NCBI GenBank assembly: GCA_037176725.1
Contig: JAZBRS010000020.1
Coordinates: forward strand, 58,556,001 to 58,620,000
Direction of reading: 5' to 3'
Length of the DNA stretch: 64,000 nucleotides
Origin: Posidonia oceanica
Lineage: Eukaryota; Streptophyta; Magnoliopsida; Alismatales; Posidoniaceae
Positions within the stretch are counted from its first letter, which is position 1; each line of letters starts with the position of its first letter. Made by a program: the position numbers and the translations under genes. The notes under the pieces are model-generated. The model worked only from the letters and a program-made list of their open reading frames with translations. It was not told the DNA's origin and did no database searches. This document shows, one piece after another, positions 1 through 64,000 of the stretch.

Positions 1-877
1 TCTTCACCATTATGCTCACAAACACCTACACATGCCATGCACTTGCCTTTTGTTGTGTTGTATGATTGTCTGCCTGCCATGCTTGACTGATTTTCTTCCC
101 TTTCACACATGCCATGCCTAGGATAGTAGAGACTTGTTTGCTCTCCCCATGGTTAACTAAAAACCGCAAGTAAAAAGAACTCCTAGGAGCAACTAGAGAC
201 TCTGAACAATCCTTCACTCCCTCTGGTTAATAAAATGTGCAAGATAAAAGACTTTAAGCATTCGCATAAGCATCATATAGGGCATGCATTCTTCTCATCT
301 GAGTCCACCTATTAGTCTGCGAAGGACGGTCCCGACTTCTTGTTCCACCGCTTTGGGCGTGGCACGAGTCAGTCGGTTTGTCCCCCCCTCGTCCGGGGGT
401 TGTGTCGGTGTTAGTAGAGGGTACCACCCACGCTTTGGCGGGGTAGAGGCCACCAACGCACCACCCTGTCATTTCCTGAGCTTTGGGCCGGGAGTTAGAC
501 AGGGAACCTAATTTTCTGACCTGAGTCGGTGACCCGTACACTCAGGGATACCCGAAGTAGATTACCTTACTAGGACACACTAGTTAGGTGAGGGGGGCAT
601 ACTAGAAAGCATGCATATCATTCATGCCATTTAACTAACTCATTTGCATTCATCTTTTAGCTTCTAACCCTAATTTCCTTCTGTTGTGTCAGCATGATCG
701 GTAAAGCGAGTTTCCCTTTGCCAGAGCTCGAGTACCGACCCTCGTTGATGCTCCTTTTGCAACTACATTCGCGACCATTCCCCCTCTGAGCTATCTACGT
801 TTGTGACGATAGCTCCTCTTAGGACTCACCGCTTGAACACTCGTCGCAGCCCTATTCTCACGCGATCTAGGTCAGCA
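1..877 (+). other. 5' untranslated leader of element A
   Basis: No ORF here can be supported. The stretch aligns with the reverse complement of about 29601-30475 in element B. Shared landmarks are the stretch near 318-350 (CGAAGGACGGTCCCGACTTC) and the sequence just before the gag start near 800-877. It is the part of the internal region between the primer-binding site, which is outside the window, and gag. The reading frame before the gag methionine opens with GTG at 803. B has GCG at that place, so 803 is not a conserved start. Confidence 0.7.
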
Positions 878-3372
878 ATGGCCCAGTACGTTAGTGAGCC
901 TCTTTTCACTCCTGTCACGGAGGGTGTTTCCGTTCCGGCCCCTCCGGTTGCTCCTTCTGTCCCTCTTGTTCCCCCTCCGACGCCAGGGTTTCCTCCCCTG
1001 ACGTCTCTAGGTTCTCAGTACGTCCCGGGACAGTGGCAAGCATCTCTTCCTCCGGATCCGGTCGCCGAATCTATCTTGACGACCGTTACTCGTGTTTCGG
1101 AGACGCCACTGCCCCCTCCATCCCAGGGCTACGTCGCTTTCGACATCCCTTCCACCGTCGCTGCGACCTTTGCTGTAGAATCCTTTCCTCCCGGACAGTC
1201 TGTGTCTGTGCCACTTGTTTCTCAGCCCTCGCCGGCACTGCACTTCAGCGTCCCCACTGGCGAGACGCCCGAGGCGCAGTACCAGCACCTGATGGAGCTT
1301 GCCCAGAAACTGCAGGGCATGGCTCTATCAGTTCGTCCTTCTTCTATTCCTGTCGTTCCCGAGGTTCCTCTGAGGCCAGTTCCTGCATTCCATGCACCGA
1401 CCTCCACACCTCCGCCTCGACCATCGTCTCAACTACTCACGGTTCCGACGATGGGGGCCCGTTTACCGCCTCTGCTGCACAACACTTAGCACAGCATGCT
1501 CCACTTCCCTCTGGTGGTCAGTCTTTTGGACCGGCTGGAGCCCAGTACCTCACTGGCTCGCTGTCTGGCACTCCGCCTGTACAGCAACTGGTGCTCCGTC
1601 ATCCTACCCCTATCACAGCACAGCATGGCATCTACTCTTCTCCTCTGCACCAGGTCCAGCATCCTGCATACACTCTTGCATACACAGTCCCCCAGCACGG
1701 ATACGCCGGCCATCTCGTTGCTCCACCAGGCGACGCTATGGTAGATCCGGAGGAGCACTTAGGTGCGACCCATTCGGCGTATGTGCTCGCTACCCCTGCT
1801 GATCCCTCTCCTACAGCAGCAATCCCAGACCCCATCAATAACCGGATGGACGTCTTGGAGAAGGCACTACGACTAGTGCAGGGTACTGAGCACCAGACCT
1901 ACCAATTCCGGGACCTCTGCTGCTTTCCAGAGGCGGTACTCCCTCCGAAGTTCAAGATCCCAGACTTCGAGAAGTATAATGGTAGGGGCTGCCCCGTAGC
2001 ACACTTGAAGGCGTATTGCGGTGATCTCGCTCAGCTTCAGGCTGACGAGAGGTTGCTGATCCACTTGTTCCAGAAGAGTTTGACCGGGCCGGCACTCAAG
2101 TGGTTTACGTCGCTTGACATGTCAGCCATCAAGACTTAGAACGACCTCAGTCAGGCGTTCCAGGAACAATACTCCTTCAACCTCGATCTGGTCCCAAAGA
2201 GGGCGGACTTGATCGCAATCAAGCAGAATTCTGGCGAGCCATTCGAGGAGTACGTCGGCCGCTAGCGCGCCCTTGCCTCTCAGGTTCGAGATAGACCCTC
2301 TGACGAGGAGTCTATCGAGATCGTTATCAAAGGGGCGTAGCCGTCTCTCGGAGCTCTGCTTAGCATCCAACCAGTCACTACTTTTGCGGCACTCATCAGA
2401 GCTGGAGCGCGCGTGGAAAGTTCTTTGCGGAGTGGCAACTTCCTAGCTCTCTCTGCGTTCGCTAAGCAGGCAGTGATCAGCAGTAACAGTGCCAACAGCA
2501 GCGCCTCCAACAACAACAACAGCGGCAGCAGCAACAACCGCCCGAAGAGGAAGGATTCGCCGAAACCCGCTGTTGCATTCGTCGACTCCCCTACTGTGCC
2601 TGTTCGCTTGCCATCTCGGCCTGCCCCAGCTCAGATGGTGTACGCTCCTGCACCTAGGAATCCACCCACACCACACATCACTACCACCGCTAGACCGGTC
2701 TATCCTGCCGCACCGGTTCAGCAAGGCTCATACCAGAGGCAAAGAAGGCCACCCATTGAGAAGCGGAGATTCGCCCCACTGGTGGAACCGCTCACGGTCA
2801 TCTTGCCAAAGGTTGCATCGCTCCTGAAGTTCCCGGAGGTTCGTCCGCCACCAAGTCCTCTGCCGCATTGGTTTAGGCCGGACCTCTTCTGCAATTTCCA
2901 TCGAAGCGCTGGGCATTCGACGGACAATTGCTTCTCCCTGCGGAACGCTATTCAGGACTTGATCGAATCGGGAACGATTGTGATCGACACGCACGAGGCA
3001 TCCACTCAGGCACACACTCATGCATCTACACACTCAGCTGTTCCCCCTCATTCTAGCATCACCCGCCAACCCTTACCGGAGCACTCTTATCCGGGAGGGG
3101 CGGGAACCTCGGGCATCCATTCTGTCTTTCCTTCTGGGCCTGCTACCACTGTGGTAGACCCTTCTGATCTCATCTCTGACATCTCTGAGCCTTTCCCTCA
3201 AGATCTCTATCTCGCGGCAGTTGCCGGCTCCGAGTTGGGAATTCACATGATCCGACCGCGTGCCAGGCCGGAGCGCCCTCTCGCGCCTCCCACCGTGCTT
3301 CCCCAGGCTCAATCCCCTGTGCTCCTTCTAGCTAGGGCCCAGCCTAGTTCCCCCATCCACCTCTTAGGGTGA
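878..3372 (+). pseudogene. gag: Element A gag (broken)
   Basis: The start is the ATG at 878 (protein begins MAQY), because the same methionine opens the gag of element B. A Pro/Ser-rich N-terminal half leads into a retrotransposon Gag (capsid-like) domain at about 1921-2340, with the sequence FPEAVLPPKFKIPDF near its start. An Asn/Ser-rich linker follows, then a zinc-knuckle-like motif near 2888-2932 of the form CX2HX4HX4C, a variant of CX2CX4HX4C. The gene is dead. The frame shifts near 1455-1490, and TAG stops lie at 2137, 2263 and 2338, with TGA at 3370. The stop at 2137 replaces a Trp codon that B still has. Gag would form the particle that packages element RNA. Confidence 0.85.
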
Positions 3373-4834
3373 CCTCAGCTACACCTTCTAGGCAGACCTC
3401 AACCTACCCCAGCCTTCCCACCCCAACAACCATACCCTCTAGAGAGACCTCAGTACCCCGTAGGTCCCCCTGTAACCTCTCCTGTGCTCGCAGCACGTGC
3501 TCCAGTCGTCATTGATTTGACCCTGGACACCCATCGCGTCCCTTACAGCTACGCCACAGAGATGTGCGCGGAAGTAACGCGATCGGGGAGGGTTTACAGG
3601 CCCCCAACACCGGCAATTAGGCCAACTCCCCCTAGACCTGTTATGCCCCCACCCTCTAGCCAACCCATAGCAGATCCAACTCCAAATCAACCCGCAGCAA
3701 GCCAAATCCCTGCCCAACCTATAGTAACCCAGCTTCCTGCCACTACCCCCTTAGAGCCTGCCAGAACTACCCCTCCCCTTGCCAAAAAGAGCCAACCTAA
3801 GGCAGACTTGACCTCCCAGCTTAAGAAGGTCAAAGCCGACATTTCTATCTGGGACTTGATCCACACCTCTGCCGAACACCGCGAGGCTTTTCTTCGTGTG
3901 TTCCAGGCCGCCCGTGTGTCCCAGTCCATTGAGCCTTCAGCCTTGGAGAGCATGGTTGGGTTGATTGCGGAGCCCCAGGTCATCTCTTTTACGAGTGATG
4001 AGCTGCCTCCGGCGGGGATTAATCACAACCAGCCCCTATACGTCACGGTGCAGTTCAAAAACTTTTGCATTCCCCTAACACTGGTTGATAATGGATAAGG
4101 CCTTAACGTCTGCCCCTTGCGTACTGCAACGAAGCTCGGATTCAAAGCCGAGGACATCACGCCAGCCGTGAAGGGAATGACAGCCTTTGACAACACTCAC
4201 CATGACGCTCTAGGGATCCTGATTATTCCTCTTGCTATTGGCCCGGTTGTCTTCGACGTAGAATTCTATGTCGTCGACTTGCAGCCGAACTTCAATCTTC
4301 TGCTTGGACGCCCTTGGCTCCACAAGCATCAGGTCCTTCCTTCGACCCTCCATCGAATGATAAAGTACCGTCGCGGTGACGATGTCATTGTCGTCATGGC
4401 GGAGAACTTTGAGAAGGAGCTGATCGAAGCAGTCTCCCCCGTGTCTTCGCAATCTATCCTGTTTGACCCCGAGACTTCTGAAGCCCTATATCGCGTTAAT
4501 CGGTGTGAGCCGGTTAACTTCATTCCTGATCTTGAACGTGTCAACTCCTTGACCGTTCACAGCAACCCCTTTCGAATGGTCGAGAATGTATGTCACAGGT
4601 GGGGTTACATAAACGGGTACGCCGCTCGGGCGTCACGGCCAGGGGATCGCAGAGCCGATCGTAGCAGTGGAGCGAAGGAAATCTGAAGGCCTCGGCTACG
4701 AGCCCAAGACCAACGAAGATCACTGCTCTCAGCTCAACAATCCAGAATCAGCCATTCCCAGAGACCTCACTAACTTTACCAGTGCAGGAACCCTGGGATC
4801 GACCGACGATCATGACACGGTACCGACAAAGGAT
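3373..4834 (+). pseudogene. pro: Element A aspartic protease region (broken)
   Basis: The frame continues from gag through a Pro-rich linker into a retropepsin-like domain at about 4000-4420. The active-site loop reads LVDNG, so the usual D-S/T-G is D-N-G here, and B has the same. A flap-like region and the LLLGRPWL motif near 4300-4320 follow, as expected for Ty3/Gypsy proteases. The loop is followed directly by a TAA at 4096, where B has TCA (Ser). One extra base near 4610 shifts the frame, and TGA at 4835 replaces a conserved Trp. The enzyme would cut the Gag-Pol polyprotein. DNG in place of DSG also occurs in other Tat-type elements as I recall, so it need not be inactivating. Confidence 0.8.
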
Positions 4835-4837
4835 TGA

Positions 4838-7260
4838 GTGTGTCTTGAGGACTACTACTCGGATGAGAAGCAGTCTAGCACAACAGAGGCAGTCCCAACC
4901 GGCACAGCAGAAACAGTGATCAGAGCAGAGGCCACACAGTCAATCTATTCAGCTCTTCCTCTGGCAGAAACAGCAGGCAGCCCAGCAGGCCCTGTGGCAG
5001 AACTAGCAAGTTCCCACTCTTTTGCAGCCACATCAGCTTCCCAAGTACGGACAGCAGTAGTGCAGGAGTCAGAGACACTCCTTCTGGCAGAAGCAAGCAT
5101 GCTACCAGCGGTCACAGAAACATCAGTGCCACTGTCCCTATCTCTGGAGGGGCAGTTAATCAATACAGTCAGCAGCGCGGCTCAGCCCGCTTCAGCATCC
5201 ACATCTCCAGGAAGGCAGCAGGCGCAGTCCGCTTCGCATCCTCCCGACAACCAGCAGCAGCTCTCATGGCAAGACCCCATGGCGTCAGAGGCTGCACTCT
5301 CTCAGTTACGGCCCGATACAAAAGGCCAACTGAGCACTACACTCTCCGGGCCCTTGAGCCCTCTGAAGAGCACCCCTGCTTACTCTCCAACAGTGACCCT
5401 GGCAGCATATCCATCTATGGCACCGCTGACTTGTCTATTTGGGCCTTCTACATCAGAGTTGCCGCCATCGGACGCGCCCATGAACCAGATCATGCAGATT
5501 CCAAGGGCAGCAATCCGTCTTGCAGCCGGGCCAGTGCCGCAGGCCCCCGGCGCCTACTACGTCGACTCCCCTTCGGACGAGGAAGAAAGAGTGGCGATAG
5601 AAGCCCAGGTCGATTCTTGGATGTCTGACTTAGAGCTACTCTATCAAGAACAAATCAAGTCGATAGCAGAAGACCTGGCAGAGCATCAAGCCGTAGAAAG
5701 GAAAGGGAAAGCCGTGGTTACGGACCCTCCTCTGCAAGAAGACCATGCCTCTATCATGGTCCTGGAAGAAGACTCAACAGCACCGGACTCCCCTAGACCA
5801 GATGAGCTCATTACTCTCCAATCAGAAGGCGGGTCTAGGTGGTTTGTGCAACACATGCCTCATTCAAGCAGCATAGCAAGCGGCAATGCCCAAATCAGCT
5901 GCCGGTCCGGCATACCCTCCCCAAGCACACTAGAAGACCCGGAGGAGGAAGCATCAGCAGTGCAAGCAGCAGCAGTAACAGAGCAGAAAGCAGAATCAGT
6001 AACAGAGCTGTCAGCAGCCTCAGCAGCAGAACAGTCAGCAGCATCAGCAGCAGAATCGGCAAGGCCCTCAGCAGAATCAGCAGAGCACTCAGCAGAGTTA
6101 GTCAGGCCAGAGCAAACAGCAGAACGAATTGCTGGGACGGAGGTCGCGCACCGAGGCTACAAGAACACTCGAGTAAGCGTGACCATCCTGAAGCGTCACC
6201 AAGGTCAAGCAGCGGAACACATGCACTCTTTCGACATCACAAGTCCTTCATTTGAGAAAGAGATCCTCTCGGAACTTATTGCTTATGGAGAGGAGGATGA
6301 TACGGGCATGGATGAGACTGATGAATCATTGCCCGAGTTCCGGCCCTATGACGACGACCCAGAAGGCCCAAACCTCCATGTTGAAGAAGAAACGGAGGTT
6401 GTCAACATCGGCACAGCTGTGGAAGTCAGAGAAGTTCGTATCAGTGCCCAGCTGTCCTCCCAGGCTCGAGCAGAGTTCACCGCATTCCTGAAAGAATATG
6501 CGGATGTCTTCGCCTGGAGTTACGAGGATATGGTCGGCCTTGACATAGAAGTAGTGGTGCACAATCTGCCCTTAAGCCCGGATGCCAAGCCAGTGAAGCA
6601 GAAACTAAGAAGATGGCGACCACAGTGGCTGCTCATGATCAAAGAAGAGATAATGAAGCAGCTCGGGGTCAACTTTCTGAAGGTCGTTCTTTATCCTGAA
6701 TGGCTGGCAAACATTGTACCTGTGCCCAAGAAAGATGGCCGAATCCGGATCTGCATCGACTACAGGGACCTGAACAAGGCGAGTCCCAAGGATGACTTTC
6801 CATTGCCTCACATTGACGTCCTAGTCGACAATACAGCGGGCCACAAGATGCTCTCCTTCATGGACGGCTTTTCTGGATACAATCAAATCAAAATGGCAGA
6901 AGAAGACATGTAAAAGACTTCATTCATCACCCCTTGGGGAGTCTTCTGCTACCAAGTCATGCCGTTCGGCCTGAAAAATGCTGGTGCGACCTATCAGAGG
7001 GCCATGACTGCGCTGTTCCACGACCTCATGCACTAAGAAGTAGAGGTCGATCGCTAAAACCAAAGAGCCTGAAGATCATCTTACCTGTCTCAAAAAGCTC
7101 TTTGACCGTCTACGGAAGTACAAGCTGCGCCTGAATCCCAAGAAGTGCGTATTCGGGGTGTCTTCTGGCAAATTGCTCGGCTACATTGTTAGCCAAAGGG
7201 GGATTGAGGTGGACCCGTTGAAAGCACAAGCCATCGTGGACATGCCACCCCCCCAGGACT
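4838..7260 (+). pseudogene. pol: Element A acidic linker and reverse transcriptase (broken, YVDD deleted)
   Basis: An open stretch of 691 codons (4838-6913) starts with about 500 residues rich in Ala, Ser and Glu and of no known fold. It then enters the reverse transcriptase palm at about 6640: VPVPKKDGRIRICIDYRDLN near 6715-6775, FMDGFSGYNQI near 6855-6890, and FITPWG with MPFGLKNA near 6925-6980. TAA stops sit at 6911 and 7034. At about 7050 some 14 bases are missing relative to element B. That removes the catalytic YVDD box and shifts the frame, so this polymerase cannot work. A further extra C near 7250 restores the downstream frame. The enzyme would copy element RNA into DNA. Confidence 0.88.
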
Positions 7261-8580
7261 GAAAAAGAAGTCAGAAGTCTGCTTGGGCATTTACAATATA
7301 TTAGCCGCTTCATTGCACAGCTTATGCCCATCTGCGAGCCCATATTCAAGCTCTTGAAGAAGAATGCGCAGATTCACTGGAGCGAGGAGTGTCAGGCTGC
7401 ATTTGCCAAGATCAAGCAGCTGCTGATCAAGCCTCCTGTCCTGGTCCCGCCTACACCCGGGAGACCTTTGCTTCTCTACCTTTCTACCACGCAGCATTCC
7501 ATGGGCGCCGTCTTGGGCCAACATGACGAATCTGGTAGAAGGGAGCGCGCCATCTATTACCTGAGCAAGAAATTTAATGAATGCGAAGCCAGGTACAGTA
7601 CACTAGAGAAGACATGTTTGTCCCTTGTCTAGGCTGCACAGAAACTAAGGCACTACATGATGGCATACCCAGTACAGCTCTTATGCCGGCATGATCCTAT
7701 CAAGTTCCTTTTCCAAAAGCCGGCCATGGTGGGCAGATGTGCTAAGTGGCAGGTGTTATTGTCTCAGTACGACATCACCTTTGTCACACAGAAATCCATG
7801 AAGGGTCAGGCCATGGCAGACCATCTTGCTGACCTTCCTCTGCCTGAATACCAACCCCTCCAGACACAGTTCCCTGATGAAGACATTCTCTTTGCAATGG
7901 AGGACTCTGAGCAAAAAAATCCTGAAGAACAAGAGGAATGGCGGCTCTACTTTGATGGTGCAGTCAACAAAAAGGGCCGAGGCGTAGGTGCAGTACTGAC
8001 CACGCCCCAGGGACAGATGATTCCCTTCGCGAGGAAGCTGACTTTCGCATGCACAAACAACGAAGCGAAGTATGAAGCATGCATCCTAGGGTTGAAAGTC
8101 GCCCTCGAACATGAGGCGCGGAAGCTGCATGTGCACGGTGATGCCATGCTGGTAATTTCTCAAGTGAACGGCGACTGGAGGACAAAAGATCCCAAGCTTG
8201 TGCCGTATCACGAACACCTGCTGAGGCTGATGGAAGAATTTGAGAGCATCTGCTTCACATACATGAACAGAGCCAAGAACGCGTACGCAGATGCATTGGC
8301 AACTTTGGCATCCTGGCTCAATATATCTGAAGACGGTGCAGTGGATGTATCTGTTACTCGCATTGAGCAGCCTGCATATTGCCTGAACATAGAAGAGGCG
8401 GATCCAGCAGAGGAGCAGCCCTGGTATCGAGATATAAAATCTTTCCTGGAGTCTGGCAACTTTCCTCCCAATACCGCAGCAGCAAACAAGAGAACTCTGG
8501 CGCGTCTAGCGTCAAAGTATGTGTTGGGGGCTGGGCAGCTGTACAGAAGGTCATACAATCAGATGCTACTGCGCTGCCTG
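7261..8580 (+). pseudogene. pol: Element A RT thumb/connection, RNase H and archaeal-type RNase H
   Basis: The frame is open from about 7262 except for a TAG at 7630, which replaces Trp in LVWAAQKL. The first part is the Ty3/Gypsy RT-linked RNase H (LYLSTTQHSMGAVLGQHDE, YYLSKKFNECEARYS). A second RNase H of the archaeal type follows at about 7935-8320, with the acidic residues in YFDGAVN, NNEAKYEA, HGDAMLVIS and NAYADALA. Having both is the hallmark of the Tat lineage. RNase H removes the RNA strand during reverse transcription. The second domain has all four expected acidic positions and looks intact. Confidence 0.87.
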
Positions 8581-9663
8581 GACAAATCGGAGGCTGACAC
8601 GCTGATGCTCCAAGTGCATGCGGGAACCTGTGGCCCGCACATGAACGGCATCCTCCTGGCCAAGAAGATCATGCTCTAGGGATATTTCTGGCAGACCATG
8701 GAAGCCGACTGCTGCCGGTTCGTGCGTAGATGCCACAACTGTCAGATTCATGGTAACTTCATCAAGGCCCCTCCACATCAGCTGCACAACATGTCCTCGC
8801 CGTGGCCTTTCTCCACCTGGGGGATCGATGTCATTGGCGCCATCCACCCTGCTGCTTCAAATGGTCATTGTTACATTCTGGTAGCGATCGATTACTTTAC
8901 CAAGTGGGTGGAAGCAGCCTCTTACAGAACAGTCACCGCTGTGGCAACAGAAAAATTCATCAGAAACAATATCATTGCCCGATATGGGGTCCCGCACTCA
9001 GTCATCTCTGATAATCGCACAAACTTCATTGCCAAAAGGATCGAGGAATTCCTGCAGAGTCTTAAGATCAAGCATCATCAATCCTCGCCCTATCGGCCAC
9101 AGATGAACGGAGCTGTGGAGTCTGCAAACAAGAACATTGTCAAGATTCTGAAGAAAATGGCAGAAACCCACAAGGATTGGCACGACAAGCTCCCGTACGC
9201 ACTCTGGGCGTACAGGACATCAATCCGGACCTCTACAGGAGCCACCCCGTACTCTTTGGTGTACGGAATGGAAGCGGTGTTACCTGTTGAAGTAGAGATC
9301 CCCTCTCTGCGGATCCTACGAGAAGCTGAGTTGGAAGAGGCAGAATGGGTCGAAGACCGCTGCATCCAACTGAACTTAATTGATGAGCGCAGACTGCAAG
9401 CTATGCACAACGCTCACTGCTATCAGAAGCGGATGGCCAGAGCATTCCTGAAGAAGGTCCAGCTCAGAAACTTTCAGCCAGGGGACCTTGTCTTGCGCGC
9501 CATTCATTTGCCTGACGGTCGAGGGAAATTCCGACCCAACTGGCGTGGCCCCTTTGTGGTCAAGCAGATCTTTTCGGGAGGCGCTGCAACTCTTGAGGAT
9601 ATGGATCGGGTCGGGCAGTCTGAGCCCGTCAACCTCTGCTATCTAAAGAAGTACTATCAGTAG
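8581..9663 (+). pseudogene. pol: Element A integrase, with one internal TAG
   Basis: The HHCC zinc finger (HAGTCGPH ... CRFVRRCHNC) spans about 8610-8750. A TAG at 8677 lies inside it, and element B has TAA at the same codon. Downstream the frame is open to the TAG at 9661. The catalytic core shows WGIDVIG, then ISDNRTNF, then NGAVE with exactly 35 residues between the second Asp and the Glu, so it is DD35E. The Gly normally after DN is Arg here. The C-terminal domain contains GDLVLRAIHLPDGRGKF and the end of pol. The protein would insert the DNA copy into the genome. Confidence 0.87.
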
Positions 9664-11185
9664 CCGAAAGCGGCCCCGTTGCAGATGCCCTTCTCCCACT
9701 TGCACTCGCATTCTCGCCTCCTGCCACATCTTTTCAAATCATCATCGTCATCCTTTCAACTCTTGCATTCTCTCTCTCCAAAATCATCATCGTCATCCTC
9801 TTAAGCATTGTATCCCTCGCCCGGTGATGAAAACCGGAAGTGCTTGCCTGCTCTGGAAAGAGTCACCCTACCTCACCTGGCACTACTCAGATGTCTTAGC
9901 TAGTGAGGGAGCCACCGCCAACGAGGACAGGCGAACCGCTTAATCTCGCAAGGACATACACCTCTGAGGGAGAAAAAATGTTAGGATGTGAGTCTGGAAA
10001 AAGCGAGAGTAAACACCTAGGTTTGGGCACATCCAAGGAACAGAAGACGAAGACAGAAGCCGGCCCTAGAGATAGGGGTGTGCAGTCTAACCCTGCTCCT
10101 TCTACCCATCACACAGCAGACCCAAAACCTAAATCCATTACATTTCAAACACCCTCCTTTTGCCACCAAAATGGGGATAGCAAAAGCCTGAAAAAAAAAA
10201 AAGAGAAAAGCAAAACAACGAACAAAAAAAAAGGAGAAAAGAGATAGAACAAAAAACCAAAAAAAAAGGGGGGAAAAAGCAAGCAAAGCAAAAAAAAAAG
10301 AAGAGGAAAATGCAGCCTGAAAAACACAGGCACTATTATCCCCCATGCTAGAGATCCCCAACATGTCGAGCTTAAAAGAATTTACCACATCCCTTCAAGA
10401 GCAAACATTCACCCTTCTCCTAGCTAGGGGCAGAGAAAGACTGCATGCCTATGAGGGAGAAATCAATCAAAAAAAAAAGAGCTGAAAGAATAGGTGTAGG
10501 TCTTGAGAGTTTGGCCAAATAGCCTGTCCTCACCACACCACCACCTGTACAATGCCAACACCCGTTTCGGAGCGCCACCAGCAAGCCAAGAGTCTAGGTA
10601 GGGCCCAGTGAGTCAGGGACCACTCCCTTCCTTTGCAGCGGGCACCAAAGCACTCCGTATGCTGAGGGCATCCAAGCATACTCATTCATCCAAGCATACT
10701 CATCTATCCAAGCATACTCATCTATCCAAGCATACTCATTCATCCAAGCATACTCATCTATCCAAGCATACTCATTCATCCAAGCATACTACTCATCTTC
10801 ATAAGCATATCACCTGCATCATGCATACATGCATCTTCTTCTATCATTCCTTTTCCTATCAATTTCCCCCGCTCTGCAACGCACTTCGGCCCTGAGACAG
10901 TACTCCTCCCCAGCAGAGCATATCGACGCCACTCGAGCTGCGCTGGTCCAGATCTCCTGCCCGCCCTCGCCCCCGTGTCCGCAAGACTGCTGCAGAATCC
11001 CCCTGCTTATCAGTGCTTAATTGCTATGTTCTGTTATCACTTTGCTAGATGCATATGGAACTACATTTTCAGTCTCAGCTTCTGCTTGTTGACAATGATT
11101 ACATACCTGCGAGATCTGACTGTTTATTGATAGCAGGTACCTTCAAGCTCTGCAGCTATCAGCCTGTGTCTCTGCGATCAGCGCA
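9664..11185 (+). other. Spacer between integrase and the PMD-like ORF in element A
   Basis: No gene is supported. The stretch is conserved in kind with 36740-38338 (C), 56320-57448 (D) and, reversed, 54812-55720 (E). Shared landmarks are GGTGATGAAAACCGGAAGTG near 9825, an A-rich tract at 10190-10310, and the run AGAGTTTGGC..TAGCCTGTCCTCACCAC near 10505. It may hold a promoter or splice signals for the PMD-like ORF, but I see no defined signal. Confidence 0.6.
10670..10793 (+). repeat. 18-bp tandem repeat (about 6.7 copies)
   Basis: The unit is ATCCAAGCATACTCATTC, alternating with a variant ending CATCT. It lies in the spacer before the PMD-like ORF of element A. I see no equivalent array in C, D or E at that place. 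The 18-base period keeps frames open on both strands, so the repeated-peptide ORFs here are by-products. Confidence 0.9.
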
Positions 11186-12388
11186 ATGGGCTTCCCAACT
11201 CTGCTGACTCCCACACACTGCTCGGAAACCCTGCGAGAATGGATCGGCAGGCTCACTCAGGAAGACTGTGAGCAGCTGCGCCTCTGGGGGATCCCAACAA
11301 AACTGCTGAAGGCCGCTGACGTGGAAGTCAGCCGTCACCTTCTGTGTGCCGCCGCAAGATTCTGGAAACCGGCGCACCATGTCTTTCGCTTCAGCAAAAC
11401 TGAGCTAACACCTACACTAGAAGAGGTGCGTCGGATCTGCAGCTTTTCCAAGATCCTGGGGCCGCCTGTTTTCATGAGGCGAGATGGATATCTCAAGGTC
11501 CTGAGCCAACTAACTGGGCTCCCCACTCGAACCTGCCAACAGAAACTAATCTGCACCAGTGGGCCTGAACCTATGCTTCGCCTTGCGCATTTCGATGATA
11601 TCATGAACAAGCGCGCAGAACTCGGAGATGAGCTGTGGCTCCGAGGATTTGTTATCCGCTTCCTGGGCGAGCTGATCTTTACTCATGGCCGACTAACGGT
11701 GGCCATTGAGGTTGCAGAAATTGCATTAGCTGTGGTGACCCAGCACATAGACCTGGCACCAGTTGTTCTAGCAGAGACCTATCGCGGGCTGGACCGCATC
11801 TCTCATCGCTGCCGCCACTTCCACGGTTGCAGAGCACTCATACAAGTCTGGCTGACCGCACACTTAAGGACGAACCTCTTGCGCCCTCAAGTGCATGCCT
11901 TTGAAGCTTACTACAGCAGCGCCCGTGCCAAGACAGAAAAGAGCGTCAAAGAAGAATATGAGAAGCTATCAGCACTGACTGACGACGCTATAACCTGGCG
12001 TATTGTCCCCTCTGTAGCTGAGCCATTTACTGTCTTCTTCAGTGCGCGCGACGCGCGGCTGATCATTATACCAGGCTTCACAGCAGGCGTAGAGTACCAT
12101 CCAATCAGGGTCATGCGCCAATTCGGCTTCCAGCAGGGCGCCTTCATTGACAGTACAGCGCCTGAGCTTCTACAGATGTACCCTCTCAGCACAACTGCCC
12201 CAACCAAGAAGCTCGCTAGTCTGATGCAGCATGGGGTCCAATCAACAGACATTGCAGCTGTGAAAGGTGTAAGATGCACCCTAGAATATGAAGCTGAAGT
12301 CCGAGAGCTCTGGCCTATTTCTGAGGTTCCGCCAGGTGGCCCCCTATTCCCCGACTCCAGGCAGTCGAAAAAGGCCCGAACTGACTAG
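11186..12388 (+). CDS. PMD-like / DUF7745-like protein carried by element A, intact
   Basis: This is an intact 400-codon ORF starting MGFPTLLTPTHCSETLREW and ending in a basic KKARTD tail. The segment FWKPAHHVFRF..TELTPTLEEV (residues about 60-85) is the family signature I recognise from plant mobile domain / DUF7745 proteins, which occur both in transposons and as host genes. No catalytic motif is visible. The same ORF lies after integrase in C, D and E in the sense orientation of each element, and E's copy has exactly the same length. It is the best-kept gene of element A. Its role is unknown. By analogy with host MAIN/PMD proteins it could affect silencing, but that is inference. Confidence 0.78.
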   Translation: MGFPTLLTPTHCSETLREWIGRLTQEDCEQLRLWGIPTKLLKAADVEVSRHLLCAAARFWKPAHHVFRFSKTELTPTLEEVRRICSFSKILGPPVFMRRDGYLKVLSQLTGLPTRTCQQKLICTSGPEPMLRLAHFDDIMNKRAELGDELWLRGFVIRFLGELIFTHGRLTVAIEVAEIALAVVTQHIDLAPVVLAETYRGLDRISHRCRHFHGCRALIQVWLTAHLRTNLLRPQVHAFEAYYSSARAKTEKSVKEEYEKLSALTDDAITWRIVPSVAEPFTVFFSARDARLIIIPGFTAGVEYHPIRVMRQFGFQQGAFIDSTAPELLQMYPLSTTAPTKKLASLMQHGVQSTDIAAVKGVRCTLEYEAEVRELWPISEVPPGGPLFPDSRQSKKARTD

Positions 12389-12689
12389 GCCATTGTGCAA
12401 TTATCATGTGGTCTTCTTTCAAGTCATGCTGTACCTCTTTTGGCCTGCCACAGGCATTGTACTCATCAAGCTTTATCAATGAAAAAACTATTTCTGCTAT
12501 CTGCTTGCACTTCAAGACTGTTCAATGCATTGCATATTCATTATCATCATCATCTCAGGCCCTCTGGCCAGACTTGCAGCCATCACAATGCAGCAAAGTC
12601 CCCAGCACCCAATCCGGAGTCCAGAACCTCTGCGGACCCGCGTCGTCAAGCTACGCCATCTGGCGTCCCCAGCTGGTCGCCCCCAGCTG
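12389..12689 (+). other. Start of the 3' untranslated region of element A
   Basis: No gene is seen. The segment GTCATGCTGTACCTCTTTTG..AAGCTTTATCAATG near 12420-12480 also occurs after the PMD-like ORFs of C (39570-39630) and D (58680-58740). It is therefore a conserved part of the element. Confidence 0.6.
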
Positions 12690-12985
12690 GATCATCATCT
12701 CCAGCGGGCTAGCACCCCAAACTACTCGGCGAAAGGTCCGTCAACCTGTCATCCTCCTCAGCTGATCATCCCCAGCTGAGTCCCCAGCGGGCTAGCACCC
12801 CAAACTGCTCGGCGAAAGGTCCGTCAACCTGTCATCCTCCTCAGCTGATCATCCCCAGCTGAGTCCCCAGCAGGCTGGCACCCCAAACTGCTCGGTGAAA
12901 GGTCCGTCAACCTGTCATCCTCCTCAGCTGATCATCCCCAGCTGAGTCCCCAGCGGGCTGGTACCCCAAACTACTCGTCTGACAA
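12690..12985 (+). repeat. 83-bp tandem repeat (about 3.5 copies) with a hairpin in each unit
   Basis: The landmark CCAAACTGCTCGG recurs at 83-base steps (12721, 12804, 12887, 12970). Each unit holds the inverted repeat CTCAGCTG, a short loop, then CAGCTGAG. Single copies of the same boundary sequence occur in C and D. Confidence 0.88.
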
Positions 12986-13130
12986 GCACGACAATCTTGT
13001 CATCACCCCCTGCTTTCGATGCCAAGGACGCGTTGGCCAGCCCTTGGTGTCATCCCGACACGAGGGGCATCTTTTGATTGCCCCTTGGTATCATTCTTCC
13101 CCTCTTTCCCCTATGATATTCTTGGTGTCA
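12979..13130 (+). other. Conserved hairpin module of element A 3' region
   Basis: Two stem-loops lie in a row. The first is GACAAG, nine bases, CTTGTC (12981-13001). The second pairs CCCTTGGTGTC (13041-13051) with GACACGAGGGG (13057-13067), with one mismatch and one G-T wobble. The same two stem-loops occur in C (39955-40044) and D (58969-59054), and E has the second in reverse. The module marks the border between the PMD-like ORF tail and the repeat arrays. Confidence 0.75.
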
Positions 13131-13800
13131 TAGGATGATTTCTTCTCATCATTACCTCATCCCCTCTTTGCCGGTCGATAAGTCCGATATCTTATCAACC
13201 AATCATTCTCATCATTACCTCATCCCCTCTTTCTCATCATTACCTCATCCCCCTTTTTATCTCATCATTACCTCATCCCCTCTTTCTCATCATTACCTCA
13301 TCCCCCTCTTTATCTCATCATTACCTCATCCCCTCTTTCTCATCATTACCTCATCCCCCTCTTTATTTCATCATTACCTCATCCCCTCTTTGCCGGCCGA
13401 TAAGTCCGATATCTTATCAACCAATCATTCTCATCATTACCTCATCCCCTCTTTATCTCATCATTACCTCATCCCCTCTTTATCTCATCATTACCTCATC
13501 CCCCTCTTTATCTCATCATTACCTCATCCCCTCTTTGCCGGCCGATAAGTTCGATATTTTATCAACCAATCATTCTCATCATTACCTCATCCCCTCTTTA
13601 TCTCATCATTACCTCATCCCCCTCTTTATCTCATCATGATCTCACCCCCTCTTTAGCAATAACTCTCATCATTACCTCATCCCCTCTTTAGCAATAACTC
13701 TCATCATGATCTCATCCCCTCTTTAGCAGTAATTCTCATCATGATCTCACCCCCTCTTTAACAGTAATTCTCATCATGATCTCGTCCCCTCTTATCAACT
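13131..13800 (+). repeat. 24-bp degenerate tandem repeats (TCTCATCATTACCTCATCCC type)
   Basis: About 25 units of roughly 24 bases follow one another, broken three times by a segment with the stem GATAAG, eight bases, CTTATC (for example near 13180 and 13405). The later units change to TCTCATCATGATCTC. The array is open on the + strand from 13135 to 13548 only because of its base composition. Confidence 0.85.
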
Positions 13801-14790
13801 ATCAAGCACTCTCAGGCTGATATCCTAAACTATCAACAATCAAGCACTCTCAGGCTGATATCCTAAACTATCAACAATCAAGCACTCTCAGGCTGATATC
13901 CTAAACTATCAATAATCAAGCACTCTCAGGCTGATAACCTAAACTATCATCTGGGCCGATCCATGGTTAGCCCACAGTTGTGTTATACGGCTGACATTCA
14001 GTAACTGTCCCTTGCAATTGCGGTTTCCAGTTGATAGGTCTGTAAACTATCCGCCAGTTGATAGGTCTGTAAACTATCCACCAGTTGATAGGACTGTAAA
14101 CTATCGTTAGGCTGATATCCTAAACTATCACCAGCAATTGCATTATACGGCTGATATCCAGTAACTATCCATCATCATTGCGCGTTCCAGTTGATAGGCC
14201 TGTAAACTATCCGCCAGTTGATAGGACTGTAAACTATCGTTCCAGTTGATAGGACTGTAAACTATCGTTAGGCTGATATCCTAAACTATCACGCGCAATC
14301 ATGTTATACGGCTGACACCCAGTAACTGTCCCTCGCAATGCCGTTTCCAGTTGATAGGACTGTAAACTATCCGCCAGTTGATAGGACTGTAAACTATCCG
14401 CCAGTTGATAGGTCTGTAAACTATCGCTCCAGTTGATAGGACTGTAAACTATCCGGCATTTGCGTTATACGGCTGATACCCAGTAACTATCACTCATGGT
14501 TTGTGGCTTCCAGTTGATAGGTCTGTAAACTATCCGCCAGTTGATAGGTCTGTAAACTATCCGCCAGCTGATAGGACTGTAAACTATCCCACACAACCAT
14601 GTTATACGGCTGATATCCAGTAACTATCACTCACAACTGCTCTAGGCTGATAACCTAAACTATCACTCTAGGCTGATAACCTAAACTATCACTCTAGGCT
14701 GATAACCTAAACTATCGCTCTAGGCTGATAACCTAAACTATCACTCCCGGTTGATAGGACCGTAAACTATCCGGACGATAAGCCCGTCAC
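13801..14790 (+). repeat. Hairpin repeat array of element A (GATAG/CTATC family)
   Basis: The array begins with a 38-bp unit (landmark AAGCACTCTCAGG, 13804-13930). It continues with 27-bp units holding GATAG, nine bases, CTATC, and with longer units holding GATA..TATC. In two units GATA..TATC becomes GACA..TGTC (13993-14009 and 14314-14330), so both arms changed together. The array ends before the spacer leading to the polypurine tract. Confidence 0.85.
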
Positions 14791-15280
14791 CTTATCACCC
14801 TTTTTAGCGTGACCTTGCCCCAGGAAGGCAAAGTCATGCACCTCCTTTTTTGCGATAGGAGAGTTGGCCTCTCTCCCCTCGCACCCCTCTTTTCTCTTCT
14901 GCTAGCTTGCTCCCCGGGCGGGGACGAGCTGCACCTTGTGTTTTCCCTTCTTTGTCGCGCAAGTCTAGCTTTCCCGCCAGATCCTTGCGCCACATCGCGT
15001 CCATTTAGCATTTTCTCTTGCATCATCTCTGCATCTTCTCAGCTAGCATTGCATACTACTTTAGTATCATTGACCTCACTTGCACAGCATCAGCATTTCC
15101 TTCTAATTGGCTAACTTTTGTACTAACTCTTGCATTGCATTTGCATTAGCACGCATTGCACACTTAGCATTCATCCATCTGCACCCTGCATTTTGCATTG
15201 CGGCAACGGGCTACGATCTTCGGTGCATCCGCCGAATAAGTAGCTCACGCCCATAGCAAATCGCTGCTCCCGCCGGTTAG
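14791..15280 (+). other. Spacer before the polypurine tract of element A
   Basis: No gene is seen. The part near 15190-15275 (GGTGCATCCGCCGAATAAG, ACTCACGCCC) is shared with C (about 41465-41520) and, reversed, with E (about 51340-51410). It is a conserved approach to the polypurine tract. Confidence 0.6.
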
Positions 15281-15360
15281 ATGGGGTGTCTTGTCAACCC
15301 TGAGCAGCGGCCTCGCTCTGCTTGACCTTGCTCAGGGAGGGGCATCTGTTGACACCCCAT
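15281..15360 (+). promoter_or_regulatory. Polypurine tract and nested inverted repeat at the 3' LTR border of element A
   Basis: The polypurine tract CAGGGAGGGGCATC (about 15332-15346) directly precedes the LTR start TGTTGACACCCC at 15347. It primes plus-strand DNA. Around it lie two nested inverted repeats. ATGGGGTGTC (15281-15290) pairs with GACACCCCAT of the LTR (15351-15360), and CCCTGAGC (15298-15305) pairs with GCTCAGGG (15330-15337). The same arrangement is found in C and F, and in weaker form in E. Confidence 0.85.
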
Positions 15361-15764
15361 ATTGGCAAGCTTGGACCACTTGGAGCCCTCCTAGTGATTG
15401 CTGGACTCAAACCCAAAACAAACCAAACCCTAACCCTCCTCTTTACCCTTCAAAACCAGCAAACTTGACCTAAGCCTTTACCCCTCTTCCCAAGCTCAAA
15501 ACCTAACCAAAATCCATAGGAAAACCCACCAACACCCACTTAGCAAACCTGCCCAAGAATTTAGAAACTCTCAAACCTAAACCATTCCCAAAAACCCTAG
15601 AAAACCTAGGTGAAACTACCCTTTTTCTACACCTTAAAACCCCTCCAAAACCTCCTTAGAATCAAACCAAAACCTCAAAACCAACACTAGAAACCCTAGG
15701 CTACCCACTCCCCAATTTTCATCCCATTCCAAGACCTTTAAGACCTCCATTCACCCAAATTATC

Positions 15765-17160
15765 CTTTTCTCTCTCCAGGATTATCATTTTCTCTCTCCT
15801 CTCTCTCTCCTGATTATCGTCTCTCTTTTCATCCCCTTCTTGCTCCTTCTCTGGTCTGGCTGTGGGCCCCCTTTGTGCTTCTATCCTTCCTCTATCTTAT
15901 TCCTATTTTTACTTTATTTTTAACACTTTCCCTAATTTTCAAAAAAATCCTTTTCCTCCAACCTATCTCTTTTCCTTTTATCTCCCTCATTTTTCCATTT
16001 CTTTCCTCCTTCTCTTTTCCTCTTCTCTCTTTTGCAAAAATCCATAAAAACCCCTAAAAATCTGTAAAACCCCAAAACATAAAAGAAACAAATCAGAACC
16101 CTAAGAAAAACAATTAAAAAACATTAAACAAGCAATTAAAAACCTAAACTTAACTAAATCAAGCTAAAAAGAAAACCAAGCATGTAAGCTAAAAAATGCA
16201 AAACAAATCAAAAGAAAACACTGAAAAATCAAGAAAAAAAACTAAAATGAAATCAAAACCCACCAAAGTAAAAACCCCATCAGAAGAATCAAAAAACAAA
16301 CCCTAAAAAGAAGAATCAAAAAACAAACATTAAAACAAGTAATTAAAGAAGCAAAAGACTTAACCTAACAAACCTAAGAAAAAAAAACAAATTAAAAAGC
16401 TTAATTAAAAGGAAAAGAAAAACACATTAAGAAAGACTTAAAAAACACCCCATCAAACCAGAAAAATTTAACTAAAAACTTCAAGAAAAATCAACAAATA
16501 AAAATCAAGGCATAATTTAAAAGACTTAAGAAAGAAAAAACCCTAAGGAGACTAAAACTTAAAAACCTGAAAACAACCTTGATTAATACGAAAATAAATC
16601 CTAAAAAATCCTAATCAATATCCTAAGTGTCCAACAAGGGAAACACAATTTTTAAAACAATTTAAAAAAGGTTTAACAAACATTAAATCAAGTGAAAACT
16701 AATTAAAAGCAAAACCAAAACCCTAAAACCCTAATCAAGCCCAAAACACATTAATCAACCCAAAATGGCCATTAAAAAATTTAATTAAAATCCTAATTCA
16801 CATCACAACCTTTCTAGTATTTTTATTTATTTTTAGTTTCTTTTTACTAATTTTATTTTTCCCATTCTACCCTCTCTTCTTTCTTACTTCTCTTTTTCTT
16901 TCTTTCGTTTCCTTACTGGGCCCAATCCAGCCCGTTTTTCTTTTTTCTTTTATTTCTTTTTCCTTCGGCCCACAGTCCGGCCTCCTTCTTCCTCCTTCTT
17001 CCCCACCTTCTGCATTTTTTTTCCTCAGCTTCTCTCCCGCGAGCGGCCAGCTACAGGGCTCCCTCTCCTTTTTAATTTTCAAGCTCTCCCTCTCCATCAG
17101 ATCACCTACAGAGCTCGCCGCTCCTCTCTTCTCTCAGCACCATTTCCGGGAGGCATTGAA
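15765..17160 (+). promoter_or_regulatory. Candidate U3 promoter of LTR A
   Basis: A repeated ATTATCNTTTTCTCTCTCC motif lies near 15770-15830, then GTGGGCCCCC near 15850. About 900 bp of A-rich DNA with AAACCCTAA (telo-box-like) motifs follows. Next come TGGGCCCAA and CGGCCCACA (site II-like) near 16918 and 16965, before CT-rich DNA that leads into a GC-rich stretch. The same order is seen in the LTRs of B, C and the window-end LTR. Telo-box plus site II pairs are known in plant housekeeping promoters. I cannot fix a TATA box or start site. Confidence 0.45.
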
Positions 17161-18340
17161 TGCCAGTCGCCTCGCTGACGCCCATCGTTTCTGCTGCAGT
17201 GCCGCCGGTGGAATTCAAACCACCAGCTCGCGCCCAGCAGTCCCCTCCTCCTGATAAAAGCCAGCCCTTCAACCCTCCTTCATCGCCTTTTCGCCACCTA
17301 AGAGAGAGAGCTGAGAAATCCAGAGAATTCTCCCGCAAACTTCCCACTTCTTCACCCTCTGAATCCAGTAGAACCTTCCCTTCTTTCTCCCCCGAAACCA
17401 GCCCGTTCCAGCCTCGAATTCCCTTCCATTTTCATCCCCCAAATTCACCTAGCAAACCAGCATTCCTCCTCCACCATCCCATTGCCTTTCCACTGCACGA
17501 AATACCTTCAAATCACCCTGAACACCAACCAGAACCCAACACAACTCCCCTCAGCAATTCCCTCCACTCCAGCCCACAACCTTCTCCCAAAATCCACCCA
17601 GAGACTCGCCTGAACTTCACCTTCTAGAAGCACCTTACCTTCAGCCCCATCCTCCACCACAGACCGAGAAATCCACAACAAACACTTGCCTTCTCCACTG
17701 ACCAAAATCGGACCCAACTCCCAAACTCTCTCCACACCTTCCAGAAATCCCATCCAGCAATCCAGAACCACTCCTCGGACCTCCAGCTACCTCTCGGAGG
17801 GCTCCACTGCACCGGACGAGCAGCAACAGCCACCCTCCATCTGCAGTTCGTTTCTGAGAACCCAAAAGCGCCGGATCTTCTGTCGAGCTGCAGAACCTCC
17901 GTCTGATCGACCGAGAAGCACCAGAAGCACCCCCTGAAGAAGTCCCAGCCACCGCGAGCTGCTGGAGATCGCCGCTGCAACCAGACGAGCGTCGCCGGCC
18001 AGCTCCGACACTGCTGAGGTCGGGAGGACGCACCAGACACGAAGACAAGTATTTCTTCACCTCCTCCGCTCTCTCTCCTTCCTCTGCTGCTTTTCCGCCG
18101 TCCAGAAGCAAGTCTCCGGCCTTCCTGCTCCGATCGCGACTCACCGGACAGAGCTTCTTCTCCGGCGCCGGCCTCAGCTCTTCCCGATGCTCCAGCCAAC
18201 GGAACGTCGCCCCGACGGTCCCCGGAGCTCCGCACGGACGTCAGCTCCAGCTCCCGCCGATCAGCGCCTCCACAAGCCCCCTGTGCTGGCGGTGCTAAGG
18301 TCCGGTAGCTTACTGCTACAGTACCTACCATCGCCGACAA
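17161..18340 (+). other. GC-rich part of LTR A, no supported gene
   Basis: The stretch is open for 155 codons at 17160-17627 (Pro/Ser-rich) and has other frames open on both strands. The matching part of the window-end LTR (about 61720-63150) is similar in DNA, but its long frames differ, so I read this as untranslated leader-like DNA. It is probably just downstream of the transcription start. Confidence 0.5.
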
Positions 18341-19480
18341 GTCACTGTTCCTTTATTTTTCCAATTATAAAGTTTCTGTGTGAATATTGCATGTCTGCCT
18401 TAAGTTATTTCATTTTTGCATTCTGGTCCTTATGCCTTTTAATCTGCTTAGTTTTTAATTTAAAACCATGCAAAATTGCTTTAATTATTCCTGCTTTTCT
18501 GTATTTACATCCCAGTCCTTTTACTGTGCTGTTTAGTTGTAATTTTTTGTGTTTTAGCCCCTCTGGTTTCCATTTTTGCATATAGGTCCTGCATTAAATC
18601 AGTTCATTTAAATGCATCATTTTTACCATATAAAATTGCATTCTGTGTCCCTGCATTTCGTTGTTTTTGCATCTAGGTCCTGTGCACTCTAGTAACTTAG
18701 GTTTCATTTTTAATTTTTGCATACTGCATTGCATATTTTACCTCATGGTTTTGCATTTTTGCATGTAGGTCCATTTTAAATGGACAGTAATATTTTGCAT
18801 GCATTTTTGCTTATTGCATTGCATTTTTAACCTTATTTTTCCCAAAAATTGCACATCAGTCCTGTCTTCTGTTTTCAGAGCATGTTTACCATATAAAATT
18901 GCATATTTGACCCCTACATGATTCAAAAATTACACATAGGTCCTTGCATCCTTTAAAAATCATGTAAAAAGACTGTTTTGCCCCTAAAGTTGCATCTTAG
19001 CTCCTATGCTTACAAAATTGCATGTAGACCCTCCACTTGCATTCCCGGACTCCCCAGAACCCTGTTTTCTAGAAAATTTGCACTTTAGACCCTAGTTTTT
19101 TCCAAAATTACCCTCTGATTTCTATTTATTTTCAAAACTTCTTCCAATGCATGCCCTCTTTTCAAAATAGCTTTCTGAACCCAATCTTTTGCAAAATAAC
19201 CCTCTGCCCTCCCCTGCTTTCAAAACTCTCTCCTGTGGACCCCATCTTTTTGAAAATTTGCATTTAGCCCCCTTCTCTTTTTCAAAAATGGCATTTGAAC
19301 CTCTGTTTTTCTAAAAATTCCCCTCTTGTCTTTTCTTGCATCTTGCATGCATCCTGCATTCATTTAGCTTTGCATTTTAGCATCCCTTTGCACACACTAA
19401 GCACCTTTAGCTCCCCTTCACTTGGGAGGACCTTTTGCACATCCCTAGGACCTCCTGAACACCTAGATCTGTTCTTCTCC
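18341..19480 (+). repeat. Degenerate short repeats of LTR A (GCATNTAGGTCC type)
   Basis: Phrases such as TTTGCATNTAGGTCCT and AAAATTGCAT recur every 40-100 bases. The same phrases fill 32700-33700 (reversed) in LTR B, 44340-45860 in LTR C and 63150-64000 in the last LTR. In B and the last LTR part of it is a clean 91-bp tandem array. It has no coding value that I can see. Confidence 0.7.
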
Positions 19481-20084
19481 CCTGTTCTGGCCCTCCTGCC
19501 TTGAAGCTGCGATATCTTCCAATTCGACCGTTGGATCTTCTCAAGTAAGCTGCCCAGGCGACCGCAGCAAAGCGCTCTTCAGCATGGACCAAGCAGATCT
19601 CAGATCAGGCTCCCGGATTTCCAGGTATGTCCTCCTGAACCCCTGCATTGCATTCATTTGCATGCCATTTGCATAGTTTTCCTCGTTTTCGATTTCTGTC
19701 TCTTTGAGCATATAGAATAGGGCCTCCTCTTCTTGTCTATCAACTCAGATCCCTATTTCGCGTACTCTTGGGCGTTTTGTGTTGAGTTTTCCCTGGATTC
19801 ACTACTTAATGTGACTTTCTTCCCCCTTTTCCACGATCCGATCGCATCGCGAGCTTTGGGCAGCGTGCGAGACATATCGTGGAACGGTTTAGTGGGAAAC
19901 GGTCACAAAGGAGTGGTAATCCCTCCATTTGCTCGCTCTCCCCTTTGTAGGTCTTCACACCTACTCTGTGTGGCCCCGAACGGCACCTGTTCTCACACAT
20001 GCGTTGTTCTACTTCTCCTTTTACTGCTTCTAATCTTTTCCTTGCATTTGCATTCGCACAGCTTTTCCGAGGTTTTATCTCATA

Positions 20085-20350
20085 GCTTTTGGCACCGTTT
20101 TGCGTGCCCGCTCTCGTTTTGCATGCCTGCTTTGTCTTTCGCGTCGTTTTACGCGCTCGCCCTGTTTTTGGCACAGTCTTGTGTGCCCGTCATCGTCTTT
20201 TGCACCGATTTGCGTGCTGCCTTGCTTTCTCGCCCGTTTTGCGTGCCGACCTTGTCCTTTTGCACCGTTTTGCGCGCTTTCTTGTTTTTCGCCTCGTTTT
20301 GCGTATTTTACGCCGTTTTCTCTTGCATGTCGACCGTATTGCATGGTTTT
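20085..20350 (+). repeat. Roughly 30-bp tandem repeats in LTR A
   Basis: Units with GCACCGTTTTGCGTGCC recur about every 30-33 bases. The LTR of B holds a longer and cleaner version at 31620-31990. Open frames rich in Phe, Cys and Leu on the + strand are caused by the repeat. Confidence 0.7.
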
Positions 20351-20589
20351 GCCGTTGTTTTGCTTTTTCGCTTGCATTTGCATATAGGGCTGTGATGCTT
20401 ACTGCCCGGAGTTCTCACGAGCCAGGTTTCGCCCGGTTCGGAACACAGACAGCGTAGCTGAGCACTTAGACAGCACGTTTACTTCCTTGCCCTGCGTCTC
20501 TCCACTTAGAGCACACCTTGAGCATTCATTTAGGCATTCATAGGCACATAGGCATTCAATCCCGCATTTCCCTGCGTATGCGAGCGTAA

Positions 20590-20850
20590 GCCTAGAAAGA
20601 CCGATTCTCGAGCGTGTCGGGGGTGCCTAACACCTTCCCCGCACGTAATAGGAATCCTTGCCCTGTCTTTTGGCCCGTAATGACCATACTGCCCTTATCC
20701 TAGGCTAGAGTCATCTCATTTGCATGTATTTGCATTTGTTTCCTTTGCATTGCTTTGCTTTGCATTTCTTGCTTGGTTTTGCGTGTTAATTCACACATTT
20801 CCCCTGGTTTTCCTTGTCTCCCGTTAATAGACATGGTGGCGACTCTGATT
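20590..20850 (+). promoter_or_regulatory. Conserved U5 block of LTR A
   Basis: The block has AGAAAGACCGATTCTCG, then the small stem-loop GGTGCCTAACACC (20622-20634) with CTTCCCCGCACGTAATAGGA, and later GTGGCGACTCTG near 20834. It is the best conserved part of the LTRs: B at 31260-31350 (reversed), C at 46890-46975 and E at 48310-48402 (reversed). Similar blocks are common in Tat-type LTRs. A role in RNA 3' end formation or packaging is possible but not shown. Confidence 0.6.
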
Positions 20851-20959
20851 TGTCTTGTCTTTCTCTTTTCTCCTCGATTTTAAGTGTTTTCGAGTCGAGC
20901 CTCTTCCTCGGATCCAATCGCCGCTAATAGCGAGCCTGATTCCGATCGAGATCGCTACA

Positions 20960-21860
20960 CACGCAGAACAAGGTCTCCTGACTGGAAGCCTCTAGGCTGA
21001 ACCTTCTTCAAGTATGATCTGGCCATTCGCTTCTGGTAGCAGTGAGCATTATGCATAGCTTGCAGCTTGTGCTCATCAATAAGATTTAGTTGAACGCAGC
21101 GGTCTTCGACCCATTCTGCTTCTTCCAACTCAGCTTCCCGTAGGATCCGTAGTGACGGGATCTCTACTTCGATAGGCAACACCGCCTCCATGCCATACAC
21201 CAGAGAGTATGGGGTGGCTCCTGTTGAAGTCCGGACAGATGTCCTATATGCCCAGAGTGCGTAAGGAAGCTTGTCGTGCCAGTCCTTGTGAGTTTCCACC
21301 ATCTTTTTCAGGATCTTAACCAGGTTTTTATTGGTGGACTCTACTGCACCGTTCATCTGTGGCCGGTAAGGCGAGGATCTGTGGTGTTTGATGCTGAAGC
21401 TCTGCAGATAGTCTTTGATCCTCTTAGCAATGAAATTTGTGCCATTATCAGAGATGAGCGCATGCGGGACCCCATACCGAGCTATGATATTGTTTCTGAT
21501 AAACTTTTCCGTAGCCACAGTAGTTACTGTTTTGTAAGAGGCCGCTTCCACCCACTTGGTAAAGTAATCGATCACTACTAGAATGTAACGATGACCATTG
21601 GAAGCTACAGGGTGGATGGCGCCAATGACATCAATCCCCCAGGTGGAGAAGGGCCAAGGCGATGACATGCTATGCAATTCTTGTGAGGGTGCCCGAATGA
21701 AGTTACCATGCACTTGACAATTGTGGCATCTGCGCACAAACCAGCAATAGTCTGCTTCCATAGTTAGCCAAAAGTATCCTTAAAGCATTATCTTCTTGGC
21801 CAAGAGGACGTCGTTTATGTGCGGGCTGTAAGTCCCTGCATGCACTTGAAGCATCAGCAT
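20960..21860 (-). pseudogene. pol: Element B integrase, interrupted at its C-terminus
   Basis: The catalytic core has WGIDVIG, ISDNGTNF and NGAVES with DD35E spacing, so the three acidic residues are present. A TAA at 21780-21782 lies in the zinc-finger region at the same codon as the TAG in A. The frame is open from there to the break. The protein stops after GDLVLR, where it meets the LTR of A. About 45 C-terminal residues are missing compared with A. Confidence 0.85.
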
Positions 21861-23230
21861 GTCAGCCTCCGATTTGTTCAAGCAGCGCAGGAGCATTTGA
21901 TTGTATAATCTTCTGTACAACTGTCCCGCCCCTAATACATACTTTGACGCCAGACGCATCAGAGTTCTTTTATCTGCTGTTGAGGTACCGGGTGGAAAGC
22001 TGCCAGACTCCAGGAAAGCTTTTATGTCTTGATACCAGGGCTGCTCCTCTGCTGGATCTGCCTCTTCTATGTTCATGCAGTGTGCAGGCTGCTCTATGCG
22101 AGTAACAGATACATCCACTGTGCTGTCTTCAGGTATGCTGAGCCAGGATGCCAGGGTTGCCAACGCATCTGCATATGCGTTCCTTGCTCGGTTCATGTAT
22201 GCGAAGCGGATGCTCGCAAACTGTTCTATCAGCTTTAGCAGGTGTTCATGATATGGCAGTAGCTTTGGATCCTTTGTCTTCCAGTCGCCATTCACTTGAG
22301 AAATCACCAGCATGGTGTCGCCATGCACAAGCAGCTTCTGTACCTCATGCTCGAGGGCAACATTCAGTCCTAAGATGCATGCCTCATACTCTGCCTCGTT
22401 ATTGGTGCATCTAAAGCTCAGCTTCCTGGCAAAGGGAATCATCTGTCCCTAAGGTGTTGTCAGCACTGCGCCTATGCCTCGGCCTTTCTTGTTCACAACA
22501 CCATCAAAGTATAACTGCCACTGTTCCTGATCTTCAGAGTCTTTCTCTTCAGAGTCCTCCATTGCAAAGAGAATGTCTTCATCTGGGAACTATGTCTGGA
22601 GTGGATGGTATTCAGGCAGAGGGAACTCAGCAAGATGGTCTGCCATAGCTTGGCCCTTCATGGACTTCTGAGTGACAAAGGTGATGCCGTACTGAGACAG
22701 TAGCACCTGCCACTTAACACATCTGCCTACCATGGCCGGCTTCTGAAAGAGAAACTTGATAGGGTCATGCCGGCACAAGAGCTGAACTGGGTATGCCATC
22801 ATGTAATGCCTTAATTTCTGTGCGGCCCAGACAAGAGATAGGTAGGTCTTCTCTATTGTACTGTACCTAGCTTCGCATTCATTGAACTTCTTGCTCAGGT
22901 AATAAATGGCACGCTCCTTTCTACTTGACTCATCATGTTGGCACCCATGGAATGCTGTGTGGTAGAAAGGTAAAGAAGTAAGGGTCTCCCTGGTGTGGGG
23001 GGGACCAAGACAGGAGGCTTGATCAATAGCTGCTTGATCTTGGCAAATGCAGCCTGACACTCCTCGCTCCAATCAATCTGTGCATTCTTCTTCAGGAGCT
23101 TGAATATTGGCTCGCAGATGGGCGTAAGCTGTGCAATGAAGCGACTGATATATTGTAAATGCCCTAGCAGGCCCCTGACCTCCTTTTCAGTCCTAAGGGG
23201 TGGCATATCCATGATGGCTTTTGCCTTCAT
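21861..23230 (-). pseudogene. pol: Element B RNase H and archaeal-type RNase H (broken)
   Basis: The archaeal-type RNase H lies at about 22150-22530, with YFDG, NNEAEYEA, HGDTMLVIS and NAYADALA, so its acidic residues are kept. The preceding RT-linked RNase H (YYLSKKFNECEARYS near 22890) is split by frameshifts near 22930-22960 and a stop near 22450. The order is the same as in A. Confidence 0.82.
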
Positions 23231-24060
23231 CGGGTCCACTTCAATCCCCCCTTTGGCTAACAATGTAGCCCAGCAGTTTGCCAGAAGACACCTCGAATAC
23301 ACACTTATTGGGGTTGAGGCGTAGCTTATACTTTCTCAAACGGTCAAAGAGCTTTTTCAAACAGGCTAGGTGATCCTCATGCTCTTTGGTTTTAGCAATC
23401 ACATTATCTACATAGACCTCCACTTCTTGGTGCATGACGTCGTGGAACAGTGCAGTCATGGCCCTCTGATAGGTTGCGCCAGATTCTTCAGCCCAAACGG
23501 CATAACTTGGTAGCAGAAGACCCCCCAGGGGGTGATAAATGAAGTCTTTTCCATGTCTTCTTCTGCCATTTTGATCTGGTTATAATCGGAGAAGCCACCC
23601 ATGAAGGAGAGCATCTTGTGGCCTGCTATATTGTCGACTAGGACGTCAATGTGAGGCAATGGGAAATCGTCCTTAGGACTCGCCTTGTTCAGGTCCCTAT
23701 AGTCGATACAAATCTGGACTCGGCCATCTTTCTTGGGCACAGGTACAATGTTTGCCAGCCACTCAGGATAAAGGACAACCTTCAGGAAATTGAGTTTGTG
23801 CTATTTCATGATCTCTTCTTTGATCATAAGCAGCCACTGCAGTCGCCATCTTCTCAATTTCTGCTTTACTGGCTTGGCATCTGGATTCAAGGGCAGATTG
23901 TGCACCACTATCTCTACATCAAGGCCGACTATATCTTCATAGCTCCAGGCGAAGACATCCGCATACTCCTTCAGGAATGTGATAAACTCTGCTCGAGCCT
24001 GGGAGGACAGCTAGGCACTGATACGGACCTCTCTGACTTCCTCAGCTATGTCGATATTAA
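23231..24060 (-). pseudogene. pol: Element B reverse transcriptase (YVDN active site)
   Basis: Motifs CIDYRDLNKASPKDDFPLPH, FMGGFSDYNQI, FITPWG and the segment after it identify the palm. The catalytic box at 23403-23414 reads YVDN instead of YVDD, so the second active-site Asp is lost. The frame shifts near 23460 and again near 23270. The enzyme is inactive on two counts. Confidence 0.87.
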
Positions 24061-25700
24061 CAACCTCTGTTTCTTCTTCAACATGCAGGTTGGGGCCTTC
24101 TGGATCGTCATCATAGGGCCGGAACTTGGGCAATGGTTCATCAATCTCATCCTCACCTGTATCATCCTCCTCTCCATATGCAATAAGTTCTGAGAGGATC
24201 TCTTTCTCAAAAGAAGGGTTTGTGATGTCAAAAGAGTGTATATGTTCCGCTGCCTGGCCCCGGTGATGCTTCAGGATGGTCACGCTTACTCGAGTGTTCT
24301 TATAGCCTTGGTGCGCGACCTCCGTCCCGACAACTTCCTCTGCTTGCTCTGGCCTAACTGACTCTGCCAAGTGCTTTGTTACTGACTCCACTGATGGCCC
24401 TACTAATTCTGTCAATGACACTGCTGATGGCCCTACTACTAAGGCTGCTGATAACTCTGTTATTGATGCTGCTTTCAGCTCTATTGGCTCAGTTGCTGCT
24501 TGGACTGCTAATGCTTCCTCCTCCGCATCTTCTAGTGTACTTGTGGAGGGTATGCCAGACTAGTGGCTGATCTGGGCACTGCCGCTTGCTACACTGCCTG
24601 AGTGAGGCATGTGCTGCACAAACCACCTAGACCCGCCTTCTGGTTGCAGAGTAATGAACTCATCTAGTCTAGGGGAGTCCAACGGTGCTGAGTCTTCTTC
24701 TAAGACCATGATAGAGGCACGGTCTTCCTACAGATGAGGGTCCATAACCATGGCTTTCCCTTTCCTCTCCGCAGTTTGGTGCTCTGCCAGGTCCTCTGCT
24801 ATCGACTTGAGCTGTTCTTGATAAAGTAGCTCTAAGTCTCCCATCCATGAATTGACCTGGGCTTCTACCGCCACTCCTTCCTCCTCATCCATGGGTGAGT
24901 CGATGTAGTAGGCGCTTGGGGCCTGCAACTTTGGCCCAGCTGCTAGATGTATCACTGCCCTTGATATTTGCATTGTCCAGCTCGCGGGCGCGCCTGATTG
25001 CGGCAGCTTCAAGATCGGAGATCCAAACTGACTGGTCAGTGGGGCCGCAGATGGGTGCACTACCAAAGTCACTATTGCAGTTGGAGGGTAGGCAAAGGTG
25101 CTCTTCTGAGGACCCAAGGGTTGGGAGGCTGTGTTGCTCAACTGGACCTCCGCATTTGGTTGTGACAGTGAGGGTGTGGCCTTTGACGCCATGGGGGCCT
25201 GCCACGAGGGTTGCTATTTTACGGCAGGAAGATGTGTAGCGGACGACACTGGCTGCATTTTCTGTGATGCGGCTGCTAAAGTTGGCCGAGTCACGCTGCT
25301 GACTGAATTGACTGACTGTCCCTCCAGAGAGGGTGACAGCGGTACTAATGCGACTGCGACCACAGGTAGACTGCCTGACTGTGCCTGAAGGGGTGTCCCT
25401 GACTTCTGAGCTACCGTTGCTGCTAGTGCTTGTGATATAGATGTGGCTGCAGAAATGTGAAAGCTTGTCAGTGTTGCCACAGGGCCTGCTAAGTTGACTA
25501 CTGTATCTGTTGAGGGTAGGGCCAAACAAACTGACCGAGGTGCCTCCGTGCTGATCAGAGCTTTGCGACCAGTTGGGACTGCCTCTACTGCGCCAGACTG
25601 CTGCTCATCCGAGTAGTAGTCCTCAATGCAGACCCAATCTTCTACCGGCACCGCGGCTTGACTGTCAATCGATCCCAGAATACCTGCACTGGTGAAGTTA
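24061..25700 (-). pseudogene. pol: Element B acidic linker between protease and reverse transcriptase
   Basis: The stretch is rich in Ala, Ser, Thr and Glu and matches 4838-6430 of A in its conserved end (EVAHRGYKNTRVSVTILK-like, SFEKEILSELIAYGEEDD). It is split into several frames. No fold is recognised. The linker is unusually long, about 500 residues. Confidence 0.7.
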
Positions 25701-26960
25701 GTGAGGTTCCTAGGGATGACCGCCTTCTGATCCTTCAACTGAAAGCAGTCATCTTCGTTGGGCTTGGGCTCATAACCAAGGCCTTCTGATTTCCTCCGCT
25801 CCACTGCTACGATCGGCTCTACGATCCCCTGACCGTGACACCCAAGCGGTGTACCCTTAACGTAACCCCATCTGTGGCATACATTCTCGACCATTCGAAA
25901 GGGGTTATTGTGAATGGCCAAGGAGTTGACGCGTTCAAGATCAGGAATGAAGTTAACCGGCTCACACTGATTAACGCGATACAAAGCATTGGAGGTTTTA
26001 GGGTCAAAAGGGATGGTTTGTGAAGAGACAGGGGAGATTGCCTCGATTCGCTCCTTCTCAAAGTTCTCTGCCATGACGACAATGACATCATCATCGTGGT
26101 GGTACTTTATCATGCGATGGAGGGTCGAGGGAAGGACCTGATGCTTGTGGAGCCAAGGGTGCCCAAGTAGGAAGTTAAAGTTTGGCTTCAAGTCGACGAC
26201 ATAGAATTCTACATCGAATATGACTGGGCCAATGGCAAGAGGAATAATCAGGATCCCTAGAGCGTCATGGTGGGTATTGTCAAAAGCTATCATTCCTTTT
26301 ACGGCTGGTGTGATATCCTCGGCTTTGAATCCGAGCTTTGTTATAGTACGCAAAGGGCAGACATTAAGGCTTGACCCGTTATCAACCAGCGTGAGAGGAA
26401 TGCGAAAGTTTTTGAATTGAACCGTGACGAACAAGGGTTGGTTGTGATTAATCCCCGCCGGAGGTAGTTCATCACTAGTAAAAGAGATGATCTGAGACTC
26501 CACAATCATCCCTACCATGCTTTCTAAGGCTGAAGGCTCAATAGACTGGGACACACGAGCAGCTTGGAACACATGAAGAAAAGCTTCGTGGTGTTCGGCA
26601 GAGGTGTGAATCAGGTCCCAGATGGAAATGTCAGCTATAACCTTCTTAAATTGGGAAGTTATGTCAACCTTAGGTTGGTTCTTCTTGGTAGGAGGAAGGG
26701 TAGCTTTGGTGGCAAGCTCTAAGGGGACAATCATGGGGGATTGGCTAAAGGCCTGGCTTGCTATAGGTTGGGCAGAGGTTTGGCTTACTACAGGTTAGCT
26801 AGAGGCCTGGTCTGCTATGGGTTGGCTAGAGGGTGGGGGCATAGCAGGTTCTGGGTAGTTTGGCCTAACTACCGGTGCTGGGGGTCTATAGACCCTCCCT
26901 GATCGCGTTACTTCCACACACATTTATGTGGCGTAACTGTAAGGTACACGATGGGTGTCT
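25701..26960 (-). pseudogene. pro: Element B aspartic protease region
   Basis: A 506-codon open stretch (26734 down to 25214) contains the full protease. The active-site loop VDNGSSLNVCP (DNG near 26376-26384) and LLGHPWLHKHQ are present. The frame is unbroken here, unlike in A, and runs into the start of the linker. It is the longest intact piece of B's pol. Confidence 0.82.
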
Positions 26961-29600
26961 TGAGTTAAGTCAATAACCACAGGAGCACGTGCTGCGAGCA
27001 CGGGAGGGGCTGTAGGGGGTGCCTACTAGATACTGAGGAGAGAGGTAAGGTTGTTGGGGAGGGAAGGCAAGGGTTGGTTGAGGTCTGTCTAAAAGGTGTA
27101 CAAGGGATCCTAACTGAGGCCGTCCTAAGAGATGGACAGGAGATCTAGGCTGGGCCCTAGCTAGGAGGTGTATAAGGGATTGAGCCTGAGGAAGCACAGC
27201 AAGGGGCGCGAAGGGGCGCTCCAGCCTGGCACGCGGTCGGATCATGTGAACTCCCGACTCAGAGCCGGCAACAACCGCAAGATAAAGATCTACAGAAAAA
27301 GGCTCAGAGATATCAGAGATGAGATCAGAAGGGTCTACCACAGATGCAGTAGGCCTAGAAGGGAAAAGAGAGTGAATACCTGAGGTTCCCGCCCCTCCCG
27401 GATAAGAGTGCTCCGGTAGAGGTTGGCGGATGATGCCAGAATGAGGGGGAACAGATGAAAGAGCAGATGCATGAGTGGATGCCTCGTGCATGTCGATCAC
27501 AATCGTTCCCGATTCGATCAAGTCCTAAATAGCATTCCGCAGGGTGAAGCAATTGTCCGTCGAGTGCCCGACACTTCGATGGAAATTGAAAAAGAGGTTC
27601 GCCTTATACCAATGCAGCAAGGGATTTGGGGGCGGGTGAACCTCCAGGAATCTCAGGAGCGATGCAACCTTTGGCAAGATGGCCGTGAGCGGTTCCACTA
27701 GTGGGACGAACTTCCGCTTCTTAGTGGGTGGCCTTCTTTGCCTCGGGTATGAGCTTTGCTGAACCAGTGCGGTGGGATAGACCGGTCTAGCAGTGGTAGT
27801 GATCTGTGGTGTGGGTGAATTCCTAGGTGTAGGAGCATACACCATCTGAGCTGGGGCAAGCCAGGACGGTAGGTGAACAGGCGCAGTAGGAGAATCGACG
27901 AATGCAACAACGGTCTTCGGAGAGTCTTTCTTCTTGGGACGATTGTTGCTGCTACCGCTGTTGTTGTTGGAGGTGCTGCTGTTGGCACTGTTACTACTGA
28001 TCGTGGCTTGCTTAGCGAACGCAGAGAGAGCAGGGAAGTTGCCACTCCGCAAAAAACTCTCCACGCACGCTCCAGCTCGGATTAGTGCTGCAAAAGTAGT
28101 GACAGGTTGAATGCTAAGCAGTGCCCTGAGAGATGGTTGTGCCCCCTTGATAATGATCTCAATAGACTCCTCGTCAGAGGGTCTATCTCAAACTTGTGAA
28201 GCAAGGGCACGTTAGTGGCTGACGTACTCCCCGAACGGCTTACTGGGATTCTGCTTGGTTGCGATCAGGTCCGCGTGCTTTGGGACCAGATCGAGGTTGA
28301 AGGAATATTGTTCCAGGAATGCCTGACTGAGGTCGTTCCAAGTCTTGATGGCTGACATATCAAGCGACGTGAACCACTTGAGTGCTGGCCCGATCAAGCT
28401 CTTCTAGAACAAGCGGATCAGCAACCTCTCGTCAGCCTGAAGCTGAGCGAGATCACCGTAATACGCCTTCAGATGTGCTACGGGACAGCCCCTACCATTA
28501 TATTTGTCGAAGTCCGGGATTTTAAACTTCGGAGGGAGTACCACCTTTGGAAAGCAACAGAGGTCCTGGAACTGGTAGATCTGGTGCTCAGTACCCTACA
28601 CTAGTCGTAGTGCCTTCTCCAACACGTCCATCCTATTATTGATGGGGTCTAGATTTGCTACCATAGGAGAGGGATCGGCAGGGATAATGAGCACATACGT
28701 CGAATGGGTCGCACCTAAGTGCTCTTCCGGATCTACCATAGCGTCGCCTGGTGGAGCAACGGGATAGCCGACGTATCCATGCACTGGAATAGTGTATGCA
28801 GGAATGTATGCAGGGTTCTGGGCCTGATGCAAGGGAGGAGGGTAAATAACATGCTGTGCTGTGGAAGGTGTAGAGTGCTGGAGCACCAGTTGCTGCCTAG
28901 GCAGGGTGCTAGACAGCGAGCCAGTGGGGTACTGTGCTCCAGCCAACCCAAAGGACTGGCCACTAGGGGGCGGAGGTGCATGCTGTGCTATGTGTTGTGC
29001 TGTGGGAGGCGGCAATCGGGCCCCCATCGTCAGAACCGTGAGCAGTTGAGACAATGGTCGAGGCAGAGGTGTAGCAGCAAATGCATGATATGCAGGAACT
29101 GGCCGCAAGGGAACCTCAGAAGCGACAGGAGTGAAGGAGGGACGAACCAATAGAGCCATGCCCTGCAGTCTCTGGGCGAGCTCCATCAGGTGCTGGTACT
29201 GTGCCTCAGGCATCCCGTCAGCGGGAACGTTGAAGTGCAGTGCCGACAAGGGTTGAGAAGCAAGTGGCACGGACACAGACTGTCCGGGAGGAACAGGTCC
29301 TACAGTAAGAGTCGCAGCAGCGGTAGAAGGGATGTCAATGGTGACGTATCCCTGGGAAGGAGGGGCCAAAGGTGTCTCCGGAATGCGAGTAACGGTCATC
29401 AAGATGGACTCGGCGATCGGATCCAGAGGGACAGATGCTTGCCAATGTCCCAGGACGAACTGAGATACCAGAGGCGTCAGGAGGGGAAACCCTGGTGTCA
29501 GAGGAGGCACAAAGGAAACTGAAGGAGCAACCGGAGGGGCTGAAGCGGAAACACCCTCCATGACAAGAGTAAAATGAGGCTCACTAATGTACTGGGCCAT
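26961..29600 (-). pseudogene. gag: Element B gag (broken, zinc knuckle lost)
   Basis: The start is the ATG at 29600-29598 (MAQY). The first 334 codons are open to a TAG at 28596, a CAG in A. Further stops lie at about 28404, 28212 (TAA, same codon as the TAG at 2263 in A), 28188 and 27525. The Gag domain covers about 28130-28560. The zinc-knuckle-like motif near 27560-27600 has Phe in place of its first Cys, so it should not bind zinc. Confidence 0.83.
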
Positions 29601-30910
29601 TGCTGACCGAGAGCGCGTGAGGATAGGGCTGCGACAGGGATGAAGAGGGCGAGTCCTAGTAGGAGCTATCGTCGCAAAGGCAGATAGCTTAGAAGGAGAA
29701 TGGTCGCGAACAAAGGTCGCAACAGGGGTGTCAGTAGGGGACAGTACTCAAGCTCCAGCAAGGGAACTCGCTTACCAATCACTGTTGACACAAACAGAAA
29801 CAAATAGGGATTAGAAACTGAAAGAAAGATGCAAATGAGTTAAGTTAAATGGCATGAATGATATGTATGCTTTCTCGCATACTCTCCCTCACCAATCTAG
29901 TGTATCCTAGTAGGTAGCCTACTTCGAGTACTCACAAGTGTATGGGTCATTGACTCAGGTCAGAAAAAGCAAGTCCCCTGTCCAACTCCTAGCCAAAGCT
30001 GAGGTAATAACAGGGTAGTGCGTTGGTGGCCCTAACCCCACCAAAGCGTGGGTAGTACCCTCCAGTAGCATCAATAGGACCCCTGGACAAGGGAGGACAG
30101 ACCGACTGACTTGGGCCACGCCAAAAGCAATGGAACAAGAAGTCGGGACCGTCCTTCGCAGACTAATAGGTGGACTTAGATAAGAGGATGCATGCCCTAT
30201 ATGATGCTTATGCAAATGCTTAGAGTTTTTTATCTTGCGTGTTTTATTAACTCAAAGGGGGTGCAGGTTTGTTTGAAGTCTCTAGTTGCTCCTAGAACTT
30301 CTTTCTACTTGCCATTTTTAGTTAGCCACAGGGAAAGCAATCAGTCTCTACTAACCTAGGCATGGCATGTGCAAAAGGGAAGAAAATCAGCCAAATATGG
30401 CAAGCAAACAACATACATCACTACACAAGGCAAGTGCAAGGCATGTGTAGGTGTTTGTGAGCATGATACTGAAGGGAAAGCATTCATCATGTCAAAAGGC
30501 ATATATACAGGGCATATGCGTGTGTAGTGACATAGCAAGTGTGTAAAAGAAGCATCCATCACTCAAAAAGCATGTATTGTTGCCAAACAAATATGTAGAC
30601 ATGCATTATGCAAGAAATAAAGCAGTAATAAGCAAATAAGATAAAGAAGGTAAAGACAGGTAAGCTGTAAAGCAAATAAGAGCAGAAGCAAAGAATAACG
30701 CAGGCAAACAAACAAAAGAGACAAAGCAGGGCAAGGCAAAGCAAATGCTAGGGTGAAGCAGGTGCAAAACCTAAGCAGAGTAGCCATAAGGTGACTCGCT
30801 AGGAGTTGGCACAGAGGAACAAACAAAATAGGCAAAAGAGGCAGACAAAGGTAAGCAAAGATGCAAAAGCGGGCGAGCGAAAAGCTAGAAGTGAAAGCCA
30901 GAGTTTAGTT
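29601..30910 (-). other. 5' leader of element B
   Basis: No gene is supported. About 870 bases align with the leader of A (1-877). The 440 bases nearest the primer-binding site have no counterpart in the window. They contain runs of GCAAATAAG-like words on the + strand near 30600-30760. Confidence 0.65.
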
Positions 30911-30928
30911 TCCCTAGCAGAGTCACCA
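30911..30928 (-). promoter_or_regulatory. Primer-binding site of element B
   Basis: On the minus strand the sequence TGGTGACTCTGCTAGGGA starts two bases after the LTR end. It begins with TGG, as needed to pair with a tRNA CCA end. Tat/Ogre elements often use a tRNA-Arg type primer, and this resembles those sites, but I could not align a tRNA here. Confidence 0.65.
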
Positions 30929-31619
30929 CTATAGTAATCTCAGTGTTCAAATCGTCCATGCACACTGCCAAAGCTCGCGTGCACCGATCAGAATCAGGTT
31001 CACTATTAGTGGCTGTGTCCGAGAAGGAAGACTTAACTCAAAAACACTTAAAAAAAGAGAGAAAAGGAAAGAAAAGAAGAAGATAAGACAAATCAGAGTC
31101 GCCACCGTGTCTATTAAGTCAGGAGACAAGGGAAACCAGGGAAATGCGTGAATAAACACACAAAACCAAGCAAAAGATGCAATGTAATGCAATGCAAAAG
31201 AAATGAGATGCAAATGATATGACTCATGCCTAGGATAAGGGCAATATGGTCATTACGGGCCAAGAGAAAGGGCAAGGACTCCGGTTATGTGTGGGGAAGG
31301 TGTTAGGCACCCTCGACACGCCCGAGAATCGGTCTTTCTAGGCTTACGCTCGCATATGCAGGGAAATGCAGACTTTGAATGCCTAAGTGACATGAATGCC
31401 TAATTAGATGCTCAAAGGTGTGCTCTAAGTGATGAAATGCGTGCAAGGAATTAAACGTGCAATCTAAGCACTCAGCAACGCTGTCTGTGTTCCGAACTGG
31501 GTGAACCCTGGTTCGTGAGAACTCCAAGCAGTAAGCATCACTGCCCTAATGCAAATGCAAGCGATAAAATAAAACATCGGTAAGATCAGGCAATGCGGGC
31601 GACATGCAAGAGAAAACAT

Positions 31620-31990
31620 CGTAAAACACGCAAAACGGTGCAAGAAACGAAAGTCGGTACACAAAATGATGAAAGAAACAGAGTAGGCACGTAAAACGGT
31701 GCGAGAAACAAAGCAAGCAAGCAAAACGATACAAAAACAAAGCAGACACGCAAAATAGTGCAAGAAACAGAGCGGGCACGCAAAACGGTGCAAGAAACAA
31801 AGTCGACATGCAAAACAGTGCAAGAAACAAAGCAGGCATGCAAAACGGTGCCAAAAACAAAGCAAGCATGCAAAATGGGTCAAGAAACAAAGCCAGCATG
31901 CAAAACGGTGTAAGAAACAAAGCCAGCAAGTAAAACGGTGCAAGAAACAAAGCCGGCACGCAAAACGGTGCAAGGAACAACCGAAACAAA
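31620..31990 (-). repeat. 30-bp tandem repeat in LTR B (about 12 copies)
   Basis: On the + strand the unit is GCAAAACGGTGCAAGAAACA plus about ten bases, with an exact 30-base step at many places (for example 31811 and 31841). Three long minus-strand frames arise because 30 is a multiple of three. Confidence 0.88.
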
Positions 31991-32880
31991 ACATCGAAAA
32001 GCCATGCAGATGCAAATGTAAAACATGTGAAGGAGGAGAGCAAGAAAAGTAAGGAGAGGCAAGCAGTGTAAGTGTGAGAACAAACACTACTTAAGGACCA
32101 CACAATGCAGGTGTGAAGACCTACAAAGGGGAAAGGAAGCATGTGGAGGGATCACCACTATTCTGTGACTGTTTCCCACCAAAGTGTCCAACAATATGTC
32201 TCGCATGCTGCTAAAAGCTCACGGTGCAATCGGATTATGGAAAAAGGGGGAAGAAGGTCGCAATCAGTAGTGAATCCAAGGAAAACTCAACCCAAAGACA
32301 CCCAGAGTACGCAAAAAGAGGGAATAGAATTGATAAGCGAGAAGAGGAAGTCCTAATCTATATGCTCGGAAAGCGTGATGTGAAAACAACGCATGTAATG
32401 CAAAGGATGTGCAAAAGATGTTGTGCAGGAGTTCAGAAGGACTTACCTTGGAAATCTAAAGCCTGATCAGCGATGAACTTGGTCAGCATAAGAGTGCGCT
32501 CCACTAGGGTGGCCCAGGTAACTTGGTTGTGAAGATTTGGCGGTGATCGGAAGATATCCAGGCTTCAAGGCAGAAGGCCCAAGGGCCAGGGGAAAAGAAG
32601 GGATCTAAGTGTAAAAGGGATCCTAGGGGTGTGCAAAACAGGTCCTCCCACATACATGGGAGCTAAATGTGCTTAAAAGTGTGCAAAAAAGCTAAGTGCA
32701 ATGATGCATGGGTGCAATGCATGCAAGAATGCAAAAAAGGACCTAAGTGTGATGTTTTAGAAAAGTTAAGGACCTATATGCAATGTTTTTGAAAAGTTGA
32801 GGGTCTAGATGCAAATAAAATAAAATGCAGGGTCTGAAATGCAATTTAATAAGGTAAAGATGCAATTAAATGATTTTTCT

Positions 32881-33240
32881 AAACATGTAGAGGACGAAAG
32901 TGCAATTTTAAATCATGTAGGGGCTAAAATGTAATTTTATAAGGAAAAATATGTAGTTAAATGATTTTTATAAACATGTAGAGGACTAAAATGCAATTTT
33001 AAATCATGCAGGCGCTAAAATGCAATTTTATAAGGTAAAATATGCTGGTAAATGATTTTTGTAAACATGCAGAGGACTAAAATGCAATTTTAAATCATGC
33101 CGGGTCTAAAATGTAATTTTATATGGTAAAATATGCTATTAAATGATTTTTGTAAACAAGCAGAGGACTAAAATGCAATTTTAAATCATGTAGGGGCTAA
33201 AATGCAATTTTATAAGGAAAAAATGCAAATAAATGATGCT
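32881..33240 (-). repeat. 91-bp tandem repeat in LTR B (about 4 copies)
   Basis: The landmark AAACATGTAGAGGAC recurs at 32881, 32972, 33063 and 33154, a step of exactly 91. The same repeat appears at 63821 and 63912 in the last LTR. Confidence 0.9.
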
Positions 33241-36200
33241 GTGCATGCATGTAGAGGACCAAAGTGCAAAAATGAAATAAAGCAGGATAAAAGTGCAATG
33301 CAATAAGGTAAAATAAGAAATTAAATGAATTAATCAACTAAACAGAGGATTGAATTGCAAATAAAATAAACAGGAGGACTAAAAAGCAACGCAATTAGAT
33401 AAAAAGAGGCATTTAAATGACATTTAACAACCATAGGACTTAGATGCAAAATAAAATAGCTACTGGACTGGAAAATAAAGAACAAAAAAGATATTTGAAC
33501 TAGAGCAGGACCATCATGCAAATAAAATAAGTAACTGGGCTAGAAATAAAGAAAAAACTAAAAAACTGTAACTGCAGAGGACTAACAAGTAATAAAAAAA
33601 CTTGCAGGGCTGAAATTAAAAGAAAACTAAAGAGTTTTATACAGCAGCAGGATTAACATGCAAATAAAGGAAAACACAGACTTTTTATGCAATTTCATAT
33701 GGTTTTTATTCAGATTTAAATGAATCTTAAACGATGGCAGGACTGGAAAGCAAATAAGCGAAGTAGCAAGATAAAAATGCAATTTCATGGAAAAATTGAT
33801 AAGTTAAGGAAAAATAACAGTGATGGCAAATGAAAGGAATTATAATATTCAGAACACTGTAGCACAGGGAACCAGAGCTCGGTGCCGGAGAAGAGGGGCT
33901 GCTCAGACGATGCTGACGGGCTGAGGAGGTGTGCTAGAGGTGCACGGAGGCTGGAGACGCGTCGTCGTGCCATGACGGGCGCTGAAGTGGACCGGAGAAG
34001 GCGGCGGAGTTCTGCAGAAGCTTCTGGAAGCAAACCGGAGAAGGGAAGCGTCGACGGTGGAAACGGAGGGTAGGACGGCGTTGCTGGAACCTCCACGAAG
34101 CTCGGACGATCAACGGTGAGGGACGAGTGGGCCCAGAGCGAGGTCTGCGTGCAGAGGCTTGCCGGAGAAGACAGGTCCTTGGCGGCGTTGACCTTGCGCG
34201 ACACAGACCAGAACCCTAATCTAAAAGGTCGAGGAGCAAGAAGAGAAGAAATCTAAGCTATGGGTGAAGGTGGATACCTGTTTCGACGGCCAGTGCACTC
34301 CCCCGACGTAGGTGGCTTTTCCAGGCGACGGTGAGGATGGTCTGGCTACTGGAGGCATCCCCGGTGGCTCGCGAAGATTGGGATCCACTCCAGGTGATGC
34401 TCCAGTGCTTGCTGGATGCTCGGGCATGAGTTTGAAGGCTGGCGGAAGAAATGGGATTTTTTGGGTGCACAAAGACTGCCGGAGGTAGGAGAGTGAAGTG
34501 TTACTCCTCGAGTTGAGCGGAGGGCTCCAGTGGACTTCTAGGTGTCTGGTGAAGGTTGTTGGAGGGTTGAATTGGGCTGTGAAGGCCTGTGGTGGAAGTT
34601 GGCAAGCTGGGTGGATTTTGCACAGAATCGGGGGTAACTGTTTGTGGTGGGTTGTCGGGACGGTGGTGGGTTGCTGGGCTAAAGCTTGGGTGGTTGGAAA
34701 GCTGGGGTTTCGGTGAGTTGCTGGGAGGAATTTGGGAAGGTTCGGAGGTCTGTGGTGTTGGGAATTTTGAAGGAAGGTGGAGTTGGGTTCTGGTGAGGAA
34801 TTTCAAGTACTTTGGGGTGAATCTAGGTTGGTTTGAGGTGTGGAAGGGTGGAGAAGGATTGTTGGGATTTCAGGTGAAGTTGGGGATGGATTTTGATGGA
34901 TTGGAGGCCTGGGACGGGTCTGGATTTCAGAGCGAAGGAGGAGGAGGAAGATGCTGAATTTTCAGAGGGAAGGAGGAGAGAATTGCTCTGGTTCTCACGC
35001 TCTCTCAGGCTCTCTCTCAGATGGCAAAAGGTGTGGAAAGAGGGACGAAGATGCTGGTTTTATTGGGAGGCAATGGAGCTAGGTGTGAGCTGCTGATGGA
35101 TTGAAAATCCACAAAGCGGGGAGACTGCAGCTGATGGCTACGACAGATGAAGCAATGGGAATTAATGCTACCGAAGAAAGGGCTGAGAGAAGGTGAGAGA
35201 GGAGAGGTGCTGTGGATCGATTGGATGGAGGGGGAGATTTGGATTTCAAAAGGAGGGGGGAATGCTGTTGCAGCTTCGCGGGAGAGAAGAAGAAGCAGAA
35301 GAAGAAGGAAGAAGAAGGAAAGGAGGGAAGGAGGGAGAAGCAGGCAGGTGGGCCGGGCTTCGTGCGGGAAAAGAAAGAGAAAGAAAAAAAGAAAAGAAGG
35401 AAAGGAGGGGAGGAGGTGTAGTGGGCCGGGCCGGCAAAAGAAATGGAAAAGAAAGGTAATAAAGAAAAGGAAGGAGAAAGAAAGAAGAGAAAGGGGAAAA
35501 AAAAGATAATAAAAATAAAAAGATTTAGGAATGTTTTAGGGTGGTTGCTTTTAAGTTAGGATTCTTAATAAGATTTTTAAAGGACTGTTTTTTAATTAGT
35601 TAATTAGGGTTGAGAGGGGTTTTAGCTTTGACTTTAGTTTTTATGATTTTTCTTAAGTTTTCTTTAAATTGTTTTTCTTTTTAGTTTGTTTTAAATGTTT
35701 GTTAAGTTTTTTAATTGTTTTTAAGTTAAGTTTTTCTTGTTAAGTTTTTCCTCTTTTTCTTTTTAATTTAGTGTTTTAAACTGTTTTAAGTTTTAGTTGT
35801 TTCCTTAGATTTGTTAATTGTTTTTTAATTACTTATCCTAGGGTTTTTTAATTGTTTCTTCTTTCCTAGGATTTGCTTTTGATTATTTTTAACAGGGTTC
35901 TTGGCTTTTTTTGTTTTGATTATATTTTTGTTTTGTTTGTTTTTTAATAGCATTTTCCTCTTGTTTTTTATATTTTTTTTAGATTGCTTTCTTAGTTAGT
36001 TTTTTTTAGTTGGTTTTAGTTAGGCTTTTCTTTTAATTGTTTATCCAAACTTTTAATTATTTGTTTTTAAGGTTTTGGCTTGTTTCTCTTTTGTTTTCCT
36101 TTTTTAATTGGAGTTTTAAAGGTTTAATGGAAGAAAGGAAAAGAAAAAGAAGAGGAAGAAGAAAAGAAAGAAATGGAGAAAGAAAGAAGAAAGAGAGGGG

Positions 36201-36665
36201 AGGAAGGAAATTAAATATTAGAAAATCAAGAGGTAACATAAAAATAAAGTAAAAATACAAATAAAATACAAGAAGGAAAGATACACAAGGTGGGCCCATT
36301 GCCAAACAAGAAAAGGAGAGAGAAGGGGAGGAAAAGAAGGAGAATAAGGAGGATAGAGAGGAGAGAGAAAAGAATAATTTTGGAGAGAGAAAAGGATAAT
36401 TTGGAGAGATGAAGGGGACAGAGGCTTAGAAATGAGGTGGGATTTAGTGAGTGTGTGACCTAGGATTTCTAGTGTTTGACCTAGGGTTTGAAGTGGGATT
36501 TTGGAAGGTTTTTGGAGGGGTTTTTGTGTCTAGAAAATGGGTGGTTTTACCTAGGTTTTCTAGGGTTTGATTTGGAAAGAAGGATGTGGTTTTGGATCTA
36601 GGTTTTGGTTCAGAAGCCACCAGAAGGATTCCGTTGATTCAGCCTGTCAAAATGGGGTGTCAACA

Positions 36666-38338
36666 CCATGCATTTTAGGCTTGTTTATTTTTTAACAGAA
36701 AATATGTAAATGTATTATGTGCATTACTAGCATTAAGCCCGATGACGAAAATCGGAGATGCTTGCCTGCCCTAGAAGAGGTACTCTCTACCTCACCCAAC
36801 ACTACTTGAATGTCCTAACTAGTGAAAGAGCCACCATACAGTGAGGACAGATGAAATGTCTAAACCCCTCTAGGACTTACACCTCTAGAGGAAGAAAAAA
36901 ATCCTAAGGTGTGAGAGAGTGTGAGCAAAACCTACATTTCTAAGCCTAAGCAAAAAAAAAAAGAAGAGAGAAAATAGAAGGCGAAGACAGGAGCTGGCCC
37001 TAGAGATAGAGGTGTGTAGCATAACCCTGTCCCTCCAATTACCTTAGAGATGATCCAAAATCCGCACCTGAGAGTCTACCAGCCTTGCAAAGCTTGATCC
37101 CCCATCTCAAAACCAAGCGCCCATTACCTCTAAGTTAGGGACTACGGAAGCCTACGAGCCAAGAAAAGAAAAAAAAGAAGAAGAAGGAAAAAAACAACAA
37201 GAAAGAAAAGAAAAAAAAAACAACAAACAAAAAAAAAGGGGGCAAAAACAAAAGTCAGCCCCAGAAACAAAGGCAAGCAACGTGATCCCGCCCCCTTTCG
37301 CCTACCCTAGGGAAGAACCAAAGTTGCACCTGAGAAATACACAAGTCCATGGGGCCGAACCAGCCTTGCAAAGCCTAGCCCCCCAACTACAAACCAGATG
37401 CCCACTACCTCCAAGCCAGGGATAGGAGAAACCCGCACACCTATGTGGGAGCAAAAAAGACAAGAAAAAGTGAAAAGAGTAGGTGTAGCTCCTTGAGAGT
37501 TTGGCATGGAGCCCTTCCTCACTACACCACCACTTGAACGCCCATAATACCCTTTCCGGAGTGCCACCAACAGTTAGGAGTCCGAGTAGAGTCTGGTGAG
37601 TCAGAGACCGCTCCTTCCTTTGTAGCAGGCATCAAGGACTCCATATGCTGAGGGCGATAGGTTTAGTATAGATCATGCATGCATCTATTCACTATCAAAT
37701 CACCCCTATTGCCCCTTTCCTCCCACTCTGCAAGGCTCGGCTCAGCACTGGGACAGTACTCCTGCCAAGGCAGGTTGACTGCCTCCAAGCCTCAGAGCAA
37801 CCAATCATTGCCAGTCCAGCAGCTTAGGGAAGGCATCAGTATTCAGAGACAGGGCGATCACTCCAAAGGCAACAGGACAACCTTGGCACCCCTTGGGGGC
37901 CCCTCTTGGGCCATTGGGTCTGTGCGATCAGGCGCCACCCCTAATCCCTGTGCGACTTCGCTCCGGGCGGACAAAGTCTCTTTTTCACTTGTCACCTTGC
38001 TCCGTACAAGACAAGGACAAGCGTGCCTCCTTTGTGACTTCGTTCTAGATGAACAAAGCTCCCTTCCCTTGTCTCCTTGCTCCGCACGGACGAGGACAAG
38101 AGTGCCTTTTGTGCGGCTCTGCCCTGTACAGGCGAAGCCCCCTTTGCTTAGTCGAGTGTGCTTGAATTCTGTGGTCTGATTGCTAGCTGTAGCGTTTGAA
38201 TTGCTTTATCAGCTTTATACGCACATCTGCTTCCCTATCTGCCAGTATTACATGCCTGTACATGTTCCGGATTGATGAAACAGCTTTGGCTACAAGTACT
38301 TGAAGATTTCACACCAGCTGCCTGCATTCTCGCCTGCA
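36666..38338 (+). other. Spacer of element C before the PMD-like pseudogene
   Basis: No gene is supported. It aligns with 9820-11180 of A: the GATGACGAAAATCGG phrase near 36740, A-rich tracts near 36950 and 37160-37240, and AGAGTTTGGC near 37496. Between 37920 and 38140 it has 35-50-bp imperfect repeats (CTTCGCTCC..GGACAAAG type) that also form small stem-loops. The same kind lies in E near 55020-55220, reversed. Confidence 0.6.
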
Positions 38339-39539
38339 ATGGGTTTCCCTACCTTGGTGACTCCAACACATTGCTCTGAGACTCTCTGAGGATGGATCGC
38401 CATGCTCACTGAAGCTGATCGTGAAAAGCTGAGTTTGTGGGGCATCCCACCCAGACTTCTAAAAGCTGCTGATGTGGAGGTCAGTCGACATCTCTTGTGT
38501 GCTGCTGCAAGGTTCTGGAAACTAGCGCACCATGTCTTCTGTTTCGGCAGGACAGAACTGACGCCTACACTGAAGGAAGTGCGCCGAATCTGCGCCTTCT
38601 CCACTCATGGGACCTACCGTGTTCATGAGGCGTTCTGGCTATGTCGCCGTCCTAAGACAACTCACAGGGCTCTCTGCACAAAGCTGTGAGAAAAGACTGG
38701 TTTGCATCGACGGGTCCATACCTACGCTCCGTCTGAACTATTTCGGGGATGTCTCCAAGAAGCGCGCCGCACTGGGAGATGAATTATGGCTTCGCGGCTT
38801 TGTCACCCGCTTCCTAGGCGAGCTAATCTTTAGTCATGGCCGGATGACTGTCACTATTGAAGTTACGGAGATCGCCCTTGCTGTGGTGACCTGCCAAATC
38901 GACCTGGTACCTGTCGTCCTAGTTGAGACGTACTGCAAACTGGACCGTATTTCGCACCACTGCCGCCACTTTCATGGCTGCGAAGCTCTGGTACAAGTGT
39001 GGTTGGTCGGACATCTGGAGGTAGACATCCTGCACCCCCAGAAACATGCATTTGAAACATACTGCAGCAACGGCCACGCCAAGACTATCAAGACTTTCCT
39101 CGAGGAGTACGAAAGCCTGGAACAGCTGACAGATGATACAGTAACTTGGCATATCATCCCATCTGCAGCAGAGCCATTCACCCTTTTCTTCAACGCCCGC
39201 AACATGCGACTGGTTGTCCTGCCAGGGTTCACCGAAGGTGTGGAGTATCACCCCATCTGGGTCATGCAGCAATTTGGTCTCTGCCAAGGGGCATTTGTTG
39301 ACAGCACCGCGCCAAAGCTACTCCTGCCCTATCCTTTCAGCACAGTTGCAGCCACAACAGAGCTGGCCGACCTCATGCGTCATGGCGTGAAATCAACAGA
39401 CATTGTAGCCGCGAGGGGCTCAGGATGCACTCCTGAGTATCTGACTGAAGTACAGGGGCTCTGGCCGATTAATGAGATCCCACCTGGTGCGCCTCTGTTT
39501 CCTGACGCCAGGAGGTCGAAGAAGGCCCGGACTGACTAG
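38339..39539 (+). pseudogene. PMD-like gene of element C (broken)
   Basis: The ATG at 38339 begins MGFPTLVTPTHCSETL. A TGA at 38387 replaces an Arg CGA codon seen in A. A 2-base deletion near 38600 (after AFS) shifts the frame. The rest, 38607-39539, is open for 310 codons to KKARTD and TAG. The total length is 1201 bases against 1203 in A, so only these lesions break it. The family signature FWK.AHHVF.F..TELTPTL is present. Confidence 0.82.
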
Positions 39540-40094
39540 GGTGTCTACATCTGCGTACCCCTCTTTTGAGTCTTGCTGTACTCTGTTCAGCCTGTTATAG
39601 GCATGTAACCAAGACTTGGTGAATACAAGGATGTTTTGTGCCATTTGCTTGTACGTTTGGTTTGCTTTCCATAATACAATGCATACATGGTCTCTTGCAA
39701 TCACATCCTCAGTATACTGCTTTAGCTTCGCAAGTCCAACCCCTCAAGGACCACGAGGAAGCACTCTCGGATCCCAACGGCTCACAAGCTCAGAAGCAAC
39801 AACCAACACTCTCAGCACCAAGGGAAGCTACTAGAAGACCCTGCGTTCCACTTGGGTGCCAAAATCTCTACGGACCAGCACCGTCAACACGGGCAAAGCC
39901 ACCAAGCGCTCTCGGCTGGATCTCCGCTGGGCTAGTAGCCATAACTACCCGTTTGACAAGCACGTCAACCTTGTCTATGTTCGTCATTTTTTCGATGCCA
40001 AGGGTGCTTCGGCTATCCCCTGGTATCATCCCTGATACTAGGGGCATCTTTTTTGCTGCCCCGTGGTATCGCATCTGCCGTTGCATCCGTTTCT
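39540..40094 (+). other. 3' region of element C with the conserved hairpin module
   Basis: No gene is seen. Stem one is GACAAG, CACGTCAAC loop, CTTGTC (39955-39975). Stem two pairs CCCCTGGTATC (40017-40027) with GATACTAGGGG (40034-40044), with one G-T wobble. Both correspond to stems in A and D. Confidence 0.72.
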
Positions 40095-40990
40095 TCCGGT
40101 CCGGTCTTGATAAGGCTTGCACTTATCATTCCTGGCCTCTTCTCGGTCTTGATAGGGCTTGCACCTATCATTCCTAGCGGTCCGGTCTTGATAAGGCTTG
40201 CACTTATTATTCCTGGCCTCTTCCCGGTCTTGATAGGGCTTGCACCTATCATTCCTGGTGGTCCGGTCTTGATAAGGCTTGCACTTATCATTCCTGGCCT
40301 CTTTCCGGTCTTGATAGGGCTTGCACCTATCATTCCTAGCAGTCCGGTCTTGACAAGACTTGCGCTTGTCATTCCTGGCCTCTTCCCGGTCTTAATAGGG
40401 CTTGCACCAATCATTCCCAGTGGTCCGGTCTTGATAAGGCTTGCACTTATCATTCCTGGCCTCTTCCCGGTCTTGATAGGGCTTGCACCTATCATTCTTG
40501 GCAGTCCGATCTTGATAAGGCTTGCACTTATCATTCCTGGCCTCTTTCTGGTCTTGATAGGGCTTGCACCTATCATTCCTGGTGGTCTAGTCTTGATAAG
40601 GCTTGCACTTATCATTCCTGGCCTCTTCCTGGTCTTGATAGGGCTTGCACCTATCATTCCTAGCAGTCCGATCTTGATAAGGCTTGCACTTATCATTCCT
40701 GGCCTCTTCCCGGTCTTGATAGGGCTGGCACCTATCATTCCTGGCGGTCCGGTCTTGATAAGGCTTGCACTTATCATTCTTGGCCTCTTCCCGATCTTGA
40801 TAGGGCTTGCACCTATCATTCCTAGTGGTCCGGTCTTGATAAGGCTTGCACTTATCATTCCTGGCCTCTTCCCAGTCTTGTTAGGGCTTGCACTATCATT
40901 CTTGGCGGTCCGGTCTTGATAAGGCTTGCACTTATCATTCCTGGCCTCTTCCCGGTCTTGATTGGGCTTGCACCTATCATTCCTGGTCCC
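40095..40990 (+). repeat. 81-bp tandem repeat made of two alternating hairpins (about 11 copies)
   Basis: Each 81-82-bp unit holds two half units. One has GATAAG, GCTTGCA, CTTATC and the other GATAGG, GCTTGCA, CCTATC. At 40352 a half unit reads GACAAG, ACTTGCG, CTTGTC, and near 40994-41015 the same type recurs. Both arms differ together between half units. The period being near a multiple of three leaves long frames open on both strands (288 and 330 codons), which I do not take as genes. Confidence 0.9.
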
Positions 40991-41542
40991 TTGCCGAATT
41001 GACAAGACTTGCGCTTGTCATTCCCGGCTTCCCCCAATTGACACCCGTCACCTTGTCTGGCATCCTCTTCTTTGGGCTGATAACCCTAATATCCGGTGAA
41101 GAGTCCGTCAACTCCTTGGACTGATAACCCTAATTATCCAGTGGTGAGTCCATCAACTCCTTGGGCCGATAACCCAAACTATCCAGCAATGAGTCCATCA
41201 ACTCATTATTCATTACATCAGCATTACACATTAGGTAACAGTACCAACATCAATGCTAGATAGCAGCATCAACATTACGCACACAATCATTGCATGCTTT
41301 CCCTAGTAGGGTCGCATCTCACATCGTGTCAACATGCATCGCCTGCATCTCCCCCATGGAGTTCAGCGTGGCAGACACTAGCGCAGGTTTATTTTAGCAT
41401 TAGCATCGCATCATCGTTGCATTGCATTACATCTGCATTCACATCTGCATTTGCATTTGCATTTTGGCGACGAGTCTCGATTTCTAGCGCATCCGTCAGA
41501 ATAGTAACTCACGCCCACATACTTCGCGCTCGCTGGTTCGGG
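40991..41542 (+). other. End of array and spacer before the polypurine tract of element C
   Basis: The first part has three units of GATAACCCTAA..TATC type (41085-41190). The rest is unique spacer with GCATTTGCATTT words near 41440, shared with A. No gene is seen. Confidence 0.6.
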
Positions 41543-41620
41543 TGGGGTGTCTTGTCAACCCTGAGCAGCGGCCTCGGTTCCCTTGACCTCGCTCAGGGAG
41601 GGGCATTTGTAGACACCCCA
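41543..41620 (+). promoter_or_regulatory. Polypurine tract and nested inverted repeat of element C
   Basis: The tract CAGGGAGGGGCATT (about 41594-41607) precedes the LTR start at 41608. Outer arms are TGGGGTGTC (41543-41551) and GACACCCCA (41612-41620). Inner arms are CCCTGAGC (41559-41566) and GCTCAGGG (41591-41598). All arms match those in A. Confidence 0.83.
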
Positions 41621-42094
41621 TTTTAGCCAAGGGGTCACAGCTGGCAGGAGACACTCTGGAAGCACTCTGGAAACTGATTCTGAGGTCTGGAAGCTTACCC
41701 TCCTTTAACCCTAAACTTACACCCATTTCAAACCTCGAACCCTCTCAAAATCCTAGGTCAAACCCTAGAAATCCTAGGTCATACACTCACACAAAACCCC
41801 CTTCCAAACCCAAGCCTTTCTCCTTCTTTCTTTTCCGATTATCCTTGTCTCTCTCTTGATTATTCTTTTCTCTCTCCTCCTTATCCTCCTTCTCTTCTCC
41901 TTCTTTTCCTCTCTTTCTTTCCTCTTTTCTTACTCTCCAATGGGCCCACCCCATTCTTGCTCCTCCCAACTTATTCTCCTTTCTTCCCTTTATTTTATCT
42001 TTATTTTATTTTATTTTATTTTATCCCATATTATTTGATCCTTAATTTCTTTTCTTCCCATCCTTTCTTTCTTTCTTTCTTTCCATTCCTTTTT

Positions 42095-42340
42095 CCACAT
42101 TAAACCCTAAACCCTAACAACCAAAACCAAATCTAAAACCCATTCTAAACCCTAAAACCCTAAACCCTAATCCACTCCAAAACCCTAAACCCTAATCCAC
42201 TCCAAAACCCTTAAACCTTTAACCCTAAACTTACACCCATTTCAAACCTCAAGCCATCTCAAACCCTCATCTCAAACCCTAGAACTCATCTCAAATCCCA
42301 AACTCTAAAATCAACAAACCCTAAAACTAAAAAACCCTAA
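42095..42340 (+). repeat. Telomere-like AAACCCTAA motifs inside LTR C
   Basis: Several CCCTAAACCCTAA runs lie between 42100 and 42210, mixed with related words such as CCACTCCAAAACCC. Plant telomeres are CCCTAAA repeats, but these are short, scattered and inside an LTR. They are better read as telo-box-like promoter motifs or A-rich drift. Confidence 0.55.
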
Positions 42341-42348
42341 CCAAAACC

Positions 42349-42501
42349 GCATATTGAGTGGGATTTTCCCACTCTTTCTTGCATTATGGGATTAATTTCC
42401 CTTCCTTGCCGCCCATAGGTTTCGATCCTGTGACCTGTGGGCTTTCCTTGAAGAAAAATCTGTTAAGCTATAATAGGTTAGGTTCAAAAAAAAAAAAAAA
42501 A
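42349..42501 (+). mobile_element. Possible SINE-like insertion with a 16-base poly(A) in LTR C
   Basis: A stretch unlike the A-rich DNA on both sides ends in A16 (42486-42501). It contains GTTTCGATCCTG at about 42419-42430, which resembles a Pol III B box (GGTTCGANNCC). I see no clear A box and no certain target-site duplication, so it may be 5'-truncated. The other LTRs have no such segment at this place. Confidence 0.4.
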
Positions 42502-45500
42502 CCCCTAAACCCCAATCAAGACCCTAAAAACTTAAAACCCTAAACCCTAAATCTAATCCATGCAAATTTAAATCGTAATTACAACCCAATTAAATCCAAT
42601 CAAAACCCTAAGCCCACTTAAAATGCAAAGCCCATCTTTAAACCTAATTAAAAATTAAAACCAATTTGAATTCAACAATTAAAGTCAAAACCCACTTAAA
42701 CAAATCAAAACTCATTTAAATTTAAAACCAACTAAAGTTAAAACACATCCAAACTCATTAAAAAATAAACTAAACCCCAAACCCCTTTAAAACCCTAAAA
42801 CCCATTTAAAACACAAAGTCCATTTCAACGTGAATTTAATTAAGATTAGAATCAATTTTAACAATCAACAATCAAATCCATTTAAACTAATTTAAAACTC
42901 ATTCAAACCTAAACTAATTAAAATCAAAGCAAAAAATCCAAACCAAGCCCAAGGCCCATTAAGCCCCTTTTTTCCCTTTTTTCCTTCCTCTCCTTCTTCT
43001 TCTTCTTCTTCTTCATTTTTTTTCTCTCTTTTTTCACCTTTTTTCTCCACTGGCCCAAGCCCATGACCTCCTCTGATTTTCATTCTCCCTCCTCCTCTCC
43101 TTCTTTCTTTTTTTTCCTTTTCTTCTCCCTCCTTTCTTCTCCTTTCTCCCACAGCCAGCTGCCATCTTCCCTCCATTTTCAAACCTCACCTGACACCCTC
43201 CGTCATCGTTGGCTTCCCTCACCTCATAGCCATCCCTTCCACATCCACTCCACCTCCATCACCTCCTCTATGCCAGCACCTCACCTACAGACCCAACACC
43301 CAAACACCACGAACCCAAGCTCACCCAGACCCAACACCCAAACACCATGAACCCAAGCTCACTCAGACCACCCTCACCTCGCCCTCTCGGACCTCTCCTC
43401 TTCCTCTGAATCCCCCGCGCACCTCAGTCCACCACAGCTCATCGCACTCATCACAGATTCCCCCCAATCCACCCACATTTACTCCCCCTGACATCATCCA
43501 AAACTTCTCTCGCCATCGTCGAACCAAACCACCCTCTTAACGGTCACACACCGCCCTTCCCTCGCGTCACCACCGTCGGGACTCCGCTCTCATACACAGA
43601 CACTGTCACCAGCCCAATTCCTTGGTTTGAGCAACGACTTCGTTGCCCAAGCTCCTGCCATTCCTCCAAACCTCGAGCCATGCCCCCTCTTGTGCCCAGT
43701 GGCTGCCAATTGCCCGCACAAGCTCTGTGCATCCCATCATTCTCATTTTGACTCTCGGACACCCAATAAACCAGCGACAATTCTCCATGCCAGAGACCAC
43801 CACACATCCATTTGAGAGTGCCTTTAGCTTCCTATGAGATCCCCTGAGTGATCCCTAGCTTCCCCACCACTTCCAGAGCCCCAAAACCTCCAGACAACTT
43901 CTCTGCACCCAACTCCGGTGAGCAAAAGCCACCTTCGGACCTAGCGCTGCGTAGCTGCTCCCTCGCCATCCACGAAGCACTGTGCCGATCCCAGGAGCAC
44001 GCCAGGGCCTTCGCCGAGCTCTGCAGCGCTCCCCACCTCCGCCGGCGAACTCCGACGATCTCCGCGTCGTCAGCACGCTCCGGACAGCTCGTCAGGTAAT
44101 CTCTTCATCTAGGGGGTTCGCCTGAACCTCCTCTAGCTTACCTGCCTTTTATTTCTCTTTCTCGTCGCTTGTGCGCATCTCCTGAGGTCGCCGGACCTCA
44201 CCATCTTCCCAAGTGATGTCGTCGGCGTGTGCGGAGCTCCTCCGCGTCTAGTTTTTTCTTTGCATGTTACTGTAGCACTATGCATGTATTTTATTATCTT
44301 CGTTTCATTTACAGTATGCTAAAGTGCGTTAGTTTTTTCTATTTACATGTTAGTCCTTTACTTATTTAAAGTACTGTGCTTGCATATAGTTAGCTCCTTT
44401 ATTTTTATTTTAAAACCATGCCACATTGCAGTTTGCCCCTTGATGTTCTACATCTTTGCATATGGGTCCTCTGCTGTGTTATTAACATGTGTTTGTTTGG
44501 GTTATTTGCAGCTTAGCCCTTACGTTTATTTCATCTGCATCTTAATCCTATCACAGTTGATGTTTCATTTAATCATTCATTTAAACTATATTGCATTAAA
44601 GTAAAATACTGTAGCTTTGTTTATTTGCTTTCCAGTCCCTCTGAACTGTTGTAGTCTTAAGTTTAATTGGCCATTTGCATCCAGGCCCTTGTGTTTACCT
44701 TATTTGCATTCTGGTCCTCCATAGTTGATTGAAGCATTTAATTTCCTTTTCTTATCATATTGCATTGCATAAATTGTTTGCAGGTTCTTTTAAATTACTT
44801 TTGGGTCCAGCAACTGTGAATCCTCTTCTGTTTCATCTCTGTTGTTTTGTATCTGGGTCCTTAAGTTTCTTAAAATCACATCTGGGTCCTTTGATTGTTA
44901 GATTTGATTTAATTCAGCATTTAAAACATTATTGCATTGCATAAAACCACGACATGTTTCATTTATTGCATCTCAGTCGCTGGAAATATGTTGTGTCTTG
45001 TGTTTTCTTGTTTTTAAGTCCTGGATTTTATTTTAATTGCATTTGGGCCCTTTGCACATCAACTGTAGCATATGTTTGCATTTTTTTTTGGACTTGCTGT
45101 TTGGTCCTGAGGTTTTTGTTACCTACATGCAGGTCCTTCTGAGCTTCAAAATGCCCCTCAAGTTTTTTATTTTGTCTTGCAGTTAAGCCCTTAGCTTTTT
45201 AGAAGATTGCATGTAGATCCTTCCAATGCTATGTGGCTTCCATGTGGTTTTCTTCTGGCTTTGCTTTCAAGCCTAGAGGCCTGTTTAGGTTGCACCCAGA
45301 TTTTTGAACATTACTATGGCTGTGCATGCTTGATTTTTTTTCTGGACTTGCTGTTTAGTCCTGGTTTTCCTGAAAATTGCACATGGGTCCCTAGGACCAT
45401 CTTTTGTGGTTTTTAAATGCTTCTTGGCTTTGTTTTTCCTGTCCTAGCTTTTCCAAAGTTGCATGAGGATCCCCTGCAGGTCTTCTTTTTCGGATTTGTG

Positions 45501-47279
45501 CCTGTTTGCTGGCTTTGCATATTAGCCCATAAGTTTTCTAAAACTGCATTTAGGTCCTTTATTGACCAATTGCACGTTTGCCTTGTATTTTTGTTGCATC
45601 TGGCCCCTACTGGCCCCACACATTGCTGCACTTGCATCCCTGCATGCACTTATCATGTTTGCACTGCATTTTTGCTATGTTTTGCACATAGGCCCCTACA
45701 CTTTTTCCTATTTACACATAGGTCCCTGCACTTGCATTTTTACACGCATATCGCACACACATCTTTGCACATTGCACCTAGACACCTGTTTGGGTACCTA
45801 CCAGCATCCTCAGCACTTTTGCATGCACACATCCTACATTGCACACCCTTAGAGACTATTTGCACTTAGGCCCCTACCTTTTCTGGCCCTTGGGCCTTCT
45901 GACTTGAAACTTGGATAACTTTTGATCGGACAGTTGGATCTTCACGATCCAGCTATCCAGGTCTTCCTGGTTGAATGAACTTCCATTCTAACCAAAGTCA
46001 TCTCAGATCAGGCCTCAGATCTCCAAGGTAAGTCCATCTGAATCATTACATATCATTTGTTGCCTGTCATTTGCATTGCATGTATTGTTCTCACGCCTCG
46101 TTTTCCATGCATGTAGATTAGGGCTTCCCCTCCTTGCCTGCTTACTCTACTTTCCCTTTTCATGTTTACCCAGTGTTTTCAAGTTGGGTTTCTTCCCCAG
46201 ATTCACTGCTGACCACAGCTTTCTCCCCCTTTTTTCACGATCCGATCGCACCGCGAGCTTTGGGCAGCGTGCGAGAAACACCATGGGACGGTTTAGTGGG
46301 AAACAGTCGTAGGAAAGTGGTGATCCCCTTTTGCTTGCTTTCTTTCCCCTTTGCAGGTCTTCACACCTGCATTGTGTGGTTCTTATCCGATGTTTGTTTC
46401 ACACTCACATCGCTTGTCTCTCCTTTGCATTCGGGCTGGCAGCCCCAACTGCCCAGTTGATGCCCGTCATGTCGTCTAATCTTCCCCTTTGCTTGTCGCA
46501 CCCCTGCAACGTGTGGTTTTAACCGATGTTTTGCTTTCACGCTTGCATTGCTTGTTTTCCGCCCTTTGTTTTGCTTCCCCTTTGCTTGTCACACCCCTGC
46601 ATTGTGTGGTTTTATCGACGTTTTGTTTTAATCGCTTGCATTTGCATTAGGGCAGTGATGCTTATTGCCTGGAGTTCTCATGAACCAGGGTTCATCCGGT
46701 TCGGAACACAGACAGCGCTGCTGAGCACATAGGTTGCATGTTTACTTTCCTTGTGCACCATATCATTTAGAACACACCTTTGAGCATGTAATCACAGCAT
46801 ATCTAGCATTTAAGCATCCAAGCACCTCATTTAGCAGGCATTCATGGCACTTAGGCATTCAAAGCATGCATTTTCCCTCAAAAGCGAGCGTAAGCCTAGA
46901 AAGACCGATTCCTCGGGCATGTTGGGGGTGCCTAACACCTTCCCCATGCGTAACAGGAGTCCTTACCCTTTCTCTGGCCCGTAGTGACCATTTTGCCCTC
47001 GTCTTTGGCACGAGTCATCCATTTTTGCATAGCATTGCATCTATTTGCTTGTTTTCTATGCTTTTCCTTGGTTTTCCTTGTCTTCCCCATAATAGACTAG
47101 GTGGCGACTCCCTTTTCCTTTTTCTTTCTTTTTCCCTTTGGCTTTTCGCCTCTGTTTTTGGTGTTTTGAGTCGAGTTTCCTCCTCGGATCACCCGCTAAT
47201 AGTGAACCTGATTTTCGATCGGTGCACGCGAGCTCTGGCAGCGTCCACGAATGGTCGCGAAACTCACGGGATCACTACA

Positions 47280-47680
47280 GTGCCAAATGGTGTGAGGAAG
47301 GTAGTGGATGTTCTACTGTGAGGGGTTGTGGGCTTTTGATTGATAATGGGCTTGGATCTGTTGGGCTGAAAAAAGGGGAAAAAGGGTTTGGGCTTTGCAG
47401 TGTAGTGGGCTTGGTTTGCTGGGCTGAGAAAAAAAAGGGGAAAGAAGGGCTTGGTGTAGTGTGGCTGGCTGTAGGCTTGGAGAGGGGCTGAATTGGGCTT
47501 GGTTGTGGGCCTTGTAGTGTGGGTGGCTGTGGGCTTTTAAGTGTGGTTGTGGGCTAGGGTTTTGTAGTGTGGGTGTGGGCTAGAGAGTTGGGTTTTGGTT
47601 CAATTTTGGGTCCCACCTCAACTGAGCACATCCTCCAGAGAAAACCATCGACACAAAGGGTCAAAAATGGGGTGTCTACA
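47280..47680 (-). repeat. LTR fragment of element F
   Basis: It starts TGTAGACACCCC at 47680 on the minus strand and is cut at 47280 by the end of LTR C. The rest of this LTR is predicted to lie beyond the 5' LTR of C. It holds GTGGGCTTGG-type words on the + strand and no gene. Confidence 0.68.
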
Positions 47681-47745
47681 GATGCCCCTCCCTGAGCGAG
47701 GTCACGGGAGCCGGGACTACTGCTTAGGGTTGACAAGACACCCCA
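47667..47745 (-). promoter_or_regulatory. Polypurine tract and nested inverted repeat of element F
   Basis: The tract on the minus strand is CAGGGAGGGGCATC next to TGTAGACACC. Outer arms are TGGGGTGTC (47668-47676) and GACACCCCA (47737-47745). Inner arms are CCCTGAGC (47690-47697) and GCTTAGGG (47722-47729), with one pair changed from G-C to G-T type. Confidence 0.75.
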
Positions 47746-48003
47746 CCCAAGTTAGAGCAATGGAACTGAGACACAGATACGAATGCCGATGCTGATGTTG
47801 ACACTTACGTGCGCTTAACTCTACTAGGGAACGCATTCGGGTTCGCACGATGCTGCTATGGATGATGCTAATGATGCTAGCATACGCTGAGCTCTGTGCG
47901 GCTCTAAGCGATGGTGATGCTGTTGCTAATGCTGATGCGAATGCATGCTAAGCTCTGCTGAGGATGCATGCAATGTGGGTGATGCTGTGCACTGAGCCCT
48001 ATG

Positions 48004-51000
48004 TGTGACCGTCCCGGGGCTCGATCACGACGGTTCTCGCATGCTGCCAAAGCTCATGATGCGATCGGGCTGTGAGAAAAGGGGGAAGCTGCGGTCAGCA
48101 GTGAATCCAGGGAGAAAACTCGACTCGAAAACATCAGGAAACTGGCGAAGAACACAAAGGAAAATAAATAAAAGACAAGGAGTCGCCACCTAATCTATTA
48201 AAACAGGAAGACTAGGAAAATCATATGAAAACATGCGAGAAGACTCAAGCAATTTGGAAACGTGCCAATCCGGTCCCAATGTATATGACACAAGGTCAAT
48301 GCGATCCAGAGAAAGGGTAAGGACTCCTGTTACGTGCGGGGATGGTGTTAGGCACCCCTGACACGCCCGAGGAATCGGTCTTTCTTGGCTTTTCTGCTCT
48401 TGTGTGGCAAATGTTGGCAAATGAATGCTGGTTTATGTTCGCCCTAAGGCGGTATGCAAGATGCAATTATAAACCTTGCGAAGCTTAGCAAACCATGCTG
48501 AAAATGACTAATTAAAGTCTAAAATGCTGTAAAGCAACGAAAGCGGGTCGGGAAAACAAAACGAGGGTGTGAAACCCGAGAAACGCTAGTGGACCACATG
48601 CAGGGATGCTCAAACATGCTCAGGAAGTAGACAGATACAAAAGCGAGGACCGAGTCAAAAACAACTCAAGAAAATAGGCAGCCGTAAACTTAAAGTGTTG
48701 GACGCTAGACTGACCAACGTCCTATGTTGGATGCTGGAACAGCTAGCATCCAACACAGGGAAATAAAGAACCTACAGGAAGCATGCATGCATATAAACTT
48801 GATAAAGTGAGGATTAAGTGCTAAATGAAAGCCATGGACAATTAGAGCAAGCAAGATGATTAAAACAGTAGTGATTGAAACATGGGAAACTAGATGCAAG
48901 CATAGAAGCTAAATGCTAAGGGCTCAATGTGTTGGACGCGGTTGCATCCAACATCTAACATAACACGTTGGCACCTCCTGCATCCAACACAGAGAGGCAG
49001 GCACATCAAACTGCAAGCATATTGAGTGTATAGAACATTAAAGCATACATCCAAACCACTATAAGCAAGCTAAGGCTAGGCATGCACACATGGGTGAAAC
49101 AAATATCCTACAAATAAGGCACTTAAGAGGCATGCATAAGAAAATAGGAAGCTGGAGTGTAAGACGCTGAAGTGCCTACATCCTATGTAGGACGCTAGCA
49201 GCATTAGCGTCCAACACAGAGGAATAGATATCCAAAAAAGCCAGCATGCAACCTTGATAAAAAACCCTGTAAACTTGAGAGCAGTTGCTGTAGGGCCCAA
49301 ACATAACCACACATGCATGGATCAAGCAGACATAAGAAATAAAATCATCATTCAAGCATTAAGACACAGGTAGGCATGCAAGAGTATAGGACGCTGGATG
49401 CACCAGCGTCCAACGTAGGATGTCGTGTGCACCGACGTCCTCCACAGAGAGGCAGGCACATTAAACTGCAAGGAGAACTAAGCTCATGGATCACTTAAAC
49501 ATGCATTCAAGCCACTGAAAATAGGCAAACCCTAGGCATGCACACATGGATCAAACAAGTATCCTGAAAACAAAGCATTTAAGAGGCATGTATAAGGAAA
49601 CAAAGGAGCAGGCACCCATGAAAACTAGAATGCAACCTTGATAAAAACCTTGTAAGCTTGAAAGCAGTTGCTATAGGGCCCAAACATAATCATACACACA
49701 TGGACTAAGCAGGCACCTTAAATAAAAGCAACGCCTGAGCATTAAAATGCAGGCAAGCAAGCAGGAGTGTAGGACGCTGGATGCACCAGTGTCCAACATG
49801 AGATGCTGTATGCACCAGCGTCTTACACAGGGAAATAGCAAGGCATTCAGAAGCATAGAACATAAATCCAAGCCAAGATCAATACTAGACATTCGTAACA
49901 TGGCACTTGGAAGCATGAAGGAAAGCATGCATTAAAAAACTATAGAAGACGATCATTCGAAACATGCCAGTAAAGGAATGAACTGAGGAAAACATGCAGG
50001 GGTGTTGGATGCTGCCTCAGGGCACGTCCAACGTTGGATGCACCAGGTTGGGCGTCCAACAGGTCGGAATGTTCCTTGGCCAAAACCAGTAGCTAAATCG
50101 GCCAAAAATTGGAAACCAAGTAGCTAGGAAGCAAGAGTGAGTGAAGACAAGCATGTCCATGTGCTCGGTGCCAAAAAAGGGTGGGTGGATTGCTCCACCC
50201 ACCTCCTCCTCCCTCACTGCTGGCAGCCATGTTCTCTCTGGCCATTGAAGGGGCCGGCGAGCCATGTTTCCTAGCTGTGAAGCTTCGGGGGTGTAGAGGA
50301 GGGTTCCCCAGACCAAGTGCGTGCTGTTACGCACTCAATGGCCGACAGCCTAACGCGGACGGCGAACCCATCGCCGAACTCCGGCGAGCTAGGTGGGAGG
50401 GGCATGTGTGCGGTGCAAAGCGTGTAAAAACTAACCTATCATGCTACCACAGGTTCATGCAAGCTAACGGTGATGAGGGGCTCACCTGATCGTGGCTTGC
50501 AGAGGGTGTTTGCAGTCGCTGCCGGCGATGTGGACGGTGGTGGCTGTCGAACTCCGGCGAGCTGTTGGGACGTGGGAGAAGGCCTAGAAAGGTGGCTCAA
50601 GGCTGTTGGATCGCACAAGGTCGCAAGAGCTCTCACATTTTCAATGGAAGTGTGTGATGATCTGTGGAGAAATGGGTTCCGGTGGTTTTGTTTGCCGGTC
50701 TATGGCGATGGTAGGCTGTGGGGAGTGGGAAAGGTGCTGTGGGGAGTGGGAAAGGTGCTGTGGGTTTTAGGCGGAGTAAGTGGGATGTTGGGAAGGTCGC
50801 AGAAGTCGTCGTGGTGGCAGGAGCACAGGCGGCTGGTTCAGCGATAGTGGTGAGGATGGGAAACATGCCGGCGGAGAGGTGACACGATGGCAGGGTAGTA
50901 AGTGGCCATTGGCACGTAGTGGGTGGCTGGGAGTGGTGAGGGGACATGGTAGTAAGTGGTGGCAGATGGAAGGAAGGACGGGAGTGGCAGGATGGAAGTG

Positions 51001-51254
51001 GCAGAGGCGGTGGCAGTTCCCGACTCGTTGGATGCTAGCATAGAGCTCGTCTAATGAGTCCAAGAGGTTAAAGGGCTAAGTTGGTTTTTTGGCTTAGGTT
51101 AGGGTTTGGGTTAAGGCTTAGGTGATGTTTGGGAGAGTTTAGGTGAGATTTTAGGGTTTGGATGGGGTTTAAGTGGAGATTGGCTATCCTAAGGTCCGAG
51201 CGAGCTTGCAGGAGGATCCACCATCATCCAAGCTGTCAAAATGGGGTGTCTACA
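48004..51254 (-). repeat. LTR of element E (3.25 kb)
   Basis: On the minus strand it starts TGTAGACACCCC at 51254 and ends GACGGTCACA at 48004. The U5 block lies at 48310-48402. It ends with a module (CTGGATTCACTGCTGACC.., GAGCTTTGGCAGCATGCGAG, 48015-48115) that in A, B and C lies inside the LTR, well before the end. The middle carries hairpins with GTTGGATGC arms. No gene is supported. Confidence 0.75.
48686..50060 (-). repeat. Hairpin-rich part of LTR E with a 384-bp duplication
   Basis: At least five stem-loops are seen: TGTTGGATGCT..AGCATCCAACA (48727-48757), GGACGCTA..TAGCGTCC (near 49190-49212), GGACGCTGG-ATGCA-CCAGCGTCC (49389-49411), a similar one at about 49772-49794, and one at about 50003-50032. 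The landmark CAGTTGCTNTAGGGCCC recurs at 49281 and 49665, a step of 384. Stem arms vary in pairs. Confidence 0.75.
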
Positions 51255-51318
51255 AATGCCCCTCCCTGAGCGAGGTCAAGGGGACCGAGGCCACTACTCA
51301 GGGTTGACAAGACACTCC
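51255..51318 (-). promoter_or_regulatory. Polypurine tract of element E with a decayed inverted repeat
   Basis: On the minus strand CTCAGGGAGGGGCATT is followed by the LTR start at 51254. CCCTGAGC (51264-51271) faces ACTCAGGG near 51296-51303, and the outer arm is GACACTCC instead of GACACCCC. The arrangement matches A, C and F, with lost pairs. Confidence 0.72.
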
Positions 51319-51988
51319 TCCTTACACCGGCAGGAGCACAAAGTTGTTGTAGGCCTGAGTCACTTATTCGGCGGATGCACCGAAAATCATAACTTGTTGT
51401 CAAAATGTGAATGCAGATGTGAATGCAGATGCAGTGCAATGCTGATGTATGAAGCAATGTTGATGCTAAAGTAAAACCTGTGCTAATGTTTGCCGCGATG
51501 AACCCCGCTGGGGAGATGTGGGCGATGCATGCAGTGTAGATGATTATGAGTTGATAGACTCATCACCGGATAGTTAGGGTTGTCGGCTCAAGGAGTTGAC
51601 GGACTCGTCACCAGATAGTTAGGGTTATCGGCCCGAAGAAAGGACACCTGACAGGGTGATGGATGTCATCTGGGTAGTTAGAACTACCAAACCAAAGAAG
51701 ATACCGAGGGCAGCAAAATAAGATGCCCCTGGTATCAAGGGGATGATACCAGGGGACAACCGAAGCACCCTTGGCATCGAAAGAAGAGTTGGACAGTTAT
51801 GACGGGTGTCGACCGAGCAATTAGGGTTGCCAGCCAAGAGGGGAGAAAGATAACTTGTCCTCACTTGAGGAAACAAGCAGACGGCTAGAGAGGCGTGGAA
51901 TAAAAGGGGCAAAATTCTTGCGTGGAAGAAAAGGGGGCAACTTTTCTACTGAGAAGGCAAGCAATAAAAGGGGTACACGATAATTGAT
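51319..51988 (-). other. Spacer of element E with a perfect 11-bp hairpin
   Basis: No gene is seen. CCCCTGGTATC (51726-51736) and GATACCAGGGG (51745-51755) form a perfect stem. It is a second copy of the conserved module, on the polypurine-tract side of the array. GGTAGTTAGAACTACC near 51669 is another short palindrome. Units GATAGTTAGGGTTATC near 51614 match the end of the array in C. Confidence 0.68.
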
Positions 51989-52990
51989 AGGTTTCAGACC
52001 CATCGACCGCGAAAGAGGCCAGGTATGATAAGTTCCAGACTTATCAACCAGAGAAAGCCAGGAATGATAAGTACAAGACTTATCAACCGGAGAAAGCCAG
52101 GAATGACAAGTACAAGCCTTATCAACCAGAGAAAGCCAGGAATGATAAGTACAAGCCTTATCAAACCAGAGAAAGCTAGGAATGATAAGTACAAACCTTA
52201 TCAACCGGAGGAAGCCAGGAATGATAAGTACAAGCCTTATAAACCAGAGGAAGCCAGGAATGATAAGTACAAGCCTTATCAAACGGAGAAAGCCAGGAAT
52301 GATAAGTACAAGCCTTATCAAACCAGAGGAAGCCAGGAATGATAAGTACAAGCCTTATCAAACCGGAGAAAGCCAGGAATGATAAGTACAAGCCTTATCA
52401 ACCGAAGGAAGCTAGGAGTGATAAGTACAAGCCTTATCAAACCAGAGAAAGCCAGGAGTGATAAGTACAAGCCTTATCAACCAGAGAAAGCCAGGAATGA
52501 TAAGTACAAGCCTTATCAAACTGGAGATAGCCAGGAATGATAAGTACAAGCCTTATCAAACCGAAGAAAGCCAGGAGTGATAAGTACAAGCCTTATCAAA
52601 CTGGAGAAAGCCATGAGTGATAAGTACAAGCCTTATCAAACCGGAGAAAGCCAGGAGTGATAAGTACAAGCCTTATCAACCAGAGAAAGCCAGGAATGAT
52701 AAGTACAAGCCTTATCAAACCAAAGAAAGCCAGGAGTGATAAGTACAAGCCTTATCAAACCAGAGAAAGCTGAGAGGTGATAGGTTTCGGACCTACCGAC
52801 TGTAAAGGAAGAACTGATAAGTTTCGGACTTATCAACCGCAAAGGAAGAACTAATAAGTTTCGGACTTATCGACTGCAAAGGGTTGAAAAGTGATAAGTT
52901 TCGGACTTATCGACTGCAAAGGAGGTGCTGATAAGTTTTGGACTTATGAGATGTTGATAAGTTTCAGACTTATCGACTGCAAAGGAGATA
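51989..52990 (-). repeat. 39-40-bp hairpin repeat array of element E (about 19 copies and a variant tail)
   Basis: On the + strand most units hold GATAAG, TACAAGC, CTTATC. Read on the minus strand the loop is GCTTGTA, nearly the GCTTGCA loop of element C, so the arrays are related. From about 52790 to 52990 the units are GATAAG, TTTCGGA, CTTATC. At 51989 and 52777 the stems are of GATAGG type with imperfect partners. Confidence 0.88.
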
Positions 52991-53608
52991 GGGGCACCAA
53001 AACTCGAAGGCAGAGCGAAAATCGCGGATGGGCCCGCGACAGTTAGGCATGTCAGCCTAGATGCAGCTGAAGGTGCGATACCATGGAGCAGCAAAAAAGA
53101 TGCCCCTAGTATCAGGGATGATACCAGGGGACAGCCGAAGCGCCCTTGGCATCGGAAAGCAACGGATATAGAAAAGGCTAACGTGCTTGCCAAACGAGTA
53201 GTTAGAGTTACCAGCCTGGAGGAAGCTCCAGCTGAGAGTGCTCAGTGGCCTTGCTTGATTTGATGGTGTTGGTCTATAGAGATTCTGGCATCCAAATGGA
53301 ATGCAGGGTCTTCTTGTAGTTTCGCTTGGCGTTGAGAATGTTGGTAGTTGCTTTTGAGTTTGTGAGCTATCAGGATCTGATAGTGCCCTCCTCATGGCTC
53401 TGAGGGGTTCGATGCCTGAAACTAAAGCAGTATGCTAAAGATATGATTGTGCGAGATCATGCATGCATCAAGTTATGGAAAGCAAACCCAATACACAAGC
53501 AGACAACAAAAAATATCCTTGCATTAATAAAGTCTTGGTTACATGCCTGTAGTAGGCTGAACAATGTACAGTAAGACTCAAAAGGGGACATGCAGTTGTA
53601 CAAATGCC
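52991..53608 (-). other. 3' region of element E after the PMD-like pseudogene
   Basis: No gene is seen. A conserved hairpin module pairs CCCCTAGTATC (53103-53113) with GATACCAGGGG (53120-53130). The part near 53500-53600 matches the tail after the PMD-like ORF of C (39590-39650). Confidence 0.65.
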
Positions 53609-54811
53609 CTAACTGGTCCGGGCCTTCTTTGACCTCCTAGTGTCAGGGAACAAAGGTGCACCAGGTGGGATCTCATTGATGGGCCAGAGCTCCTAAACTT
53701 CAGTTACATACTCAGAGGAGCATCCCAAGCCTCGTACAGTCGCAATGTCTGTTGACTGTACTCCATGGCACATGAGGTCGGCTAGCTCCACTGTTGCCAC
53801 AGTTGAATTGAGCCGGTAGGCCTGAAGAAGCTTTGGCGCTGTGCTGTCGACAAAGGCCCCCTGCTGAAGACCAAACTGTCACATGACTCGGATAGGGTGA
53901 TACTCTACACCTCCGGTGAATCCTGGCAGTATGACCAGTCGCATGTCACGGGTGCCGAAGAAGACAGTGAATGGCTCAGCTGCAGCTGGGACGATACGCC
54001 AGGTTACTGTCTCATCTGTCAGCTGTGACAACTTCTCATATTCTTCGTGGACACTCTTGATGGCCTTGGCATGGCCAGTGCTGCAGTAGGTCTCAAAGGC
54101 GGCTCTATGTGGGCGCAGGATTTCCATCCCCAGGTGTCCAACTAGCCAAACTAGTACCAAAGCTCCGCAGCCGTGGAAGTGGCGGTAGTGGTGCGAGTTG
54201 CGGTCCAGCCCGCGATAGGTCTCTGCTAGGATGACAGGTGCCAGGTCGATCTACCGGATCACCACAGCAAGTGCAATCTCAGCAACCTCGATTTCAACAG
54301 TCGTCCGGCTGTGAGTGAAGACCAGCTCGCCTAGGAAGCGGGTAACGAAGCCTCAGAGCCATAGCTCATCTCCGAGCGCAGCACGCTTCTTGGCGACTTC
54401 ATCAAAGTATTGTAGGCGGAGCATGGGCATAGCCTCGTTGGGGCAAAGCAGCCTACATTTGCATTCCACTGTGGAGAGTTCGGTTAGTTGGCTTAGTATT
54501 GCATTGTATCCATCCTGCCTCATAAATATGGCGGGTCCCATAAGCTTGGAGAAGCCGCAGATTCGACATACCTCCTCCAGCGTGAGTGTCAACTCTGTCT
54601 TGTGGAAGCGGAAAACATAGTGCGCTGGTTTCCAGAACCTTGCAGCAGCTCATAGAAGCTGACGGCTTACTTCTACATCAGTAGCCTTCAAAAGTCAGGG
54701 TGGGATGCCCCACAAACTTAGTCTCTCGTGGTTATCGGCAGTGAGTTCACCGACCCAATCTTGGAGGACCTCGGAGCAGCATGGTGGGGTAACTAAAGTA
54801 GGGAAGCCCAT
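53609..54811 (-). pseudogene. PMD-like gene of element E, frame kept but six stops
   Basis: It runs from the ATG at 54811 to the TAG at 53609, exactly 1203 bases as in A, with no frameshift. Six internal stops occur, near 54695, 54650, 54350, 54253, 53878 and 53695. Most look like CGA to TGA or CAG to TAG changes, which are C to T transitions. It begins MGFPTLVTPPCCSEVLQDW and has the FWKPAHYVFRF..TELTLTLEEV signature. Confidence 0.84.
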
Positions 54812-55729
54812 TCCACTGGCAAGGAGGGAGGAAACAAGGGCGCTTGAGAGAATCACTGGGCAAAATCTCCAAGTACCTGTAATCAAAGTTGTTTATCAAT
54901 CTGGATCATACACAGGCTTACAATACTGGCTGTCAGAGAAAGAGATGTGCATATCAAAGCAGATAAAGCAGTTCATATGTTATAGCTAACAACCAGATCA
55001 CAGAATCCAAGCACATTCAGCTTTGTAAAGGGGGCTTCGCCTGCACAGGGTCAAGTCGCACAAAAGGCACTCCCATCCTCGTCCGTGCAGAGCGAGGAAA
55101 CAAGGGAGAGGGGCTTCGTCTGTCTGGAGCAAAGTCACAAAGGGGTACGCTTGCCCTCGTCTGCACGGAGCAAGGGAGCTAGCAAAAAGGGACTTCGTCT
55201 GCCCAGAGCGAAGTCGCACAGAGATTAGGAGCAGTGCCTGAGCAGGCCCGACGGCCCGTGAGGGGCCCCAAGGTGCCAAGGTTGTCCTGCTACCTCTGAA
55301 GTGACTCTTGTCTCTGACTACTGACATTCATCCCGGGCTACTGCGCTGATAGTGATAAACTGCTGCGAGGCTCGAAGGTGGTCAACCTGCCGTGACAGGA
55401 GTACTGTCCCAGCGCCGAGCTGAGCCTTGCAGAGTGGGAGGAAAAGGGCAAGAGGGATGCTTTGATAGTAGATAGATGCATGCATGATCTATGCTAAATT
55501 TCTATAACCCTCAGCATATGGAGTGCTTGATGCTTGCTGCAAAGGAGAGGAGTGGTCTCTGATTCACCAGACTCTACTCGGATTCCTAACTGTTGGTGGC
55601 ACTCTGGAATGGGTGATGGTTTTAATGTTAAGGTGGTGGTGAGGTGAGGACAGGCTTCATGCCAAACTCTTGAAGACCTACACCTACTCTTTTCATTTTT
55701 TTCTTTTACTCCCACATAGGCGTGCAGGC
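54812..55729 (-). other. Spacer of element E before its PMD-like pseudogene
   Basis: No gene is seen. It matches the spacer of C, including the CTTCGTCTG..GAGCGAAG imperfect repeats (55020-55220) and GAGTTTGGC near 55670. It stops at about 55729, next to a fragment of RNase H in the other orientation. Confidence 0.62.
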
Positions 55730-56045
55730 TGTTCAATGAATGTGAGGCCAGGTATAGCACAATAGAGAAGATCTATTTATCTCTTGTCTGGGCTACATAG
55801 AAACTAAGGCACTATATGATGGCATACCCAGTTCAGCTCCTGTGTCGGCATGACCCTACAGAGCCTCAACATCAAGCATCATAGGTCCTCACCCTATCGG
55901 CCGCAAATGAAAGGGGCAGTGGAGTCTGCCAACAATAACATTGTGAAGATTATCAAGAAGATGGCAGAAACCCACAAGGACTGGCATGACAAGCTCCCGT
56001 ACGCGCTCTGGGCATATAGGACATCGGTTCGGACCTCAACAGGAA
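55730..56045 (+). pseudogene. pol: RNase H to integrase deletion fusion in element D
   Basis: The first 125 bases encode part of RT-linked RNase H (FNECEARYSTIEK, then LVWAT and a TAG, then KLRHYMMAYPVQLLCRHDP). At about 55850-55860 the sequence jumps to integrase (QSLNIKHHRSSPYRPQMKGAVES..). About 1.35 kb present in A is missing. The two ends share a CTNCA-like word, so a short-homology deletion is plausible. Integrase stops after TSVRTSTG at 56045. Confidence 0.82.
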
Positions 56046-56131
56046 TCTCTCTCAACAACAACAACGGAGGAGGAGGAAAAGAGAGAGATATCTCTCTCAA
56101 CAACAACAACGGAGGAGGAGGAAAAGAGAGA
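56046..56131 (+). repeat. Two copies of a 43-bp unit at the integrase break in D
   Basis: The unit starts ATCTCTCTCAACAACAAC and ends GGAAAAGAGAGAG. Its ends ATCTCTCTC and GAGAGAG are roughly inverted. It has no match in A, B, C or E, so it came in with the deletion event. Confidence 0.88.
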
Positions 56132-57448
56132 GATCTTTCGTTCCATCCCTTGCGTTCTCACTCCATGTACATCTTCGCACATCTTTTTTGTCCTATCTCT
56201 TGCATTTTCATCATTTTTATCTCTCTGCATTTCTTCCTTTTCAAGCATATCCCGTTCTTTCTCCAAAAATCCAAAAAAAAAATCATCATCATCGTCATCC
56301 TCTTCAATCCGTCATGCATACATTCGGCCCGGTGATGAAAACCAGAAGTGCTTGCCTACTATGGAAGGAGTCCACTTGACCTCACCTGACACTACTTAGA
56401 TGTCTTAACTAGTGAGGAAGCCACCACTCAGTGAACACGGGCGAAATGCCCAAACCCCTAGGACCTACACCTCCGGAAAAAAAAGAGAAAAGAAGAAAAA
56501 AGAATGCTAGGGTGCAAGCTAGAAATAAGGCCTAGTCCCCTGGTCTCAGGACCAGACGTCCATTGCCCCCAAGTTAGGGACAATGGGAACTTGCAAGCCA
56601 AAAAACAAAGAGAAAAGAAGAAGGAAAAAGCACAAAAAAAACAAGCAATAAGCAAAAGCAGATAAAAAAAGAGAGTGAAAAAAAGAGAATACCCAAGTCA
56701 GAAGGCCAGCAGTGTAATCCCACCCCTTCTGTCCATAAAACCCTTGGGGACTAGTCACCCTTGCCTAATAGCAATCCCCCTGCCTCAGGCGAGGTGTCCA
56801 CCATCTCCAAGCCAGAGATGGGGAGAACCCAGCACACCTATGCAAAAGCAAAAAAAAAGAGAGACAAAAAAGAAAAAAGAAAGAAAAGGGTAGGCATAGG
56901 TCCTTAAGAGTTTGGCATGGGGCCTGTCCTCACTACACCACCACCCAAACGCAGCCAACGCCCTTTCCGGAACACCACCAACAAGTTAGGAGTCTGAGTA
57001 GAGTCCGATGAGTTAGGGACCGCTCCCTTCCTATACAGCAGGTGCTAAAGCAGTCCGTATGCTAAGGGCAAAGCATACCAATCCTAAATCATGCATACAT
57101 CTGCATAATCAATCATTCTTTTCCTTCCCCCATTCCGCTCTGCAAAACTTGCCTCAACACTGAGATAGTATTCCTACCGAGCCAGGTTGACCTCCTCCAA
57201 GCTTCGTTGGTCTAGAGCTCCAATCAGCCCCTGCCTATGAAGATAGAATGCTCCCTTGTCTGAATATACTTGAGGCTCTCTGTTTTGAATGCTAACTGCT
57301 GAACATAATTGAACTACTTTGTTAGTTTCACAATATGCTTATCGGTTAGTGATTATATGCATACATGAAATCTGATGATCTACAGCCTTGGTAACAGGTA
57401 CCTAAAGATTCTGCAGTAGCCATCTGCCTACATTCTGCAACCTGCGTA
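56132..57448 (+). other. Spacer of element D before its PMD-like pseudogene
   Basis: No gene is seen. It matches A from about 9700 on (GGTGATGAAAACCAGAAGTG near 56331, AGAGTTTGGC near 56906). It has A-rich tracts near 56470-56500 and 56620-56690. Confidence 0.62.
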
Positions 57449-58648
57449 ATGGGCTTCCCTACTCTAGTGACCCCAGTGCACTGCTCCGACACCTTGCGAG
57501 AATGGATCGACAAGCTTACCAAGGATGACTATGAAAAGCTGTGCCTATGGGGCATTCCAACCAAACTTCTGAAGGCCGCTGATATTAAGTGAGTCGACAC
57601 CTCTTATGCGCCGCTACAAGGTTCTGGAAGCCGACGCACCACGTCTTCTGCTTTGGCAGAACAGAACTGACACCCACATTGGAGGAAGTGCGCTGGATCT
57701 GCAGCTTCTCCAAGATCATGGGACCACCCATCTTCATGAGGTGTGACAAATACATCGCAGTCCTGAGCCAGCTGACTGGGCTCTCTACTCAAAGCTGCCA
57801 ACAAAGACTGATCTGTACCAGCAGGCCTACGCCCCTACTTCGCCTAACACACTTTGATGAGATAGTGGAAAAGCGTGCTGAACTCGGAGACGAGCTGTGG
57901 CTCTGGGGATTTGTCACCCGTTTCCTAGGCGAGCTGATCTTTACCCATGGCCGGATGAAAGTGGCCATCGAGATCGCTGAAATAGCGCTTACTGTGGTGA
58001 CCTGGCAGTAGACCTGGCACCAGTTGTCCAGCAGAGACATACCACGGGCTGGACCGCATCTCGCATCGCTACCGCCACTTCCATGGTTGTGGAGCACTTC
58101 TACAGGTCTGGCTAGCTGCGCACCTGGAAATGGATCTTCTGCGCCCTCAGGCACATGCTTTTGAAACATACTGCAACAGCGGCCACGCCGAGACAATCAA
58201 GAGCATCAAAGAGGAATACGAGAAGATGTCATAGCTGACAGATGATGCAGTAACTTGGCGTATCATCCCCTCCACGGCCGAACCGTTCACTGTCTTCTTC
58301 GGCACACGCGACATGGGACTGGTCGTGCTACCAGGATTCACTACAGGTGTGGAATACCACCCTATCAGAGTCATGCGGCGGTTTGGCTTTCAACAGGGCA
58401 CTTTTGTTGATAGCACGGCGCCCAGGCTTGTCCAGACATATCCCCTCAGTACAACTATTCCAACAAAAGAGTTGGTCAATCTAATGCAGCACGGAGTGTG
58501 ATCGACAGACATCGCAGCCACGAGAGGCTTAGGATGCACTCCTGAGTACGTGACCGAGGTGCAGGAGCTTTGGCCTATCAGTAAGATCCCACCAGGCGAC
58601 CCCCTGTTCCCTAACTCTAGGGAATCAAAGAAGGCCCGGACCAGCTAA
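57449..58648 (+). pseudogene. PMD-like gene of element D (broken)
   Basis: It starts ATGGGCTTCCC at 57449 and ends at TAA 58646-58648. A 1-base deletion near 57582 gives TGA, and others lie near 58005 and 58035. TAG near 58232 and TGA near 58499 are further stops. The net length is 1200, three less than A. Otherwise it follows A along its whole length, with the signature FWKPTHHVFCF..TELTPTLEEV. Confidence 0.82.
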
Positions 58649-59110
58649 GGCACCTATGCAGCTGCTTGTTTAGTTTCTTTCCAAGTTATACTATATCTTT
58701 TGGCCTGCCACACGCGTGTAATCAACAGTTCTATCAATGCAAAAGCATTTTGTGCCATCTGCTTGCACTTCAAGACCACTCAATGCATTTCATATCCTTG
58801 CCAATCATACCTTAAGGCCTCTGGCCAGACTTGCTGCCAAAATGATGCAAGAAAGTCCTCAGCAATCTACCCAGATGCCAGAATAACTGCAGACCCATGC
58901 CGTCAAGTCAAGCCATCAAGCGTGCCCGCTCGAGTCTCCACCGGGCTGGTACCCCAAACTGCTCGTTTGACAAACACGTCAGTTTTGTCTGTCCTTCGCT
59001 TTTTGATGCCAGGGGCACCTCGGCTGTTCCCTGGTATCATCCTGATACCAAGGGCATCTTTTTTGGATGTCCTGTGGTATCATTCCCTATCATTCCCCGT
59101 CGATATACCT
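58649..59110 (+). other. 3' region of element D with the conserved hairpin module
   Basis: No gene is seen. Stem one is GACAAA, CACGTCAGT, TTTGTC (58969-58989), the counterpart of GACAAG/CTTGTC in A and C. Stem two pairs CCCTGGTATC (59029-59038) with GATACCAAGGG (59044-59054). Confidence 0.74.
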
Positions 59111-59987
59111 GGATGTCATAGGTTCCAATCTTTCCGGTTGATGGCCGTTAAACATCTCTTTCTGGCTGATGGCCCTCGTTAAACATCCCTTTCCGACTGA
59201 TGACTGTTAAACATCTCTTTCCGGCTGATGGCCGTTAAACATCTAAACTCTTTTTGGCTAACGACCGTTAATCATCCAATAATCCCTTCCTGGCTGATGA
59301 CCGCTAATCATCTAATCGCCCTTTCCAATTGATGACTGTTAATCATCTAATCACCCTTTCCGGCTGATGGCCGTTATACATCACTTTCTAGCTGATGACC
59401 GTTAATCATCTAATCAAACTTTCCGGCTGATGACCGTTAATCATTTAATCAATCTTTCTGGCTGATGACCGTTAATCATCTAATCACTCTTTCCGATTGA
59501 TGACCGTTAATCACCTAATCAATCTCTCTCCAGCTGATAATCGTAAACTATCTGCTTTCGGCTGATATCCAGTAACTATCACTTGCAATTGCGCTTTCGA
59601 CTGATATCCAGTAACTATCACCTCCGGCTGATAACCGTTAACTATCTCCTTCCGACTGATAACCTGTAAACTATCTACTTTCGGCTGATATCCAGTAACT
59701 ATCCCCCCGTAATTGCATTTTCCAGCTGATATCAGTAACTATCACCCTTTCGGCTGATATCCAGTAATTATTGCTTCAACTGATATCCAGTAACTATCAC
59801 TCTGGTTGATAGGACCATAAACTATCGCTCTCGGTTGATAGGACCATAAACTATCGCTTTCGGTTGATAGGACCGTAAACTATCACTCTCGGTTGAGAGG
59901 ATCGTAAACTATCGCTCTCGGTTGATAGGACCGTAAACCATCGCTTCTGGTTGATAATATCATAAACTATAGCTCCCGGTTGATAGG
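59111..59987 (+). repeat. Hairpin repeat array of element D (GATGA/TCATC then GATAG/CTATC)
   Basis: Units of about 35 bases hold GATGA, CCGTTAA-like loop, TCATC from 59130 to 59520. The array then changes to GATA..TATC and GATAG, GACCATAAA, CTATC from 59530 to 59987. The latter resembles the array of A. The end at 59987 falls within a unit. Confidence 0.86.
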
Positions 59988-62900
59988 TGTTGACACCCCA
60001 TTTTGACAGGCTGAATCAATGAAATCTTCTGGTGGCTTCTGAACCCAAATCTAGGTCCAAACCTACACCTTTCTCTTCATCCTTCTCTTCAAATCAAGTC
60101 CAAACCTAACCTAGATCACCCTCATTTTCCAAACCCAAAAACTACCCAAAAACCATAGGAAAACCCATCCTCCCTAACCTAGAAAACCTACCAAAAAACC
60201 CTTAGAACTTCAAGCCAAAACCACTCCCAAAAACCCTAGAAAACCTAGGTAAAACTACCCTTTCTCTACACCTCAAAACCCTTCCAAAACCTTCCAAAAT
60301 CCCACTTCAAACCCTAGACCAAACACTAGAGATCCTAGGCCACACACTTACCAAATTCCACCTCATTTCCAAACCTCTAACCCCTTCATTTCTCCAAATT
60401 ATCATTTTCTCTCTCCTAGATTATTCTTTTCTCTCTCCTCTCTCTCCTCCCTCTTATTCTCCTTCTTTTCACTCCCTTCTCTCTCTTTTCCTTGCTTGGC
60501 AGTGGGCCCACCTTATGCATCTCTCTTTTCTGTATTTTATTTGTATTTGTATTTTATTTTTAGCTTATTCCTTGATTTTCCAATATTTATTTTCCTCCCT
60601 CTCCTCTCTTTCTTCTTTCCTTCTCCCTTTCTTCCTTTTCATCTTCCTTTTCTTTTTCTCTTCCGTTCTTCCACTAAGCCTTTAAAAATCCTTAAAACTC
60701 TAATTAAAAAAAGGAAAACAAAAGAAAAAACAAATCAAAACCCTAAAAATAAATAATTAAAAACTTAAACAAACAATTAAAAACAAAAACCTAACTAAAT
60801 CCAACTAAAAAAGGAAACTAAGAATGCAATCTAAAAAAAATACAAAACAAACGAAAAGAAAATGCTATTAAAAAATAAACAAAACCAAAATATAATCAAA
60901 ACAAACCAAAAGCAAGAGCCCTATTAAAAATAATCAAAAGCAAACCCTAAAAAAAAGAAGTAATTAAAAATGCTAAGACAAGTAATTAGAAAAACAAGTA
61001 ACAAATCTAAAAGAAACAATCAAAAAACTTGAAATAGTTTAAAAACACTTAATTAAAAACTTAACAAGAAAAACTTAACTAAAAAGCAATTAAAAAACTT
61101 AACAAACATTTAAAACGAAATAAAAAAAACAATTTAAAGAAGACTTAAGAAAAATCCTAAAAACTAAAATCAAAAAACTAAAACCCCTCCTAACAAATTA
61201 AAAAGCAATCCATTAAAAAGCCTAATTAAAAATCCCAACTTAACAAGGAAAAACTTAACAAGAAAAGCCTATCTAAAAAATAATTAAAAAAAAACTTAAC
61301 AAACATTTAAAACAAAATAAAAAAACAATTTAAAGAAAACTTAAATCTAAGAACAAAAGCTAAAACCCTAATTAACTAATTAAAAACAATATTTAAAAAC
61401 CTAATTAAAAACCCCAACTAAAAAACAGCTACTTTAAATTGTTTTCAAACCTTTTTATCTTTTTATTCTATTTTTATTTTAATTTTCTTCTTTTTTCTTC
61501 CTTTCCTTCCTCCTCTTTATTTCTCCTTCCTTTTCTAATTTCCCTTTCTTTTTCTTTCTGGTCTGGCCTGTTGGCCCCATTCCCTTCTTTCCTTCTTTCT
61601 TTTTTTCTTTCTTTTCCTCTTCTGCACACGTGAGGCCCAGCCCACGGCCAGCCTTCCTCCTCTTCCACCCTTCTCCTTCCTTCTTCTTCCTCTTCTATTT
61701 TCTTCCTGCGGCCAACCAACAACACTCCCTCCTCTCCTTTGAATTCAATTTTTCCCTCTCCGTCACCTCGAGCAACAACTCGCCTCTCCTCTCTCTTCTC
61801 TCAGCGGCTTTTCCAGTGGGCACTTACTGCCCGTCTCCTTGCCGGTCGCCTCTCATTTCATCTGCAGTTCTCGCACCAGTGGGATTTCAAAAATCCTCAG
61901 CGCACCAGCCCTTGATAAAACCAGCTCTAATTCCCCTCCTTCACCACCTTTCGTCACCCCGAGAGAGAGAACGTCCTGAGAGCACGAGAGCCTCCAATTC
62001 CTCTCCTTCTTCCCCTGCAAAAATCAGATCCTCCTCTTCCTTTCCACTGAAACAAAGCCTTCACAGCCCTCCAATCCACTCCAAATTCATCCCCCAAACT
62101 CCACCATCTTCCAGCAATCCGTCGCCCTCCATTCCACGACCAAACCAACCCAGAATCTCCCCCCAACCACCTGAAATCCATAGCAGCAATCCAACACCAC
62201 CTCCTCTGAAATTCCCGGCACCACAGACCACCAAATCTCCCCAAACTCCTCCCAGCAAATCACCAAAACCCTAGCATTCCAACCCACCTGAGCATTAGCC
62301 TTCATCCTCACCACACATCAAACCCAGCACTACAAACACCTTCGCCTCTTCCTGATCCAAAATTCACCCACCTGCAAACTCCTTCCTCAGGCCTCCAGAC
62401 CTAACCTTAACCCTTCCTACACACTCACCCAGCATCCAGAAGTCCACCGCAATCTTCCAATCAGCCCCGAGAGCAGCGGACACTTCTCCCCACCTCCGGC
62501 AGTCAGCAGTGCACCCAAAATCACTATCTCTTCCACCGGCCTGCGAAGCTTCGGTCCAGGCATTCAGCAAGCACCGGAGGATCGCGTGGAGCAGATCCCG
62601 ACGATCGCGAGCCGCCGCAGACTCCTCCAACACCTGGACGAACCTCGCCGGCATCTACATAAGCCACCCACGTCGGGGGGACACTCCGGACTGCAAAACA
62701 GGTGACTCTCTCTATCGGTAGTCTAGTTTCCTCCTTCTCCCGCTTTTTCGCCCCTCAGAATGGGGTTCTGCTCCTTCTCGCGCCGGGTCAGCACCGCCGC
62801 TGACCCGTCTTCTCCGGCGAGCTCCAAGCCTGCCTCGTCGCTCGGGCCTGTAGAAAGCCCCGCCAGCCTTCGTCCGAGCTCTACGAAGGCTCCAGGAGTG

Positions 62901-64000
62901 CAGCCCTGCCTCCAAAATCCTCCGACGTCGCTCCAGTCATCCGCTCTGCTTCAAAACGGTATGCAGACCTCCGCCGTCTTCTCCAGCCAGCTTCAAGCCA
63001 CGCCATGGCCCGCCGACAATCGCCCGACCTTTGTGCAACTCCAGAGCAGCCAGCCGCCGTCTCAGCGCTTCACCAACAGCCCGCATTCCTCCTCTCCGAC
63101 CACTGTTAGCGTCCTGCTACAGTGGCCTCTTCTTCTTCCTTTTACTGTGCACTTATTTTTGCTTAGCATACTTATTTTGCCATAAATTGCATATTTGCCT
63201 TGCTGTCTTGTTTATTTGCTTTCCAGTCCTACCATCGTTTAAGAATCATTTAAATTTGAATTAAAACCTTATAAAATTGCATGAAAAACTTAAAGTTCTG
63301 TTTATTTGCATGTCAATCCAGCTGCTGTTTAATTTCTTTAGCTTTCTTTTAATTTAAGCCCAGCATGTTATTTTTATTACTTATAGGTCCTCTGTTATTA
63401 TAGTTTTTAGTTTTTTCTTTAGTTCCAATCCAGCTTTTTATTTTATTTGCATGTTAGTCCAGATCTAGTTCAATTTAAGTTTCTGTCTTTTTAATTTCCA
63501 ATCCTGCTATTTATTTTATTTACATTATGGTCCTGCTGTAGTTCAAATGTTTTTTTCTGCTCTTTATTTTCTAGTCCAGTAGCTTTTCATTTTTGCATTT
63601 TAGTCCTATGGTTGTCAAAGTCATTTAATCATCTGATTTTTCCTTATTAAATTGCTTTTTAGCCCTCCTGTTTATTTTATTTGCTATTTAGTCCTCTGAT
63701 CTATTGTTAACTTATTTAATTTCTATCTTTTCCTTACTGCATTGCATTTTTATCCCATTTTTCTGATTTTTGCACTTTGGTCCTCAGCATGCATGCACAG
63801 CATCTTTTTTCTGCATGTTTTTCTTATAAAATTGCATTTTAGCCCCTACATGTTTCAAAATTGCACATAGATTCTCTGCATGTTTACATAACTCATTTAA
63901 AGGCATATTTTTTCTTATAAAATTGCATTTTAGCCCCTACATGTTTCAAAATTGTATGTTAATCCATTGCATGTTTACAAAACTCATTTAAATGCATGTT
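59988..64000 (+). repeat. LTR of the B subfamily, incomplete at the window end
   Basis: It starts TGTTGACACCCC and its first 60 bases match the outer end of LTR B. It holds a U3 with ATTATCATTTTCTCTCTCC near 60400 and GTGGGCCCAC near 60502, an A-rich part at 60690-61440, a GC-rich part at 61720-63150 and degenerate repeats. No polypurine tract precedes it. It may be D's 3' LTR after a deletion, or an LTR of another element inserted in D's array. About 1.7 kb of it is expected beyond the window. Confidence 0.78.
63821..64000 (+). repeat. 91-bp tandem repeat in the last LTR
   Basis: The landmark TTCTTATAAAATTGCATTTT recurs at 63821 and 63912, a step of 91. It is the same repeat as in LTR B at 32881-33240, read on the other strand, and runs out of the window. 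Confidence 0.85.

Follow-up and report, generated by a model that had tools for sequence, protein, structure and literature searches.

The window, that is, the whole 64,000-nucleotide stretch of Posidonia oceanica DNA analysed here, is plant-like DNA of nested LTR retrotransposons. In one of these, element A, the gag-pol domains follow the order RNase H, a second RNase H-like domain (RVT_3, which we take to be an archaeal-type RNase H), and integrase. A second, archaeal-type RNase H between RH and integrase is described for Ogre/Retand elements in the available part of PMC6317226, and this trait of the Tat clade, Ogre lineage, is present in A. The PMD extra ORF, which the same partial source reports in 57% of Ogre elements, is found as PF10536 in A and as a match of 30.5 bits in C, under the Pfam cut-off of 34.9, and the PMD regions of C, E (minus strand), and D are related to that of A. 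Further, A, C, E, and D have arrays between the last ORF and the 3' LTR, as in an Ogre-type 3'-UTR repeat region. Given the reported frequency of PMD in Ogre elements, A, C, D, and E look, by domain content, like PMD-bearing Ogre-lineage (Ty3/gypsy Tat) elements.

The PMD regions of D and E hold no ORF of at least 150 aa, and a gapped alignment to the PMD frame of A shows one stop in C, three in D, and six in E. Differences between elements amount to 0.41-0.50 at the third and 0.12-0.18 at the second codon position, a contrast which indicates that the elements diverged far under coding constraint while pairing in the arrays persisted. A further element, B, has a pol (minus strand) that apparently holds the 3' LTR of A, of ~5.6 kb, at 15347-20960, and that seems broken at about 20,950. 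Its PMD/array part would fall past the left end of the window; we dropped B as a case without PMD and array, its pol being apparently interrupted and its 3' part presumably outside the window. The B protease ORF (25217-26794, minus strand) contains a G-patch domain (PF01585, E 2.7e-06).

Downstream of the PMD ORF of A come arrays, the polypurine tract GGGAGGGGCA, and then an LTR beginning TGTTGACACCCC (Table 1). The original prediction placed the arrays always between the PMD-like ORF and the polypurine tract; in all four elements they do follow the PMD-like region and precede the 3' LTR, but no tract can be seen in D, since its array runs up against the LTR. The D array joins the LTR directly (59948-59990), and the polypurine tract of A and the ~500 bp before it are missing there.

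Table 1. Coordinates of coding features, arrays, and leader structures in the window (S1, S2, H0, and unit types as described in the text)
Element	Feature	Position	Strand	Remarks
A	RT_RNaseH, then RVT_3	7633-8676		Domain matches
A	Integrase (rve)	8680-9660		Domain match
A	PMD-like ORF	11120..12388	+	PF10536 E 8.7e-20; 422 aa open, stop to stop
A	H0	12975..13001	+	TCGT/ACGA with GACAAG/CTTGTC
A	Leader hairpin	13041..13067	+	TGTC/GACA versus TATC/GATA in the others, a paired change
A	Type V units 13172, 13394, 13539	13172..13563	+	CGG/CCG or CGG/TCG; GATAAG/CTTATC-like S2
A	Mixed array, types I, II, III, and one type V (14772)	13814..14796	+	
C	PMD-like ORF	38574..39539	+	321 aa open; PF10536 E 2.8e-07
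C	H0	39950..39975	+	CGT/ACG with GACAAG/CTTGTC
C	Leader hairpin	40017..40044	+	11 bp, CCCCTGGTATC/GATACTAGGGG
C	Main array, type VI hairpin half-units	40097..40984	+	TRF: period 81, 11.0 copies
C	GACAAG-ACTTGCG-CTTGTC hairpin just past the 81-bp array	41001..41019	+	Variant identical to that at 40352
C	Type II units	41074..41183	+	GGG/CCC (41074); GGA/CCC, one mismatch (41118); TGGG/CCCA (41162)
E	H0, second copy	51792..51815	-	CGG/CCG; both-side transversion versus CGT/ACG
E	Main array, type VIe, 40-bp hairpin units	52018..52770	-	GATAAG-GCTTGTA-CTTATC (sense)
E	Type V units, five of the seven taken	52779..52979	-	Other two at 52045 and 52004
E	Single unit AGG/CCT (TAGG/CCTA) with GACA/TGTC	53038..53058	-	
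E	Leader hairpin, first copy	53103..53130	-	Second copy 51726-51755
E	H0, first copy	53171..53196	-	S1 CGT/ACG kept; S2 decayed, GGCAAG/CTTTTC
D	H0	58964..58989	+	Paired change GACAAA/TTTGTC
D	Leader hairpin	59029..59054	+	
D	Array, types IV (GATGA-CCG-TCATC), III, I	59135..59971	+	Partly decayed

The paired-arm arrays are confirmed. In C, the 81-bp dimer alternates, as predicted, GATAAG-GCTTGCA-CTTATC and GATAGG-GCTTGCA-CCTATC over 11 copies, with TRF also reporting a 42-bp half-period. Among the 23 half-units, nine and seven have these two forms, respectively, two read GACAAG-ACTTGCG-CTTGTC, and five are private variants, four of which have an arm altered without compensation (in one case giving a G.U pair), the fifth differing in the loop alone. 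The GACAAG form, first credited to a single unit, is present at 40352 but has a second copy at 41001, just beyond the 81-bp array; in both copies, the loop ends have also changed from G..A to A..G. The GATAAG/CTTATC arms reported for E are present as well, the sense strand reading GATAAG-GCTTGTA-CTTATC in 14 of the 18 units sampled; two others differ just in the loop, and two have an arm changed without compensation. All four multi-copy haplotypes of the C and E main arrays are fully paired, and the private arm variants are uncompensated. These arrays (types VI and VIe, 41 of the 113 units collected) form plain hairpins of 6-7 bp without the crossing helix, S1, described below. A mostly G.U version of S1 (GGUC/GGCU) can be written for their units and was set aside, the near-constant loop leaving little covariation to test.

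Because of its 81-bp period, the C array (39957-41017) has long open frames on both strands, of 320 and 334 aa, which are likely to be annotated as false genes. A coding reading of the array was rejected, since the periods in E are 40 and 79, unlike the 81 of C; of the 8000 and 7997 candidate proteins scored for the two frames, none reached E <= 0.001.

The arm types named earlier for A and D (GATAG/CTATC, GATA/TATC, GACA/TGTC, and GATGA/TCATC) were likewise found. In the units of these two elements, the bases just 5' of GATA complement bases within the supposed loop, adding to the arm helix (S2) a second helix (S1) with the pairings CAGT..ACTG, CGGT..ACCG, TGGT..ACCA, AGG..CCT, GGG..CCC, and TGGG..CCCA. 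The resulting order is S1-S2-S1'-S2', with (i) an S1 of 3-4 bp, (ii) an S2 with GATA(G/AG), of 4-6 bp, and (iii) loops L1 of 1-2 nt, L2 of 0-1 nt, and L3 of 3-5 nt, the last often A-rich. A short L1 with a longer, often A-rich L3 is the usual shape of an H-type pseudoknot.

The 113 units were hand-picked from candidate arms and printed sequence, with one S1 register per type for types I-V, and identical units were counted once in tree tests. Omitted were the D units 59168 (insertion) and 59658, a decayed E unit near 52945, the A units 12701-12977, the loosely matching units C 41040 and E 51667, and, in each of A, C, D, and E, the first unit of the leader, the leader copies being tested apart. 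Types I-V comprise 72 units (67 distinct). S1 is complete in 48 of the 61 units of types I, II, IV, and V when G.U pairs are counted, and in 40 by Watson-Crick pairs only; it is partial in the remaining 13, and all 11 units of type III are mismatched. At the sequence level, the H-type helix order is found in those 48 units and in the leader structure H0, and it is missing from types III, VI, and VIe (52 units).

Pairing is most complete in A, where the 28 units of types I, II, and V, including the three upstream type V units, have 83 of 84 S1 pairs in Watson-Crick form and one as GU, together with 112 of 112 S2 pairs; the mixed array also holds five type III units without a full S1. In C, the three type II units (41074, 41118, and 41162) each carry GATA/TATC. 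The E type V units in 52779..52979 show CAG/CTG, CGG/CCG, and three mismatched CAG/CCG in S1, with GATAAG/CTTATC or GGTAGG/CCTATC in S2, and the single E unit at 53038..53058, one base off the fixed type II register, was scored as mismatched in the tests. In D, the 57 S1 cells of types I and IV comprise 43 Watson-Crick, eight GU, and six AC combinations. Over types I, II, IV, and V, S1 is Watson-Crick paired in 22 of 33 cells in E and 43 of 57 in D, versus 83 of 84 in A, which means that pairing is near perfect where the PMD ORF is open (A) and partly decayed where the PMD region has no sizeable ORF (D and E). This fits a pairing kept in active lineages and lost afterwards, in a comparison of four elements only. 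Also in A, an 83-bp array at 12701-12977 has GGGCTAGCACCCC-like units and 3.2 stems of at least 6 bp per 100 nt; these units may represent type II-like modules that have decayed.

A, C, D, and E have in common, ahead of their arrays, a leader composed of the pseudoknot H0 (CGT/ACG with GACAAG/CTTGTC) and an 11-bp hairpin, and E has a second copy, in a segment between its array and the LTR (51690-51836, minus strand). We tested four leader helices, namely H0 S1, H0 S2, the hairpin, and an invariant outer GATGCC/GGTATC, and across the five copies 97.7% of 128 cells pair. Three pairs have changed on both sides, namely GACAAA/TTTGTC in D, TGTC/GACA in the hairpin of A, and CGG/CCG in the second copy of E, where T-A has become G-C; 21 of 500 shuffles give at least this number. 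For the leader alignment, RNAalifold, which cannot model pseudoknots, returned none, and its covariation term was close to zero (+0.52).

Covariation was measured on the copies in the window against a null modelled on R-scape, in which substitutions are redistributed along a FastTree tree by a script of our own, not by R-scape itself. Within C taken by itself, with 22 of the 23 half-units (13 of them distinct; one with a 10-base loop was left out), the aligned arms exceed this tree-based null, with a helix covariation of 19.3 versus 0.3+-2.9 (p 0.001). Among the 378 column pairs, its two varying stem pairs take ranks 1 and 6, and the other four fall at 157-317 because they hardly vary. Paired events within C number about 1.5 per reconstruction versus three that break a pair and one that leads to G.U. 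The compensating arms predicted for C stand, but they reflect about two events only, the private arm changes being uncompensated. The C and E main arrays together gave p 0.002 (40 of 41 units), and for all 113 units (79 distinct) the helix sum was 120.2 versus -2.4+-25.9, reached by none of 300 nulls.

For types I-V, the helix sums of both S1 (68.3 versus 0.7+-12.4; none of 400 nulls) and S2 (67.2 versus 0.7+-15.2; 1 of 400 nulls) exceed the null, and none of six slid S1 registers is significant (p 0.19-0.37). The paired variants of S1 are CAG/CTG, CGG/CCG, TGG/CCA, AGG/CCT, and GGG/CCC. We also scanned all 378 column pairs blind to pairing, in a structure-guided alignment of 67 distinct units and 31 columns in the chosen register. 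Five of the top six pairs are predicted ones (two of S1 and three of S2, at ranks 1, 2, 4, 5, and 6), no single pair being significant (best E 0.083); the other four of the nine predicted pairs rank 50, 66, 71, and 315, the fourth S1 pair being last. When the units were aligned by MAFFT without regard to structure, the top pair was one of S2 (E 0.47); S1 pair 2 came ninth of 351, and S1 pair 1 was misaligned and lost to a gap. The S1 consensus of ten element-by-type groups has 26 of 30 pairs in Watson-Crick form (permutation p 0.0007) and is complete in six of the ten (p 0.005). In A alone, S1 is matched by none of 400 nulls, yet one slid register reaches p 0.02, and without A the S1 covariation is weaker (p 0.04). 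In type I alone (20 units, 10 distinct), one of 500 shuffles and none of the slid registers attain the covariation score; its two pairs changed on both sides are an ordinary number, reached in 262 of 500 shuffles, with all paired changes in S1. A count of Watson-Crick pair types showed no excess over the null for S1 or S2, and we found no strand asymmetry in S1 (13 GU versus 12 AC cells). Because the register was first chosen by eye, the search was repeated inside the null; the S1 register is the best of 112 searched, with a p of 0.037. Complementarity, its occurrence in tandem and in leaders, and the covariation of both helices are thus all observed, that of S1 modestly so after this register correction.

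Nested folding energies are strong in C (z of -11.1 sense and -8.3 antisense) and E (-6.9 and -7.2), modest in A 13975-14775 (-2.7 and -1.8), and unremarkable in D (-1.3 and -1.2), with 60 shuffles each; the leaders range from -2.8 to -4.7 in sense and from -1.9 to -4.2 in antisense. Stems of at least 6 bp occur at 4.1-4.8 per 100 nt in the C main, E main, and E type V arrays, at 3.2 in A 12701-12977, and at 3.0 and 1.3 in the LTR arrays 32825-33328 and 63770-63997; the remaining 15 of the 20 arrays tried, including types I-IV of A and D, do not exceed 0.8. The LTR array 32825-33328 has a period of 91, and its 3.0 stems of 6 bp compare with 0.6 per 100 nt in shuffles. S2 is long where S1 is absent (types VI and VIe) and short in types I, II, and IV, a contrast broken by type V, which has a 6-bp S2 plus a 3-bp S1. 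A pseudoknot descriptor matched the sense strand 32, 27, 29, and 15 times in A, C, E, and D, respectively, versus shuffle means (10 each) of 6.6, 11.0, 11.8, and 3.5. This descriptor is loose, with 1.1-1.3 matches per 100 nt in array regions versus 0.3-0.8 on gag-pol strands, and antisense matches also exceed the shuffle means in A, E, and D, some pairing with the neighbouring unit.

An Rfam cmscan of the whole window at E<=1 gave no match at the gathering score and two sub-threshold miRNA-family matches; a mir-50 match (E 0.67, below the gathering score) falls on the E type V array. In viral contigs, the array pattern had no relatives, three single matches being taken as chance, and searches of viral contigs with the PMD protein and alignment, as well as of genome contigs, found no relatives.

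The earlier interpretation, namely that the paired changes come from selection on an RNA stem-loop or a DNA cruciform, is partly supported: pairing is kept beyond tree-aware nulls, but only one of the helices had been seen, and the cruciform is no longer the preferred form, since S1 and S2 cross and two crossing helices favour single-stranded RNA. Judged from base complementarity, the picture would be one of H-type pseudoknots in A, D, and parts of C and E, with plain hairpins only in the C and E main arrays. On balance, we favour the reading that the interval from the PMD-like ORF to the 3' LTR encodes, in the sense genomic RNA, a structured domain under selection. Such a domain would open with the leader (H0 and the 11-bp hairpin) and continue as tandem arrays of compact stem modules, many of them pseudoknots and those of the C and E main arrays hairpins. 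The pairing would form in RNA and be kept by selection while lineages are active, with dead copies then decaying.

The strongest rival, possible in our view though unlikely, is selection at the level of amplification, in which structured RNA makes reverse transcriptase pause and jump, so that foldable units duplicate without having any function. The fully paired multi-copy haplotypes and uncompensated private variants of C and E are what it expects. The leader structures, however, speak against amplification as the whole story, since all four elements have the pseudoknot and the hairpin at sites that are not part of any array, and the five copies carry three paired changes between them. Moreover, the arrays at A 13206-13655, LTR 31627-31980, and gag-pol 5965-6096 are not hairpin-rich.

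A neutral minisatellite, in which old palindromic units were simply copied and covariation stems from a few ancient types and CpG decay, we consider improbable. It does describe most of the C array on its own, where two types were copied as the 81-bp dimer and about two paired changes were spread by array copying. Many S1 letters are CpG sites, mismatched forms like CAG/CCG occur, and the register-corrected p of S1 is only modest. Beyond C, however, several unit types in four diverged elements and the leader structures outside the arrays argue against copying. Under a CpG-aware tree null, S1 and S2 of types I-V are each reached by none of 1000 replicates (without type III, none of 1000 for S1 and p 0.017 for S2), and paired CpG decay does not explain AGG/CCT versus GGG/CCC or CGT/ACG versus CGG/CCG. 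Further, a third-position divergence of 0.4-0.5 in PMD should have eroded unconstrained pairing.

Still less probable is that the arms change together by mutation rather than by selection, through quasi-palindrome correction, in which template switching between arms copies mutations from one to the other. Nearly all paired changes are of the A-T to G-C type, and the arms are short and close. Yet many changes in C, D, and E are uncompensated, which suggests that correction is infrequent in chromosomal DNA; its action would have to be confined to reverse transcription and to extend to two helices that cross. Finally, DNA palindromes bound by a dimeric protein (PMD-like or a host GATA/I-box factor), or DNA cruciforms, are very improbable: GATA(AG)/(CT)TATC recurs in most types, and Arabidopsis PMD proteins function in silencing (available parts of PMC7156037 and PMC5418596), but a sequence-reading dimer would keep the letters, whereas here letters vary and complementarity stays, crossing S1 and S2 cannot coexist in a cruciform, and a PDB sequence search with the PMD alignment gave no relative, so that binding is putative.

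If the selected RNA domain is accepted, it might work as a cis-acting RNA element whose many repeats recruit an RNA-binding protein. The MPMV CTE sits before the 3' LTR, and the IAP RTE, the MusD MTE, and the MPMV CTE are likewise cis-acting structured RNAs; no sequence likeness to them is claimed, and here there are many tandem copies with a putative export role. In the tobamovirus upstream pseudoknot domain, a few short H-type pseudoknots stand consecutively in the 3' UTR. That arrangement resembles ours in its consecutive H-type pseudoknots, 3'-UTR position, and plant-expressed RNA, and differs in having few modules versus dozens here and in belonging to another kind of element. Our guess is that the most likely job would be export of putatively intron-retaining genomic RNA from the nucleus, or its stabilisation, in the manner of transport elements in animal retroelements. 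We place these roles first because Ogre elements are reported, in sources available in part, to contain functional introns and because the MusD MTE, which has pseudoknot and kissing-loop motifs, aids export of full-length RNA (available part of PMC12786077).

The original prediction knew of no description of such a system. Arrays at this place are in fact published, for Ogre/Tat elements (Vondrak et al., PMC7004042, and PMC6317226), as 3'-UTR minisatellites of soybean Gmr9/GmOgre (PMC3305785), and as the hypervariable 3'-UTR tandem repeats of Tat/Ogre LTR retrotransposons of Macas et al. 2009, quoted in PMC7004042, all in the available parts of these sources; the title of a report on an 82-bp Gypsy/TAT 3'-end repeat in Coffea suggests a similar repeat. 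The likeness extends to arrays between the coding region and the 3' LTR, interleaved unit families, and the same lineage. What the present analysis adds is the paired-arm and pseudoknot structure, the tandem arrays themselves being already known. The terms hairpin, palindrom-, and secondary structure are absent from the main texts, so far as available, of PMC7004042 and PMC3305785. The POL-3'LTR tandem repeats of the Retand lineage (PMC11963269, available in part) occupy the matching interval of a related lineage, but the extra ORFs there are antisense and mostly TRP28, whereas here the ORF is a sense PMD; "hairpin", "inverted repeat", and "secondary structure" are absent from that main text. 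Among titles and abstract openings, with few subscription papers covered, none describes a paired-arm or pseudoknot structure in such elements, and the literature matches listed for the short array motifs all look unrelated by title.

Ogre/Tat 3'-UTR arrays seed plant satellite DNA (available part of PMC7004042), and the authors of the soybean study state, in the part available, that possible functions of the arrays, if any, are not known (PMC3305785). More speculatively, the arrays may be a multivalent RNA handle of pseudoknots and hairpins for export, stability, or packaging of intron-retaining genomic RNA, in which case array-derived satellite DNA would have begun as selected RNA structure. 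If the arrays are selected RNA folds, their function becomes testable, and a tandem, multi-copy pseudoknot domain would join the known cis-elements of LTR retroelements.
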